Assembly: GCF_040436345.1 (NCBI RefSeq)
Contig: NC_133236.1
Coordinates: forward strand, 10,256,165 to 10,320,164
Direction of reading: 5' to 3'
DNA from: Pagrus major
Taxonomy: Eukaryota > Chordata > Actinopteri > Spariformes > Sparidae
DNA length: 64,000 nucleotides
Part shown: one piece after another, positions 1 through 64,000 of the stretch
How positions within the stretch are numbered: the stretch's first letter is position 1
Layout of the letters: every line of letters starts with the position of its first letter
Program-made: the position numbers and the translations under genes
The notes under the pieces: generated by a model
What the model saw: only the letters and a program-made list of their open reading frames with translations
Databases searched by the model: none
What the model was told of the DNA's origin: nothing

Positions 1-251
1 ATTGTTTGTTGTCTTGCACCTACATACCACAGCAAATTCCTCTTATGTGAAAACTTAATTGTCAATAAAAAAAAAAAAAAAATCTGTTTCTGATTCAATA
101 AATATGAAAGTCAGAATTATTGAGAGTGCACTCTGGTATGCTTTAATAACCAATTATATATTTTCAGGCTAAATTGACTTTTAACCATGAAACCACAGGC
201 TCAGTCCTTTATTCTAACATGCTTCAGTGGGTTGTTATCTGACCTTCAGCT

Positions 252-3083
252 TTAAGTTTTCTTTTGAATTGCACATACATAAGGTTTGATAAAATCAGAT
301 GATAAAAAAAATAAAAGATGGAAGGACGCATTTTTTTCCTCCTCCAGTTTCAAACAGATTCCTGTCCACATCAACGGTATGAAAACGCAAACGCAGGCTG
401 TTAAGCACACACCAAAGCAACAGGTGGCGATCAAATCTCTACTGTAAGGTCACGTTGGCCAATCAGAAGCCTGCTAAACAAAGGAGACAAGCCCAAAAAA
501 AACGGTTTTCCTGTCTACACATAAACACTGAAAATTTTTGAAACGCATAGAAAAAGCTTTGTTGAAAGAAATACCCCCATACAAGTGTACAGGGCCTCAT
601 ATTCACTCCAATTGAGCTTAAGGGTGGATTTTTGCACAGACTGGGGACTGGATTTATATTTACACAGCATCCCAACTTTTTGGATTACAGTTGTACTAGA
701 AAAGCATGACTTCACAGCAAGTATAGATGGACCAATAACTTTTTAAATGTGCATATGGTCATGTGAGTGAAGTTTAAATATAAGAAATATGATATTCATA
801 GTTACATTCACACTCACAATTGATGATGTCATTCCAGGTAGGGACCAGAAGGAAATGAAGAAAAAGAGAAAATGTATAAGTAACAATAGTTAATGACCTA
901 ATAATGAAGCTGTTTCATTTGCAATATTTGAGAGGTGAAATTGATTGTGTGTGAGCCTGATTGTATTAGATGAGTAAATCATTACCCTGTGAATATAAGA
1001 TGGATAAGATTGGACAAGGAACTGCGCGACCTCACGCCCTGCCTTTTTATTGAGCTTACACCAAGGGAATTTGCCCTCATGGAACAGAACATCAACAGTG
1101 AGGTGCACATTCGGGTCGTCCACCAGTCTTCTGCTTTCAGCTACAACCTGCTTATGATCGTCGGTGTGATGCATCACCACCAGAATCGTTAGTTTGCCAA
1201 CTGTGAGTATAGAGATAACACAGCCAAATGAGTCAGAATCACTTGGGGACAGCAGAAGACTTAAATCAAACTTATATTACAACCTAGTTGATATGTAGAA
1301 TTTATTTTATTTAATTTGCCTCTTTACACATCTATCAGATACGGAGCAACATTAGCATTCATTTGGAGTTCCTGTCCGTCTAATAAATATAAGTAGAATA
1401 TTCAGCTCTGCTTTGGTCTCCATCAACTCCTGAGAAAAATATCCAGCTCCTGAGCTGCTAAATGTTCACCTGTGTTCTCCAGCTCATCTCTGCCATTTGG
1501 TGCTGGGCAGGTAGAATACAGTTGGCTTATTAAAGGTTTTTCACTAAAAACTGCTGTCGGCTTCATCTGGAGAGAAGGTGTGGTGAGAGTTAACAGGAAA
1601 GTCAAGGGCTGTAAAACCAAAGCAGTGATCTGAAAGATTTGACGGTAACTGCAGAGCTGGTTTGTAATTATCCATGAATTCATTACTGTGAGACAACACC
1701 AGTTTTCTGCCTGGAGATGAATGAAATTTAAATTGTGGTGCTCACCCCACAGAAAAATTACATTTAAATCTGTTCCCAGAAACTGTCTCAATAATATAGG
1801 ATTATCTACATAACTGTGAAGACATCAGAGGAAATATCTCTTTAATAGAAAGTCAGTTTCAGCCAGTCAACATGTGCTGCTTTTAGAGGCAGTATTCATC
1901 CTCCTTATGTAGGGCTCAGCCACACCAGCATTTACAACAGCCCAGTTTTAGACTGAAATCAATTAATATTAATGAACTGACAATATAGAGGCTTGAGGGG
2001 AACTACTAAAAATAGAGAAATTTAAAGTTCAGTTAGAACCTTTACAAGAACAGTCATCAAAAATGTTTTTCATACTGTGTACTTTTGACTAATCAGTGAG
2101 AAACTGGCCAAACAGTGACCGATGGCATAACCTACCCGGAATGCTCTCCAGGGCCTTGCTGATGTCCGTTGTCACTTGTGACACGATGGGACAGAAAACT
2201 AGAACATAGTGACTTTCTTCAGGAGTGAACACCTCAGTATGGTTCATTTCTTTTTGCAAATCAAGAAAGCCTCGATGAGCCCCATTAGTCTGTCCTGCCA
2301 AGTGGACATAATACTTTCTCCACGGCCCTAAAGACAAAGAAGAACATTTGAGGCAATATTGAGATTGTTTAGTGAAGCCACACCATCAGACCCAGATTAA
2401 TACCGAAGCCCCCCTGGCGTCAGCTGAGGGAATAACAAGTAATAAAAGTAATTCTCCTGGGTTTGTAAACTGTGAGCACAGATTTTCTATGTATTTTTAA
2501 GTGTCATATCCACTGACAGCCTGCTTTTCTCCTCCTGTCTCGCTGTTTTGTTGATGTTGCCTTGGCAGAGGTCCAATCACTTTGAGCCACCCATCTCACA
2601 TTACATGTTGTTCATTGATCATGTTACAATATAAACATATTGGTAATAGCAGCTTTAAATGTTATCTATTTCAATGTCTAAATATAGTCGATTCTCTTTA
2701 ATATGAAAATATTGCAGTCTTGACAGAGCAATGTTGTTGAATTATGAAATAAGTAAATTTATTTTCTCACCAGTTGCTTGGGCCATCAGTCTGAGGAAGA
2801 GATGAAGAAAAACAAGAACCTTTAGTCAACATCATTTAACAAAATTATATTTAAGTAGTAGAATTATACGCAAATACTGCTTTGTCATGATGTCCACAGG
2901 CTTGTGCCCAACCCAGAAGGACACACTTAAAAAATCCTTGCAGCAAAACTTATAATATCCTCATGCACGGAGGATTGGTGTCTCAAGAGTCAGCAGCCTC
3001 ACAGGAATTTTAAAAAACATTTTTTGAATTCCTACTTACAGAAGAGCTTGAATATTTCCTTGTTGTGTCTCTGGCATATCCAT
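252..3083 (-). CDS. Gene A: unnamed teleost membrane-anchored protein, six exons
   Basis: Exons on the minus strand: 3083-3040, 2790-2771 (a 20-nt mini-exon), 2327-2136, 1200-986, 839-818 and 436-252, about 225 residues. The first four join in phase with GT-AG sites. The start is MDMPETQQGN. Exon 3 holds WRKYYVHLAG and VLVFCPIVSQ; exon 4 holds ILVVMHHT and VHLTVDVLFHE. I recognise these as signatures of a multicopy fish family without an accepted name or known activity. Exon 5 encodes TWNDIIN, and exon 6 a cysteine-rich hydrophobic segment (IATCCFGVCLTACVCVF) followed by a charged tail, so the product is probably a C-terminally anchored membrane protein with no signal peptide. Weak points: exon 5 has no AG acceptor in the right phase, and exon 6 rests on one acceptor choice. 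It is a tandem paralogue of the gene at 4492-8323. Confidence 0.65.
1425..1600. repeat. Dispersed intronic repeat, copy 1
   Basis: A block containing CATTTGGTGCTGGGCAGGTA and GGTTTTTCACT recurs at about 5745-5900 and 7075-7270 in the same orientation. It lies in an intron of gene A. The short frames across it look incidental, so I read it as a non-coding interspersed repeat. Confidence 0.6.
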
Positions 3084-3130
3084 CGCACAGTCGAAGGGAA
3101 AACAATTATAACTCCACCCTGAGAGTGAAG

Positions 3131-3146
3131 CACTTTCCATTTCCAG
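3131..3146 (-). promoter_or_regulatory. ISRE-like site upstream of gene A
   Basis: Read on the minus strand the core is GAAATGGAAA, an exact match to the interferon-stimulated response element core GAAANNGAAA. It lies about 50 bp upstream of the start codon at 3083. The equivalent position of the tandem paralogue carries a related site. Interferon control is inferred from the motif and its conserved position only. Confidence 0.5.
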
Positions 3147-3239
3147 TTGACGAGAAACATGCTCTCAAATTACAGTAAAGAGGAGGCGCGGAGATCAAAT
3201 ATGAAGTATAACTGCAGAGCACATTTATACAATGCTACT

Positions 3240-4490
3240 GGTAGAATACATGGCCACTGAAAGTTACTATGTCTTGTTTTAAGATTAAAGAAAGCCTAGT
3301 GTCGAAGCTGAATCTTCACCCAAGTCACCCTTGAGCATTTTTTTAAAGATTTTTTTATTTGACTTCATTTACCATCCTTTCAATCCTGACCGAACTCCCA
3401 GTTTCGTTGTAGAAAATCATTGTGCCAACAGTGTTCATCACAGATGGGGCATTATTAGCCAGAAAAGAGCTGGACCCTAAAGTTAAACTTTTGAATGGAC
3501 ATTAAAATAAGTCAAAATGGGGATTAAAACTTGGATCTTTACTTTTTATTGGACCTTTACCTATGTTTTGATACTAATCCATTACATTATATATCAGCGA
3601 TGCAACACATGAACAAAGACAAGCTACTCAAATATGATATAATCAATTTGATTAATTTTTGTTTATTCTTTATGAGAGAAAAACTTGATATCTGCATGAG
3701 CACAAAGCAGCAAACTTTATTTTACACAAAACTTTTGTCTTTATTTGAAACTTGATAAGACTGGACCTTAGGAAACTCTATTACACACACATTAAACATG
3801 AACATGCTCCAAAACCTGCATCTCAAAGCACAATTACTGGGGCTGCAAAGTAACTTTGGTCATAACCCTGCTTTTATATTCTTATGACATTATTTTGTCC
3901 CCCATCACTTACACAACATCTCTTTGATTTCTTTGAGGTCAGTACAAACAGGAGGAACAACAACATCAACCAAAAACTCTTGAGAGGAAATTTAAAAAAA
4001 AACACAGAAAAAAGAAAATAACATTCAATGAAGATCTTTCTCTTCTGATTAAAATGTATTCCCCAAAACTACATAGTGCACCTTTAAATGTACATTTGGA
4101 CACATCATTACTGTTTTAATATAGATCTGAAAAAATGCTAACCGATCCTTTAAAGTAGCTTTTTTTCAACTTATGGCAACTTTGTGTTTGATGGGAATTT
4201 CAATGTTAATTTCTTTCAACTGTGTCTCTTTTCTTCATTTTCACACAGTCACTCACTGACAGCCTTCCATCATGAACCCCTGTACTATGTTCAGGTAATC
4301 GTAAGCTCTGTAAAAAACATCTATATCAGCCATCACGAATATACTACAATAATAACAATAGCAATCCTTCCATTATTACATTTTTGCAGATGATTACATT
4401 ACGTGTTACATTGCACATTTATTTCGTCCCTTTAAGAATCTTTTATTGTGACAATACTGTAAACTGCTACCTTTGGGTTTTGTCACACAT
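3240..4490. other. Spacer between genes A and B
   Basis: This AT-rich stretch separates the 5' end of gene A from the last exon of gene B. It should hold the promoter of A and the 3' UTR of B. The short open frames here show no recognisable domain. Confidence 0.4.
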
Positions 4491-4491
4491 G

Positions 4492-7400
4492 CTAGTGACA
4501 GTCCTCACAGATCTGCTTATTCTTATTCATTATTGACATTCCCGTAACAAACCCCACCAGAATAATAATAGTTATAGCTATAGTTAAAATAATCGCCGTC
4601 TGATGGTCCATCAACCCTAAAATAAACAAAGAGAGAAATTAGTAATATAGTTTTATATACCACTCAAACAATCAAAAATTATTTTGTTCACATTTTAGAA
4701 TAATTATAGCAATGTCATTATTTCTTCATGCAGGAAACTAGAGAAAAAGGAAACCATGCTCAAAATCTCCACTAAATCTCCAACTCTCTGTCTGGTTGGT
4801 CAAATTTGTACCAGGAAAAAAACACTTAGGTAGTACTTTGAAGATTGACCTCATCAAGAAATGTCAGTTGGGATTTTTGTTCCCAAATTGACTATGAAAG
4901 TTTTGGAATGGTTCAAAAATGCCTGGTAAAGGGTGATAGTATCATGATTGGGTATAAAAGGCCATCCTCAAAAGGCTCTGTCAATCACAAGCAAGGATGG
5001 AGCAAGGTTCACCACTTTGTGAAACACACGATTGTGTAAAGTATAATACTACATGGGCCCTGGAACACTGTAAAACTGTTGTCAACACAGTTCACCTGTA
5101 AGGACTGCATTTTGTTTTTATTTCTATTTTACACAGCGGTCCAACTTGGGTTGTACTAGAAAACATGGATATGGGACCTAGGGGTGCTTAGGGATCTGCA
5201 GCATATGCTGAATTTACAACAAGGCCCACACACAGACTAACAAGGGGAAAACATTAGCTGCTGACACTGTCGAGGCTTGTAAAAATCTAAAGTTCATGAT
5301 TACAGTCATACTTACAATTGATGATGTCATTCCAGGTAGGGCAGAAAGACAATAAGACAACAATATGAGTAACAATATTTTGTAACAAAACTCATCTCAC
5401 AAGAGAAATTGATTATGTGTAAGCCTGACTGCATTAGATCAGTAAAACTAGTCATTACCTTTTTGTTGTAACTTCTGAGAGACGCTGCAAGAAACATCAC
5501 AAAGTCAGACCTCGCTTTTTGATTTTGCTCACACTTCATGATTTTGCCATTATGTACAAGAAGGTCCACAGTGAGGTGCACATTCGGGTTGTTCACCAGT
5601 TGTCTGCTTTCAGCTACAACATGGTTATGATCGACGGTGTGATGCATCACCACCAGAATTGTTGGTTTGCCAACTATGAGTATAGAGATAACACAACCAA
5701 GTGAGTCAGAATCACTTGGGGACAGCAGAACAAGACTTAAAATTGTGTTGTTGCTAAATGTTCACTTATATTCACCAGCACATCTCTGCATTTGGTGCTG
5801 GGCAGGTAGCATACAGTAGGCTTATTAAAGGTTTTTCACTTAAAACACCTGCCAGCTGCAGCAGGTGTGGGAGTTGAGGTGCAGTGAGAGTAAATAAGAG
5901 CAAAGCAATGGTCTGAAAGATTGGACGGCAGCTCAATGCTGGACTAAAACAATTTAATTTTTAAGAGCCTGGGGGAACTGCTAAAATAGAAGTATTGTAA
6001 GTTCAGTTAGAACCTGTACAAAAACAAAGGAAAGTTTATTTTATACAGTGTACCTGTGACTAAGCAGTGTGAAATTGGCCAAACAATGGCCAAAGTCATA
6101 ACCTACCTGGAATGTCTTTCAGGGCCTCGCTAAAGTCTGTTTCAACTTGTGACACGAAAGGACAGAAAACCACAACAAAGTCACTTTTTTCAGGAGAGGA
6201 CACCTCTGCATGACCAATCTGTTTAAGATGTGAAACAAACTCTTTATGGGTCCCATTAGTGTTTCCTGCCAAGTGCACATAGTACCTTCTCCACCGCCCT
6301 AAAGACAAAGAAGAAATGGTTGAGTCAATATTGAGCTGTAACATAGTTTAACAATCTGGGGTCAGTTGAGGTATCACTATCCATGCTCATGAATGTGTAA
6401 ACTGTGCGCACAGACTTTGTATGTATTTGTAGGCGTTTCATATCGCCCCTCCTGTCTGTTTTGATGATGATGCCAAACTGCCCATATGTCTATATATTAC
6501 TGTTTAATACAATGACCTACTCTTGGTTAATGGCTATTCATTTTGCCCATATAAATCCAAATCCATATTATTAATATATATATATATATAATATTTTTTT
6601 ATCTATATATGTATATATATGTGTGTGTGTGTGTGTGTGTATGTGTATATATATATATATATGTTTATATAAATATACACATATATAAATAGTCTGTCAA
6701 TCTGTTGCATAATCCTTTAAGCTTTTTAAACCTAATGTATACAGCATTACTACGAAAACAGGAAAATCTAACTATAAAACATATGTTGATGCATACGTAA
6801 ATGGATAATGGAAACTAAAGAAAAGTTCCCACTTCAAGTCAAACAAAATAACTTGGAAAAAAAAACCCTAAACGAGTACAGTATGTAGCATCACAACCGG
6901 GCAAGATGCAGTCACAAGATTTTAAAAGGCCAAGTTTGAAGATGGGCGTGGTCTCATGTAATTATGTAGGAATAACTTCTGAGTGGTCATGAGTCAGAAC
7001 ATCATCATGTTGATGGGTGTCGCTGCTGGTGTGATCCCATCTCAAGACGGTCTCGAGTTTTAACTTTGTTTTTGTTCTCCACCACCTACACCAGAGAAAA
7101 ATATCTGGCTCTTTTGTTGCTAAATATTCAACTATTTTCACCAGCTAGTAACTGTGTCTCTGTGCCATTTGGTGCTGGGCAAGTAACATACAGTGGGTTT
7201 ATCAGAGCTTTTTCCCTGAAAACAGCTGCAGGCTGTGGCTGTAAACACCACTAGTGAGAGCAGTGAGAGTGCCAGTGTTTGGTTTCTGTGTTGGTCTGCT
7301 GGTTAGCAGGATTATGGAAAAACTACAAAGCTGAAATTTTGGGGTGGATTTAAATCGCTGGGCAGGTACACAAATGCTTTTTCACTTTCATTAACATTAT

Positions 7401-8323
7401 GAGATAGGGCATTTGGCATCTGCAGAATAAAAAGTCATCCACTTAACAATCCAATAGATAAAGTTCAATCGTGACAAAACATAGCCACATTCAAAGCTAC
7501 CAGTAATGATATTGACAATGACCATCTGCATATTTAAAAGTTATTGGTCCATCTATACTTGCTGTTAAGTGATGCCTTTTCTATTACCAAAGTCCAAAAA
7601 AGTTGGGATGCCGTGTAAATTGTAGATAAAAATAAAATGTAGTCATTTGCAAACAACAGTATAACAAAGTGTTCCTGAGCCCATATAGTAATATCCTTTA
7701 TACAGTCGTGTGTTTATAAGCCGATAATTACAAAAAAGGTAAGACATGATATTGTCTTTGTACTGTTTTCAATTGAGTATATGTCAAAAAGGATTAGCGA
7801 ATTATCTCAATCTGTTTGATTAATGTTTTACACAGCATCCCAAGAAAGCAGTTGTTATGGAGCACTGGGGGACGGTGGTTTAATGGGAGAAACGCTACAA
7901 AACAAACTAAGGCGTGGCTATGAAACGCACATTCACACATATCATGCAACTGATCATCAACTAATTTAGACTTCAGCTTTGCACAACCAAAGAAAGAAGT
8001 ACATTTGTTTTCTCACCCTTTGCCAGGGCCGTCGCTCTGAAGAAGAGATTTTTTTTAAAAAAAGAAGACAGAGAGAAACCTTTAGTCAACATCATTTAAC
8101 AAAATGACACAAAGCAAAACAAGGAGCAGGACTATATGCAACAGTTACTGCTTTGTCATGCCCAGCCCACAATAAACTTGAAATATTCCTCGGAACATTG
8201 ATAATTAATTGATAATAATAATGAAACCATGATGCATTAAGAATCAATTAACAGTCTTGCAGGAATTAAAAAACATTTTTGCACACCTACTTACATAACA
8301 TATTGTGTCTCTGGTGTATCCAT
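4492..8323 (-). CDS. Gene B: tandem paralogue of gene A, C-terminal membrane anchor
   Basis: Minus-strand exons: 8323-8295, 8036-8017 (20 nt), 6298-6107, 5673-5459, 5337-5316 and 4616-4492, ending at TAG; about 200 residues. Exons 2, 3, 4 and 5 have exactly the same lengths and phases as in gene A (20, 192, 215 and 22 nt). The start is MDTPETQYV. Conserved blocks are WRRYYVHLAG, VVVFCPFVSQ, ILVVMHHT and VHLTVDLLVHN. Exon 6 joins in phase to exon 5 (TWNDIIN-W-LMDHQ) and encodes a clean transmembrane helix (AIILTIAITIIILVGFV), then a short tail with NKNKQ and two cysteines. That exon 6 completes the reading frame supports the six-exon model despite the missing AG before exon 5. The biochemical function is unknown; an immune role is only inferred from the ISRE-like site and the neighbouring genes. 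Confidence 0.7.
5745..5900. repeat. Dispersed intronic repeat, copy 2
   Basis: Second copy of the block at 1425-1600, with the same CATTTGGTGCTGGGCAGGTA core. It lies between exons 3 and 4 of gene B. Confidence 0.6.
6565..6690. repeat. AT / GT microsatellite
   Basis: Alternating (TA)n and (TG)n tracts in an intron of gene B. Confidence 0.9.
7075..7270. repeat. Dispersed intronic repeat, copy 3
   Basis: Third copy of the 1425-1600 block, more diverged (CATTTGGTGCTGGGCAAGTA). A frame of about 60 codons crosses it but shows no domain and is not conserved between copies. Confidence 0.55.
7604..7843. mobile_element. MITE-like element with terminal inverted repeats
   Basis: The left end reads TTGGGATGCCGTGTAAA and the right end, reverse complemented, TTGGGATGCTGTGTAAA. 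It is about 240 bp with no coding frame. Pieces of the same end occur near 665 (inverted) and 5145. This resembles a common fish MITE type. The family is not assigned. Confidence 0.6.
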
Positions 8324-8370
8324 CCCACAGTCGAGAGGAAAAGACTTATGGCTCCTCCCCGGTAGGGAGG

Positions 8371-8386
8371 CACTTTCTCTTTTGCG
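8371..8386 (-). promoter_or_regulatory. ISRE/IRF-like site upstream of gene B
   Basis: The minus strand reads AAAAGAGAAAG, which contains the IRF core AANNGAAA. It sits about 50 bp upstream of the start codon at 8323, at the same distance as the site upstream of gene A and in a similar flank. Activity is inferred. Confidence 0.4.
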
Positions 8387-8639
8387 TTGACAAGCAAGGC
8401 GTTAACAGATTACACTAAAGAGGAAGTGCAGGGATGAGATGAGAGGAGTGACAGTGTTTGGCAAGGATGAGCACAGAAAGAGGAGGGAGTGACTGCAGAT
8501 CACATCTATACAGGTCTGCTGGTGCAATACATGAGCGCAGGAAGTCATTATGTGTTGTTTTTAGTTTACAAAAGCAGCCTACTGCTAGAGTTGCCTCACA
8601 TAGGAAGGAGGGAGTCACAGCACTGCGTTCTTAAAAGAT

Positions 8640-8845
8640 CACAATGCTTTTTTGCTAAGACCCACCCTATTCTGCCTCCGATTGGCTGCCTTCATTGGCT
8701 GGGTTGATTAGGTTTAGACATGAGGAACTATATTGGTTAGGGTTAGGGTAAGAATATTAGGGTAAGCCAATCAAAGGCAAAGTAGGGTGAAGGCAATGCG
8801 TACCAGCCAATCAGAGGCAGAGGAAGGCGGGTTCAGCTTTAATCA
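8640..8845. repeat. Inverted repeat with a short TTAGGG-like core
   Basis: Left arm CACCCTATTCTGCCTCCGAT and following bases are largely complementary to the right side, where AGCCAATC and CAGAGGCAGAGGAAGGCGGG recur. The middle carries two or three TTAGGG-like units. It is probably a short inverted-repeat element. Confidence 0.45.
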
Positions 8846-9107
8846 GTTTAGCTGTGGAAAAAACAAGTGTTAACTTACTTAAATTATTGCATATTTTTCG
8901 AAAACATATCTAGGAGAAAGCTCCAGAGAACAACTTCTGCTCACACTTCCTTATGCAGCTTATTTCAGAGTTGAAGGTAAACAGGTGATAGATTTCTATC
9001 AACTACACAGTGTTAACAAGGCAATAAAGTACTGATAACTGTAAGATTTATATTAACGTTTATTATACAGGCCTCTGGAAGATAAGCCAACTTCATGTGA
9101 GTTTCTA

Positions 9108-9448
9108 TGCACACTCAGTGGCCATTGCAATCACCTCTCCGTCATAAATTCTGTCTTTGTTTATTATTTTATTCTAAAATATGTATAAATTCTGTTACAT
9201 TTTTAGGTCACAGTTAAAGGTTTTTTGTTTGTTTGTTTTGTTTTTTTGTTTTTTATTTAAATACATGAGCGAGCCAGATTATTAGAAACACCTCTGAATG
9301 TACTGCAGTCCAGTCCAACGCCTTCATTAACTATGACATCAGTGCTAATGAATATACTGAATTGGTACCTCTACGACAGTGTCAAAAATAAAAGTCATTG
9401 TAAAAGCACACTTTGCACAGTTGTACCTAATAAAGTGGCCAGTGTGTG
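9108..9448. mobile_element. MITE ending in CACTGGCCA-type inverted repeats
   Basis: The left end ACACTCAGTGGCCA pairs with the right end TAAAGTGGCCAGTGTGT. The interior CATTAGAAACACCTCT-like text resembles a MITE type abundant in fish genomes. The two small frames near 9333-9582 fall at its right side and are not genes. Confidence 0.55.
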
Positions 9449-9449
9449 T

Positions 9450-9900
9450 TTATATTGTGAGCAGATATTGTATTTATGTCACCTTTTGCACTCAAGAAAT
9501 CACAAAAATAAAGAATTTTGCTGGGGAAATTCAATTGTTACAGCAGCTCAAGAGTCATAAGCAGAGGGAAAAAAGTGGTTGAATGATAGAAAGAAGTGTA
9601 AAAGTATAAATATAAATATAACTGCACTGAGACATTGGAATGCACAGGATACAAACAGGAATTATAGACTACATGCATCAAGATAATGATGGCAAAAATG
9701 AGTCAATAGCTCTTCAACTTTAACATGAAGGTGTTTTTTGATATCTTAATGTCAAACAATGTGACTGAGCAAACAAATGAAGAAAAGTTAAAGATCCACT
9801 CATCACTACTGTTTCAAATTCAACAGGTAGTGTTACTGTAAAGGGTTTATAGTGAAAATCCACCAATAATTATTGTCCTACTCCAAGCTTTTTAGTCTAA
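9450..9900. other. No gene seen
   Basis: AT-rich sequence. No exon-like block, long frame or clear repeat border was recognised. Confidence 0.4.
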
Positions 9901-9929
9901 TCATTTTGGTTTTACATTGGTCCTACTGG

Positions 9930-10145
9930 TCACAACAATTCCATTCCAAGCCCCTGATGTAAGCAGTACTTTGTTTTGGACCAGGAATGTGTTGGTGCCG
10001 CTCTTAACAAGCAGAGAACCAATTTTTTTCTTGCCGAGAGACAGTTCTTTGGCTGTCGAAACGACAAAAACTAGTTCAAGATTAGCCACTGACTCCAAAC
10101 CAGCCCTCAAACTGCTTTGGTGGAAAAGGTGTATCAGTGCCCTCA
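9930..10145. mobile_element. Probable short hAT-like repeat
   Basis: The block GGACCAGGAATGTGTTGGTG ... TGCTTTGGTGGAAAAGGTGT resembles the ends of short non-autonomous elements common in fish. Two overlapping frames run through it on opposite strands, which suggests neither is coding. Borders are uncertain. Confidence 0.35.
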
Positions 10146-10149
10146 TTTG

Positions 10150-11915
10150 ATGAACTAAAGGTACACCACCTGCTCAGTGCCAAACAGCAGACAGACACAG
10201 GTGGGGACTTCCTTTGGTATTAACTGAGACCGAACCAGAGCTGAACTGAACATATGACTTATTGCCTCACATTTGCTGAATCATGAGGCAGTAATATATG
10301 TATGTTTCTGGGCTTGTTGCAAAGCTCTTCTGCTCCCATGTGGCCAAAAAATCAATATGTGCAACTTTTAATGTTTTGAAATTGCAGTGACACGTGATTC
10401 CAAGCCATCTTACAAACATGAATTCAATTGTAAACTTTAATCATTTTTATAAAACCCTTATCATATACCTCTTCCTGTCCTACTCCCCTGATGCAGTCAA
10501 CCTCCTCTCACAAGGCAGACTGCTTGAAGGAGGACCCACCCCCCTGTTGACTGATGCTGCCTTCACTGTCTGTCCGTAAGCTTCTTTGACTGGGTGGTGA
10601 AGACTATCTGGTCGATGCTTTCACACACTTTGGTAGAAGAAACAAACGTTAAAATGAAGTTTTTCTGGTAGAAATTCTGCAGATAAAATATGCATCAGCA
10701 ACATGAAGAGGAGCACATCAGGCATGTAACTGATGTTTTAGAGAATTTATTAATGTATTGAATGATTAAATGGAAAACACGCATACAATAAACCAAATCA
10801 CATACTTCAAATAATATGTCAATCGTGATCACAGCTAGAAAGCTCTCTGCTCCATCTCAGTCACCTCTGAGTGCAGTATCAGTGGCTGATCAATGGCTGT
10901 TTTTTATTCCCAACAACAAACACCACAGCAGCTCATTTCTCCTCTTCCTCCTGTGTATGTGACTGTTTGAGTTACTCAGTGAACTCCTGCTGTGTTTGCT
11001 TGTAGCTGAATGCTGTGCACTCACACGATTCGTGATGAGTCACAACTGAGAAAATTCATACTTTCCACGCTGTTATTACCACATTGTTAGGGCTAATTTG
11101 TCTTTCTCTGCTTGGTATTTTACTCAGTAAATCGGGCTCGTTGAAGCATACAAGATAAATATGCACCTTAAGATGTCCTCCTTTATAAACTAAATTAATT
11201 CATACATGTATATTTAATTCATTTAAATACAACCGACACAGCCAAATCCTAAACTCTGCTGTAGAACTGATATCGCTCCACTGCCTCATCTCAGTGATTA
11301 TAGGTGATTTCAGTTTTGTTGTCGTGGTAATGTTACTGTGAGGAATTTGCATTTCTAAAAGGCCTTTATAAGTGAGTTTTCCATCTACGTTTGTTGTCAA
11401 ATTCAAAGTAATTCTTCTCAGATTGTTTGCCGTCATAATTATCCGTCAGCACCGATAGCAAGTTTTCTTGGCTTCAAATGAAAAATTCCTCATAACAAGT
11501 GGCAGCTTTTGTTGGAATATTCACAGTATCTGCTTGCCAAAGGGTACACGCCAATTTAGTTAGCCTACCTCTCACTAATGAGACATCTGTCATAATAGGT
11601 TTTGAAATTATTACTAATGATGAATCAAAATTTTCATTCATTATTGCATCAAACTATTGGATCATTATTAATGATGCAATAACATGTAAGATGCATTTTA
11701 ATATTTTAGCTGGCAGCAGGAGAGAAACAGAAACAGTGCAAGTGATTCAGGGATTTTCTTTTATTTTTGTGGCGACAAAAGGAAAGGAAAAGACAGCAAC
11801 TGTCCCATTAACAGATAACTCTTATGAAATAGTAACTGAATAACAGATTAAATAAATTGCAGAACTAACGCCTTACATTACTCGTTACAACAAAAAAAGT
11901 AATCCGAGTACTCTA
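10150..11915. other. No gene seen
   Basis: Mostly AT-rich. A 114-codon frame at 11499-11843 (+) and a 78-codon frame at 11200-11436 (-) have no recognisable domain, splice context or family signature. Both are treated as chance frames. Confidence 0.4.
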
Positions 11916-11917
11916 AG

Positions 11918-12318
11918 GCTGGTTTCACACCAGATCCGGTGGTGCGGTGAAAACGTAGGTTTTCCCATTCATTGTAATGAGGGCAGTCCTCAAAAATGCA
12001 GCCGGCTGCAGCGAGAAAGTTGAATCTGACTCAACTTTTAGAGAAACGCAGCCCGACGTCACGATCCGGTGGCCAATCACGTAAAAGGAAGAATGAAACC
12101 TTGTTTACCAGATTTGAACCTTGTAGCTTTGTAGCATTTTTTGTGGAGAGGAAGATCCGGGTCGAGGGTTAAAAGCTGTTCTTCTTCCCCTTTCTGTCTA
12201 ATGGAGGTAGCCACCTTCCAGATTGGTGGAGGGTTTAAGAGCCCAACTTGATGCCACGGTCCAGCTTATGTTAATTCAGTGTTTCGCCACACCACCGGAT
12301 TTGGTGTGAATGCAGCCT
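11918..12318. mobile_element. 400-bp terminal-inverted-repeat element
   Basis: The left end AGGCTGGTTTCACACCAGAT and the right end, reverse complemented, AGGCTGCATTCACACCAAAT match closely and continue with CCGGTGGTG. No transposase frame is present. It is inserted between GTAATCCGAGTACT-like and CGGATTACTT-like flanks, so it may sit inside an older repeat. Confidence 0.65.
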
Positions 12319-12539
12319 AACGGATTACTTCGTAACAAGTTACAAGTTACAACACTGGTTGTCAGTTTGATTCTCCTAAATTCCCTCTGCTAAAGCATCT
12401 TGGGTCAAAACTTTTTAATGAAATCAAAAGTATTTTTAAGTTTAGCAACGGACAGAACTAATCAATGTGCTCATTGACCTCCCAACAAAATTATCAACGG
12501 GCCTTAATTAGGTCGTTAAAGGACCGCATTTGGCCCACA

Positions 12540-13110
12540 GGCCGCCAGTTGAATAGGTCTGCTCCACAACATATCCATTGGAGTCGCGGCGTTTCCGACG
12601 GCCCGTGAAGGCAGCAGCAGATGCGGGTCTTATTTGTTCTCTCCAGCAGGAGGGCGTTCCGCTGGACAAGACACAAACACACTGTGCTCCAATTATGCCG
12701 GTGTTCGTGTGTGCTGGCTCATATTTAGAGGCTGTCACAGCTTAGGATCACGTCTCAGAGTGTTTTCACACCCGGATCAGGCCTTCCTTGATGTCAGCCT
12801 TCCTGGTGGTTATCACTGCCGGGGGAAAGGCGACGGAGGAGGCCAGGCTCGAAGACATGGAGGCTAACCGTCCTTGCAGAGGGAGTGAGCTGTAGGACGG
12901 TAGGCTCCTTCTCTCTCTCCCGTATTTCTCCCCCTCGTTAAGAAACAATGAAAGGTAGACAGGACAGGTCACTGTGTCTCCGCTTGTTATCTAGCTAACA
13001 CTGCTTTAGCTGCAGTTTTCGGACGTCTTTTCTTCTCCCACGTCGTCAAAAGCAGAATTTTATATTTTTTTTATCCACAGACAATGATGATGGTGGTTTG
13101 AAGTCTCTGC
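12540..13110 (+). promoter_or_regulatory. Probable znf512 promoter / 5' untranslated region
   Basis: This stretch is richer in GC and CpG than its surroundings and lies upstream of the first coding exon at 14835. The coding exon appears to start at an acceptor near 14802, so at least one upstream non-coding exon is expected. I could not place its donor with certainty (a GGACG/GTAGG-type site near 12900 is one candidate). Small frames here are not conserved-looking. Confidence 0.3.
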
Positions 13111-13454
13111 TTCACTCCTGGAATGGCTCTCTTTAGGAGGTTTTCTGCACCGAGAGGAAAAGAGAAAAAAACACCATACACTTGAACTATATTTGAAGTG
13201 CTGGACGTTTTCTGTCGTTATTTGATGGCTCAGCTCAGTGTTTTTGAGCGTTAAAGCAGCAGGCAGTGGCCTTGAACGTGTCATGCAGACGCATCCACAT
13301 ACAAACAGATTGAAATGTGATGAAATACAGCACTGTAAACATAACGGTGCGAGGCAGTGAACGGCTCATCAGGCGCACGCAGAGCCAACCTTCTTACAGC
13401 AGCACTCAGTATTTGAATACCTTTATTATGCTACAGAGAAATCTTAATATGCAT

Positions 13455-14465
13455 TATGAAGATAATATGCAGGGTGGAAGAAGGATTCAGACCTGTTACT
13501 GAAATTAAAAAGGCAATACCACAGTGTAAAAATACTCTGTTACAACTAAAAGTCCTGCATTCAAAATCTTACTTATGTAAAAGTACAAGCATCCGCATCA
13601 AAATATACTTGGAGTACCAGAAGTACTCATTATGCAGAATGGCCCGTGCCTTTACTGTATATAGTGCTGGGTAGCTGATCCTTTATTAACATATCATAAT
13701 GCATTAGCTGATTTTTCTCTTGTGTTAATAATCTTAATCTGCGAAGTAACTAGGATCTAAACATATGAAATACATTTAAATAGTTGTATTAAAAGTTACA
13801 TTTTTTCCCCAAAATGGAGTACAAGTAAAAAGTAGCATCAAATGGAGTACCTAGAAATTATACTTAATTACTGTACTTGAGTAATTTAGTTACATTTGAC
13901 CTCTGTGTGTTCCTATTACAAAATCCTGCTTACAACTCTTAAGTAAAACTAGCTTTGCCCATAATGATATATCATCATTATGGGTTGATTATTATTTTTG
14001 CATTAATAATCCAAATCTGCAAAGTAACTAGTAACTACAGCTATCAAATGAATGTAAACATAAGTCGAAAAAAGTGCAGTGTTTCCCTCCAAAATGTACT
14101 GGAGTGGAAGAAAAAGGAGCATTAGATGGAGACTCAAGGACAGTACAAGTACCTAGAAATTATACTTAATTACCGTACTTGGGTAAATGTAGTTACATAG
14201 TGTTCCAAGTAAAAATCCTACTTAAAATTTGAGTGAAACCAGCTTTGCCCACAATAATATATCATCATTTCTTAGTCGATTATTATTTTGTCTTGATGAT
14301 AAAAATCTGCAAAGTAACTAGTAACTACAGCTGTCAAATAATGTAAATGATAAATATTTGTCTCCAAAATGGAGTAGAAGTAGAACGTAGCATAAAATGT
14401 TAAGGCTCGAGTACAGTATACTAGTAAATGTATTTAATTACATTCCACTACTGTCTGTTAGTATC
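13455..14465. repeat. Fish interspersed repeat with three internal tandem copies
   Basis: It begins near GTGGAAGAAGGATTCAGA and carries the fish repeat text AAGTACTCATTATGCAGAAT. About 250-bp units recur near 13680, 13960 and 14255, each with TATCATCATT-like text, TCTGCAAAGTAACTAGTAAC and AAAATGGAGTA. It ends near ATTACATTCCACTACTG. Non-coding. Confidence 0.65.
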
Positions 14466-14834
14466 ATACGTTATTAGTCTTTTTTAGTTGAATAACATTT
14501 TGTATTGAGGAAGGAAATAGTAACAAAGCTATCAAATAAATATAAATTATAAATATAATATGTTTTCTTTATAATTATTATTTTAAATGTCAGAAGTCAT
14601 CATGGTTCCACAGTTTTTTGAGCATCAAGTTTGTTTAAATAGGGTGATTACTGGCTTAATTAAATACTTAGTGAGGCAAGTAAATAAACTATTAGGACAT
14701 CAATTATTTTCCAAGGCATATTGTTCAAGCAATCAAGAATTAAGCTTTGATCAGTTTCCACCACCACACATGTGCCGATGTTCTCCTCTCTGTGTTTTCA
14801 GGGGTGATTTCTACAGAGTGTCGGCTCTCCTAGA

Positions 14835-17670
14835 ATGGACCCTGCACACAGTGGAGGGGATATGTCACCTTTGTATGTGCCAAGAAAGAGAAAATCTGTC
14901 CAGTCACAACCTAAAAGTGGAGTGCCATGTCCAGGTAAAGAAAAACTGATTCGCCTGACATGATTGTTATTTTGGCAGTGATTATCATGTAATTTCACAC
15001 GACTGACTGTGAATCAAATTAATTTTCACCTCTCCAACAGTTGTTCAGCGAATGCCAGAAAGAACCTGTGAATTAAATTCAGCTGGATATCCCAAGGTGA
15101 GAACAATCTCATGTCTGCTGTATTCTTTTTTTTGTGATGATGTCAATTTTTCAATCAACTTTCCAGTCGTTATCGGGGAGAGTGCTGCTCATTATAACTG
15201 TCTGGATGTGGTTGTCCATTTCTGTCTTCTAATACTCAGAATCTGTTAACTTTATGCATATATTTGGATCTCTACGTCACAGTTACTGTACTTGAATGTT
15301 TTAGAATGACGAGTCTCAAGACCAAGATCCTCTAAAGATGAAAAGAACTTACGGTAGAAAAAGGTAAGAAACATCTGTTGATTATTAGGTATGCATGACA
15401 AATTGCATTGACATTAACAAATAGATTTTCTTTGATAAATAATGGCCCTTAAGTGCATGTTATTTCAAAATATCGGGTATATTGGAGACAGAAGCTGAAA
15501 CCTCCTCAAGTCTTTATTATACAAATACACAGATCTCCTGCAAAGTGACTGTGACAGAGACTGTTTTAAGTTGTTGCAAAGCTGAGCAAAGCTGAGCTTC
15601 AACTTCATGCTCTGAAAAACATCCAAAATACGTAAATAATATAAGTTTAATATTGTGTATGATACATGTGGCTGCTGCTGCAAACACATTGAGAGTTATT
15701 AGTTATTGTAACTAATTCTTTTTTTGTGATTGTGAGCTGCACTGTTTCATGTCTACTCTCTGACAATCAGCCAGAATACCTATTTTGTCATCATGTCAAT
15801 GTGAAGCTGCTAGTCTAGATCACAATATTTGTCACATGATGCAATTCTTCCAGCATCCTTTCTCTGTCTGTAGTCACTACTCTGTGGACTTAGTGATCAC
15901 ATAGATGTAGTGGAGTGGAAGTGTAAAGTAGCAGAAAATAGAAATATTCTCTGTCACTTCATTTTTACTGAAAATGTGTGTCGGTCAAAGTTTTGCTTAT
16001 CACTCTCGTTGATTACTAATAATCGGCATCGGTATCAGCCCTGAAAAAAAAAACATTAATACAAAATCCCTACTGCAGCGTGTTGCGCTTTATCACCCTA
16101 CACATTGTAAGCTCGTTGTTAGCTGTGTAATCAACCCCCTGTTACTATAGCGTCAACGAATATCAATCAAACCGACATGCAGTGGGTTTTTTTTTTCAAC
16201 CTGGACTGACAGGTGTATCAGATATAGGGACAAATCATTCTGCACTCAATGCTTAAAGGCTTCACATATATAAGGAAAGTGAAGAATGTAAAGAAAGTAA
16301 AGAATATGAGCATCAAGTGAAACTGCTGCCTCATGTTAAGATTCTGTTGTTTATTTCTTACCACAAATAAACCAGAGTGAAATCAGTTCACTTTGAAGCA
16401 AGATATATCACTGCCTAATGAATTTTAAAAAAACATCAGAAAACCTTGCCTCGAGCAAGATCAAATCAGACTCTCATTGTTTATCTCCTGGCCTTTGACT
16501 GAGCCACAGCACAGTCAAGCTGTCATTTGTTGTCTTTGGCTGTCAGATGAAGAGCTGTGTTCGTCCCTCAGATGTCCTAATTGGGGACATTTGCTGCAGA
16601 CTTTTGTCAAGTTTTCCAACTGCTGATAATAATGTTAGAAATAAACATGCTTCTTAGAAAACCTCATCTCTTCAATGCTTAATTAACTTTTGTTATATAT
16701 ATCAGTAATACAATAAATATGTATCAGGCTGATCCTTTCCATACTGTCAGGGGCACACAGCACTACAACAACAGTCCAATGTCACTTCCATGCAAGTTAA
16801 TTAACTTGAATTTTTGAAATAAGTGTGGAGTATTGTGTTGTTTTATCAGGTACGAGGACCTCCAGAGTGTCTCCATAGGAACAGTAGATTACCCAACCAC
16901 CAGCTGCTCAGTGATGTCATCAGGTGGTCTGGCAAATGGGGCGGACCCAGGGTCCATGGCCCCGCCCACTGCAAGGCTGCCTCCGAGACTGGTGGCGAAG
17001 GATGTGTGGCCTCAAGGCCCAGAGGCCAGCAGGGAGCAGCCCCAGCCTCAGGACCAGAGCTGGAACTCCAGCAGGGACAGAGGCCCCGAGGCCTGGGCCC
17101 CGGGTAGAGACAGACCGCAGGAGCAGGTCTGGAACTCTGGCAGGGACCGAGCAGGACACTCCAGTCAAGACCAGACATGGATTCCAGGTAGGGACAGGGC
17201 CCATACCGGACCAGACCAGGCCTGGATGACGGGGCGGGACCGAGGTCCTGAGCAGGGCTGGGCAGCCGGCAGAGACCGAGGCCAGGATCAGGCCTGGAAC
17301 GCAGGCAGAGATCCTGGAAGAGACCGGGCCTCATCAGGGCCGGAGCAGGGGTGGGGAACTGGTCGAAGCCAAGAACAAGCCTGGACGAGCAGAGACAGAG
17401 TCTGGAGACCTGGTGGGTACTCAATCACAGAGGGCTGCAACCAACCAATATTTTCATTATTGATTGTATTCATGGTTAATCAATTAATCGTGAAGTGTAT
17501 AGAATATCAAAGAATTGTGAAAAATGTGAATCACAATATTCCAGAGCACAAAGACTCTTTATTTACTCATGTTGAATGACAAAGAAAAGCAGCAGATCCT
17601 CTCACTTAAGAACCTGAAAAATGACTGAAATGACTAATGAACTGTCAAAATAATTGCCAACGCCCTTTTT

Positions 17671-17737
<67 letters not shown>

Positions 17738-20700
17738 CTCTTGTTGGATATGGTTTGGTTTTGACTTCTATCTGTATGTGTTCCTCTGAAGACTTGAACA
17801 TGAAGAAAGTCCAGAGAGTGGAGATGGAGCGAAGCCCACCTGTTAATAACTTCTCACAGCCACCAGAGGGCAGAGACTCCTGTAAGTTACCATCTAGTCT
17901 GACAGTGAGACACTTATTGCTTTTCTTGCATTCAGATTCTTTCCTGCAACAATATAGAAAAATCTAGCTGAAATAGATTACGATGTAAAGTCCAAAAAAA
18001 CACACACATATCATTTGACACAATCCGATTTAAATTTGATAGCACAGAATTATTTTGTCAACTTAACTGATGTGGTGGTATTATGAACCTACAAACAATC
18101 ATGTTTAGAATTATTGAGATGAAATTAACATATTATATATTTGTTATATTTTTGGGAGCACGCAGACAATGTATAAGGGAGTCAGATGATATCTTGCTCT
18201 AGGATGTTTAAAAAGCTGTCAGAATACTCTGTGGATCAAAGTGAAAACTATTCGTCATCGAACGTAAATATTTCAGGTCCAGATGGAGCCAGTGTTGGTG
18301 AGGCCTCGACGGCTCAACCGAGCGAGGACCAGAAACCCCCCATCCCCTCCACCAAGAAGGAGCCTCCCACGTACCCTCCAGGTGAAACACGCTGACCGAC
18401 CACTGCTGTTCATGCTTCAGTAAGAAAACCTGTTCACCTTCTGTCATCTATCCCCATTCACCAGGAAGTCAAGAGGAGCGTTGGCAGCTGCAGATTGTGG
18501 CCAAAGGCAGAGTCACCTGTCCAAAATGTAAAAGTGTGAGCAGGAAGACTGTGGAGGGGCTGAAGAAACACATGGAGAACTGCAGACTGGTGAGCACTAA
18601 GGCCTATACTGGGATTTATTCGTATTTTATAACTCATAAGTTTATAGTGTGCGCCGCCAGCTCAACCACCAAATCAAAAAACAGAGAAGCTCATGTCACA
18701 ACACATACAGAGGAATTGTGACGTCATTGTCAGCACAGGAAATCATCACTCCACTTTATCTATACATAATAAATAGATGTTTTCTGTTATATTAATATTC
18801 AAAATATCTTGTACTCAACCTTAAATCGTTTGTGTGCAGCAACCCTTTACATGTCAACACTGTGGGAAACAGCTGAAGTCCTCAACAGGGATGAAGTATC
18901 ATATCATGGCAGACCACAGTCACCTGGTAAGACTGATCAGCCCTAATCCCTGTTGTGCCTGCCTCCTTTTCAGCTATGCTTAAAGATCTTGTTGCTGTGT
19001 AATTTCTTCCAGTGCTTTTCCTGAAGTGTGTCTTCGCATTACTGTGTATCTTAAATAGAGCAGTCACTTCTCAAAAATGACACTGGTAATTAAAACACAC
19101 GCTCAGTGGAGTTTGAGTGTCAGCTCACGGTGTTGCTGCCTCTTTGTCTGTTTTTAGCCGTCATCAGAAGATGCCAAGGACCTGGATGATCGTGTCATCA
19201 AAGACAAACTGCGTAAAATCCTGAAGAGACTGGGCAAACTAAAATGCTCCAAAGAGGTAAATCACTTTCATTTAGCAAAGGAGATTTATTAGAATAAGAT
19301 GAGAGAAGACGATGTCAAATGTTTCTTTTTCGTCTTTTGATTTCAGGGCTGTACTGCTGCCTTCACCAGCATCATGGGCTACGTGTACCACATGAAGAAG
19401 TGTGGGAAGGAGGAGTCTGAGCTGGAGAAGATGTTGCTGAATTGCTCTCACTGTGGGAAAACCTACAAGTCCAAGGCTGGTCTGGAGTACCACCTGAAAT
19501 CAGAGCACGCTCCTGTGAGTCACGTGTTGTTTATCATGTCAGACCAAAGAAACAGTTTAGTTAGCAAATTCAGCACACAGATGAAGTCAACAGACTTTAC
19601 AGTAAAGGACGTGTTTGTATATTTAAATATCTGTTTCCCGTCCTGGTACCAAGACGCCCCAGAAGAGCGAGGAAGACGAGGCACTGAAGGCCCAGAGGGA
19701 GGCCAACCCAGAGAGGACGGCCAGCGGCAGAGTGCAGCGAGCATCGGCCCAGGTGGCAAACTTCCACCTGGCTGAGATCGCCAACAACGAGCTGCCCAAA
19801 GACTGGCCCAAGAGGAAGTTTCAGTCAGACCTGGTGCCAGATGACAAAAAGGCAAGAGGAGATTTAGTTTGTCCGAAATATATACAGTACATCAAGCTGG
19901 AGGATAGACGAGGGTATTTTTGTTTAGTGTATATTTATTCATACAATGTAAAACATTTCCTTAAACTAGCTGGAATGAAGGCAAAACAGACATAAAAGAG
20001 AGGAGTTCCTCTTTGTGGCAGTGTATAATGAAGATATAAACTGCCATTCACACATTCACTGACCTCCTGTTGTTCATGCTGTCCTTTCCAGTTGAAATAC
20101 GCCCGACCAGGCCTGCCTGCCTTCAGCCAGGAGGTGCTGAGGAAGTGGAAGAATGAGGTGAAGCTGCAGAGGAAGGTCCAGTGCCCCAACCAGGTAGGAA
20201 AACAACACTTCACTCATACTCAGCTGAGGTTTAAGAAAGAATCTGCACAGCTTTAGTTTAAAATCTAATTATTTTATTCCTGTCTGGTTATGTGGGGACA
20301 GGACTGTTTGTATAATAAGGTATAAAATATATATTAAGCCACAACCATGAGAAAGGAGATTTTCAGTACCAAGACTTGCCTCCCTTCATGCAAATGTCTC
20401 ACCAAACAAGAGTGTTTTTTGTTTTTTTTTCTCCTATACCACAATGTTCTTGCATGCAACAGGCATACGACTTTCTCCAGATCTGGCACGAAGCTGTGGA
20501 GTATGTGAGACTACCGTTAATGTAACATTATGTGTGTCGTCCTCAGGGATGTTGCTGCACCTACACCAGTGTGTCTGGACTAAAGGCTCATCTAGGCCTC
20601 TGCACAAGGGTACATCAGCTTCCCTCTTTATCCCTGAAATGAAATATCTATTGGATGTACAAATACGTGCTTATTGGGATTTGCAGTAGAGTAGAAGTTT

Positions 20701-21881
20701 TCATAGTAAAGAAAATATTGCTACGTTTTTATAACCAGGTGAACATGTTGAGACTTTGTGGGTTTCCCATATTAAGTCTAGTCCACATTCTCTGCAGCTG
20801 CAGTGAATATTTTTTAAGTACAGTGTATTCCAGTCTTGGTAATCATTTCATGGCTCTTTTGTGTCCTTCAATCTGATCTCAGGGCGACTTTGAGGCTGGA
20901 AAATACAGATGTCTGATCTGCAATAAAGAGTTCAACTCTGAAAGTGGAGTGAAATACCACATCAACTCTGTCCATTCACAGGTAACGAGTATCTACCCTT
21001 GTTTCCTGATTACGTTACAATGCTTCTCTGTCTGTTTGGGTCACTGTATGCAGAGGACATTTAATTAAACCAAGATATCTCTTTGGAGAGCTTCCGTCCT
21101 AACTTGTAATCACCCTCTCTTGTTTTCTTCTCTCCTCCTCTGTCGACAGGAATGGTTTGTCACAAACAAAAAGGCCTCCAAGAAGTTTGAGAAGTTCCTC
21201 AAAAATCAGTCCAAGGAGTTTGCCCAAAACATGGACAAGCAGATGGTGGATCAGTACCACCATAATCACCTCCAGCATCATCAGCAGCATCACCATCACC
21301 ACCACCACCAGCAGCAGCAGCAGCAGCAGCATCAGCTCCAGCACCAACTCCTGCAGCACCCTCTACAACCATTGCATCACCTCCAGCACCAAACCCAGTT
21401 CCTCCATCAAGAGCACCAAAACCTGCCTCCACAGGCGGACGCCCAGCTCCAGCAGCCGATGCTCCACTACACCCCTCTAGAGCCTCCGCCCGGACCGATG
21501 TGGGTGGATATGGACCGGAGAGACGCCGTGCCGGAGCCGGAGCAGGCGCCGATCGAGATGGAACTTGCTGAGAAACCAGAAGAGGACAATGACGGGATGG
21601 CGGAGGAGGAGAAGAGGAGAGAGAAGGGGGAGAGAGGAGGGGAGAGGGGGAAGGCTGAGGGGAAGCGGAAGGATTGCTTTGCTTTCGGTAGCAGCGGTGG
21701 TGGCAGCGGAGGCGGTAGCGGCAGCAGCAGTAGCAGTAGCAGCAGCAATACTGGCAGCTCGTCCAGCGAATCAGAGGTGGAGCAGCAGGACAGGCAGAGA
21801 CAGATCGACCAGTGGAACCTGAAGCGGCCCGACGTCATGGAGCCCCAACCTGAGGCTGGGAAACGACAGAGGAACACTTAA
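14835..21881 (+). CDS. znf512: Zinc finger protein 512, complete 15-exon coding region
   Basis: Coding exons: 14835-14934, 15041-15096, 15305-15363, 16850-17412, 17792-17881, 18277-18381, 18465-18589, 18840-18926, 19158-19256, 19347-19514, 19654-19851, 20092-20193, 20547-20609, 20883-20981, 21150-21881; 881 codons in unbroken phase. Six atypical zinc fingers lie near residues 340-364, 371-393, 425-450, 458-482, 580-603 and 614-636. Between them are [18 protein letters not shown] and [17 protein letters not shown], hallmarks of ZNF512. Vertebrate ZNF512 is a nuclear, probably chromatin-associated protein. The closest alternative, ZNF512B, is less similar and has extra N-terminal fingers missing here. 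The protein is longer than the human one (about 570 residues, from memory) because of a repeat-rich exon 4 (residues 73-259) and a low-complexity His/Gln, Glu and Gly/Ser tail. The intron after exon 11 has a GC donor. Confidence 0.88.
17020..17412 (+). repeat. Coding GRDR repeat array in znf512 exon 4
   Basis: The exon encodes about eight degenerate units of roughly 12-17 residues built on W-x-x-G-R-D-R-x-x-x-Q, for example [22 protein letters not shown] and [10 protein letters not shown]. The units are rich in Gly, Arg, Asp, Gln and Trp and look intrinsically disordered. The array is GC-rich compared with the flanking introns and produces long shadow frames on the other strand. Confidence 0.8.
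17435..17650. mobile_element. hAT-type MITE fragment
   Basis: GGGCTGCAACCAACCAATAT with TTAATCAATTAATCG-like text matches the abundant fish element whose ends read GGGCTGCAAC. It lies just inside the intron after exon 4 of znf512. Confidence 0.5.
17675..17736. repeat. (TG)31 microsatellite
   Basis: Uninterrupted TG dinucleotide tract in a znf512 intron, about 55 bp upstream of the exon 5 acceptor. Confidence 0.95.
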
Positions 21882-23247
21882 AAATCTGTAACTAAGATTT
21901 ACACTTCAATTAACACTCGTCATGCATCAGAGCAGATTTTAACAGAGGTAGATGAGGACGACATCAGGTGTCCGTCCCTACTTTATTATCCTGACAATGT
22001 GAAGAAAACAAACCTGGGTTTGGTGAGACGGCAGCTGAGAAAGTTGAGAAATCTTTCAGATGATGATGGATACGTTGAAAAGAAGCTCACTGTGTCAGCG
22101 TGGATCTAATGAGACACTTCTGCTTTAGAGGCTGTTTCTCTGTCTTGAAATGGTTGTCAGTGTATAGCCTTGAGAAATGTAGTATACCGTTTATCTGTGT
22201 GTTTATCTGTAACAGATTCTTTTCACCAACTTTGAATGTGTCTTATTCTTTAAACCGTTTGATAAACCTTCTCGTCTTTCATGTTTACCTTGAAGGGAAA
22301 AAGTTACTTTAACCTACAGAGAGAGGATGCTACAGTGTAGTATTTTGTTAGACTTGTGTAGTCTCTCTCTCTGAAAAGATTTTGTGCCTCTTAAGTATGA
22401 TCTGTATAACTTCATACTGCTCATCTTCACTTTAACTTACCTTTTCTGGGCTAAGTAATGCTGGAAGCGTCACTTTTCTGGTTAGAAAAGAGGATCAGTT
22501 ATTTCTGGCTTAGATTTCCCTCACGCTGTTCCTCCCTTTACCATATTGGCATCAGTGTGGTTTTGACTAAATTTATGTTTTGGACCTACACTGACAGTGA
22601 ATGCAACCTGGCATCAAGCTGCCATCCTTGAGCCAAGTCAGCTGGTAACTTGAGAGGATGTGTCTGCGTCTGAGTAGTGCTCCAGTGCAGTTACAAGAGT
22701 TTAAACAGGCAAATCACATTTGAAAAGCAGAAGCAGATCCATTGGTATTACATGTTAAAGTAATAGTTCATTCTAGGAACTAATTAGGAAACACTTGAAA
22801 GTACTGAACAGTTACAATCCATCCATCTACCCAGTACTGTGCTGAGTAGAGCTGCAGCAATTTCAGACAAAAACGTTGAACATCTGCTGTTACCAGCTTC
22901 TTAATTTGCTGCTTTTCTTTGTCATTTATGATAATAAATGAAAAGTCTTTGGATTTTGGACTCTTGATTGGACAAAAGAAGCACTTTGAAGATATCACTT
23001 TGGGCTCTTGGAAATTGCAATGAGCAATTTTTTTCACCATTTTTTCTACATTACTACTAAATGTTGAAAATAATTGGCAGATTAATCGATAATGAAAATA
23101 GTCTTTAGCTGCAGCTCTAGTGCAGAGCGTCTCCAGCTGTAGCACAGCCTCACTGTGATGACAAGACTCTGTAAGAAGTCACTGTTTTATTCAAAGAATT
23201 GTTAGAGCATATATGCCATGAATTTTTGTTATTTGTCTAGGAATAAA
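21882..23247 (+). other. Probable znf512 3' untranslated region
   Basis: It follows the stop codon at 21879-21881. A canonical AATAAA occurs at 23242-23247. A MITE lies inside at 22845-23122. No other gene was seen. Confidence 0.5.
22845..23122. mobile_element. MITE with AGAGCTGCAGC ends
   Basis: The left end TAGAGCTGCAGCAATT and the right end TTTAGCTGCAGCTCTA are inverted repeats. The interior has GATTAATCGATAATGAAAAT, typical of an abundant fish hAT MITE. The 121-codon minus-strand frame over it is incidental. Confidence 0.7.
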
Positions 23248-23249
23248 GA

Positions 23250-24450
23250 AACATGATATAACCTGAACTTTAGAGCTGTTGGTAGTTGTATTTCTGGACT
23301 TTTGAAAGAGACAGGCAAGCTGTTTCCCCCCGCTTCACGTCTTTATGCTAAGCTCGGCTAATTACCACCAGGCTACAGCTCCACACGTAAAGCAGACGTG
23401 AAAGTGGTGTCGATCTTCTTGTCTAAATCTTTGAAAGCAAGCAAATCAGTTTATTTCCCCAAAAGTTGGCCTACCTCACAACATTGTTCCAAGAACAACA
23501 AAATAAATGTTAAAAAATGACTTACAGATTGAAATTGACTCCAGCTGTGTGTGAAGCCAACCTCTGTAGTTTTTGCCAAAACTACAGGTTTAATGGTCAC
23601 TTACTAGCTTTTTCTGAAATTCCTAATGTCTTCCTCAGTGGATGGAGGCTAATCAGTCATCACATGATGGAAGAATGACAACAGAGCAGCCTATCTGCTG
23701 AGGAATCCTGCAAAAACATTTGAAAGCTCTGGAAAAAGCTAGCAAGTGGACCTTTTAGTGAAGATGTTTTTTTGTCAAACTGCGTTTTCCATCTTAAGGA
23801 GTTCTGTTCACCAAACAAAGTAAGCACAGAAATATGACAACAATGGTGGACAGACGGCCGTGATGTTGACACAAGTGACTGTTAACTCCGATGAAGGAAA
23901 GCTAACATACCAAGCATTTAACATGGAGGGTTGGTGTTTTCTGTTCTTTCTACCTGTTTTTGTCTGTCTCAGAATATTTAACCGATAGCATGTAGCCTAA
24001 TGTTTATGTACTCTGCATTTTGTATCTATAGTGCTGTATGGTTATGGATGGTTGTCAGTCATTTCTTTGTGACGTTTAACACCATTTTGTTTTTGTTCTT
24101 TTACAACTTTTTTTTGCTTTTATGAATGTATTTGGTTATTTTTTCCCATCTCTGTTGTGCACTTCTGTTAAGCCTCGGAAAATTCTTTTTGATTTGAAAC
24201 TTTCAAAGAGGAAGTTAATCTGTGTTTACATCAATACAGTCTGTCTGGTTATTCTCAGACAAAAGTGATTCTGCAGCCTGAACCATCAGTGGTGGGAAAG
24301 TCAAACTTTGATGGTGGCTCAGTAGACTTAAACCACCATTTTAAGCCGTACTCAGACGTTCTCTTGGCTTCATGATTGCTTGAGCCTCAAGTTCTGGATT
24401 GCATTGTGGGCTTGGACCCTGTACACCTGCTTGCAATTCTTTTATTTTCA
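23250..24450. other. No gene seen
   Basis: Intergenic sequence downstream of znf512. It has only short frames and no recognisable exon or repeat border. Confidence 0.4.
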
Positions 24451-24452
24451 CA

Positions 24453-24946
24453 TTAAAGAAACAGCTCACCCAAAAATGAAAATTCAGTCATTATCTACTC
24501 ACACCCATCGGGGTGGGAGTCAGGTGAAGTTTCGTAGTCAACAATTTCTGGAGCTTTGCAGCAAAACAGCGTTGCAGCATTCTCCTAAACAACTGAAGTA
24601 GGTGGGGACTTGTTTTAAAACATAAAACAACCCCCAATAACCGTAAAATGTCTCCATACTGCTTGTCTAGTGTAATCCAATCCTCTGGAAGCCTCGAGAT
24701 CCAAAATTGATTTGAAAAGACGTCATTTACACCCTTTTATAAGCTGCAATCTTCAGTGTAGCTGCTAGGCTGAAACTGTTAGACAAGCTGTATGTTTTTT
24801 GGGGGGGTTTGGTTGATTGCTCTGTTTTAAAACATGTCCCCAGCTACTGCAGTTGTTTAGGCTACGAAACTTCACCTGCCTCTTCATTGGCATGGGCTTG
24901 AGTAGATGATGACTGAATTTTCATTTTTGGGTGAATTGTTCCTTTA
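24453..24946. mobile_element. 494-bp MITE with TTAAAG.AACA ends
   Basis: The left end TTAAAGAAACAGCTCACCCA and the right end, reverse complemented, TTAAAGGAACAATTCACCCA match. Both continue with AAAAATGAAAATTCAGTCAT. Sub-terminal inverted similarity (GGTGAAGTTTCGTAG) is also visible. Non-autonomous. Confidence 0.8.
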
Positions 24947-24949
24947 ACT

Positions 24950-27250
24950 TTACATTCAATCAGGATAATTTATTGAGATTGAATGATTGAGAAGTTTGAT
25001 TTGGTTTCAGTTCATTTTTCTTTCTTCAGCCACTGTGAATATTGCTGATCATGCTAAATGGCTTGTGATCCTTTGGAAAGCTGAAGCTCTACTTGTCAGT
25101 GGTTGTCTGAAGGTTACAACCAAGTCAACTAGTCCCTCTTTAGATTACTATTACTGTAATTCACAAGAAGCAAAGCAAAGATTAGAGACATAAACATAAT
25201 TACATTTTGTTCTTCAGTCGTTTTCCTGTTGATTATTGTCTCACAATGCCTTGGATTCATAATGTAAAAGCTTTCAGTAACTGGCCTCTTTCTTGCTGTT
25301 CAAATACTTCCCATGTCCACTTATGCTCGTGACCAAACCTTTATCACCATGCATGCACTTTGAGCTCATTGATGGCACAAATGAAAGCACTGCTCATCAT
25401 TAAGACACTTTACATGTGTTTTATAAAGCAGTCCTGGTCCATGACTCAATATTTTATCAGCCCACAAACCTTCTTAAAAGCTTAAAAGGTCAAAGCGTTG
25501 ATTTTTGAGTGAGGCTTTGTTGAAAATCCTGTCAGTAATTGAAGACCTGACATATGAGAACTGACATATTTCATTTCAGTTCACTTGCTGTTCATTTTCA
25601 ATCTGTTTTCCTGCTTTTACTTAACCTACAGTAGCATCTCTTCTTCTTAAAGCTGGAGCACAGTTCTTTAATCCAGATTTAGACAAAATAGAAAGCCTGT
25701 ATAGTGCCGTATTTTTTATATTTCAGTGCCAACAGAGGAGTTGTCACCTACTGTGGGCAAGAGAACCAAAACAGCGACATTATGTTATAAAATGTTATCA
25801 ATGGTGACCAGCAGGAAGTCCAGTTTTCATCACAAACAGGCATCAGATGTGTTTCTTGAAGTTTTATAGACAGAAATGTAAGTTATCTTTGACTGACTGA
25901 ACCCCTGCTGAACACCTTCTGAACACCTCCTGGTGTAAAGGGATTTCTTTACGATAAGTCTTAATCCAGTGACCGTATAAGATGTGACGCTGGAAATGGA
26001 AGTAATATCATTAACCGTACAGTAAAGGAGCTCTAGATTGAAAATAATGAAAAACTGTTCTCCTGTCTTGTGCCATCACCATCCATACTGAAGATAAACA
26101 TGAAATATATATGGTCTAGGCCAGATCTGAGCGAAGGTTCAGTTAGTAGTCTGGTATCATTTGTTAAGAAAGCACTTAATTTTTTCATTTTGTGGGACTT
26201 TTCAAGTGAAAAATAGTTGACGTCTCAACCAACCCTTCATTAAAAATCTGTACATTTAATATGTTATTACTTGTTTTTTAGAAGTTATGTGCTGCTATTT
26301 CATAGTACCAGCAGTGTTATAACCACAGGTGATTAAAAGTTTAATTGATGGTCCTTTTGGTCTCTGTGTCTTCAGTAACAAGGACGTTTAATTGATTCTG
26401 TTCGTCCACAGGTTCATGAGTGGGGTCACTGCTCCTTATGGGAAGCCATTTAGGCCATAATTTCATATTTCACTTGCACATACATACATTTTTATTTTTT
26501 TTTGAGCACTTGCATACTCTCAGTAGTGTATATGCATATGTGCAAGTTAAGTATGCATGTATGTAAAAGTGAGTGTGCATGTACGTAAAAGTGAGAATCA
26601 TAAAGATGCACCCAGTTCACTTCAAAATATCTTCCAGACAACCTGCCAAATAATGAAATATAATGAAGTCTGAAGTCAAGAAGAATGACAACATAAACTC
26701 TCAGTTTATCTAATTTAACTTTGTTTATGACTAATGAACACTCTGAACTGAATATTGGACTTCCTCATGAACAGACCCCAGGCAGTTCAGCTGTAAGATG
26801 TCCAACAAACGAAAAACTAGGCTGAATATAATATGATTGTTTTAAATTAATGAACTTTGTGGATCATATGTAGCTAATAAATATCAGTTATTCACATCTT
26901 TTGTCAGCTAATTATTAAAATAGCACAGAATACTTTGTTAGTTACATTTCTTTCTACATGTAATTCCTCACAGACAGCTCCACTAACCCACTGCACAGCT
27001 CTGTTTTATTACTGAGACAGTTGTAGTGTTTCACCCTGTCTCAAGCAGAACAACTCTCACTGTCTTTAATCTGCTTTCCATCAATGATCTCTCACTTCAT
27101 GGATGGTTTGTTCAGAGTGTAAAGTTCACCTCCATCTGTGTGACCCTGCTCCTACCTGGTCCTGGAGAACTTTGACCAGCAGAGGGTGCCCCGAGCCCAC
27201 TTCATCCTGTCTGCTTCTGTGTCTGAACTATGAACTATTATAACTGCTTC
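24950..27250. other. Intergenic; contains a low-copy block at 26640-26960
   Basis: No gene seen. The part near 26755-26890 (TTCAGCTGTAAGATGTCCAACAA and GATTGTTTTAAATTAATGAA) is an inverted copy of the sequence near 41875-42010, next to the duplicated Ig genes. It is therefore the left outpost of the low-copy repeat family that fills 34-63 kb. Confidence 0.5.
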
Positions 27251-27255
27251 TTGAC

Positions 27256-29265
27256 AACTGTAACACCTATGTGAGAATGCTGTTCATCGACTTCAGTTCA
27301 GCATTCAACACCATCATCCCCTCCAAACTGATCACCAAACTCAGTGACCTGGGCATCAATACCTCCCTCTGTAACTGGATTCTGGACTTCCTAACCAACA
27401 GACCACAGTCTGTTAGGTTAGATAACCACACATGGGTGCAGATCCCGGGGGGGACAGGGGGGACATGTCCCCCCCAATTTCTGAAAAACATGAATTGTCC
27501 CCCCCAATAAAAATACCCTAAATTATTCAAAATTGAACAAATGTATTTTCAGACTTCACATTCTTCACATTTTAGATTCACATCTAAAAAGAAAGGATTG
27601 AAATGGTGGAACAAATAATGTTTGACAAATATATTTCTGATTCCACATTCCATCTCTGGTCTCCTCCACTACAATGCAAATGAATGGGTAGTTTCTTACA
27701 CAGACGCTGATGACATCAGCAGGCTTTAAAAAAAACGACCCCCTCAATCTTTCCCTCAGCTCTTGAAAGTGGCTGCAGCCTGGGGCTCTGGTAATTTGCT
27801 GCAGAAGTAGATGCCTTTCTGTAAAATGGAAAATGACAGATGAAAACAGACGAGGAATGATTTTATATAGGCAAATTTATGTAAATAAATCAGATTTTGT
27901 TGGGTCAACTTGTGTTGTGTTTATTGTGCTCTTAGAACTGTGTTTTTTTAGAACTGTTTACCAGCATAACTGGCATTGTAAAAACATGATCAGTTAGTTT
28001 ACACAACTTGGTTAGGGCTTCATATTTTGATATTCATCCATATCAATTAATCATGCATAAAGTAGTCCTATACACTGGGAGAAAAGGAAGATGGTGAGAA
28101 GAATTGAGGATCTGGGAGGGTTGGAGGGAGGCGAAAGACAAGAACATGAGTAGACATTACATGCCCGAGACCCTTAAAATTATGATTTACTAATATAACA
28201 GTTAAGTAAGCAGTGATATGCACTGTTGGCTGTTTAGGACAAAGAAACAAGAAAGGTAAGCACAATAAATGATTCCCTGTGCAGTACTTTTTGAATGATA
28301 TGGCAAGCCTCTACGAAGTTGTGATTTATGGTGGCATGGTATGAGTTGCATACGGGCAAAAAAAAAAAAATCACTTTTGTGTCCCCCCCAATCCTGACAT
28401 CAGATCTGCACCCCTGTAACCACACCTCCTCAACCCTCACCCTGAGCACTGGCTTTCCACAAGGATGTGTGCTGAGCCCCCTCCTTTACTCCCTCTTCAC
28501 CTACGACTGCACACCTGCACATGGTTCAAACACCATTGTTAAGTTTGCAGACGACACAACGGTGATTGGTCTCATCAGCAATAACAATGAGTTGGCCTAC
28601 AGGGAGGAGTTCCAGCACCTAACAGCGTGGTGCACCAGCAACAACTTGGCTCTCAACACCAAGAAGACCAAAGAGCTCATTGTGGACTACATAAAGTCAA
28701 ATGGTGGCACACACACCCCCATCCATATCAATGGGATGGAGGTTGAGCGTGTCACCAGCTTCAAGTTTCTGGGTGTCCACATCTTCGAGGACCTCTCTTG
28801 GACCCTCAACACCTCCACCCTGATCAAGGAGGCTCACCAGCGTCTCTTCCTGAGGAGACTAAAGAAGGTCCATCTGCCTCCTCAGATTCTGGTGAACTTC
28901 TACCGCTGCACCATCGAGAGCATCCTTACCAACTGTGTCACAGTATGGTATGGCAACTGCTCTGCCTCTGACCGGAAAGAACTGTAGAGGGTGGTGAAAA
29001 CTGCCCAATGCATCACCGGTTCCTCACTCCCCTCCATCGAGGCTATCCAGAGCAAGCAATGTCTGCGAAAGGCACGCAGCATCATCAAGGACTGTTCCCA
29101 CCCGAACCACAGACTGATCACCCTCCTCCCCTCCGGGAGGCGCTACAGGTCTCTCCGCACCCGGACCAGTAGGTTCAGGGGAAGCTTTTTCCCTTGGTCT
29201 GTCACCCTACTGAACTCCACACCGCGGTGATGACCAACTGCCGAATCTAATCTAATCTAATCTAA
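27256..29265 (+). pseudogene. 5'-truncated non-LTR retrotransposon (reverse transcriptase), split by an insertion
   Basis: The left part encodes [13 protein letters not shown] and [14 protein letters not shown]. The right part encodes FPQGCVLSPLLYSLFTYDC, the catalytic FADD box in VKFADDTTVIG, then SFKFLGVHI and ITGSSLPS. These are reverse transcriptase blocks of a jockey/CR1/L2/Rex1-type LINE. It ends in four TCTAA units at about 29246-29265, as LINE 3' tails often do. It is truncated at the 5' end, interrupted at 27431-28416 by another element, and has a stop (TAG) at 28985-28987 in an otherwise continuing frame. Not a host gene. Confidence 0.85.
27431..28416. mobile_element. 986-bp non-autonomous hAT element inside the LINE
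   Basis: The ends are CATGGGTGCAGATC on the left and, reverse complemented, CAGGGGTGCAGATC on the right, of the hAT type CAGGGGTG. They are flanked by a perfect 8-bp target duplication TAACCACA (27423-27430 and 28417-28424). Just inside both ends are runs of C or G (TGTCCCCCCCAAT). No transposase frame is present. The LINE reading is continuous across the insertion site, which confirms the borders. Confidence 0.88.
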
Positions 29266-29400
29266 AAATTCTTGTGGTCCATGGAGAAAGTCACCAGACT
29301 CCATTAAGTAAACGTTCAATTTTGAGACTGAATAAAACTGAACTGAAACTGTATAAACTTTGTGAAACGCTGTCTACAACACATTCTTAACTAGTGTAGT
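29266..29400. repeat. Low-copy block shared with the Ig gene flanks
   Basis: CACCAGACTCCATTAAG and GTGAAACGCTGTCTACAACA match 43980-44090 in the same orientation, and 34460-34520 in the inverted one for the first part. The LINE therefore landed in a copy of the same low-copy family. Confidence 0.6.
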
Positions 29401-29482
29401 GAATGACCCTGTGGGCCGGGGAGATTGAGGGAGTGATTGCACGGGGATAATTGAAGAGTGACTCCACCTGTGGAGGGAAGTG

Positions 29483-29698
29483 TTTTGGAGGATTACACCC
29501 CGCCTTTCCAAAACCCCGCTGTTCCGAAAATAGACTTCCATTCTTCGTAATGGCGGGGTTTCCCATTTTTTCTAAAGACCCCGCTATTCCGAAAAGGCTA
29601 TTGGGGAACCCCTGACCCTAACCCTATTGGGAAGTAATTGGAACGTGAAAGTCGGATTCGGAACAGCGGTGTTTCGGAATGGAAGCCGTTTTGGAGGA
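29483..29698. mobile_element. 196-bp inverted-repeat element with 10-bp flanking duplication
   Basis: Direct flanks TTTTGGAGGA at 29483-29492 and 29689-29698. The interior has the opposed pair CCGCTGTTCCGAAAA and TTCGGAACAGCGGTGTTTCG, and a smaller second hairpin around CCCCGCTATTCCGAAAA. No frame. Class unassigned. Confidence 0.6.
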
Positions 29699-29699
29699 A

Positions 29700-30688
29700 T
29701 AGGAGGATTGAAAGGAAGAGAGTGAGCGGGTGCTAGTGTCTCTGGGGAGCGGAGCTTGGTGAGCGTTACAGGGTGGAAACCCAGCCGAGCATTTGTTGTT
29801 GCACTCAGTATCCGGGGGGTTCCGGCGTGAGGCAGGGCTGAGGTAGTGTCAGCAGGGAAACTTAGGAGTGCCTTTGTCCGCTCTCCAGCTTGGTGGCGAG
29901 GCTCTCCTGCTGCACATGGAGATGCCTCACTGCGCTGGACCGGCGGTCGCCCCACAGCAGACTCCGACTGAAGTCGGGCCGGCATTAAAGCTCGGACCCC
30001 GGGGGAGGGTCTCGGACCCCGGGAAAGTTAAGTGGTTTTAAGTTAGACTTATCCATTTTGAGTTGTTTTGTCTGTGTGTGATTTATGTTAAATGTTATGA
30101 ATTTTAATAAAGCAGCTTAGCCACAGTACCAGGGTGGGAAGGGCAGCTGGGGGGAAGGTAGACAGATTCTCGGATGTGCCACAGAATGTGTGTCCTTATC
30201 ACGCGTGTGTAGTGGAGAGTGAGTTTGGTTGCAGTGCAGTATCCTGTGTTGTGCCCTGTGGGGTTTCCAGTGGGTTTTGCCGTGCAGTATTTGCAGTGTC
30301 CTAAGGGGGTGTAATTCCGTGTGGTGCGGTCTATGTTGGCAGTGGCCATACACCTGTTTCCGACCAGAGTGGCACCAAGGGGAGTAGACTATATGACTCA
30401 CACTGTGTCCCATACCTGCGTGCTAAGCTATTTGATGTAATTTATAAACTTGTGTTAATAAAGATCATTTCATTCAGGAACACTCTCATCATTGATTAAA
30501 ACCATTTATTGCAACAAATGGCATACAGTTAGGCTTGGCACTGAAGGATCCGCTCCAAAAGCTCCCTGGATTTGACGAGCAGCATGCTAAGTCACTCCAG
30601 GGAGCGCAATGAATGCCCCCCAAAGAACAATGGAGCTCAGCACTAGCCTAGATGAGCCCATGCAAGCATCAGCCAATATGAGGAGAAC
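29700..30688. other. GC-richer unassigned sequence, no gene recognised
   Basis: This stretch is unusually GC-rich for the region. It contains AATAAAG at about 30107 and 30457 with GT-rich text around. The minus-strand frames here (up to 133 codons) have no recognisable domain. It may be terminal or flanking sequence of a retroelement. Confidence 0.3.
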
Positions 30689-30975
30689 TATGTGTAGCAA
30701 CAGCTTGCTGCAGACCTCAAGTTGTTGTCTTGATCGGGCGCAAGCATGCATCCCAAGGAGGTCATATTACCTTAGTGTGCCTAACTATGTGTTGCAGCAG
30801 CTTGCTGCAGACCTCTAACAGTATTAACTAAACGGGCGCAAGCATGCATCCCAGGGAGGTCATACTACCTTAGTGTGCCTAACTATGTGTTGCAACAGCT
30901 TGCTGCAGACCTCTAAAAGTATTAACTAATCGGGCGCAAGCATGCATCCCAAAAGAGGCCATAATACCTTAATAA
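30689..30975. repeat. 98-bp minisatellite, three units
   Basis: Units start near 30689, 30787 and 30885 with ATGTGTTGCAACAGCTTGCT. Each contains CGGGCGCAAGCATGCATCCC and ends with CCTTAGTGTGCCTAACT (the last one is diverged). It lies about 100-390 bp beyond the 3' end of the recombinase frame at 31080-31976 and could be terminal repeat material of that element. Confidence 0.8.
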
Positions 30976-31079
30976 ATATGATGAAACCCAGCCATCCACT
31001 TCAATGCAGCTTTTATTAACTGAATTTTTTTTTTTTTTTTTTACATGACCGTATCCTATAAGGTCTTGCTCATGGCCTT

Positions 31080-31976
31080 CTAAGCAGATATAATTTCCTT
31101 GAGTTTGGGACGAACATAACGCTCGAAAGCTGATGACGACCAGCGGCCCATTGCCTTGACTGTGGAAGCAGGAACGACGTTAGCTGCGGTGGTTGCTGCG
31201 CCGATGCGGAAGGAGTGGGAAGTGTACAGGTGGGGAGGCAGTCCACAATGCTGGCAGATCAGACGGAGGCGAGTGGTGAACCAGGACCGGGACATGGGCC
31301 TTCCTTTGTCAGTCAGGAACAAGGGCTCGTTTGGCTTAGCATGAGGTCGCCACTGAAGATATCGGACCATGGAGGACAGAGGACAGAAAGCAGTGTTAGT
31401 TTGAGTGATTACTATGGTTGAACCTTTACCTTCTTTGTCTGTTTTGGAGTGTTTAAGGTGAATAGAGTATGTGTTAGCTTTAACAGTAATATCTGATCTC
31501 GTGAGGTCGTGCAGAGGATTAAAGGTGTCTGTATTGGTAGTGAATTCACCACACCTAAGGAACCCATAAAAAGCTGTGCAGAAAACCGCTTCTAATAGAG
31601 AATCTGTGTAAGGCTCGAAACACCCTTGCCTTAAATGAGTCACCGTTTTGTGAATAAGAGACAAAGAAAAAGGAAGGTGCTTATCGTGGCTTCCTGGCTG
31701 CTCCTTATTCAGCCCCTTGAAGAGGAGGCATACAGAGGGATGTCCGAGAAGGTTACTAATTGAAGGATCTGCACATCTTAAATGAAACTGAATACCTGCC
31801 ACTGATGCTTTAATGGAAGAAGGTTGCATTTTGCGAGATTGAAAACAATGAACTATGAAAGCACAAATCACAGGTATGTTAACAGGCATCACAGGAACAG
31901 AAAAAGCTGCAGAGAAGGAGGTAAAATGAGACCAAGCAGATTCATACATCCTTAAGAGTGGATTTTGCCAGCCCAT
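31080..31976 (-). CDS. Tyrosine recombinase of a DIRS/Ngaro-like retroelement
   Basis: A 298-codon frame with the tyrosine recombinase catalytic set in order: Arg in FLRCGEF, Lys in HLKHSKTDKEGKG, the H-x-x-R box in TSHSFRIGAATT, Trp in MGRWSS and the nucleophile Tyr in FERYVRP. Such enzymes integrate DIRS-type retroelements by site-specific recombination. Directly upstream on the same strand is an RNase H tail, which fits a DIRS or Ngaro element rather than a Crypton. The N-terminus appears shifted: residues expected before MYESAW lie in another frame, so the element is probably inactive. It is a mobile-element gene, not a host gene. Confidence 0.8.
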   Translation of the reverse strand: MGWQNPLLRMYESAWSHFTSFSAAFSVPVMPVNIPVICAFIVHCFQSRKMQPSSIKASVAGIQFHLRCADPSISNLLGHPSVCLLFKGLNKEQPGSHDKHLPFSLSLIHKTVTHLRQGCFEPYTDSLLEAVFCTAFYGFLRCGEFTTNTDTFNPLHDLTRSDITVKANTYSIHLKHSKTDKEGKGSTIVITQTNTAFCPLSSMVRYLQWRPHAKPNEPLFLTDKGRPMSRSWFTTRLRLICQHCGLPPHLYTSHSFRIGAATTAANVVPASTVKAMGRWSSSAFERYVRPKLKEIISA

Positions 31977-32019
31977 TTCTCATGTAATGAGATGCCAATT
32001 TCATGTAATCATAGAGGGT

Positions 32020-32205
32020 GCCCTCTAATCGAGTACAGTCTGAGCGAAGGCTGGGCAGTTCAGGCCTTGACGTGCTGCGTTGGGACAGAGAATTCTGAAT
32101 TCCTGAAATTTAAATCGGGACAAGGAGTCAGCAATTTTATTATCAAGGCCAGGAAGGTGAGCAGCACGGAGAGTGGAGTTACACATAACGGATGTCCATG
32201 TTAAA
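32020..32205 (-). pseudogene. RNase H C-terminal remnant of the same retroelement
   Basis: On the minus strand the frame reads HLPGLDNKIADSLSRFKFQ, the conserved end of retroelement RNase H (GxxNxxADxLSR), and then meets a stop shortly before the recombinase. The rest of the reverse transcriptase is not visible upstream, so the copy is 5'-truncated. Confidence 0.7.
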
Positions 32206-32357
32206 GCTATGGTCTACGATTTGAAAGATTTATCATTATTATTAACATTATTTAGATGGTGGTTATGGCCCAATAGTATGACCTACACCATGTGAAGAGT
32301 AAAAGGAACCAAATAAATCCATTCTCTCTAGAGCCTGCAAAACTGAAAAGAAATTGA

Positions 32358-32394
32358 CCAATAGGAGCCATCCGGTCCGGATGGCTCCTATTGG
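32358..32394. repeat. Perfect 37-nt palindrome
   Basis: CCAATAGGAGCCATCCGG, one T, then its exact reverse complement. Outside it, ATTGA and TCAAT extend the pairing with one unpaired base. It includes two CCAAT boxes in opposite orientation. Confidence 0.9.
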
Positions 32395-32545
32395 ATCAAT
32401 TTTCCCATCCAATCCCCTCATTCACTCTCCTGCTCCTGCTCACGTCTGGTCCCGACCCACTTCCGAATTTGAAACTACAAGCGGACAAGAGGTTTGTTTT
32501 GCCCTGAGCAGTTCAGCTGCTCGAAAACGAAAAGTCTGTCACTGA

Positions 32546-32690
32546 AAAGACACAAAGCGGAGATGTGAAACAAAGAGGTCTCAAACTGGAGTAAACATCG
32601 GGTCATCATTTGAACGGTGGCAAAAGGTCCGTGAAGATATGGACCTGATGCTGATACAGTAGAGTTTCTGTTGAACAGGTAATCTTTCGT
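32546..32690 (+). pseudogene. Degenerate exon of a fish repeat-borne gene (FERW motif)
   Basis: After an in-frame stop at 32543-32545 the sequence encodes KRRCETKRSQT and VNIGSSFERWQKVRE. In another frame it then encodes PDADTVEFLLNR, ending at a donor-like GTAATC. This resembles the N-terminal exon of a multicopy fish gene type with a GxxFERWRxLR...DAxVAxFLL pattern. The stop and frame change indicate decay. Family attribution is from memory and tentative. Confidence 0.35.
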
Positions 32691-32694
32691 CTTT

Positions 32695-33555
32695 ATTGTG
32701 GATGTTGTGACACAGATAACTTTCATGCCGATGCTGGCTTATGACTGTGAAAGCTGCCGTTAGTTTGTTTCTGTGTTATTAGACGGTGTCGAGACAATTT
32801 ATGTCTCTGCATTGTCAACACTTGTTTATTTGTTCGACAGAGACGTTAGCCTCTATGTTAGTATTGTAAGCTAACAACAAGCTAACATTGCTATCATGTT
32901 TACACCAAATCAGCCTATTTATTTGCTCGTGGCAGCTAAATGAAGCAGCAAGTGAAAAGTAAATGAAACCCTCCGCTTCAGGTTGGGGTTTCAATCATCC
33001 TGTCCGGATTTATTAACAACCTCTCGCCCGGTCACTACTCAACTGTTTTGCTAACCCTCCTCCCGGTCTTGTCCGTTTGTTTTCAAGGAAGCCTTTGCTA
33101 AATCAATATGATGGATTAACATATACGCGTTACGATGTGTGTTTTTGTGTGTCTTATCTGTCATAAAAAAGAGATTACGGTTTACGGGGCACGTTTGTGT
33201 CGCGGTCGGGTGCTACTCAGACAACAGCTGGGACACACACAGCTGGTCCGAGGCTCATGCAGGTTTATTTTTCAGCCACAATGTGGAAGCGATCGTTATG
33301 ATTAAAGCTGACGGTAGCATCTGTTAGTCTCTTGGCCCTCAATAACTTTTAGAAGTGGCTAACTTAGCTGTTGATAAATAATAACTTATTACCTAGCTGC
33401 AACGTAACGTAGCTGTAAAATGCTAATGACGCTACGCTAGCTTGGCTGTGGAGCTTAGCTGTGGACATTGTAATGACTTACAAGATTTACGTTAGTTTCA
33501 GCGTGCATTGTAGTAACTTTACCTGTGAATCTGACGTTAATCTCTCGTTAAATTA
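32695..33555. other. No gene seen
   Basis: Moderately CpG-containing sequence downstream of the degenerate exon. It might be its first intron or an old CpG-rich promoter. The 62-codon frame at 33139-33327 has no recognisable domain. Confidence 0.3.
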
Positions 33556-33564
33556 TGCAAAAGC

Positions 33565-33835
33565 CTATTTATCCAAAACAGCTGTTGTAGTATGACCATG
33601 AGGAGAACCTTGGTGTGTGTGGTGATTTTGGAGTCTCAATACTGTATAACAGTGCAGCTATTGATTAATATTGGTAGATATTAATGATTAATACCAATAA
33701 AAAATCACCAAAATTATAAAAAGGCACATTTTTCCAAAACAGCTGTTGTAGTATGACCATGAGAAGACCCTTGATGTGTGTAGTGATTTTGGAGTCTCTG
33801 TACTGTATAACAGTGGAGTTATTGATTTTTGTTTG
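33565..33835. repeat. Tandem duplication of about 155 bp, two units
   Basis: AACAGCTGTTGTAGTATGAC begins both units (about 33579 and 33738). Both continue through GTGATTTTGGAGTCTC and TACTGTATAACAGTG. Non-coding. Confidence 0.75.
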
Positions 33836-34095
33836 CAGCGAATGAATGGAACTCCGGTTGGAACTGCCAGGACTGGAGTTCCCAGGGTTCTATGCGGCGT
33901 GATGACGATGGGGGGTGGGCCGAATGTCATCATCGCAGGTGAGACGTCTGACGATCCAAGCTGAGGAGATGTGTTTTGGGGTGCTCTGGTGGACAGAATC
34001 TCCAGGCGTTGAATCCGAGTGTTCATCTCGTTGAGGGAGGATTGGATGTTGGACAGTGCAGTGAGGACTGGATCTTCGTTTGATGGTGGATATAA
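33835..34095 (-). pseudogene. Possible gag-like coding remnant
   Basis: The minus-strand frame contains a heptad-like stretch (VLTALSNIQSSLNEMNTRI) followed by a proline-rich part. It could be a gag-type ORF of a DIRS/Ngaro-like element on the same strand as the recombinase 2 kb away, but no diagnostic motif is present. Confidence 0.3.
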
Positions 34096-34189
34096 TATAT
34101 ATATACTTAAATATATATTTATATATTTATAATAGACCAGACTTCTGAACACTTTTTAACTTACTGTTCTTTGTTGTTCTTGTTCCTTC

Positions 34190-34310
34190 TAGTTGAATGT
34201 TGTTTGTTTATGTTCATGTTTACGTCTATGTACATCGTGTGCGAAGAAAAACCAAGTCAAATTCCTTGTTTGTGTTTCACATACTTGGCCAATAAAGCTG
34301 ATGGCTGTTT
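34190..34310 (+). mobile_element. Probable LINE 3' end
   Basis: CAAATTCCTTGTTTGTG and ACTTGGCCAATAAAGCTGAT match the 3' terminal style of fish non-LTR elements. No reverse transcriptase remains. Confidence 0.45.
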
Positions 34311-34394
34311 GCCAACATGTCTTCGTTCTTTTTATAGTTTGGCTACTTTAGTGTAAAGTTTCCTGTGCAGATTCAAAGTGAAACCACAGTAAAC

Positions 34395-34397
<3 letters not shown>

Positions 34398-34459
<62 letters not shown>
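34398..34459. repeat. (TA)n microsatellite
   Basis: Uninterrupted TA tract of about 62 bp, directly at the left border of the left inverted-duplication arm. Confidence 0.95.
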
Positions 34460-34463
<4 letters not shown>

Positions 34464-35300
34464 TTCTCTCGTCATTTTAAAGGAGTCTGGTGACTTTCTC
34501 CACGGACCACAAGAAGCAGATCATATTAGTTACTGTTAACTATATTTGTAAAATGTGACATGTTTATCATCAATATGTTTTATTCTTTAATACATCTGGT
34601 GTGATGTTGAGGTACAGCTGCTGAAACTCTTCAGATATTTTGTCTTCTCTTCCTGCAGTTTTTGGTTCAGGTCATTACTTTGAGATATTATTGTGATCAA
34701 ACACTCCTGTTAGCTGTCAAAAGAGGTGTGTTTGACCCTGGACACTCCTCACATGAACATCTCTGTACAGAATCTGTGTGTTTGAGGTCTGAAGGACACA
34801 AAGAACTGTCTTTATTGACCGTCTGTGTTTTCCTCTGCTTGTGATGTACTCTCACTGTTTGATGTGAAGGTTTTCTAATGTTCCTTCCACATACAAAGAC
34901 TGACTGCAGACACGAGCATCGACTCTCTTGAAGTTTAACATCGACTTCAGTAAAGTTTAACCAGAATTGTACAGCAGCACCCAATAAAAATATGAAACAT
35001 ATTTTTGGAGGGTGAATGCTGCTGAAGTACAAGTTCTGTCAGAAAACTGTTGTTACGTATCATTGGACATTTTTAAGTGGTTGTATGGAAATTCAGGAGC
35101 TTTTGTATCACATAAACAACACCACTGTATGAGTCCCTGGCAGCTATTCTGTGTTAACCAGAACACAATTAGATAGTCAGACGAGTTTGCCACAGGTATG
35201 CAATGTTAGGCCAAAACAAAAACTTCCACAAGCAATCTGCCAATGTCAACATGTCTCTTAGTACCTGATTTCACTTACTAAACCTGCCACCCCACATGCC

Positions 35301-36661
35301 TATTTAAACCCAGCTTTCAAGCAGGTGATCAGTCATAGTATCTGAATGCAGTGAAGTTGGCTGGAGAGCTCTTGAAACACAGTGTTTGTCTTTTTCTTCA
35401 AATTTTCTACCTTGACTGATCAATGACTACAAAAACTCCTCTCTGTAAGTATTCATGTTTGTTGAAGTCAGATGAGTCAGTTAGCTGTATGAGGACTTTC
35501 TACCAGAAACATCATTTCCACTTGTATAAATCTTGTGTGTGAGAAGATTTTATTGATGAAACTAAACAGAGTCAGTGTTGATATTTACCTCCACCTTCAT
35601 CTACACAGTTAAACACATTCATTCATCAATATGTAGTCAAACAGTCAGCTGTGAGCTCCTGATGTCCTGTGTGACAGTGATGTGAATGTGGATTGGGATG
35701 AGTCGTCGTTGGTCTATAACTGACTCTGTTTTGTCTCTACTGAACTTTACTAACAGCCGCTGGATTTCAACATGTTTGTCTTTTATTCTGCTGCACATTT
35801 AGTGAAGTTCAATCCTCAACAAACTTGTTTTGACTTTGTATGTTTCAGCTTTCTTCTTCTTCAGGACGTTTCAAATGGACTCATTCACTTTTTACTATAA
35901 AATCATGTCATCAAATATGATGCATTGTTACTGACATCTGACAACAACATGAGCCTGTTTGTGTTTATTTGCAGTTGTTGTCTCATGACTTTATATGGAG
36001 ACACTGTTTATATGTGTTTCTAATGTATCAGTGTTACGACATTGACAACATGTCACCATGTTCCAGATACACAACTTTCATCTGTCTGTAGCAGCAGCAC
36101 TAGTTCTGCAGTGTTTTCATGTGGCAGCTACATGTTGTTGTTTGCAGCTGAATCCACATGTTGTTTCCTGCTGATGGTCGACAGTTTAACCACTGGCGCC
36201 ATCTTGTGTCAGAAGTACAATACAGCAGCTTAGCGTTAGCATCAAGACTGTGTCCAGTCAGGAAGTCCTTGTGTGTAATGAGCAGGATAATAAAGACAGA
36301 GGAGTATTGTAAAGCAAAGTGCTGAGTAATAACATTTTGAATGCCAGTGATTGTTGGCTCAACGTCTCTGGTAAGTTGGTTGAGTAGAAGTCAATAGAAC
36401 TTTATTAACAGTTTCAATTCAGCAGCTTTTTCAACTGTTCTGTTGTTTGGTCTCTTTACAGCAGCGAGAGATTGTCCCGACCCTGAGAGACCCAACACAG
36501 ACACAGCAGGGCGTGGAAGGATCGGCCTCTACTGTGGACTGGGACTGACAGCAGCAGTGGTAGTTGTGTTGTTTGTTTGTTACATTTTATTTATTCACTG
36601 TCTGTCTAAGAAACAACATTTCTGCTCAGGCTCTGGTGGAGGATCTGAGGAAACAGTTTGA
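35301..36661 (+). pseudogene. Gene E: V-type Ig membrane protein copy lacking its V exon
   Basis: It is an inverted paralogue of the gene at 39087-40120. A TATTTAAA box (35301-35308), the upstream-ORF exon with donor (35423-35444) and the transmembrane exon (36462-36661) are intact. The latter encodes DCPDPERPNTDTAG, LYCGLGLTAAVVVVLFVCY and a short tail ending at TGA. The signal-peptide exon and nearly all of the V-domain exon are missing. Only about the last 24 bases of the V exon with its donor remain (36347-36370), preceded by about 40 bp of unrelated filler. No signal peptide or Ig fold can be made, so it is a pseudogene. Confidence 0.75.
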
Positions 36662-36669
36662 TCAACAAA

Positions 36670-37799
36670 ACTTAATGAAACAATTTCAAACGATGGACAG
36701 ATCTGAACAGAGCAGCAGACTTTGAGACAATCAGGGAACCAGGAAGGAGAGGGGAGAGTTCCAGGATATGATTCTTGCTAATCAAGCTCTGTTTTAAGGC
36801 TGCTCCTGGCTAATGTCCCATTGCAGGGAAAGGAAATGGACAAATGGGGCTCAGGCTGGTTAAACAATGTTAAATTGGGGACTATTGTGTGCCCACAGAG
36901 ACCTGTCTCACCACAACATCCTGGATCAGGTTGTTGCACTGGGCAGGTGGACAGAGTGTGGTGGAGAGTTGTGTTGGTTGTTTGTTACATTTGTTTATTC
37001 GTTGTTCTTCACCTTTATGTTGTCCATTATTTTGACAGGACGTCTCATCAAACTCTGTCACTTATTAGACAGATCTGAAATCTGCTCTGTGTTCACTTTA
37101 CTGAAACATGTCGACCTCGTACACCATGTGTATCGACTCTGTGCACTTTATGTTGTTACCTTTTTCATTAATAGCTCTATGTGATGAATTAGCCCTTAAT
37201 AAGATATGACATTAACACCGACAGTACATCCTGTATATCCTGTACTGGCCTCCTGCAGGATGTAAAGAAGAATCAGGTGAACTTCAGAGCAGAGAACATT
37301 CAGCAGATCAAAAGAGAAATTACACGTTAAAACATTAAATGAACTGAAGAACTGTGAACCACTGAAAACATTAGACATCTGTAAATCTTTTCTTTAATAT
37401 TGTGATACATGATCCCTCTATATGCACTTTGTGTTATATGTGTTTTGTTGTTATGTGTGTTTCTTATGTGTTTGTTATTTACTGTCTGTTACTGATTGTC
37501 ATTCTGTCTCTGTATGTGTGCTTGAAAGAAAAGCTGTGATCTGGTGTTAAAGATAAAGGTCAGCAGAGGGCACTCTTCACTTTAAAGTCATTGTATTAAA
37601 TGGATTTTGTTTTCCACAAGCTAAAGTTTGAAACAGCTGAGTTCATATTTTTGTCTGTGTTTTAATTGATTCTACTAATTTCCAGTGATTTACATTGTTT
37701 TTTATCTTAAAGTACCTAAACATTTTGTATGCTGTCATTTATAATATGTTACTATTTGTATTTCTCATTATGTGACTTGTGAGAAACTGAAGCAATAAA
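36670..37799 (+). other. 3' flank of pseudogene E with poly(A) signal
   Basis: It holds diverged 3' UTR-like sequence shared with the right arm and with 57-58.3 kb. AATAAA occurs at 37794-37799. Frames of 85-105 codons at 36821-37184 run through the duplicated non-coding block and have no family signature. Confidence 0.4.
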
Positions 37800-38527
37800 A
37801 ACACATAAATTCATCTCTTGTGTTTCTTTTAATATTCTATTCATTAATGTGGCCTGAAAGTCAGTTTGTAACTGTTTCTGAGTGTTTATGAAGTTTATTA
37901 TTATGAACTTTGTTGCTGATAAACTCTTTGAGGTCTTGACATCTTCTGGGTGTCTAATATTAAAAGACTTACAGAACAATCAAAACAACATCTCTCATAT
38001 AAATATAGATTTATTTACAGTATGTACACAATATAAATCAGAACATTAGCAGACCATGTCCATCAGAAGGCACGGAGTGAAAACTCTCCATACAGTGATT
38101 TACTGAACCAGCTGTGACATTTAGAGATCTGACAGTGGAGGATGTTGAATGGACAAACACAAATCAAACAGCAGCACTTCATTTCAGTTTGAACTGCAGC
38201 ATTATAACAAGAAAAGGTTAAAACTCCACAACAGAAAGATTAATCTGATTATAAAATCTGGACAGTAAAAACAATCTTGATAAAAAACAAAAAACACAAA
38301 CGGAAAAAGTGAACATAACAAAACACATATAACACAAAGTGCATATAGAGGGATCATGTATCACAATATTAAAGAAAAGATTTACAGATTTCTAATGTTT
38401 GCAGTGGTTCACAGTTCTTCAGTTCATTTAATGTTTTAACGTGTAATTTCTGTTTAGATCTGCTGAATGTTCTCTGCTCTAAAGTTCACCTGATTCTTCT
38501 TTACATCCTGCAGCAGGCCAGTACAGG

Positions 38528-38935
38528 ATTGTTACATTTGGCCAGGCCTCTTGCCTGGCCAGGTGACAGCAGTTTGGCTGACTGGTAAAAATCCAATAAG
38601 AGGGGGTAGGGCATTAGGCTCTGGTCTCTCCTGCCCATGCTCTAACTTCATTCCACCTGACGCTGACCAGGGAGGCAGTCAGTCAGCCGGGAGGCTGACT
38701 GTGGTAGTATGTTTATTTGCTTTTTTGTTGTTGTTGTTTATCTGATGGGTACAGTAGTCTAGTTTTTGTGGCTTTATTTCAAGTAGGTTTAGTTATTTCT
38801 TTTGTAGGGTAGAGGGTTAGCCCCCAGATCTGACGGCCCTGGTGGGTTGGTCCGGGTGGCTGCCCTTCTTTTGTTTATTTTGGCCGGCCCATCAGTTAAT
38901 TTCTTTGTTTGCTGATTATTTTGCTGATCATTTAG
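38528..38935. other. Insertion unique to the right arm
   Basis: Where the left arm reads CCTGTACTGGCCTCC...GTACACCATG, the right arm carries about 400 bp of GC-richer sequence, including AGGCCTCTTGCCTGGCCAGG and GGCAGTCAGTCAGCCGGGAG. No frame or clear terminal repeats were seen. Origin unknown. Confidence 0.5.
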
Positions 38936-39086
38936 GTCGACATGTTTCAGTAAAGTGAACACAGAGCAGATTTCAGATCTGTCTAATAAGTGACAGAGTT
39001 TGATGAGACGTCCTGTCAAAATAATGGACAACATAAAGGTGAAGAACAACGTTTCCTCCATCAACTACATTATTGTTGTTCATCAG

Positions 39087-40120
39087 TTACACTCCAAACT
39101 TTCTCATTAAGTTGTTGACAAACTGTTTCCTCTGATCCTGCTGAGATGGAACTTTTCCTAAATCATCCCCTGGACTCATCAGACAGACGGTGAATAAATA
39201 AAAGGTAACAAACAACACAATGACCACTGCTGCTGTCAGTCCCAGTCCACAGTAGAGGCCAATCCTTCCTGGACTTGCTGTGTTGGGTCTCTCAGGTTCG
39301 GGCCAATCCCTCGCTGCTGAAAAGAGACCAAACAACACAACAGCTGAAGTTGTGACATATTTCTCAGATACTGTGAGAATGAAGTGAAGGATTGTGGATT
39401 GTGGTCGTACTCAATACTTTTCTTCAGGTTCTTATTGATCCAAAAAAGCTGCTGAATTGAACCTGTTAATAAAGTTCTACTGACTTCTACTCAACCAACT
39501 TACCAGAGACGTTGAGCCAACATTCACCAAAGTCCACACCATAGTTTGTCCTCACATCACACAGGTACCGGCCTGAGTCCTCAGTCCTGAGTCTTGACAC
39601 ATGAAGTCTGAGCCGTCCGTCTCTGAGGAGGTCTTTGTCCAACTGGACTCGTCCTACAAACTGTTGATCCCGAGACTCTGGGACTTTAACACCTCCATAT
39701 AGACGAAACAGGACTGAGACTTTGTGATCAGTTATCATCTCACAGTGGATATAAAGGGAGTCAGGGGAAGTGTCAGTTGTGGTTGTGAACATCCATTCCA
39801 GTGTGATGTTGTGGTTCTCCTCTGCCTGATAGGAGGTCTGTGTCACATTCACTACAAATGTTCCTGTTGAGGAGACAGAGAGGGAAAGTGAGGAGCAGAC
39901 ACACTGACAACTTTAACATGGCAGCCTTTAAACTCCATCTACACATGTTTCTGTGGACAGTTTAGTGACGTCTCAGAGCTGCAGAGGCTCATCAACATCA
40001 ACTGTTTGCTCACATGTGGCTACTTTAACTGATTCATTGAATCACAGTGTAATAAAGTGAAGCTGGAAACTAACCACAGACACAGTTGAGGCTGATGAGC
40101 AGCAGGATCCTGCAGATCAT
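39087..40120 (-). CDS. Gene C: single V-type Ig domain type I membrane protein
   Basis: Exons 40120-40075 (signal peptide MICRILLLISLN), 39863-39504 (V domain) and 39316-39087 (stalk, membrane helix, tail) join in phase; 211 residues. The V exon contains NITLEW, LYIHCEM, RLRLHVSRLRTEDSGRYLC (the D-x-G-x-Y-x-C core) and N-glycosylation sites NVT, NIT and NVS. The last exon has RDWPEPERPNT, the helix LYCGLGLTAAVVIVLFVTFY and a tail of about 30 residues without tyrosine. I recognise this as a multicopy teleost V-set family resembling B7/butyrophilin-type V domains. Ligand and function are unknown. The usual B-strand cysteine is absent (see findings). A paralogue lies at 60147-61101 and a deleted inverted copy at 35301-36661. 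Confidence 0.8.
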
Positions 40121-41103
40121 CTTCTCCCTGTGAGAGGAGACAGAGGTGAAGAGTCATGTGATCACAGTTCAGTCCTCACATGTACCACAACAAACATCTA
40201 CAGTCTGTCTTTAGTCTTTACAATACTCCTCTGTCTTTATTATCCTGCTCATTACCTCAGGGACTTCCTGACCGGACACAGTCTTGATGCTAACGCTAAG
40301 CTGCTGTATTGTACTTCTGACACAAGATGGCACCAGTGGTTAAACTGTCCACCATCAGCATGAAACAACATGTGGATTCAGCTGCAAGCAACAACATGTA
40401 GCTGCCACATGAAAACACTGCAGAACTAGTGCTGCTGCTATAGACAGATGAAAGTTGTGTATCTGGAACATGGTGACATGTTGTCAGTGTTGTAACACTG
40501 ATACATTAGAAACACATAAAGAGTGTCTCCATATAAAGTCATGAGACAACAACTGCAAATAAACACAAACAAGCTCATGTTGTTGTCAGATGTCAGTAAC
40601 AATGCATCATATTTGATGACATGATTTTGTAGTAAAACGTGAATGAGTCCAGTTGAAACGTCCTGAAGAAGAAGAAAGCTGAAACATACAAAGTCAAAAC
40701 AAGTTTGTTGATGATTGAACTTCACTAAATGTGCAGCAGAATAAAAGACAAACATGTTGAAATCCAGCGGCTGTTAGTAAAGTTCAGTAGAGACAATACA
40801 GAGTCAGTTATAGACCAACGACGACTCATCCCAATCCACATTCACATCACTGTCACACAGGACATCAGGAGCTCACAGCTGACTGTTTGACTACATATTG
40901 ATGAATGAATGTGTTTAACTGTGTAGATGAAGGTGGAGGTGGATATCAACACTGACTGTTTAGTTTCATCAATAAAATCTTCTCACACACAAGATTTATA
41001 CAAGTGGAAATGATGTTTCTGGTAGAAAGTCCCTCATACAGCTGACTGACTCATCTGACTTCAACAAACATGATTACTTACAGAGAGGAGCTTTTGTAGT
41101 CAT
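40115..41103 (-). other. Upstream ORF and 5' exon of gene C
   Basis: A 5' exon (from 41103 to the donor after 41082) contains ATG and reads MTTKAPL. It splices to the acceptor before 40127, giving MTTKAPLWRR and a TGA that overlaps the signal-peptide ATG as ATGA. The main ORF is therefore the second one in the spliced mRNA. The left arm has the same exon with one substitution (MTTKTPL). Confidence 0.6.
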
Positions 41104-41215
41104 CGGACAGTCAAGGTAGAGATCCTGAAGAAAAAGACAAACACTGTTTTAACAGCTCTCCCACCAACTTCATTGCATTGTGTTACTCTGACTGATGACC
41201 TGTTTGACAGCCGGG

Positions 41216-41223
41216 TTTAAATA
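41216..41223 (-). promoter_or_regulatory. TATA-like box of gene C
   Basis: TATTTAAA on the minus strand, about 113 bp upstream of the upstream ATG. It is conserved in the left arm at 35301-35308 with the same spacing and neighbouring ACCC(G/A)GCT. Confidence 0.5.
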
Positions 41224-42099
41224 GGGACGCTACAAGGCGGCGCAGCCTGAATGTCAGACAAGCTGTCTGCGTTACAGAAGATTTCAGGGTGTGATTCTTG
41301 ACTCAGCGCCAGACAATTCATTATCTGATGGTTGACTTAAGCCATGATTCAAACTCGTCTGAGAGAGTCTGGTGACTTTCTCCACAGACAACAAGAAGCA
41401 GCTTATATTTTTACTGTTAACTGTTATTTTAAAATTTGACATGTTTACGAGAAAATGTCATTTTCTCAATTAAATTTAGTGTAAATGATGAAACCAGTTG
41501 AAACGAAAAAGTGGGTTAAACAGCTGCTGGGAGGTAAAAGAAAATAAAACTCTTCAGACAGGCTTTGACAGCGATGAGGCGACAAACTGACACTTTTTAC
41601 AAGGAAACAAACATCTTAATGTTTTGTATTTACTGCCGAATTTACAAGAAAGCATCAATGATGTAGAATAAGTCGCAGTTGTTTCACAAAGTTTGTTAAG
41701 TTTCTCCTCATGCACCAACTCTTAAAATCACGTGATTTGTTAAGGGAGTCTGGTACACTGCCGTTACTGGTGACTTCATTACGTGGTCCATGTTTATGAC
41801 TGTCAGCCACAAATTAAATGAATCAGGTGGGTCCTGCAGGTGGATTGGGTGTCAGCTCCTCTGCTGTTTATTAGCTACAAATGATCCACAAAGTTCATTA
41901 ATTTAAAACAATCACATTATATTCAACCAAGTTTCTGGTTTGTTGGACATCTTACAGCTGAACTGTCTGGGGTCTGTTTATGAGTTTATGAAGTCCAATT
42001 TTCAGTTCAGAGTGTTAATTAGTCATAAACAAAGTTAAATGAGATAATAAATAAATAAATAATAGGTCATAAAATCATGTAGTTACATTTAAACATGAA

Positions 42100-43300
42100 G
42101 AAAAGTTCAGATCAAACTTCTTTCCATCAGGAGAAAAGTGGAGTGTTTCCCATCATGCACTGTGTTCTGTGGAGAGAAGAGAAACATCTGCAGCTGTCTG
42201 TATGATTGAATTCTGATGATTCAAACACATATAGATATATATGAGAGAAAAGTGGAGGTATACCAGCATAAATAACTGTGGTTTCACCTCCAACCTGCAC
42301 AGGAAACTTTACACCAGAACACAGTCAAGTAGTCAGACTAGAAAAAGAGCAAAGTTATGGTTGGTATTAGCCCCATCAGAAAGGTGGTGGAAAGCAAAGG
42401 TGTGCCCAAAAAAGATTGCACTCTTATCAATGTGCCAGGTAGTGCTGTTATGAGTTGAGGATGATCCTCTCTACTAAATTACGTATGTACATTACTCTAT
42501 TTACAAGAAAAGTAGTCTGAGCAGACTGTCTCTATTTTTAATTATGTTTGAAACATATTAAGGTGCCGCACATGTAAGTCCTTGAGGCCTGAACATGCCC
42601 GGCAAAGACAACATTCTAGGCAGAGTGAAGTACTTTGTTACAGTCTTTGTGCTTGTTGTCTCCTTCTATTTGTCCACATTGCATGTATACTTCTGGGTAA
42701 ACATTGCTAAGGGTTCAGAGATTCCAACATGTGAATAGGAACAACCACTTCAACATGATCCCAAGAACAGGTTATTGTACAAAGCTGTCAGATTTTACTT
42801 GTAGGTGACTGAGTAGCCCTTCCCAGGTACCAATTCCATAGTCAGACTGGTCTGACTACTTGGCTGTGTTCTGGTTAAAGTTTCCTGCGCAGGTTCAGAG
42901 TGAAACTACAGTTGGTTTATATTGTTTGCTTCCCAGCTTCCTCTCGTATATATCGATATGTGTTTGAATCATCAGAATTCAATCATAAAGACAGCTGCAG
43001 ATGTTTCTCTTCTCTCCACAGAACACAGTGCATGATGGGAAACACAAAGAAGTTTGATCTGAACTTTTCTTCATGTTTAAATGTAACTACATGATTTTAT
43101 TTGACCTATTATTTTTTACCACTAGTCAAATTTACAAGAAGGCCCAAATAGGTAAGAATGTGTTGTAGACAGTGTTTCACAAAGTGTATACAGTTTCTCT
43201 CGACTTTTTAATGGAGTCTGGTGACTTTCTCCACAGACAACAAGAAGCAGCTTATATTAGTTACTGTTAACTGTTATTTTAAAATTTGACATGTTTACCA
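42100..43300. other. Low-copy repeat sequence, no gene seen
   Basis: 42860-43080 (AAAGTTTCCTG.GCAGGTT and TATATCGATATGTGTTTGAA) is shared with 62820-62960 and partly with 34355-34395. The 64- and 70-codon frames show no domain. Confidence 0.45.
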
Positions 43301-44163
43301 GAAAATGTCATTTTCTCAATTAAATTTGGTGTAAATGATGAAACCAGTTGAAACTAGCTGCCAGGGACTCATACAGTGGTGTTGTTTATGTGATACAAAA
43401 GCTCCTGAATTTCCATACAACCACTTAAAAATGTCCAATGATACGTAACAACAGTTTTCTGACAGAACTTGTACTTCAGCAGCGTTCACCCTCAGAAAAT
43501 ATGTTTCATATTTTTATTGGGTGCTGCTGTAAAACTCTGGTTAAACTTTACTGAAGTCGATGTTAAACTTCAAGAGAGTCGATGCTCGTGTCTGCAGTCA
43601 GTCTTTGTATGTGGAAGAACATTAGAAAACCTTCACATCAAACAGTGAGAGTACATCACAAGCAGAGGAAAACACAGATGGTCAATAAAGACAGTTCTTT
43701 GTGTCCTTCAGACCTCAAACACACAGATTCTGTACAGAGATGGTTCATGTGAGGAGTGTCCAGGGTCAAACACACCTCTTTTGACAGCTAACAGGAGTGT
43801 TTGATCACAATAATATCTCAAAGTAATGACCTGAACCAAAAACTGCAGGAAGAGAAGACAAAATATCTGAAGAGTTTCAGCAGCTGTACCTCAACATCAC
43901 ACCAGATGTATTAAAGAATAAAACATATTGATGATAAACATGTCACATTTTACAAATATAGTTAACAGTAACTAATATGATCTGCTTCTTGTGGTCTGTG
44001 GAGAAAGTCACCAGACTCCTTTAAAATGACGAGAGAAACTTTATAAACCTTGTGAAACGCTGTCTACAACACATTCTTAACTATGGGGGCCTTCTTGTTA
44101 GTTTTGCAAAAGTTACAGTGTCTATTTAAAGATTCCGTGTCTGTGAGTTGGAAATGGTTCTGT

Positions 44164-45222
44164 TGTTTTGTTAATTTGAGAGCCGCCGCCCAGTATTGTT
44201 TTACAAATACTTGACATCATCAGCTAGAGATGGGATTTTGAGGTGAGCCGGATCTTGGTGAGCCGTTCCTTTCAAAGAGCCGTTCAAAAAACTGGCTCAT
44301 TTGACTGATTTTTATATTTATTAAATTTTAAGAAGCCAGCCTGGTGGTAACTCATTTTATCTTGGAAATAATCACTGGGAGGTTGATGGGGTGAGATTTG
44401 GAACAAAATAATACAAAATTAGATATCCCACCAATATCTGAGTTTGAATTATTCTGAAATATTGATTATAACCTCATTTGACATGTGTGGACTAGATTTT
44501 AAAGTCTGATCTGGATTCATTGTAAATATTCCACAAGGTTGCACCATATCACTCTGCTTTGACAGTGACATCACTATTGCCTGGGTCAGTTGGCTCTCTT
44601 CTCTTCTCACCTCTGCCACTTTCACTGTTGGGTGTTGTGTTTTCAAGTGTCTATGCAAATTATTTGTTGAACCGGACTTAAAAGAAATATGTTTCTGACA
44701 AATATTGCATTTTGCCTTACTGTCTTCCACAAGAGAAAAGTGCATCCAAATGCTGCTCCGTTTCCTTTGGCTCATTTTGTCCAAACAACGACGTCAGACA
44801 CACGACAGACTGACTGTCCTCCTCCTAATTGAGACTGCTGCAGCTGCTCTGCTCTCCGAGGCAGGGGCAGTCACGTGTTTCTGTTTTTACGCAAAGGCAG
44901 CGTGCACAACTCAGGTGGCGTCATGCTACATTTGTATAACCAATAAGCACCGTGCAGCTGAGCTGAGCTCCTCCACATGTAACTTTTTTTCCCTCCTGTT
45001 CTCTGTCCCACTCAGGGGAGGAGCGAAGGAGGAGCTTTTGTTTGCATCTGCGTGAAACACACAGTGATATATAAAAAAAAAAAGAACGGTTCCCAGCTGT
45101 CACTCAGTTCCTATCGTTCAAAAGAATCAGTGTCGTTCGTGAACGTCACAACACTATGAATGTTTTGTTAATTTGAGAGCCGCCGCCCAGTATTGTTTTA
45201 CAAATACCTGACATCATCAGCC
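44164..45222. mobile_element. hAT element copy between 60-bp direct repeats
   Basis: The block TTTTGTTAATTTGAGAGCCG ... GACATCATCAGC occurs at 44164-44226 and again at 45158-45222. Between them lies about 930 bp starting TAGAGATGGGATTTTGAGGT and ending, reverse complemented, TAGTGTTGTGACGTTCACGA. The interior encodes the start of a hAT transposase on the minus strand; the catalytic part is missing. Confidence 0.65.
44449..44784 (-). pseudogene. BED-type zinc finger N-terminus of a hAT transposase
   Basis: A 111-codon frame. After MSQRKRSSIWMHFS it carries C-x2-C in KCNICQK and H-x4-H in LHRHLKTQH, the BED finger used by hAT transposases for DNA binding. The DDE catalytic region and dimerisation domain are absent, so it is a truncated transposase. 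Confidence 0.75.
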
Positions 45223-45224
45223 AG

Positions 45225-45715
45225 CACCCTAAAGAGAAACTGAGAGGGACACAGACTTTGATCAACACCTTTACTTTGAGAGGGCCGGGTCTGAGCCAAG
45301 AGTCAGAAAACTGACACACAATCCTCAGGTGGTGAAAGTCTTAAGGTTTTAAGGGAGGAGTTAGCAGTTCACTCCTCGATGCATTAACCAACAGCACTGC
45401 CTAAAAACTGACCTTGTGGACCTTGCAGATGAGGCGTGACAGACCTGTCAGCTCAGGTCTCTTACACAGACCACTGTACTCTGTTGTCTCATCACAGTTT
45501 CATCCACACATGACTGATCACTTACAAGCTCATCTGTGTCAGCATTTAAGTTTCCTTCACAGCAGGATGACCTGCCACTCCTTCATGTGATGTGCTCAAC
45601 ACAAGGTCTCTGTTCACCACACGGTTCACACTCCCCTCACTGCAGTCCTCCATCAAGAAAACAGCCACCAGGAACACACTGGAGCTGCTCTCTGGACAGA
45701 AACAACTCAAGCAAA
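45225..45715. other. No gene seen
   Basis: Unique-looking sequence between the hAT copy and the poly(T) hairpin. The overlapping frames of 61 and 78 codons on opposite strands have no signature. Confidence 0.4.
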
Positions 45716-45718
45716 CAC

Positions 45719-45840
45719 ATTTTTTTTTCATGTGTGAAACAGAGTGAAAAACTTTTTTTTTTTCACGAGTAAATTTTTTGAGTAAAAAAAAATTTCATCC
45801 GGTAAAAAAAATATTTTTTCACACATGAAAAAAATAATAA
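45719..45840. repeat. Poly(T)/poly(A) hairpin-forming inverted repeat
   Basis: TTTTTTTTCATGTGTGAAA at the left faces TTTTTTCACACATGAAAAAA at the right, with T- and A-runs between. It could fold into a long AT-rich hairpin. Confidence 0.7.
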
Positions 45841-45903
45841 TTTAGAATTTAGATAAAGGAGCACCAGAAAGAAAATTCTCCCTTGTCCCTCAGGGCTTCT
45901 GTA

Positions 45904-46385
45904 CATTTACATTCTTTATGTTTTTTTTAATTACTAAACTGACACCAGAGGTAGTTTCAAAATCAAAGTCAGGCGACTAAATTAATTTGTCAGTTGTCAT
46001 GGCTCTTGTAGTATACAGATATCATTATCATTGTATCATTACCATTTCGGAGAGCGCCCTCTTGTGTTCTAAACTATGACATCACCCCAGTTGTTTTGGC
46101 TCTTTGGAGCGATAAGAAGGCAGCAACACGTTTGTACTTCAGGTATTCTTTGTGGAACAGATGAAAGAAAGTCAACACCAAATAAAAGTTCTGACCTCAT
46201 TTTATATTAAATTTAGTTTAGAGAGAATGAAGCACTCACGTACAGGATGTACAGGCCTACACAGTATAATCATACAACAACAGAACACACACAAATGAAC
46301 ACAATGAAATGTTAATGACTATGTGATATGATTAGATGTAAAGGTCTTATGTTTTGTCGATGTGTTATAATGACTTATGTTGATT
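45904..46385. repeat. Low-copy duplication, left copy flanking the Fc-receptor-like gene
   Basis: Near-identical over long stretches to about 56178-56706 in the same orientation (for example CAGTTGTTTTGGCTCTTTGG and AGCACTCA.GTACAGGATGT). Both ends of the receptor gene therefore carry the same block. Confidence 0.75.
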
Positions 46386-46425
46386 AAACTAACCTTGGCT
46401 TGATTTTGATATCTCTGTAGGTGAT
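46383..46425 (+). pseudogene. Relic of an ITAM-cassette exon upstream of the receptor gene
   Basis: TTAAACTAACCTTGGCTTGA ... CTCTGTAGGTGAT matches the acceptor region and first bases of exon c of the cassettes at 51415, 51935 and 53885, then diverges. It suggests that another copy of the receptor tail once lay here. Confidence 0.55.
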
Positions 46426-46736
46426 CTCTTGATGTCATTTTTTATTTTTAGGGAGCAGTCAGCTTTGCACAAGAAATGAGATCATTTACCTTTGCAGTGC
46501 AGGAGGTGTGAACATGTCACAGTATGCAGCGGCCAAAGCCACAAGTGTAGTTATTTCTGTCTTGTGTAAAAGGGCATGAACATCAGATGGGCCATGCTTG
46601 CATGCATGAAGACGAAGTTGGATAAATATTCTCACATTTATGTGAGACGTTACTTCCCTATTTGCTGCGTTATTACGATGCGAAGTAAAACATTTTCTTA
46701 CGTCACAGAGCGACAGTGTCTTTGCTGGATGTGAGG

Positions 46737-49700
46737 ATGGAGCACACTTTGCTCGGTGTGCTCGGGTTGTTCTGTGAGTACATCTCTGACTTTCTAATGC
46801 TGTGACTTTCAGTGGCAGGTCATTTTGTACACATGATCTCTGTTGCTGATTTGGCTTTGGCACAATGCATGTACAGTATATAGTCTAAGATATTGTAATG
46901 AATATTTTTTGTGATTTCATTAATGGATCATTTTACTTTATATACTGTATTCCATCTGAAGAGTTTCTTTTACTTGTTTCTGCTCTCTGTAGCTCTGCAG
47001 TAGAATATCATCACAGAAATGTGTGATGCTGTTGATTGATAAGAAGTTGTTGTCACTGATGAAACTCCAGCCGGATTTTAAATGCTTATGTTTATTGTCT
47101 AATGAAGTTTTAATCTTTATTTCAGTGCTGAATACACTCCTCTACGGACATGCTGAAGGTGAGCAACTGTCTCTGCTTCCGCTTTTTATATATTTATAAA
47201 AAGTAGTCATTGATCTCCTACTTATCATCTACTGTATCACTCTTGATCACTTCCTGTTTTTCTTTTTTTCACATGGAAAGAAGTTGAGGTATAGCAAAGA
47301 TCCCCTCGGGAGAAATCTAGTTTGGTTCAAAAAAATAAAAAGTTTTAACTATTTTGTAAAAACGTACCAAACTGAACAAGTACACGATATAAAATCATCT
47401 CAGAATATAAAACAAAAAATCACTTATTCACAGGTCATACATAAACACTTACTGATACATTGTGCTGGCTGCCACACAGAGATGCAGGAAGTCAGTCATA
47501 GTTGGGCGTACTGAGGACTCAGTCTATGTAATGACTTCATAGTAAATGGTGTGTGACATTCATGCCTTTTTGTATTAGTTTGAATGAAACTTGAATGAAA
47601 CACCAACATATTATAGGTCAAAGTGGCCACATCAACTACAGTCAACAACAGCAAGGAGATGAAGAGGGAGGTAAATCCCCCAGTCTGCCTTATAAAATCG
47701 AGTTGTTGAGTTTGGAGACACTTTTTTCGCTGTTTCTGACAAATTCTTGAATATTTAGGCTTTCTTGTAAATTCAGCATTTAATACGGCCTCTTTTTAAG
47801 GGGCGCTGGAAACCCTAAGCACTCCTAGTTTCTGCATCCATGCTGCCACAGTGTTGTTTTTGGTAATACCTCTAAGAGCTGCCTTCATCAGAAATGGTTA
47901 AATACTTCACATACAGATGAGTGACAAGTTATTGATCAACATAAATTGTCTTGAAATTCTATTACTCTATATGTACATATGTATGTATGAGTAATAAAGT
48001 CACTCTTAACTGTATCCAGCAGCTCCATCAGGTGACTGTCACTACCACCAAGTCAACAGTACAACATGTTGATGTGATCATCATGTTTGTTGCTGTGCTG
48101 AAATGAACATAAACTCCATCTCGTTTCTACATTCTGAAACTTTAAATCCCATCCGACTCATGACATATATTTTATTTGATCTTTTTTTATTTCTTGAAAG
48201 TTTCTCCCTCAGAGAGCATGCAATATGAAGCTCAGTGCACATGTTTTAGCTTTGTAACAAAGTAACTGAATAGCAGCCAGTAATCAGATTACTGCATCTT
48301 TTGAAATATAATCACTCACACAGAACGAATGAACAGAGTAACTTCAAGGGTGGACGGATAATGCAGTTTAACACTCTTATCAACAAAAAGGGTTCATTTG
48401 ACATTTGTTATGGAAACAAAATTAAAGAAAATATATATTTTGTATTTATATTTGTTGATTGATAAGAAAAAGGACATGATGTGGATTTAACTTTTTGGCA
48501 TTTTTGTTTCCTCTCTGTGAATTCTTGAACATGAACAGGTCCAAACAAGGCTCTTGTGACTCTGCAGCCAAACTGGTCTGAAATATACTTTGGAGAGAGG
48601 ATCACTCTCAGATGTGAGATCAAAGATGGAGGAGACACTGAGTGGGAGTATGAATGGAGAACAACCAGCTCAGAAAAACCTTCAAATCAGAATGAACACA
48701 GTATTAGATTTGTGACTGAATCCCACAGTGGAGACTACAGGTGTAAGGGCAGAAAGAAACATACGCAGCATTCTTCAACAGGTTGGAGTGATCCCATCAA
48801 ACTGACAGTATCAGACGGTAAGTCACATCACATTTCTTTCAAAGTGAAGATTAAACAAGGCTGTTTTTGTTCATATATATTTTTAAAGTAAATCTTCAGT
48901 ATGTATGATTTTGCAGAATGTATCTGATCCACTATCAATACATGTTTTCATTTGAAAAAATAATTTTCCAACAGGACCCCAGCCTGTCCTCACTGTGTCT
49001 CCATCATGGCTGAGTGCTGGAGCCTCAGTAACTCTGAACTGTGGTGTTAAAGATCCATCTGCAGGATGGAGGTTCTACTGGTATAAGATTGTTCCTGATC
49101 AATCAGACAACTTTCAATACTACAACCTTGAGCTGCTACCTGGCAGCAGCAGTGGGACTGAACAGGATTCCTACATTGTTCATGGACAGACACACACAGC
49201 AGGATATATGTGCAGAGCTGAAAGAGGAGATCCAGTGTATTACTCTTATTACAGTGAACCTAAGTTTGTCTGGTCTGCAGGTCAGTGTGTTTCTATCTCT
49301 TAAGAAACAGATGTTATATCAGCTCTGTTCATCTTGTTTCTAAATGATGATAAAAATACAGTATCTTGAAAAAAAAGAACATTAATTTACTGTGGTCTTA
49401 TGATCTTGTCTCTCTTGCTAAAGCTCAAGCTAAACTTCATGCTTTCCGCATTACTGGGTGGAATTGACTTGTTTCCTTCTGTCCTCACTCTTTAACATAA
49501 AACACAAAAAGAGAGATATGATATCTTGGCTAAAACTCTGCTCTCATTTGCAAAAAGTACATTTAGTCTGAATACTTAAGCTCTTCTTCTGTTTACAGCA
49601 GCTGTAGTCACTTGGTTGTCTATCATTTAAAATGTACTCAAAATGGTAGCAAGAGGTCAAAGTAGAAATCAGAATTTTACCAAAATACTTTGTTGCAATA

Positions 49701-52700
49701 AAAACAAAACAAAGCTAAGGACTATTTGAATTGAGGCATTTTATATCTGAAGATCTCTGTTCTCTGTTCGACCTCTTATCACATGTTGTTTTTCAGATAT
49801 TCACTCATCAGCGTCTCTCACAGTGAGTCCTGACAGAGCTCAACACTTCACCTCTGACTCTGTCTCACTGAGCTGTGAGGGAAACTCTGCTGAGTGGATA
49901 GTGAGGAGGTCATCAACTGAGGACAGATACTGGTCACACCGCACCAACTGGGGGACAATGAATGGATCAACATGCAACATAAACATTTACAGCCTCAGTG
50001 ATGCAGTGTACTGGTGTGAGTTTGGATCAGGAGAGTTCAGCAGCGCAGTCAACATCACTGTACAGAGTATGATTTCATTACATTTTGTTTTTCTTTGACT
50101 TATTATCTCAAACATCCCGTCGTGTGTTGAGGAGTACAGTACACTGACATGTTAAGAGTTCTGCCCAACACTCTGCTTCATGAGCTCTCCACTAATTAAT
50201 TGTTTTCACTTAATAAACATAGTTAAGTATTTAATTACACTTTGATTTTACCCATGTATAGATATAGAATATAGATTTGTGGCTGATCTGATAGGTCCAT
50301 GATCACCATTTAAAGTTCAGTGTGAAGGATTTAGTGATATTTAGCTGTGAGGTTTCAGATTCAACCAACTTAAAGGGTTCTTGAACAGTAAGACACACAG
50401 GGTGTATGAAGATGAAACGTCAGATTTTATGATCACTGTTACATCAATGAGAAAAGTCAAAGAAAATAACCCAGTATGTCTTTTCTCATCATTCTACATC
50501 CACTCATTCTCAAGTTCCTCGACCAGCTGATCTCTGACTGAAACCTGGTATTCTTTGACTGTTTAACAGATGGAGATATGATCCTGCTGAGCCCTGCCCG
50601 TCCTGTGGCTGAAGGAGATTCTGTTAGTCTGAGCTGCAGATTAAGAAGTCAAACATTTGGCTCCATTGTGTTTTTCTATCACAATGAAAAACTCATTCAA
50701 AGTGACAGCAGATGGGAGTTAAATATCTCTGCAGTGTCAAAGTCAGATGAAGGATTCTACAAGTGTCAACACTGGAGACAAGAGTCAGCACAGAGCTGGA
50801 TGTCAGTTCAGGGTGAGTAGGATTAAAATATTCGCAGCATTTTCTTTTTTTGACTGGGAAAGAAATTCAGATGAATATTGTTTTCCTATTTATTCCAGCT
50901 GTGTCCAGGCCTGAAAGCTCTTCATTTCCTGTACTGTTGATTTTTGGGCTGGTTTGTGGAGTTGTTCTTGTTATTCCTCTGCTCGTTTTGTTTTACTACA
51001 GAGCATCCAAGGGTGAGACCTTCTTCTTCTATTATTACATGTTTTATAATTATTCAAATACACACACATACTCTGATCTCATGAGATAGAATAGCAGTAT
51101 AACAACCATCTAACAACAAGTGTCCCTTTCACAGATTCATGCTTCGTCAGGTAGGTGCAACACTGTCTCATCTCATTTTGAACGTAACATCAACACATTT
51201 TTATGTTCCTATTTAAATCTACTGTATCTGATATGTGTTGTAGACCAGTCCAGTCTGAGAGCGCCAACGCAGATCGTGTGGACTACGAGAATGATCATTA
51301 CTCCATTCTTCACCATGGTAAGCAGTTAAAATAATCTTTATTTTTTACAGATTATATTTTAAGTAGTCTAAAAAAATCTTAGTTTGTTTAATAAGTATTG
51401 TAAACTAACCTTGGCTTGATATTTATTTCTCTGTAGGTGATGTTTGTGTCTATGAAACAATCAGAGGCCCTCAAGAAGCTGAACATGGTACAGTTTATAC
51501 CTTTTTATTCACCATGGAGCTGTTAGAAATACTAGAATAAGACACATTTAATTTAACTGTAAATGACTTATTGACAATCATTGAGCATATTTATTTGTCT
51601 GAAATGACATATTTTAGACTGAGTTACACATCTAACAGCAAATGTCTTTCACAGATTCATGCTTCGTCAGGTAGGTGCAACACTCTCTCATCTCATTTTG
51701 AACGTGACATCAACACATTTTTATGTTCCTATTTAAATCTACTGTATCTGATATGTGTTGTAGACCAGTCCAGTCTGAGAGCACCAACGCAGATCGTGTG
51801 GACTACGAGAATGATCATTACTCCATTCTTCACCATGGTAAGCAGTTAAAATAATCTTTATTTTTTACAGATTATATTTTAAGTAATCTAAAAAAATCTT
51901 AGTTTGTTTAATAAGTATTGTAAACTAACCTTGGCTTGATATTTATTTCTCTGTAGGTGATGTTTGTGTCTATGAAACAATCAGAGGCCCTCAAGAAGCT
52001 GAACATGGTACAGTTTATACCTTTTTATTCACCATGGAGCTGTTAGAAATACTAGAATAAGACAAATTTAATTTAACTGTAAATGACTTATTGACAATCA
52101 TTGAGCATATTTATTTGTCTGAAATGACATATTTTAGACTGAGTTACACATCTAACAGCAAATGTCTTTCACAGATTCATGCTTCGTCAGGTAGGTGCAA
52201 CACTCTCTCATCTCATTTTGAACGTAACATCAACACATTTTTATGTTCCTATTTAAATCTACTGTACCTGATATGTGTTGTAGACCAGTCCAGTCTGAGA
52301 GCGCCAACGCAGATCGTGTGGACTACGAGAATGATCATTACTCCGCTCTTCTCCACGGTAAGCAGTTAAACTACTATTATACAGTGGGGTCCAAAAGTCT
52401 GAGACCATTGAAAATCTCTAATATTGTCACGTGAACCTGGAAATAATCAGAAAGTGCTCAGAAAGTGTGAGTGACTCAAGGTTTCTAAAGGGGCAGTGCA
52501 TGTAACAATATAAACTCTAAAACACTTGGCACAAACTAGATCAGTTGTATCCAAAGACAGATCCAAAGTGACCACACTGTGGGAGAAAGATGTCGTACAT
52601 ACCCTGTATAAAGATTAGGCCCGATAATGTATGGATGAGGGCACAGTGACGTCTGATCTATGAGTTTATATCTCTCATGGTCTTTGCAAACTTAGCAGTT

Positions 52701-55097
52701 GGAAGCTGCTGTAGAAATGTCTACAAAACGGATCTCTGACAAACCAAGGCTGTTGTTTATGTGAACTCATAGGATGGCCTTCGATCTATCTGCTGTAGCA
52801 GACTGACTGTCTTCTATGCATTTTCTTTCTATTCCTCACTAAGTCAGAGGTGAGAAGCTCTGCAGTAACTTCCCACTTATTTATTGTTAAACAGATAACC
52901 ATGTATGGGAGGGCTGCTTCCTGAGCTTAGAGGATATAACCTGAAACTAGAGAAGGTTTGGGAGGATTAACTTGACAATGCACTGTGCAGACAGTTGTGC
53001 TGTTATTTTGTTCCTCCATGATCAGGTTTGTAAAAACTACAACGTAAGTCATCGGTGTCTCTGAGTTTTCTTCATCTCTCCTGATATTCCACAACACGCA
53101 CCATCAGAAGATCAATAAATCAAGCTTCGTTCCCTGAAAGATAGAAAAGCAAATTCATCACAGATACAAAATTTGAAAAATACAAACACAAGAATCCAAT
53201 CAGGTGAAGTCTGTCAAAGGAAAGCTGTCTTGTAGTTGTCTCGAGGACGATTAGCCGTTCCTAAACCACTTCTTAGTTGATGAAGCAGGTGTCAGGCGGG
53301 TTAAGAAATACCAGAATTCTTCAACGAATCAACTTTAACTCAAAGTGTTAAGCTGATATTATCATTTGCAATAAAAAATATTATTACATTCAAAATAAAT
53401 ACAAAACAGAAATGTTGCGTGGTCTCAGTCTTTTTGAGCCTATAAACACATTTTAAATGATCAAAACAATCTGAGGTCTCACATGATAGATTTGTTGTTT
53501 ACAGTTAAAGTTGTTGAAGCCATTTTGCAGATTTACCTTATTGATTCACAATTATGTTGAGACATCATGCATTTTCTGATGCTGATCATGTGTTGGAATG
53601 TACTGTGTTGAGGTTTCTGTTTTGTTGGTATTATTATGATAATCATGATGAGCGGATGTCGGATAGTGTGACGTGATATGCCCTTTGATTTAGGGCAGGT
53701 GCACAGGTGTTCACAGGAGCAGAAGGGCAAACAATTTTCAACCGCACAACACGAAAGCCTTTGTCTGAAGCCGAATTTATTTATGATCATATCAGTCTGT
53801 TATCGTCATTCAATAAAGCCCAAATACGACACTGAGAGCCAAGTGCGCGTTGATTTACTGACCGCTCCTAACAAAAGTGATTAAACTAACCTCGGCTTGA
53901 TTTTCATTTCTCTGTAGGTGATGTTTGTCTCTATGAAACAATCAGAGGCCGTCAAGAAGCTGAACATGGTACAGTTTATACCTTTTTATTCACCATGGAG
54001 CTGTTAGAAATACTAGAAGAAGACAATTAACTGTAAATGATTTATAATAATAATAATCAATAATATCACATATTCTTTTATTGATCGTAAAAACACTAAG
54101 AGTGAGTTCTTTATTGGGAGAGAGAGAGAGAAAGTGAGAGAAAGCTCGAAGAGCCCTACATGCAATTAAGAGAACATTTTATAATTTCCAAATTCCAGTC
54201 AAAATCTGTCTTAAAATATTTGATAGTGTCATCCAGCCCATTGCGCTGTACGGTAGTGAAGTCTGGGGGCCACTCAGTCATCAGAGCTATACCCGCTGGG
54301 ACAAACATCCAACAGAGTCTTTACATGCAGAATTCTGCAGACACATTTTACATGTACACAGAAACACACCAACAAACGCATGTAGAGCAGAATTAGGCAG
54401 ATACCCACTGATAATTAACATTCAAAAGAGAACGCTCAACTTTTTTAACCACCTGAAATCAGGCCCCCGAGACACCTTCCACTCCAAAGCCCTCCAAACT
54501 CAAGAGCTGAGCCCAGAAAAGAGTCCCCTATGTCAGCTGGTACTGAGGCTAACTGCCCCCTCTCAGACACAGTCTGACCAGCCTCACAACAACACTGCTC
54601 TCCAAACACCAATCAGAGTAAAGCAAATTATAACACAATGTAAAGAAACCTATCTGGAACATTGGAAAGAAGAAACTAAAAGCCAAAGTAGATCAGAATG
54701 TTATCTAGCCCTAAAAAGAGATTATGAATCAGCAGAATATCTCTCTACTTTCAGAGATAGAAAGCAGAGACCGATGCTCACCAAGTACAGGCTCAGTGAC
54801 CACAAACTGACAATCCAAACAGGAAGACACAAACAATCATGGAAATCAATAGAAAACAGAATATGTGGTCACTGCTCGACAGGTGAGGTTGAGACAGAGA
54901 TGCACTTTCTCCTACAATGTAAAACATTCAATGAAATGAGGAACATTTATTTTAACAAGTTCAACTCTGTAATCTCAGAGTTCAAAGAGCTGAATGACAT
55001 CTCAAAATTAAAAATACTCCTGGGAGAAGGAGATAGGGCATATCTTGCTGCCCAATATGTGTCAACATGCCACAACCTGAGGGACAGTGAGTGACCG

Positions 55098-55129
<32 letters not shown>

Positions 55130-55430
55130 TGTATATATAATTAATGTAAATCAATCTTGGTGTTGTGTTTGTGTTGTTATTTGTTGTGTTCTGTCCAGGT
55201 GTTTGGACAGATGCTTTGGCAAAATTGTTGTTAAACTTTCATGCCAATAAAGCCCCATTGAATTGAATTGAATTGAATTGTGAGAGGGGGGGAGAGAGGG
55301 GAGGATAGGGAGATAGGGGGAGAGAAAGAGAGAGAGGGAGGGAGGGGGGGGGGGGGAGTAAGGACAGAGTGTCCTGACATCCACCTCAATCTCTTTTTTG
55401 TTTACTTTGCTTTTTCTTTCAGATCAATAA
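46737..55430 (+). CDS. Fc-receptor-like Ig superfamily receptor with three ITAM cassettes
   Basis: Exons: 46737-46773, 47126-47158 (together signal peptide MEHTLLGVLGLFLLNTLLYG), 47617-47670 (linker, less certain), Ig domains 48539-48817, 48975-49280, 49797-50066 and 50570-50812, membrane exon 50899-51012, three tail cassettes (51135-51150, 51244-51317, 51437-51487; 51655-51670, 51764-51837, 51957-52007; 52175-52190, 52284-52357, 53918-53968) and 55423-55430 with TAA; 588 residues in continuous phase. Domains D1-D4 carry GERITLRC...GDYRC, ASVTLNC...AGYMC, SVSLSC...AVYWC and SVSLSC...GFYKC, as in teleost Fc-receptor-like proteins. The membrane helix (about 416-440) has no charged residue, so adaptor pairing through the helix is not suggested. 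Each cassette adds 47 residues with YSIL or YSAL, seven residues, then YETI: an ITAM pattern. Confidence 0.8.
51111..51630 (+). repeat. Tail cassette unit 1 (520 bp)
   Basis: Contains mini-exons a (16 nt), b (74 nt) and c (51 nt), 141 nt in total and divisible by three. It encodes tyrosines at about residues 465, 470 and 481. Its leftmost bases differ slightly from the other units. Confidence 0.9.
51631..52150 (+). repeat. Tail cassette unit 2 (520 bp)
   Basis: An exact 520-bp spacing and near-identical sequence to unit 1, introns included, indicate a recent duplication. Tyrosines at about residues 512, 517 and 528. Confidence 0.92.
52151..54015 (+). repeat. Tail cassette unit 3, interrupted by an insertion
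   Basis: Exons a and b are at 52175-52190 and 52284-52357. The b-c intron is enlarged by about 1.5 kb, and exon c resumes at 53918-53968. Exon b differs (YSALLHG for YSILHHG) but keeps the YxxL and the spacing to YETI. Tyrosines at about residues 559, 564 and 575. Confidence 0.85.
52379..53444. mobile_element. Tc1-like non-autonomous element in cassette 3
   Basis: The left end CAGTGGGGTCCAAAAGTCTGA and the right end, reverse complemented, GGCTCAAAAAGACTGAGACC are inverted repeats flanked by TA, as for Tc1/mariner elements. No transposase frame. The inner part near 52740-52990 is shared, inverted, with 63800-63945. Confidence 0.6.
54085..55283 (+). pseudogene. 5'-truncated LINE 3' end inside the last receptor intron
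   Basis: The frame contains IALYGSEVWGP (C-terminal reverse transcriptase region) and, at 54774-55094, a cysteine-rich end CGHCSTGEVETEMHFLLQC of the kind found at LINE C-termini. It ends with CCAATAAAGCCCCATTGAAT and an ATTGA-type tandem tail (55255-55280). The first part and the later frame are offset, so it is broken. It includes (CA)14 at 55099-55126. Confidence 0.75.
55281..55365. repeat. Purine-rich GA/G tract
   Basis: GAGAGGGGGGGAGAGAGGGG followed by further G and GA runs. It lies about 60 bp upstream of the final coding exon of the receptor. Confidence 0.85.
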
Positions 55431-55957
55431 AGAAATCTGTATCAACTGAACCAATGGAACGGACGACAACATGAAAAACTACATCTGTGTACTTTCACAC
55501 CTTTTATGTGATCACTGTGTGCAGCTGTGCTGTCCAAATAACAGACAGTATTTTGTAAAGTTAATCTAATAGCAGCTGATTTTATATAAATGTATCATAT
55601 GGATTTAATCTTCTGTTGTATTTGGTATAAAGAGTTTAGATTATCACATATAACAATTGAAATGTTTTGTTGTTTACATCCGATATGTTCTGACACCTTT
55701 GTTGTTGTTTGTTGTTGCCTCGACACTCGGTACGAGGTGATAGTGCAACTTTAAAGTCAGCATCTTTTGTAGTTTCTGATTAAAAAGAGTTAAACATTTA
55801 TAACATTTAATGTATTTTATGTGGGAAGAAAAATCCTGTTACACATACAAGCTTTCTTCTGTCATTTTAAAAACGGCTTGATATTCTCTATATTTTATGT
55901 TTTTATATATATATGTGTATTTTTAAAAGTTGGTTGACCATTTTTTGCATCAATAAA
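55431..55957 (+). other. 3' UTR of the Fc-receptor-like gene
   Basis: It runs from the stop codon to AATAAA at 55952-55957. No frame of note. Confidence 0.5.
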
Positions 55958-56177
55958 CTTGTTCCAGCAATAAGCTGTCAACAGTGTTCCTCATAGATTC
56001 AGAGGGAACAAAGGGAATATAACTGTAGTTACTTCAATTTGAAAAGTCTCTTCATATTTGTGTCACTACTCACTCTTCATAATGTGTATCAGTGTCAAGC
56101 CCGTTCAGACATATGTTGTCCTGCATGTCAATCACCTTGTCTCAACATGATGCTTCATACTGTGGAATTGTTTTATA

Positions 56178-56706
56178 TCTCATTTACATTTCTTTATGTT
56201 TTTTACTAAACTGGCACCAGATGTAGTTTCAAAATCAAAGTCAGGCGACTAAATGAAACCATTTTTGGGGGTTTGAACATTGTTTGGAACATTTAAAATA
56301 ATATTAGCACAAAACTCAACAAAGTAAATGAAAAAGGTCTGGTCATTTTAGACATTTTAATGTAGAAATGTAACATATTATTACCTTGACATGTATTATA
56401 CATATTACTATTACATCACCCCAGTTGTTTTGGCTCTTTGGAGCGATAAGAAAGCAGCAACATGTTTGTACTTCAGGTGTTCTTTGTGGAACAGATGAAA
56501 GAAAGACACCAAATAAAAGTTCTGACCTCATTTTATATCAAATTCAATTTGAGAGTATGAAGCACTCACATACAGGATGTACAGGCCTACACAGTATAAT
56601 CACACAACAACAGAACACACAAATGAACACAATGAAATGTTAGTGAGTATATGATATGATTAGATGTAGTGGTCTTATGTTTCGTGGATGTGTTATAATG
56701 ACTTAT
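56178..56706. repeat. Low-copy duplication, right copy flanking the receptor gene
   Basis: Partner of 45904-46385 in direct orientation, at the 3' side of the gene. Confidence 0.75.
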
Positions 56707-56789
56707 TCTTGCTGTCATTTTTTATTTTTAGTACGGAAGTCCTGAGGGGCGAGGGGGGATTTTTGTTCTGGTGCTCTTCTTTCTAAGTT

Positions 56790-58310
56790 CTAAAAATAAG
56801 TGACAAAGTTTGATGAGACGTCCTGTCAAAAATAATGGACAACATGTAGGTGAAGAACAACGTTTCCTCCATCAACTCACTACAATACACTGCCTCTAAT
56901 GTTCTGTTTATAATGTGTACATACTGTAAATAAATCTATATTTACATGAGAGACGTTGTTTTGATTGTTCTGTAAGTCTTTTCATATCAGACACCCAGAA
57001 GATGTCAAGACCTCAAAGAGTTTATCAGCAACAAAGTTCATAATAATAAACTTTATTAACACTCAGAAACAGTTTCAAACTGACTTCCAGGCCACATTAA
57101 TGAATAGAATATTAAAAGAAAGACAAGAAATTAATGTATGTGTTTTTATTGTATCCATTTGTCACAAGTCACATAATGAAAACTACAAATGGTAACAACA
57201 TATCATATAAATGAAGTGAATCTGATATGAAATGTGTTCTACAGCATTTAAAGAGTTGATGAAAAAAGTTAAATATGAAAATCAAATCACTTGGCAATTA
57301 ATTAAATCACTTACAACAGACGGAAATATGAAGACATAACTGTTTGAGACTTTAACTTGTGGAAAACAAAATCCACTTAATACAATGACTTTAAAGTGAA
57401 GAGTGCCCTCTGCTGACCTTTATCTTTAACACCAGCGTTAACAGATCACAGCTTTTCTTTCAAGCACACATACAGAGACAGAATGACAATCAGTAACAGA
57501 CAGTAAATAACAAACACAAATCAAACAGCAGCACTTCATTTCAGTTTAAACTTCACATTACAACAAGAAAAGGTTAAAGCTCCACGAGAGAAAGTTAAAT
57601 CTGATTATAAAATCTGGACAGACGATCAAAACTGAAAGATTCAAAGAAAACTTGATAAAAAACAAAAACAACACAAACAGAAAAAGTGAACATAATAAAA
57701 TACATATAACAAAATACATAAAAGAAACAGTATATAAAGCGGTATCATGTATCATATTGTATATTTTCATACATGAAGAAAAATATCTTTATATCTAAAA
57801 AATCAACTGTTCTTACAAATACCACCTTTAAATGATGCCATGTTAATAAAAACAACTGCTCTCATATGAATGGATTTATTTACAATATGTTATTAAGATA
57901 ACATAGATAAAGACATCACTTCCTCTGTGTCCTGTAACATCATACAACAAGCAGATCAGTTCAGCTGAAGCTTCATGACATCCTGCAGGAGTCCAGTACA
58001 GGAGAGATGAGATATGAATCATGATGTCATATTTTATTATGGATAAATACATCATGTAGAGAAATGAAAAGTATAAATGTGACATATATACAGCTGTAAC
58101 TATACACTAGTGGTTGGAACTCATCACATGGAGCTTGGGGAAAAAAATCACAGAGTTGTTACACATGGTGTACGAGGTCGACATGTTTCAGTAAAGTAAA
58201 CACAGAGCAGATTTCAGATCTGTCTAATAAGTGACAGAGTTTGATGAGACGTCCTGTCAAAATAATGAACAACATAAAGGTAAAGAACAACGTTTCCTCC
58301 ATCAACTCCA
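56790..58310 (-). repeat. Third copy of the V-type gene 3' flank
   Basis: GATGAGACGTCCTGTCAAAA occurs at about 56812 and again at 58245. 56950-57070 matches 37860-37990 inverted, and 57390-57560 matches 37490-37620 inverted. It is downstream sequence of gene D, here separated from it by the LINE at 58310-60022. No intact frame. Confidence 0.6.
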
Positions 58311-58313
58311 TTA

Positions 58314-60022
58314 TTGTTTATCTCCTCTGACTCTTATATCCCATCCTCCATCGTTAAATCCTGCCTCCCTACAATCTCCCCATTAATCGCCATCATTATT
58401 AACTCCTCCCTCTCCTCTGGCTCCGTCCCCGAATCCCTCAAACTGGCCGCTGTCACCCCCATCCTCAAAAAACCCGGCCTGGATCCTGACATCATCTCAA
58501 ACTTCCGTCCTATCTCAAACCTCCCTTTCCTGTCAAAGATTCTGGAACGTGTTGTCGCCTCACAAATCCAAACCGAGCACCGAAACCGCACCGAAACCGC
58601 TCTCCTTAAAATCACCAACGACCTCCTCCTCTCTGCGGCCACCTCAGTATACTCATCCTCCTTGACCTCACTGCAGCCTTCGACACCATCAACCACTCCA
58701 TCCTCCTGTCCCGCCTACAAACATTTCTCAACATCACCGGCTCCGCTCTTTCCTGGCTCAAATCCTACCTCTCAGACAGACAACAGTTCATCCATGTCAA
58801 CAACTGCTCCTCCTCCACTGTCCCCCTGCTTCAAGGCGTCCCCCAGGGCTCAGTGCTTGGTCCTCTCCTCTTCATCATTTATCTACTCCCCCTTGGCTCC
58901 ATCATCCGTCGCCATGGTCTCCGTTTTCACTGCTATGCCGACGACATCCAACTCTACATCTCCACAAAATCCATCACCCCAGCCACCCCCTCTACCCTCA
59001 CAAACTGCCTGTCCGAACTACAATCATGGCTGCAAAAAAACTTTCTCAAACTAAACTGTGACAAATCTGAAATCATACTCATCGGCCCAAAACCCCTCAC
59101 CACATCGACCCAGAACTTCTCCCTCAGCTTTGACAACATCACCCTGTTTCCCTCTCCCTCCATCCGTAACCTTGGCATTATCCTGGACAGTACTCTTTCA
59201 TTCGAACAGCACATCAGCCGCCTCACCCAAACTGCCTTCTTCCATCTAAAAAATATTGCCCGCCTCCGCCCACTACTCTCCTTCTCTGCAGCTGAGACTC
59301 TCATCCACGCATTTATCACTTCAAGACTTGACTACTGCAACAGCATCCTCTATGGTTCATCCTCCAAAGCCCTCAATAAACTTCAATACATCCAAAACTC
59401 TGCTGCCCGCCTCCTCATCCACACCCGCTCCCGTGAACATATCACCCCCGTACTCCAAAACCTTCACTGGCTCCCTGTCCCACACCGAATCAACTTCAAG
59501 CTCCTCCTACTCACCCATAAAGCCCTCCACAACCAGGCCCCTCCCTACCTCACGGACATGCTCCACCACCACACTCCTTCTCGAAACCTCAGATCCTCCG
59601 ACGCTAACCTTCTCTCACCCCCCCTCAGGACCAAGCACCGTACCTGGGGGGACAGAGCCTTCTCCATTGTTGCCCCCTCCCTCTGGAATTCCCTCCCCAA
59701 ACACATCCGCGACTGCCCAGACTCATCCACCTTCAAGTCATTACTCAAAACCCACCTCTTCAAATCCGCTTTCCATTTGCACCCGTAGCTGTTTGTTGTC
59801 CTCAACCTGTTCTCCCTAAAAACCTACACAGATCCATATCCTTCATACATTGTTCTTTTTTCTACATATTTCTCCTTTTATCGCACCATGCACTTGATTT
59901 TATACACCATGCACTTGATTTTATGTATTCTTATATGTATTCTATTCTTGTAAAGTGTCTTTGAGAGTTTTTAAAAGCGCTGTACAAATAAAATGTATTA
60001 TTATTGTTATTATTATTATTAT
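58314..60022 (+). pseudogene. L2-like LINE, 5'-truncated and frameshifted
   Basis: The first frame holds VTPILKKPGLDP and ISNFRPISNLPFLSKILERV. The second (58853-59788) has the catalytic YADD in HCYADDIQLYIS and ends with WGDRAFSIVAPSLWNSLP and FKSLLKTHLF, typical of fish L2 elements. The two frames are offset by at least one indel. The 3' end is AAAGCGCTGTACAAATAAA followed by ATT repeats (59995-60022). It lies between the V-type gene D and its duplicated 3' flank, so it inserted after the duplication. Confidence 0.88.
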
Positions 60023-60146
60023 ATCATGGACACTTACTGAACAACATGAAGGCGGGATGTGTTTTAACCGTCTCATTTACACTGTTGATCGAACTGTTTC
60101 CTCTGATCCTGCTGAGCTGGAGCTTTTCTTAAATCATCTGCTGGAC

Positions 60147-61101
60147 TTATGTTAAATAAATATATAAAAAAAAGAACACAGCTACCACTGTTGCTGTCAG
60201 TCCCAGTGCACAGTAGAGGGCGATCATTCCCCAACTGACCCTGTTGGGTCTCTCAGGTGTGTCTGTGTTGGGTCTCTCAGGTTTGGGCCTTGCTGCTATA
60301 AAGAGACCAAACAACACAACAGCTGAAGTCGTGACATATTTCTCAGATACTGTGAGAATGAAGTGAAGGATTGTGGATTGTGGTCATCCTCAATACTTTT
60401 CTTCAGGTTCTTATTGATCCAAAAAAGCTGCTGAATTGAACCTGTTAATAAAGTTCTACTGACTTCTACTCAACCAACTTACCAGAGACGTTGAGCTGAC
60501 ATTCACCAAAGTCTGCACCATAGTTTGTCCTCACATCACACAGGTACCGGCCTGAGTCCTCAGTCCTGAGTCTGGACACATGAAGTCTGAGTCGTCCATC
60601 TCTGAGGACATCTTTGTCCAACTGGACTCGTCCTACAAACTGTTGATCCCGAGACTCTGGGACTTCAACACCTTCATTTAGACGAAACAGGACTGAGACT
60701 TTGTGATCAGTTATCATCTCACAGTGGATAAAAAGGGAGTTGGGGGAAGTGTCAGTTGTGGTTGTGAACATCCATTCCAGTGTGATGTTGTGGTTCTCCT
60801 CTGCCTGATAGGAGGTCTGTGTCACATTCACTACAAATGTTCCTGTTGAGGAGACAGAGAGGGAAAGTGAGGAGCAGACACACTGACAACTTTAACATGG
60901 CAGCCTTTAAACTCCATCTACACGTTTCTGTGGACAGTTTAGTGACGTCTCAGAGCTGCAGAGGCTCATCAACATCAACTGTTTGCTCACATGTGGGCTA
61001 CTTTAACTGATTCATTGAATCACAGTGTAATAAAGTGAAGCTGGAAACTAACCACAGACACAGTTGAGGCTGATGAGCAGCAGGATCCTGCAGATCATCA
61101 T
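60147..61101 (-). CDS. Gene D: V-type Ig membrane protein, shortened tail
   Basis: Exons 61101-61053 (signal peptide; two adjacent in-frame ATGs at 61101 and 61098), 60842-60483 (V domain, 360 nt as in gene C) and 60295-60147; 184-185 residues. The V exon differs from gene C by few residues and keeps NITLEW, LFIHCEM and SGRYLC. The last exon duplicates ERPNTDTPERPN in the stalk, has a helix (LTATVVAVFFFLYIYL) and stops at once. The tail sequence of gene C is still readable downstream but out of use. The acceptor and 5' UTR upstream of the ATG are deleted relative to gene C, so expression would need another leader. It may be a young pseudogene. Confidence 0.65.
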
Positions 61102-61535
61102 ATTTGATGACATGATTTTATAGTAAAAAGTGAATGAGTCCAGTTGAAACGCCCTGAAGAAGAAGAAAGCTGAAACATACAAAGTCAAAACAAGTTTGTT
61201 GATGATTGAACTTTACTAAATGTGCAGCAGAATAAAAGACAAACATGTTGAAATCCAGCGGCTGTTAGTAAAGTTCAGTAGAGACAAAACAGTCAGTTAT
61301 AGACCAACGACGACTCATCCCAATCCACATTCACATCACTGTCACACAGGACATCAGGAGCTCACAGCTGACTGTTTGACTACATATTGATGAATGACTG
61401 TGTCTAACTGTGTAGATGAAGGTGGAGGTAAATATCAACACTGACTCCATTTAGTTCTGGTAGAATGTCCCTCATACAGCTGACTGACTCAACTGACTTC
61501 AACAAACATGATTACTTACAGTCAGAGATGAACTC
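61102..61535 (-). other. 5' flank of gene D, partial copy of the gene C upstream region
   Basis: It matches 40606-41085 but lacks the segment equivalent to 40121-40605 (acceptor and intron end) and has a different 5' exon: GATGAACTCC replaces the upstream-ORF exon before the GTAAGT donor at about 61515. Confidence 0.55.
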
Positions 61536-61539
61536 CTGA

Positions 61540-62300
61540 AGTCTTTGGTCATTTGAGGAAGAATTCGTAAAGAGCTAGCAGATTAAAGTCATCTGGGTTA
61601 GGGGCCTTTTCGCTATCAGAGATGACAGATAATGATATAAGAAGCAACCAGCACTTTATCTGCTTCTGCCAGAAGACATCAGCTTTCGACAGAGACTCCT
61701 AGAGGTATTTGCAGACTTTAACACAACATGTAACCACATAGTTAAAAGCTGAACAGTAATGTTTGGCATATTCTACAGAGGACATGTTCAACTATGAGAC
61801 ACATGATGCCAAATTCACGGTTGTTTGTGTTTATTTGCAGTTGTTTTCTAATTTCTTTATATGTAGACACTGTTTATATGTGTTTCTAATGTATCAGTGT
61901 TACATGTTTACATCATTGACATTATGTCGTCACAACTCTACACTGTAGGACACCATGCAGCACTTGTTCAGTATTGTTCTCCACCAGTTGGAGCCGTTGT
62001 TGCTTCATAAGATGTCCACATACTTTTGGGCACTTTAGTGTTTTTATTATAAAGATAAATGATTTTCTGTTCTTTCACTTTAATCTGTTGAACCAAACAG
62101 CTGCTGGTGTATTTTTACTGACTTACCGTCAAAGCTGTTGGACTGAACTCTTCATCTTCACAGTTTAACCACTGGCGCCATCTTGTGTCAGAAGTACAAT
62201 ACAGCAGGTGTTTTTTTTAATGTAATTAAAATTTGGCCCATTCATGCTTATGGGGAAATTTTCAACTTTTGTTCTGCTGCTGCTTCAGCATACGTTCAGC
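61540..62300. other. No gene seen
   Basis: It contains scattered pieces of the duplicated Ig flanks (61830-61910 matches 35970-36040; 62163-62206 matches 36183-36230). The short frames lack signatures. Confidence 0.4.
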
Positions 62301-62308
62301 TAGTAGTT

Positions 62309-62373
62309 CTACTACTACTGCTACTACTACTACAACTACTGCTACTACTACTACTACTACTACTACTGCTATT
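62309..62373. repeat. (CTA)n microsatellite
   Basis: CTA trinucleotides with a few interruptions. They produce a poly-leucine shadow frame. Confidence 0.9.
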
Positions 62374-62619
62374 GCTACATAGGTCACTAACAGTGGACCG
62401 CGTCCCGAGTCCGGACCCAGACGCCGTCCTATACGGACCTGGACCTATACGAAATAAATTAAAAGTATTTAAAATTTTGACGGGGCGCTTTTATTTTGAC
62501 CGGCGCAGCTTTACTGGTTTAGCGGATCAGGAAATCCACTGACCAATTGCATGCGAGTTAAGCCATCCCACGTGATGCTACTCAGCCAATCAAGAGAGGG
62601 AGAGGAGACAGAGAGAGAT

Positions 62620-62805
62620 GAGTGAGCAAGCCACAAAGAAAAGTGAAATGTTAACATGTGCTAGCCCAGCTGGATGAAGCCATACCTAAGGTACCATGTG
62701 TAGGCTTAGCTGTAGATGAGCCCACTGATGTGTCTGACAATGCTCAGCTGTTAATTTATGTAAAGTTCTTCAACAAAGACCAGAAAGAGTTCTGTCTCTT
62801 TTTAT
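62620..62805 (+). pseudogene. hAT transposase fragment
   Basis: It encodes MSEQATKKSEM and, after a stop, GLAVDEPTDVSDNAQLLIYV. The latter is a variant of the LxxDESTDxSDxxQL catalytic block of hAT transposases, with Pro for Ser. It is short and broken. Confidence 0.6.
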
Positions 62806-62819
62806 AGTCTGAATGTGTT

Positions 62820-62960
62820 CTGGTGTAAAGTTTCCTGTGCAGGTTGAAGGTGAAACCAGTTATGTATGCTGGTATACCTCCAGCTTTCTCTCTTATATAT
62901 CGATATGTGTTTGAAGCATCAGAATTAAATCATAAAGACAGAGCAAATGACAGGTACATG
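62820..62960. repeat. Low-copy block shared with 42860-43000
   Basis: AAAGTTTCCTGTGCAGGTTG and TATATCGATATGTGTTTGAA recur at 42880-42965 in the same orientation. Confidence 0.65.
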
Positions 62961-62986
62961 AGAACAGGGAGGAGCCAAGGACGTCA

Positions 62987-62988
<2 letters not shown>

Positions 62989-63041
<53 letters not shown>
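62989..63041. repeat. (CA)n microsatellite
   Basis: Uninterrupted CA tract of about 53 bp. Confidence 0.95.
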
Positions 63042-63044
<3 letters not shown>

Positions 63045-63517
63045 CAAGGAACCCTGAAAGTGAAAGTATTCAGTCAGACCCCATTTTAAGACTACGCAGC
63101 AAAAGGAGAACAGCTGAAGTCTGAGGCAGGGTGAGTGTTAAAAACACATTTTAATTATTTACTGTGACTTTACTTACTGTGAGTCAGTTTTCTCCCTGTG
63201 GACTGTGGAGGAAAGAAATGTTGGAGTGAACTCAACAGTTTGATTCATCTGTGGACACAAAGTCCTGATTGGCTGAATAATACTCTTTAAACCTACAGTA
63301 ACCCAAGAAAACAAGCACAGGTCTGAAGAAAACTGTCCAGGTGGACTTATGGCTGCTTTTATTATACTGTATAATGTGTGTGTGAAGGGGAGAGAGAGTG
63401 TGTGTTACTTCTTGCTCTCTCGGTCTTGTGTGACCCTTGAACGAACTTGTTTCCTGATTCTTGTGTCCTGAACTCACAGCTATTGTTTCACCTCTCAGAC
63501 TGACTTCAGAGCAGAAG

Positions 63518-63648
63518 ATGAGTGTTTGTGTGAAGGAGGAGGAGGACAGAGCAGAGTCTCCAGAATCCAGCTGTCTGTCTATGAAGAGTGACCAGTCCAA
63601 AAATCCTCCTATGAAGTTCAGTGATGAACCTGGACCATCAGACTCAAA
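63518..63648 (+). CDS. First coding exon of a fish NLR-type gene (partial)
   Basis: The ATG follows an acceptor-like CACCTCTCAG at 63489-63498. The exon encodes MSVCVKEEEDRAESPESSC and LSMKSDQSKNPPMKFSDE and ends at a GTAAGA donor after 63648, with two bases over. This serine- and acid-rich text with SPE(S/P)SC.SMKSD.S is the N-terminal signature I know from expanded teleost NLR (NLRC3/NLRP12-like) genes, cytosolic sensors with FISNA-NACHT domains. Those domains are not in the window and would lie past the right edge. A likely non-coding first exon ends near 63129 at GGCAGG/GTGAGT. The exon may be one of many tandem copies, or an orphan. Confidence 0.6.
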
Positions 63649-63799
63649 GTAAGACAGCTGATACTTGTAGTGGAATTTCGGTTGCTTGACCATTCTGGAG
63701 AGATGAAGAAAACTCAGAGACACTGATGACTTAAGTTGAAGTAGTTTATATAACATGGCTACGGAGGAACACATAACAGTACAACTGTATGCACACTGT

Positions 63800-63950
63800 A
63801 ATGCCAAATCAATTCCTCCCGAACTTTCTCTAGTGTTCAGGTTATATCCTCTCAGCTCAGGAACGTGGGAGACAGTCAGTCTGCTACCGCGGATAGGTCG
63901 AAGGCCATCCTATGAGTGGACATAAACAACAGCCTTGGTTTGCAGTGTTG
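63800..63950. repeat. Interspersed repeat shared with 52740-52990
   Basis: AGGTTATATCCTCT, GACAGTCAGTCTGCTA and CATAAACAACAGCCTTGGTTT are the inverted copy of sequence inside the Tc1-like element at 52379-53444. The last 50 bases of the window (GTGTTGGGGAAGTTACTTTG) look like the start of another repeat. Confidence 0.6.
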
Positions 63951-64000
63951 GGGAAGTTACTTTGCAAGCATAGCTTGTAAAACTAGATGTAGTTCAGCCT

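Follow-up and report, generated by a model that had tools for sequence, protein, structure and literature searches.

A candidate Fc receptor-like gene of the seabream Pagrus major with three tandem ITAM cassettes on a single chain

CD3-zeta (CD247) carries three tandem ITAMs on one chain and combines a very short ectodomain with a basic-rich tail and a transmembrane (TM) segment containing Asp, an acidic TM residue used for TCR assembly. Fc-gamma-RIIA, CEACAM3 and FCRL1 place ligand-binding Ig domains on the same chain as one ITAM or ITAM-like motifs, with a longer gap between the ITAM halves in Fc-gamma-RIIA. Division of an ITAM across two exons is usual in ITAM genes. Passages of a 2025 review (PMC12058738) give the ITAM consensus as YxxL/I-x6-8-YxxL/I, assign three ITAMs to zeta and one to other ITAM-containing subunits, and state that there is no clear agreement on what ITAM multiplicity does. 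In teleosts, excerpts of two articles on the channel catfish IpLITR (PMC4810170, PMC7404264) describe Ig receptors related to FcR/FCRL that come in stimulatory and inhibitory forms. Of these, the stimulatory IpLITR 2.6b signals by way of adaptors that carry ITAMs and are bound by its TM segment; it was studied using a chimera in which the ITAM tail came from an adaptor. Adaptor-dependent stimulatory LITR are characterized in one of these excerpts by a charged TM residue and a tail without signalling motifs (PMC4810170). A three-ITAM Fc receptor-like protein was not found in open-licence PMC articles, a scope that makes this weak evidence of absence.

The window, the whole 64,000-nucleotide stretch of Pagrus major DNA analysed here, contains one plus-strand gene that encodes four Ig domains, then a TM helix free of charged residues, and three cassettes of 47 residues each that keep the frame (Table 1). 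The model comprises 17 exons, with the frame open throughout and AG/GT borders at every junction. The working protein of 570 residues excludes a further in-frame exon (47617-47670), rejected because the homologue P0041 joins exon 2 directly to Ig1. Among solved structures the best match is Fc receptor-like protein 5 (FCRL5; E 5.5e-22), followed by PIR-B, FCRL4, Fc-gamma-RI and KIR3DL1, and many deposited relatives are named Fc receptor-like protein 5 or CD22-like; the tandem Ig domains are nearest to FCRL/FcR, a statement of nearest match and not of orthology. The initial annotation had proposed a single chain joining Fc-receptor-like Ig domains to three ITAM-consensus motifs, and at the level of sequence this is supported; conservation of the cassette over percomorph fishes and sister loci holding one, two or three cassettes, both described below, strengthen it. 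The chain resembles CD3-zeta in its three tandem ITAMs but differs in having its own four-Ig ectodomain, a TM segment without charged residues and an acidic tail (net -19). It shares with Fc-gamma-RIIA, CEACAM3 and FCRL1 the union of Ig domains and ITAM, but has three tandem cassettes. Pairing with an adaptor was rejected because the TM segment has no charged residue; the tail likewise differs from the motif-less tail of adaptor-dependent stimulatory LITR, and the seabream gene encodes its own ITAMs whereas IpLITR 2.6b, as described in the excerpts above, relies on adaptors. Such an organization suggests that activating Fc-like receptors are made in fish with no adaptor.

Table 1. Predicted features of the seabream gene, in window coordinates
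Feature	Position	Strand	Support and remarks
Exon 1, signal peptide	46737..46773	+	ATG, GT donor, phase 1; deposited P0011 starts identically
Exon 2, end of signal peptide	47126..47158	+	AG/GT, in frame; LLNTLLYGHAEG join also in homologue P0041; absent from P0011
Ig domain 1 exon	48539..48817	+	Splice frame; Pfam Ig_3/Ig_2
Ig domain 2 exon	48975..49280	+	Splice frame; Pfam
Ig domain 3 exon	49797..50066	+	Splice frame; Pfam
Ig domain 4 exon	50570..50812	+	Splice frame; Pfam
TM exon	50899..51012	+	25-residue helix, no charged/amide residues; absent from P0011
Cassette 1 exon a, 16 nt	51135..51150	+	AG/GT, in frame
Cassette 1 exon b, 74 nt, YEND and YSIL	51244..51317	+	AG/GT, in frame
Cassette 1 exon c, 51 nt, YETI	51437..51487	+	AG/GT, in frame
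Cassette 2 exon a	51655..51670	+	AG/GT, in frame; absent from deposited P0011
Cassette 2 exon b, YSIL	51764..51837	+	AG/GT, in frame
Cassette 2 exon c, YETI	51957..52007	+	AG/GT, in frame
Cassette 3 exon a	52175..52190	+	AG/GT, in frame
Cassette 3 exon b, YSAL	52284..52357	+	AG/GT, in frame
Cassette 3 enlarged b-c intron	52358..53917	+	Would mark the ancestral last cassette
Cassette 3 exon c, YETI	53918..53968	+	AG/GT, in frame
Terminal coding exon ATCAATAA (D-Q-stop)	55423..55430	+	In frame

The three cassettes of 16-, 74- and 51-nt exons foreseen by the initial annotation were recovered with AG/GT borders on all nine exons (phases 1-2, 2-1 and 1-1), each trio totalling 141 nt, or 47 codons, and keeping the frame. 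The motif it had read, YxxL-x7-YxxI, is likewise present in all three cassettes of the spliced model, downstream of the TM exon; the cassette reads ...YSILHHGDVCVYETI... in two copies and ...YSALLHGDVCLYETI... in one. The 147-residue tail thus holds three matches to the ITAM consensus YxxL/I-x6-8-YxxL/I. When one cassette was shuffled 200,000 times this pattern arose at a rate of 0.00086, and 50,000 shuffled versions of the whole tail never contained three together; a chance origin was rejected on this basis. A by-eye reading gave no exact match to the acidic positions in the longer, 'Reth' form of the ITAM. ITIM and ITSM take the forms [I/V/L/S]xYxx[L/I/V] and TxYxx[V/I]; neither pattern occurs in the 147-residue tail, and an ITIM/ITSM receptor was rejected for this reason. 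A tblastn search of the window with the tails of nine relatives, directed at hidden ITIM exons, gave supported matches only to the end of Ig4, the TM and the cassette exons, along with a few others at E 0.06-0.8. No Pfam family exceeded its cut-off on the tail alone, and the sole match of one cassette among PDB sequences was a weak one to a designed binder (E 0.74).

The cassette is, judging from alignments, a family module conserved over percomorph fishes, occurring in 93 of the 126 sequences compared, which were the model built here and 125 database proteins that include one from this same gene. The second ITAM Tyr is present in 91/91 aligned cassettes, with I, V or L three residues later in 90/90, and the first Tyr in 96 of 105. 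Sorting for endocytosis (YxxPhi) or recruitment of Grb2 (YxN) could also employ such tyrosines, YSIL and YETI fitting the former and YEND the latter, and within the Pagrus major genome Y20 is kept in 28/32 and N22 in 32/32 cassettes. Endocytosis would not require the fixed spacing, however, which is exactly seven residues in 73 of the 76 two-Tyr cassettes of other genes, and family-wide Y20 appears in just 19 of 101 aligned cassettes; a sorting or Grb2 function in place of ITAM signalling is very improbable. Related receptors are predicted to alternate between ITAM and ITIM tails, although 55 of 122 proteins could not be classified (tail short, absent, mixed or without signals) and three with an intact ITAM and at least two ITIM-like motifs were counted as ITIM. 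ITIM-tailed relatives tend, in these alignments, to break the first ITAM half: 20/61 cassettes with Y..[LI] are followed downstream by an ITIM-like motif, compared with 26/30 others (Fisher 1.3e-6, kinship ignored). This count covers the 91 of 110 aligned cassettes having an aligned second Tyr, 19 being dropped, and the loose ITIM pattern also matches the second cassette of Notolabrus proteins.

Percomorph sister genes share the cassette, the exon layout and the Ig domains, and differ in carrying one or two cassettes. In the Pagrus major genome itself 34 copies of exon b were found in 20 loci, ten of them with two cassettes, eight with one and two with three, namely the C22 gene described here and, most likely, a second three-cassette gene at C10:3.689 Mb. 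(At C10 7.264-7.400 Mb the census combined the exon search with retrieved pieces; the locus near C10:3.074 Mb comes from the exon search alone.) The tail is open in nine of the ten two-cassette loci, one sister locus has a stop inside a cassette, and 16 of the 18 sister loci searched for it have a counterpart of the terminal exon, GTCAATAA, downstream of their last cassette. All 32 assembled cassettes keep the Y, L and Y of the ITAM, while the last position is I in 26 and V in six, the latter ending YETV instead of YxxL/I. Broken TM acceptors in sister loci were considered, AG being missing in 10 of 23 TM matches at the position transferred from the C22 gene, and rejected: where the acceptor reads 'aa' a CAG three bases further preserves the frame, and others also have a CAG slightly downstream, 7261491 falling outside that check. 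The cassette that was duplicated is not the same in the two three-cassette genes, which indicates that copy number grew repeatedly, and the sister genes suggest that it was built by repeated duplication of this small exon set.

From these features the gene is likely to encode an activating, self-signalling percomorph Fc receptor-like ('FCRL5-like/CD22-like') receptor with zeta-like ITAM multiplicity. Its four Ig domains would sense a ligand, perhaps immunoglobulin, and clustering would allow Src-family kinases to phosphorylate both tyrosines of each YxxL-x7-YxxI, with the doubly phosphorylated cassette docking the tandem SH2 domains of Syk or ZAP-70, as the motif implies. Three cassettes would offer up to three docking sites per chain, and it is proposed that the number of cassettes in the gene would therefore set the gain, with no borrowing of FcR-gamma or CD3-zeta. 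The a-b-c block has phase 1 at both ends, and its tandem duplication could raise this number. Only tentatively can this be extended to a system in which the germline number of ITAM cassettes sets signal strength, the a-b-c block having been duplicated repeatedly to give one, two or three ITAMs on a ligand-binding chain, closely related ectodomains switching between ITAM and ITIM tails, and the number possibly varying between individuals. A gene family whose ligand-binding chains bear this module once, twice or three times within one genome constitutes a natural experiment on ITAM multiplicity and, if the reading is true, a natural counterpart of the CD3-zeta chimeric antigen receptor.

The only deposited model found for the C22 gene, P0011, is reproduced exactly by omitting exon 2, the TM exon and the second exon a, and the loss of this one 16-nt exon causes cassettes 2 and 3 to be misread out of frame. 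The TM is missing from four of ten Pagrus major models examined (P0008, P0011, P0102 and P0118, P0102 stopping before it), and if such models are RNA-based soluble forms would be common. The gene might accordingly be a decaying or little-used copy, whose transcripts omit the TM or 16-nt exons and yield a soluble or truncated receptor in which the three cassettes never occur together. Consistent with this, it lies on C22, apart from the C10 cluster, in a window containing mobile-element pieces, and among the cassettes of the genome pN (0.075) is near pS (0.083), with little signal of purifying selection; exon b varies more (0.085) than the a-b intron (0.043). Yet the gene has no stop or damaged splice site, and its three 16-nt exons are intact and mutually identical, two of them being used even in P0011. 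Annotation trouble in the family is indicated by P0118, from another locus, where exon b is read out of frame as in P0011, and by P0005, in which the tails of two adjacent loci are joined; exons of 16 nt can hide such tails from deposited annotation. Decay is on balance unlikely, and a working receptor with three ITAMs remains the preferred reading.

The units had been described as three of 520 bp arising by recent expansion. Their starts are indeed 520 bp apart, but unit 3 spans 52175-53968, about 1.8 kb, because its b-c intron measures 1,560 nt, whereas that of units 1 and 2 has 119 nt. Recency holds for units 1 and 2, near-identical including introns, while unit 3 is old and outside the recent event. 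A comparison of units 1 and 2 extending from exon a to the c-a intron shows 5 differences in 492 positions, with a single codon difference (A/T) in the exons, whereas the 28 bases directly upstream of exon a contain 14 differences, so the duplicated block starts near exon a. Such similarity could reflect an assembly expansion of a gene that truly has two cassettes, like most multi-cassette sisters, but the five distinguishing differences are scattered over exon and introns, the sisters have the same exon layout, and the C10:3.689 Mb gene most likely reached three through another cassette; an artefact deserves very little credence. In each of the ten two-cassette sister loci the last cassette shares the enlarged b-c intron of unit 3, which must therefore be old. 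In a genuine three-cassette gene, the tail of the subfamily ancestor probably had two cassettes, the first being recently copied in the seabream gene, an order of duplications that we infer from gene anatomy, frames, motif, family conservation and the copy-number series. Within the b-c intron of cassette 3 there is also a transposon-like piece, its inverted ends being short (52395/53420).

The Fc-receptor-like locus is a single gene composed of two signal-peptide exons, four Ig exons, one transmembrane (TM) exon, nine small cassette exons (a, b and c of 16, 74 and 51 nt, three of each) and a last coding exon of 8 nt. Its introns have AG/GT borders, with phase 2 for the a|b introns and phase 1 for all others. 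The protein comes to 570 residues when a doubtful 54-nt exon is omitted. Its TM helix, FPVLLIFGLVCGVVLVIPLLVLFYY, is free of charged and amide residues, and the 147-residue tail carries a net charge of -19 and nine tyrosines, three per 47-residue cassette, each cassette following the pattern D-S-C-F-V-R-P...DYENDHYS[I/A]L-x7-YETI...EAEH. The initial annotation had described three 520-bp units; the unit starts are indeed 520 bp apart, but the third unit reaches about 1.8 kb through a b-c intron of 1,560 nt instead of 119. Apart from this length, the triple-ITAM tail it reported is borne out by gene structure and motif match, and so is the near identity of units 1 and 2, with 5 mismatches over 492 positions. 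Between units 1 and 3 there are 6 substitutions in 141 exon bases, which replace four amino acids and include one silent change.

Genes with ITAMs usually carry the motif split over two exons. All three cassettes match the ITAM consensus YxxL/I-x6-8-YxxL/I in the form quoted from one source (PMC12058738), and neither an ITIM nor an ITSM was found in the tail. At the level of sequence, a three-ITAM tail on one Fc-receptor-like chain is well supported. Motif, spacing, uncharged TM helix and lack of ITIMs suggest an adaptor-independent activating receptor, in which three putative Syk/ZAP-70 docking sites on the same chain would set gain; ITAM multiplicity is described as amplifying TCR signals (PMC4428620). 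An activating, self-signalling chain with zeta-like ITAM multiplicity is a reading we hold to be probable, with confidence slightly reduced by the existence of Pagrus models without a TM segment (4 of 10), some of which may reflect real splicing.

Conservation of the cassette was assessed with a profile; 93 of the 126 sequences contained it (the present gene model and 125 proteins from databases, one of which is the studied gene). Family-wide, the second ITAM tyrosine is retained in 91/91 cases, with I, V or L at its +3 position in 90/90, and the first in 96/105, its +3 position being L in 72/106 and P in 23/106. Outside the studied gene the halves are separated by 7 residues in 73 of 76 cassettes, by 6 in two and by 10 in one. 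The YEND tyrosine is retained in only 19/101 family-wide versus 28/32 in the Pagrus major genome, where all 32 of 32 cassettes keep the ITAM positions Y, L and Y. Evidence for selection on these 32 cassettes is mixed: overall pN is close to pS (0.075 versus 0.083), the ITAM core gives 0.070 versus 0.124, and exon b is more variable than the neighbouring intron.

ITIM-like motifs lie downstream of 20/61 cassettes with an intact first half (Y..[LI]) versus 26/30 others, kinship being uncorrected. Among these 30, P occupies +3 in 19, and 13 of the 30 take the form Y..P; four take the form Y..V, which not everyone would regard as broken. An ectodomain tree was built for the 67 of 122 proteins that could be classified by tail (42 ITAM, 25 ITIM; 55 unclassified). 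On it, tail type requires 19 changes, a count that mis-joined gene models could inflate, with at least 11 forced by well-supported branches. Label shuffles average 20.3 changes, about 150 of 500 being as low as 19; ectodomain kinship therefore hardly predicts the tail, so the pattern would be that of paired receptors whose tails were exchanged repeatedly.

No protein with three cassettes from one gene was found among 16 proteins from the tail search. The deposited model of the studied gene, P0011 ('B-cell receptor CD22-like [Pagrus major]'), agrees letter for letter with the window exons but lacks three of them (exon 2, TM and second 16-nt), so that cassettes 2 and 3 are read out of frame; letters of this slipped reading recur in P0118 and P0071. 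The triple tail is therefore hidden in the proteins found. The four cassettes of P0005, one such mis-joined model, are the tails of neighbouring loci 7389001 and 7376128 fused. The latter, a two-cassette sister on the minus strand (C10:7376128), is interrupted by a stop in the first of its two exons c, exactly the exon that the P0005 tail lacks. P0126 (Centropristis striata) has three cassette matches close together and a fourth far off, the first without its YxxL half. The P0043 tail (Epinephelus fuscoguttatus), with many tandem 11-residue repeats of type LYES[I/V]xGSEAx, is a different route to multiplied tyrosine motifs.

A genome search (E up to 6.4e-5) found 34 copies of exon b in 20 Pagrus major loci: three each in the studied gene and at C10:3.689 Mb, two in each of ten loci at C10 7.09-7.39 Mb, and one in each of eight. 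Membership in this copy-number series makes ITAM multiplicity directly testable. Nineteen loci were assembled, all but a single-cassette locus near C10:3.074 Mb. Their cassette exons are open in frame and bordered by AG/GT, with two exceptions: 7376128, owing to its stop, and 13061659, where exon a was not found and the AG before exon c is missing. The stretch separating cassettes 2 and 3 at C10:3.689 Mb yielded no Ig, TM or terminal exon, and the sole terminal exon found stands after the third; a second three-cassette gene is therefore the most likely interpretation.

In a tree built from the DNA of 33 units, the ten two-cassette loci have their second cassettes in one group (support 0.87), separate from the firsts, which suggests that the tail had two cassettes before those gene copies arose. 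In the studied gene, cassette 3 has an enlarged b-c intron that matches the intron of the last cassette in each of these ten loci, and that of both cassette 2 and cassette 3 at C10:3.689 Mb; b-c intron lengths are 119, 119 and 1560 nt in the studied gene versus 119, 573 and 1037 nt at C10:3.689 Mb. Hence, as two independent events, the first cassette would have been copied in the studied gene and the last at C10:3.689 Mb. Nevertheless, the three studied units group together in their a-b parts (0.77) and adjoin those of C10:3.689 Mb (0.95), which suggests homogenisation inside the gene.

Features of the window around and including the studied gene
Feature	Position	Strand	Remarks
Fc-receptor-like gene	46737-55430	+	
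Direct repeats	46073-46378; 56407-56706		~92% identical, 10.33 kb apart, on both sides of whole gene; possible substrate for unequal exchange
Segment adjoining first repeat	46381-46425		Resembles b-c intron end and exon c start
Two closely similar V-set Ig open frames	39487-39852; 60466-60831	-	In duplicated blocks, one each side of gene
Open frames	16833-21881	+	One has C2H2 finger, weak match to ZNF512 model; perhaps a neighbouring zinc-finger gene
Integrase-family match	31080-31976	-	Probably mobile-element piece
Reverse transcriptase match	58853-59788	+	Probably mobile-element piece
BED zinc finger match	44449-44784	-	Probably mobile-element piece
Marked GC skew	56001-60000		-0.291, single 4-kb bin
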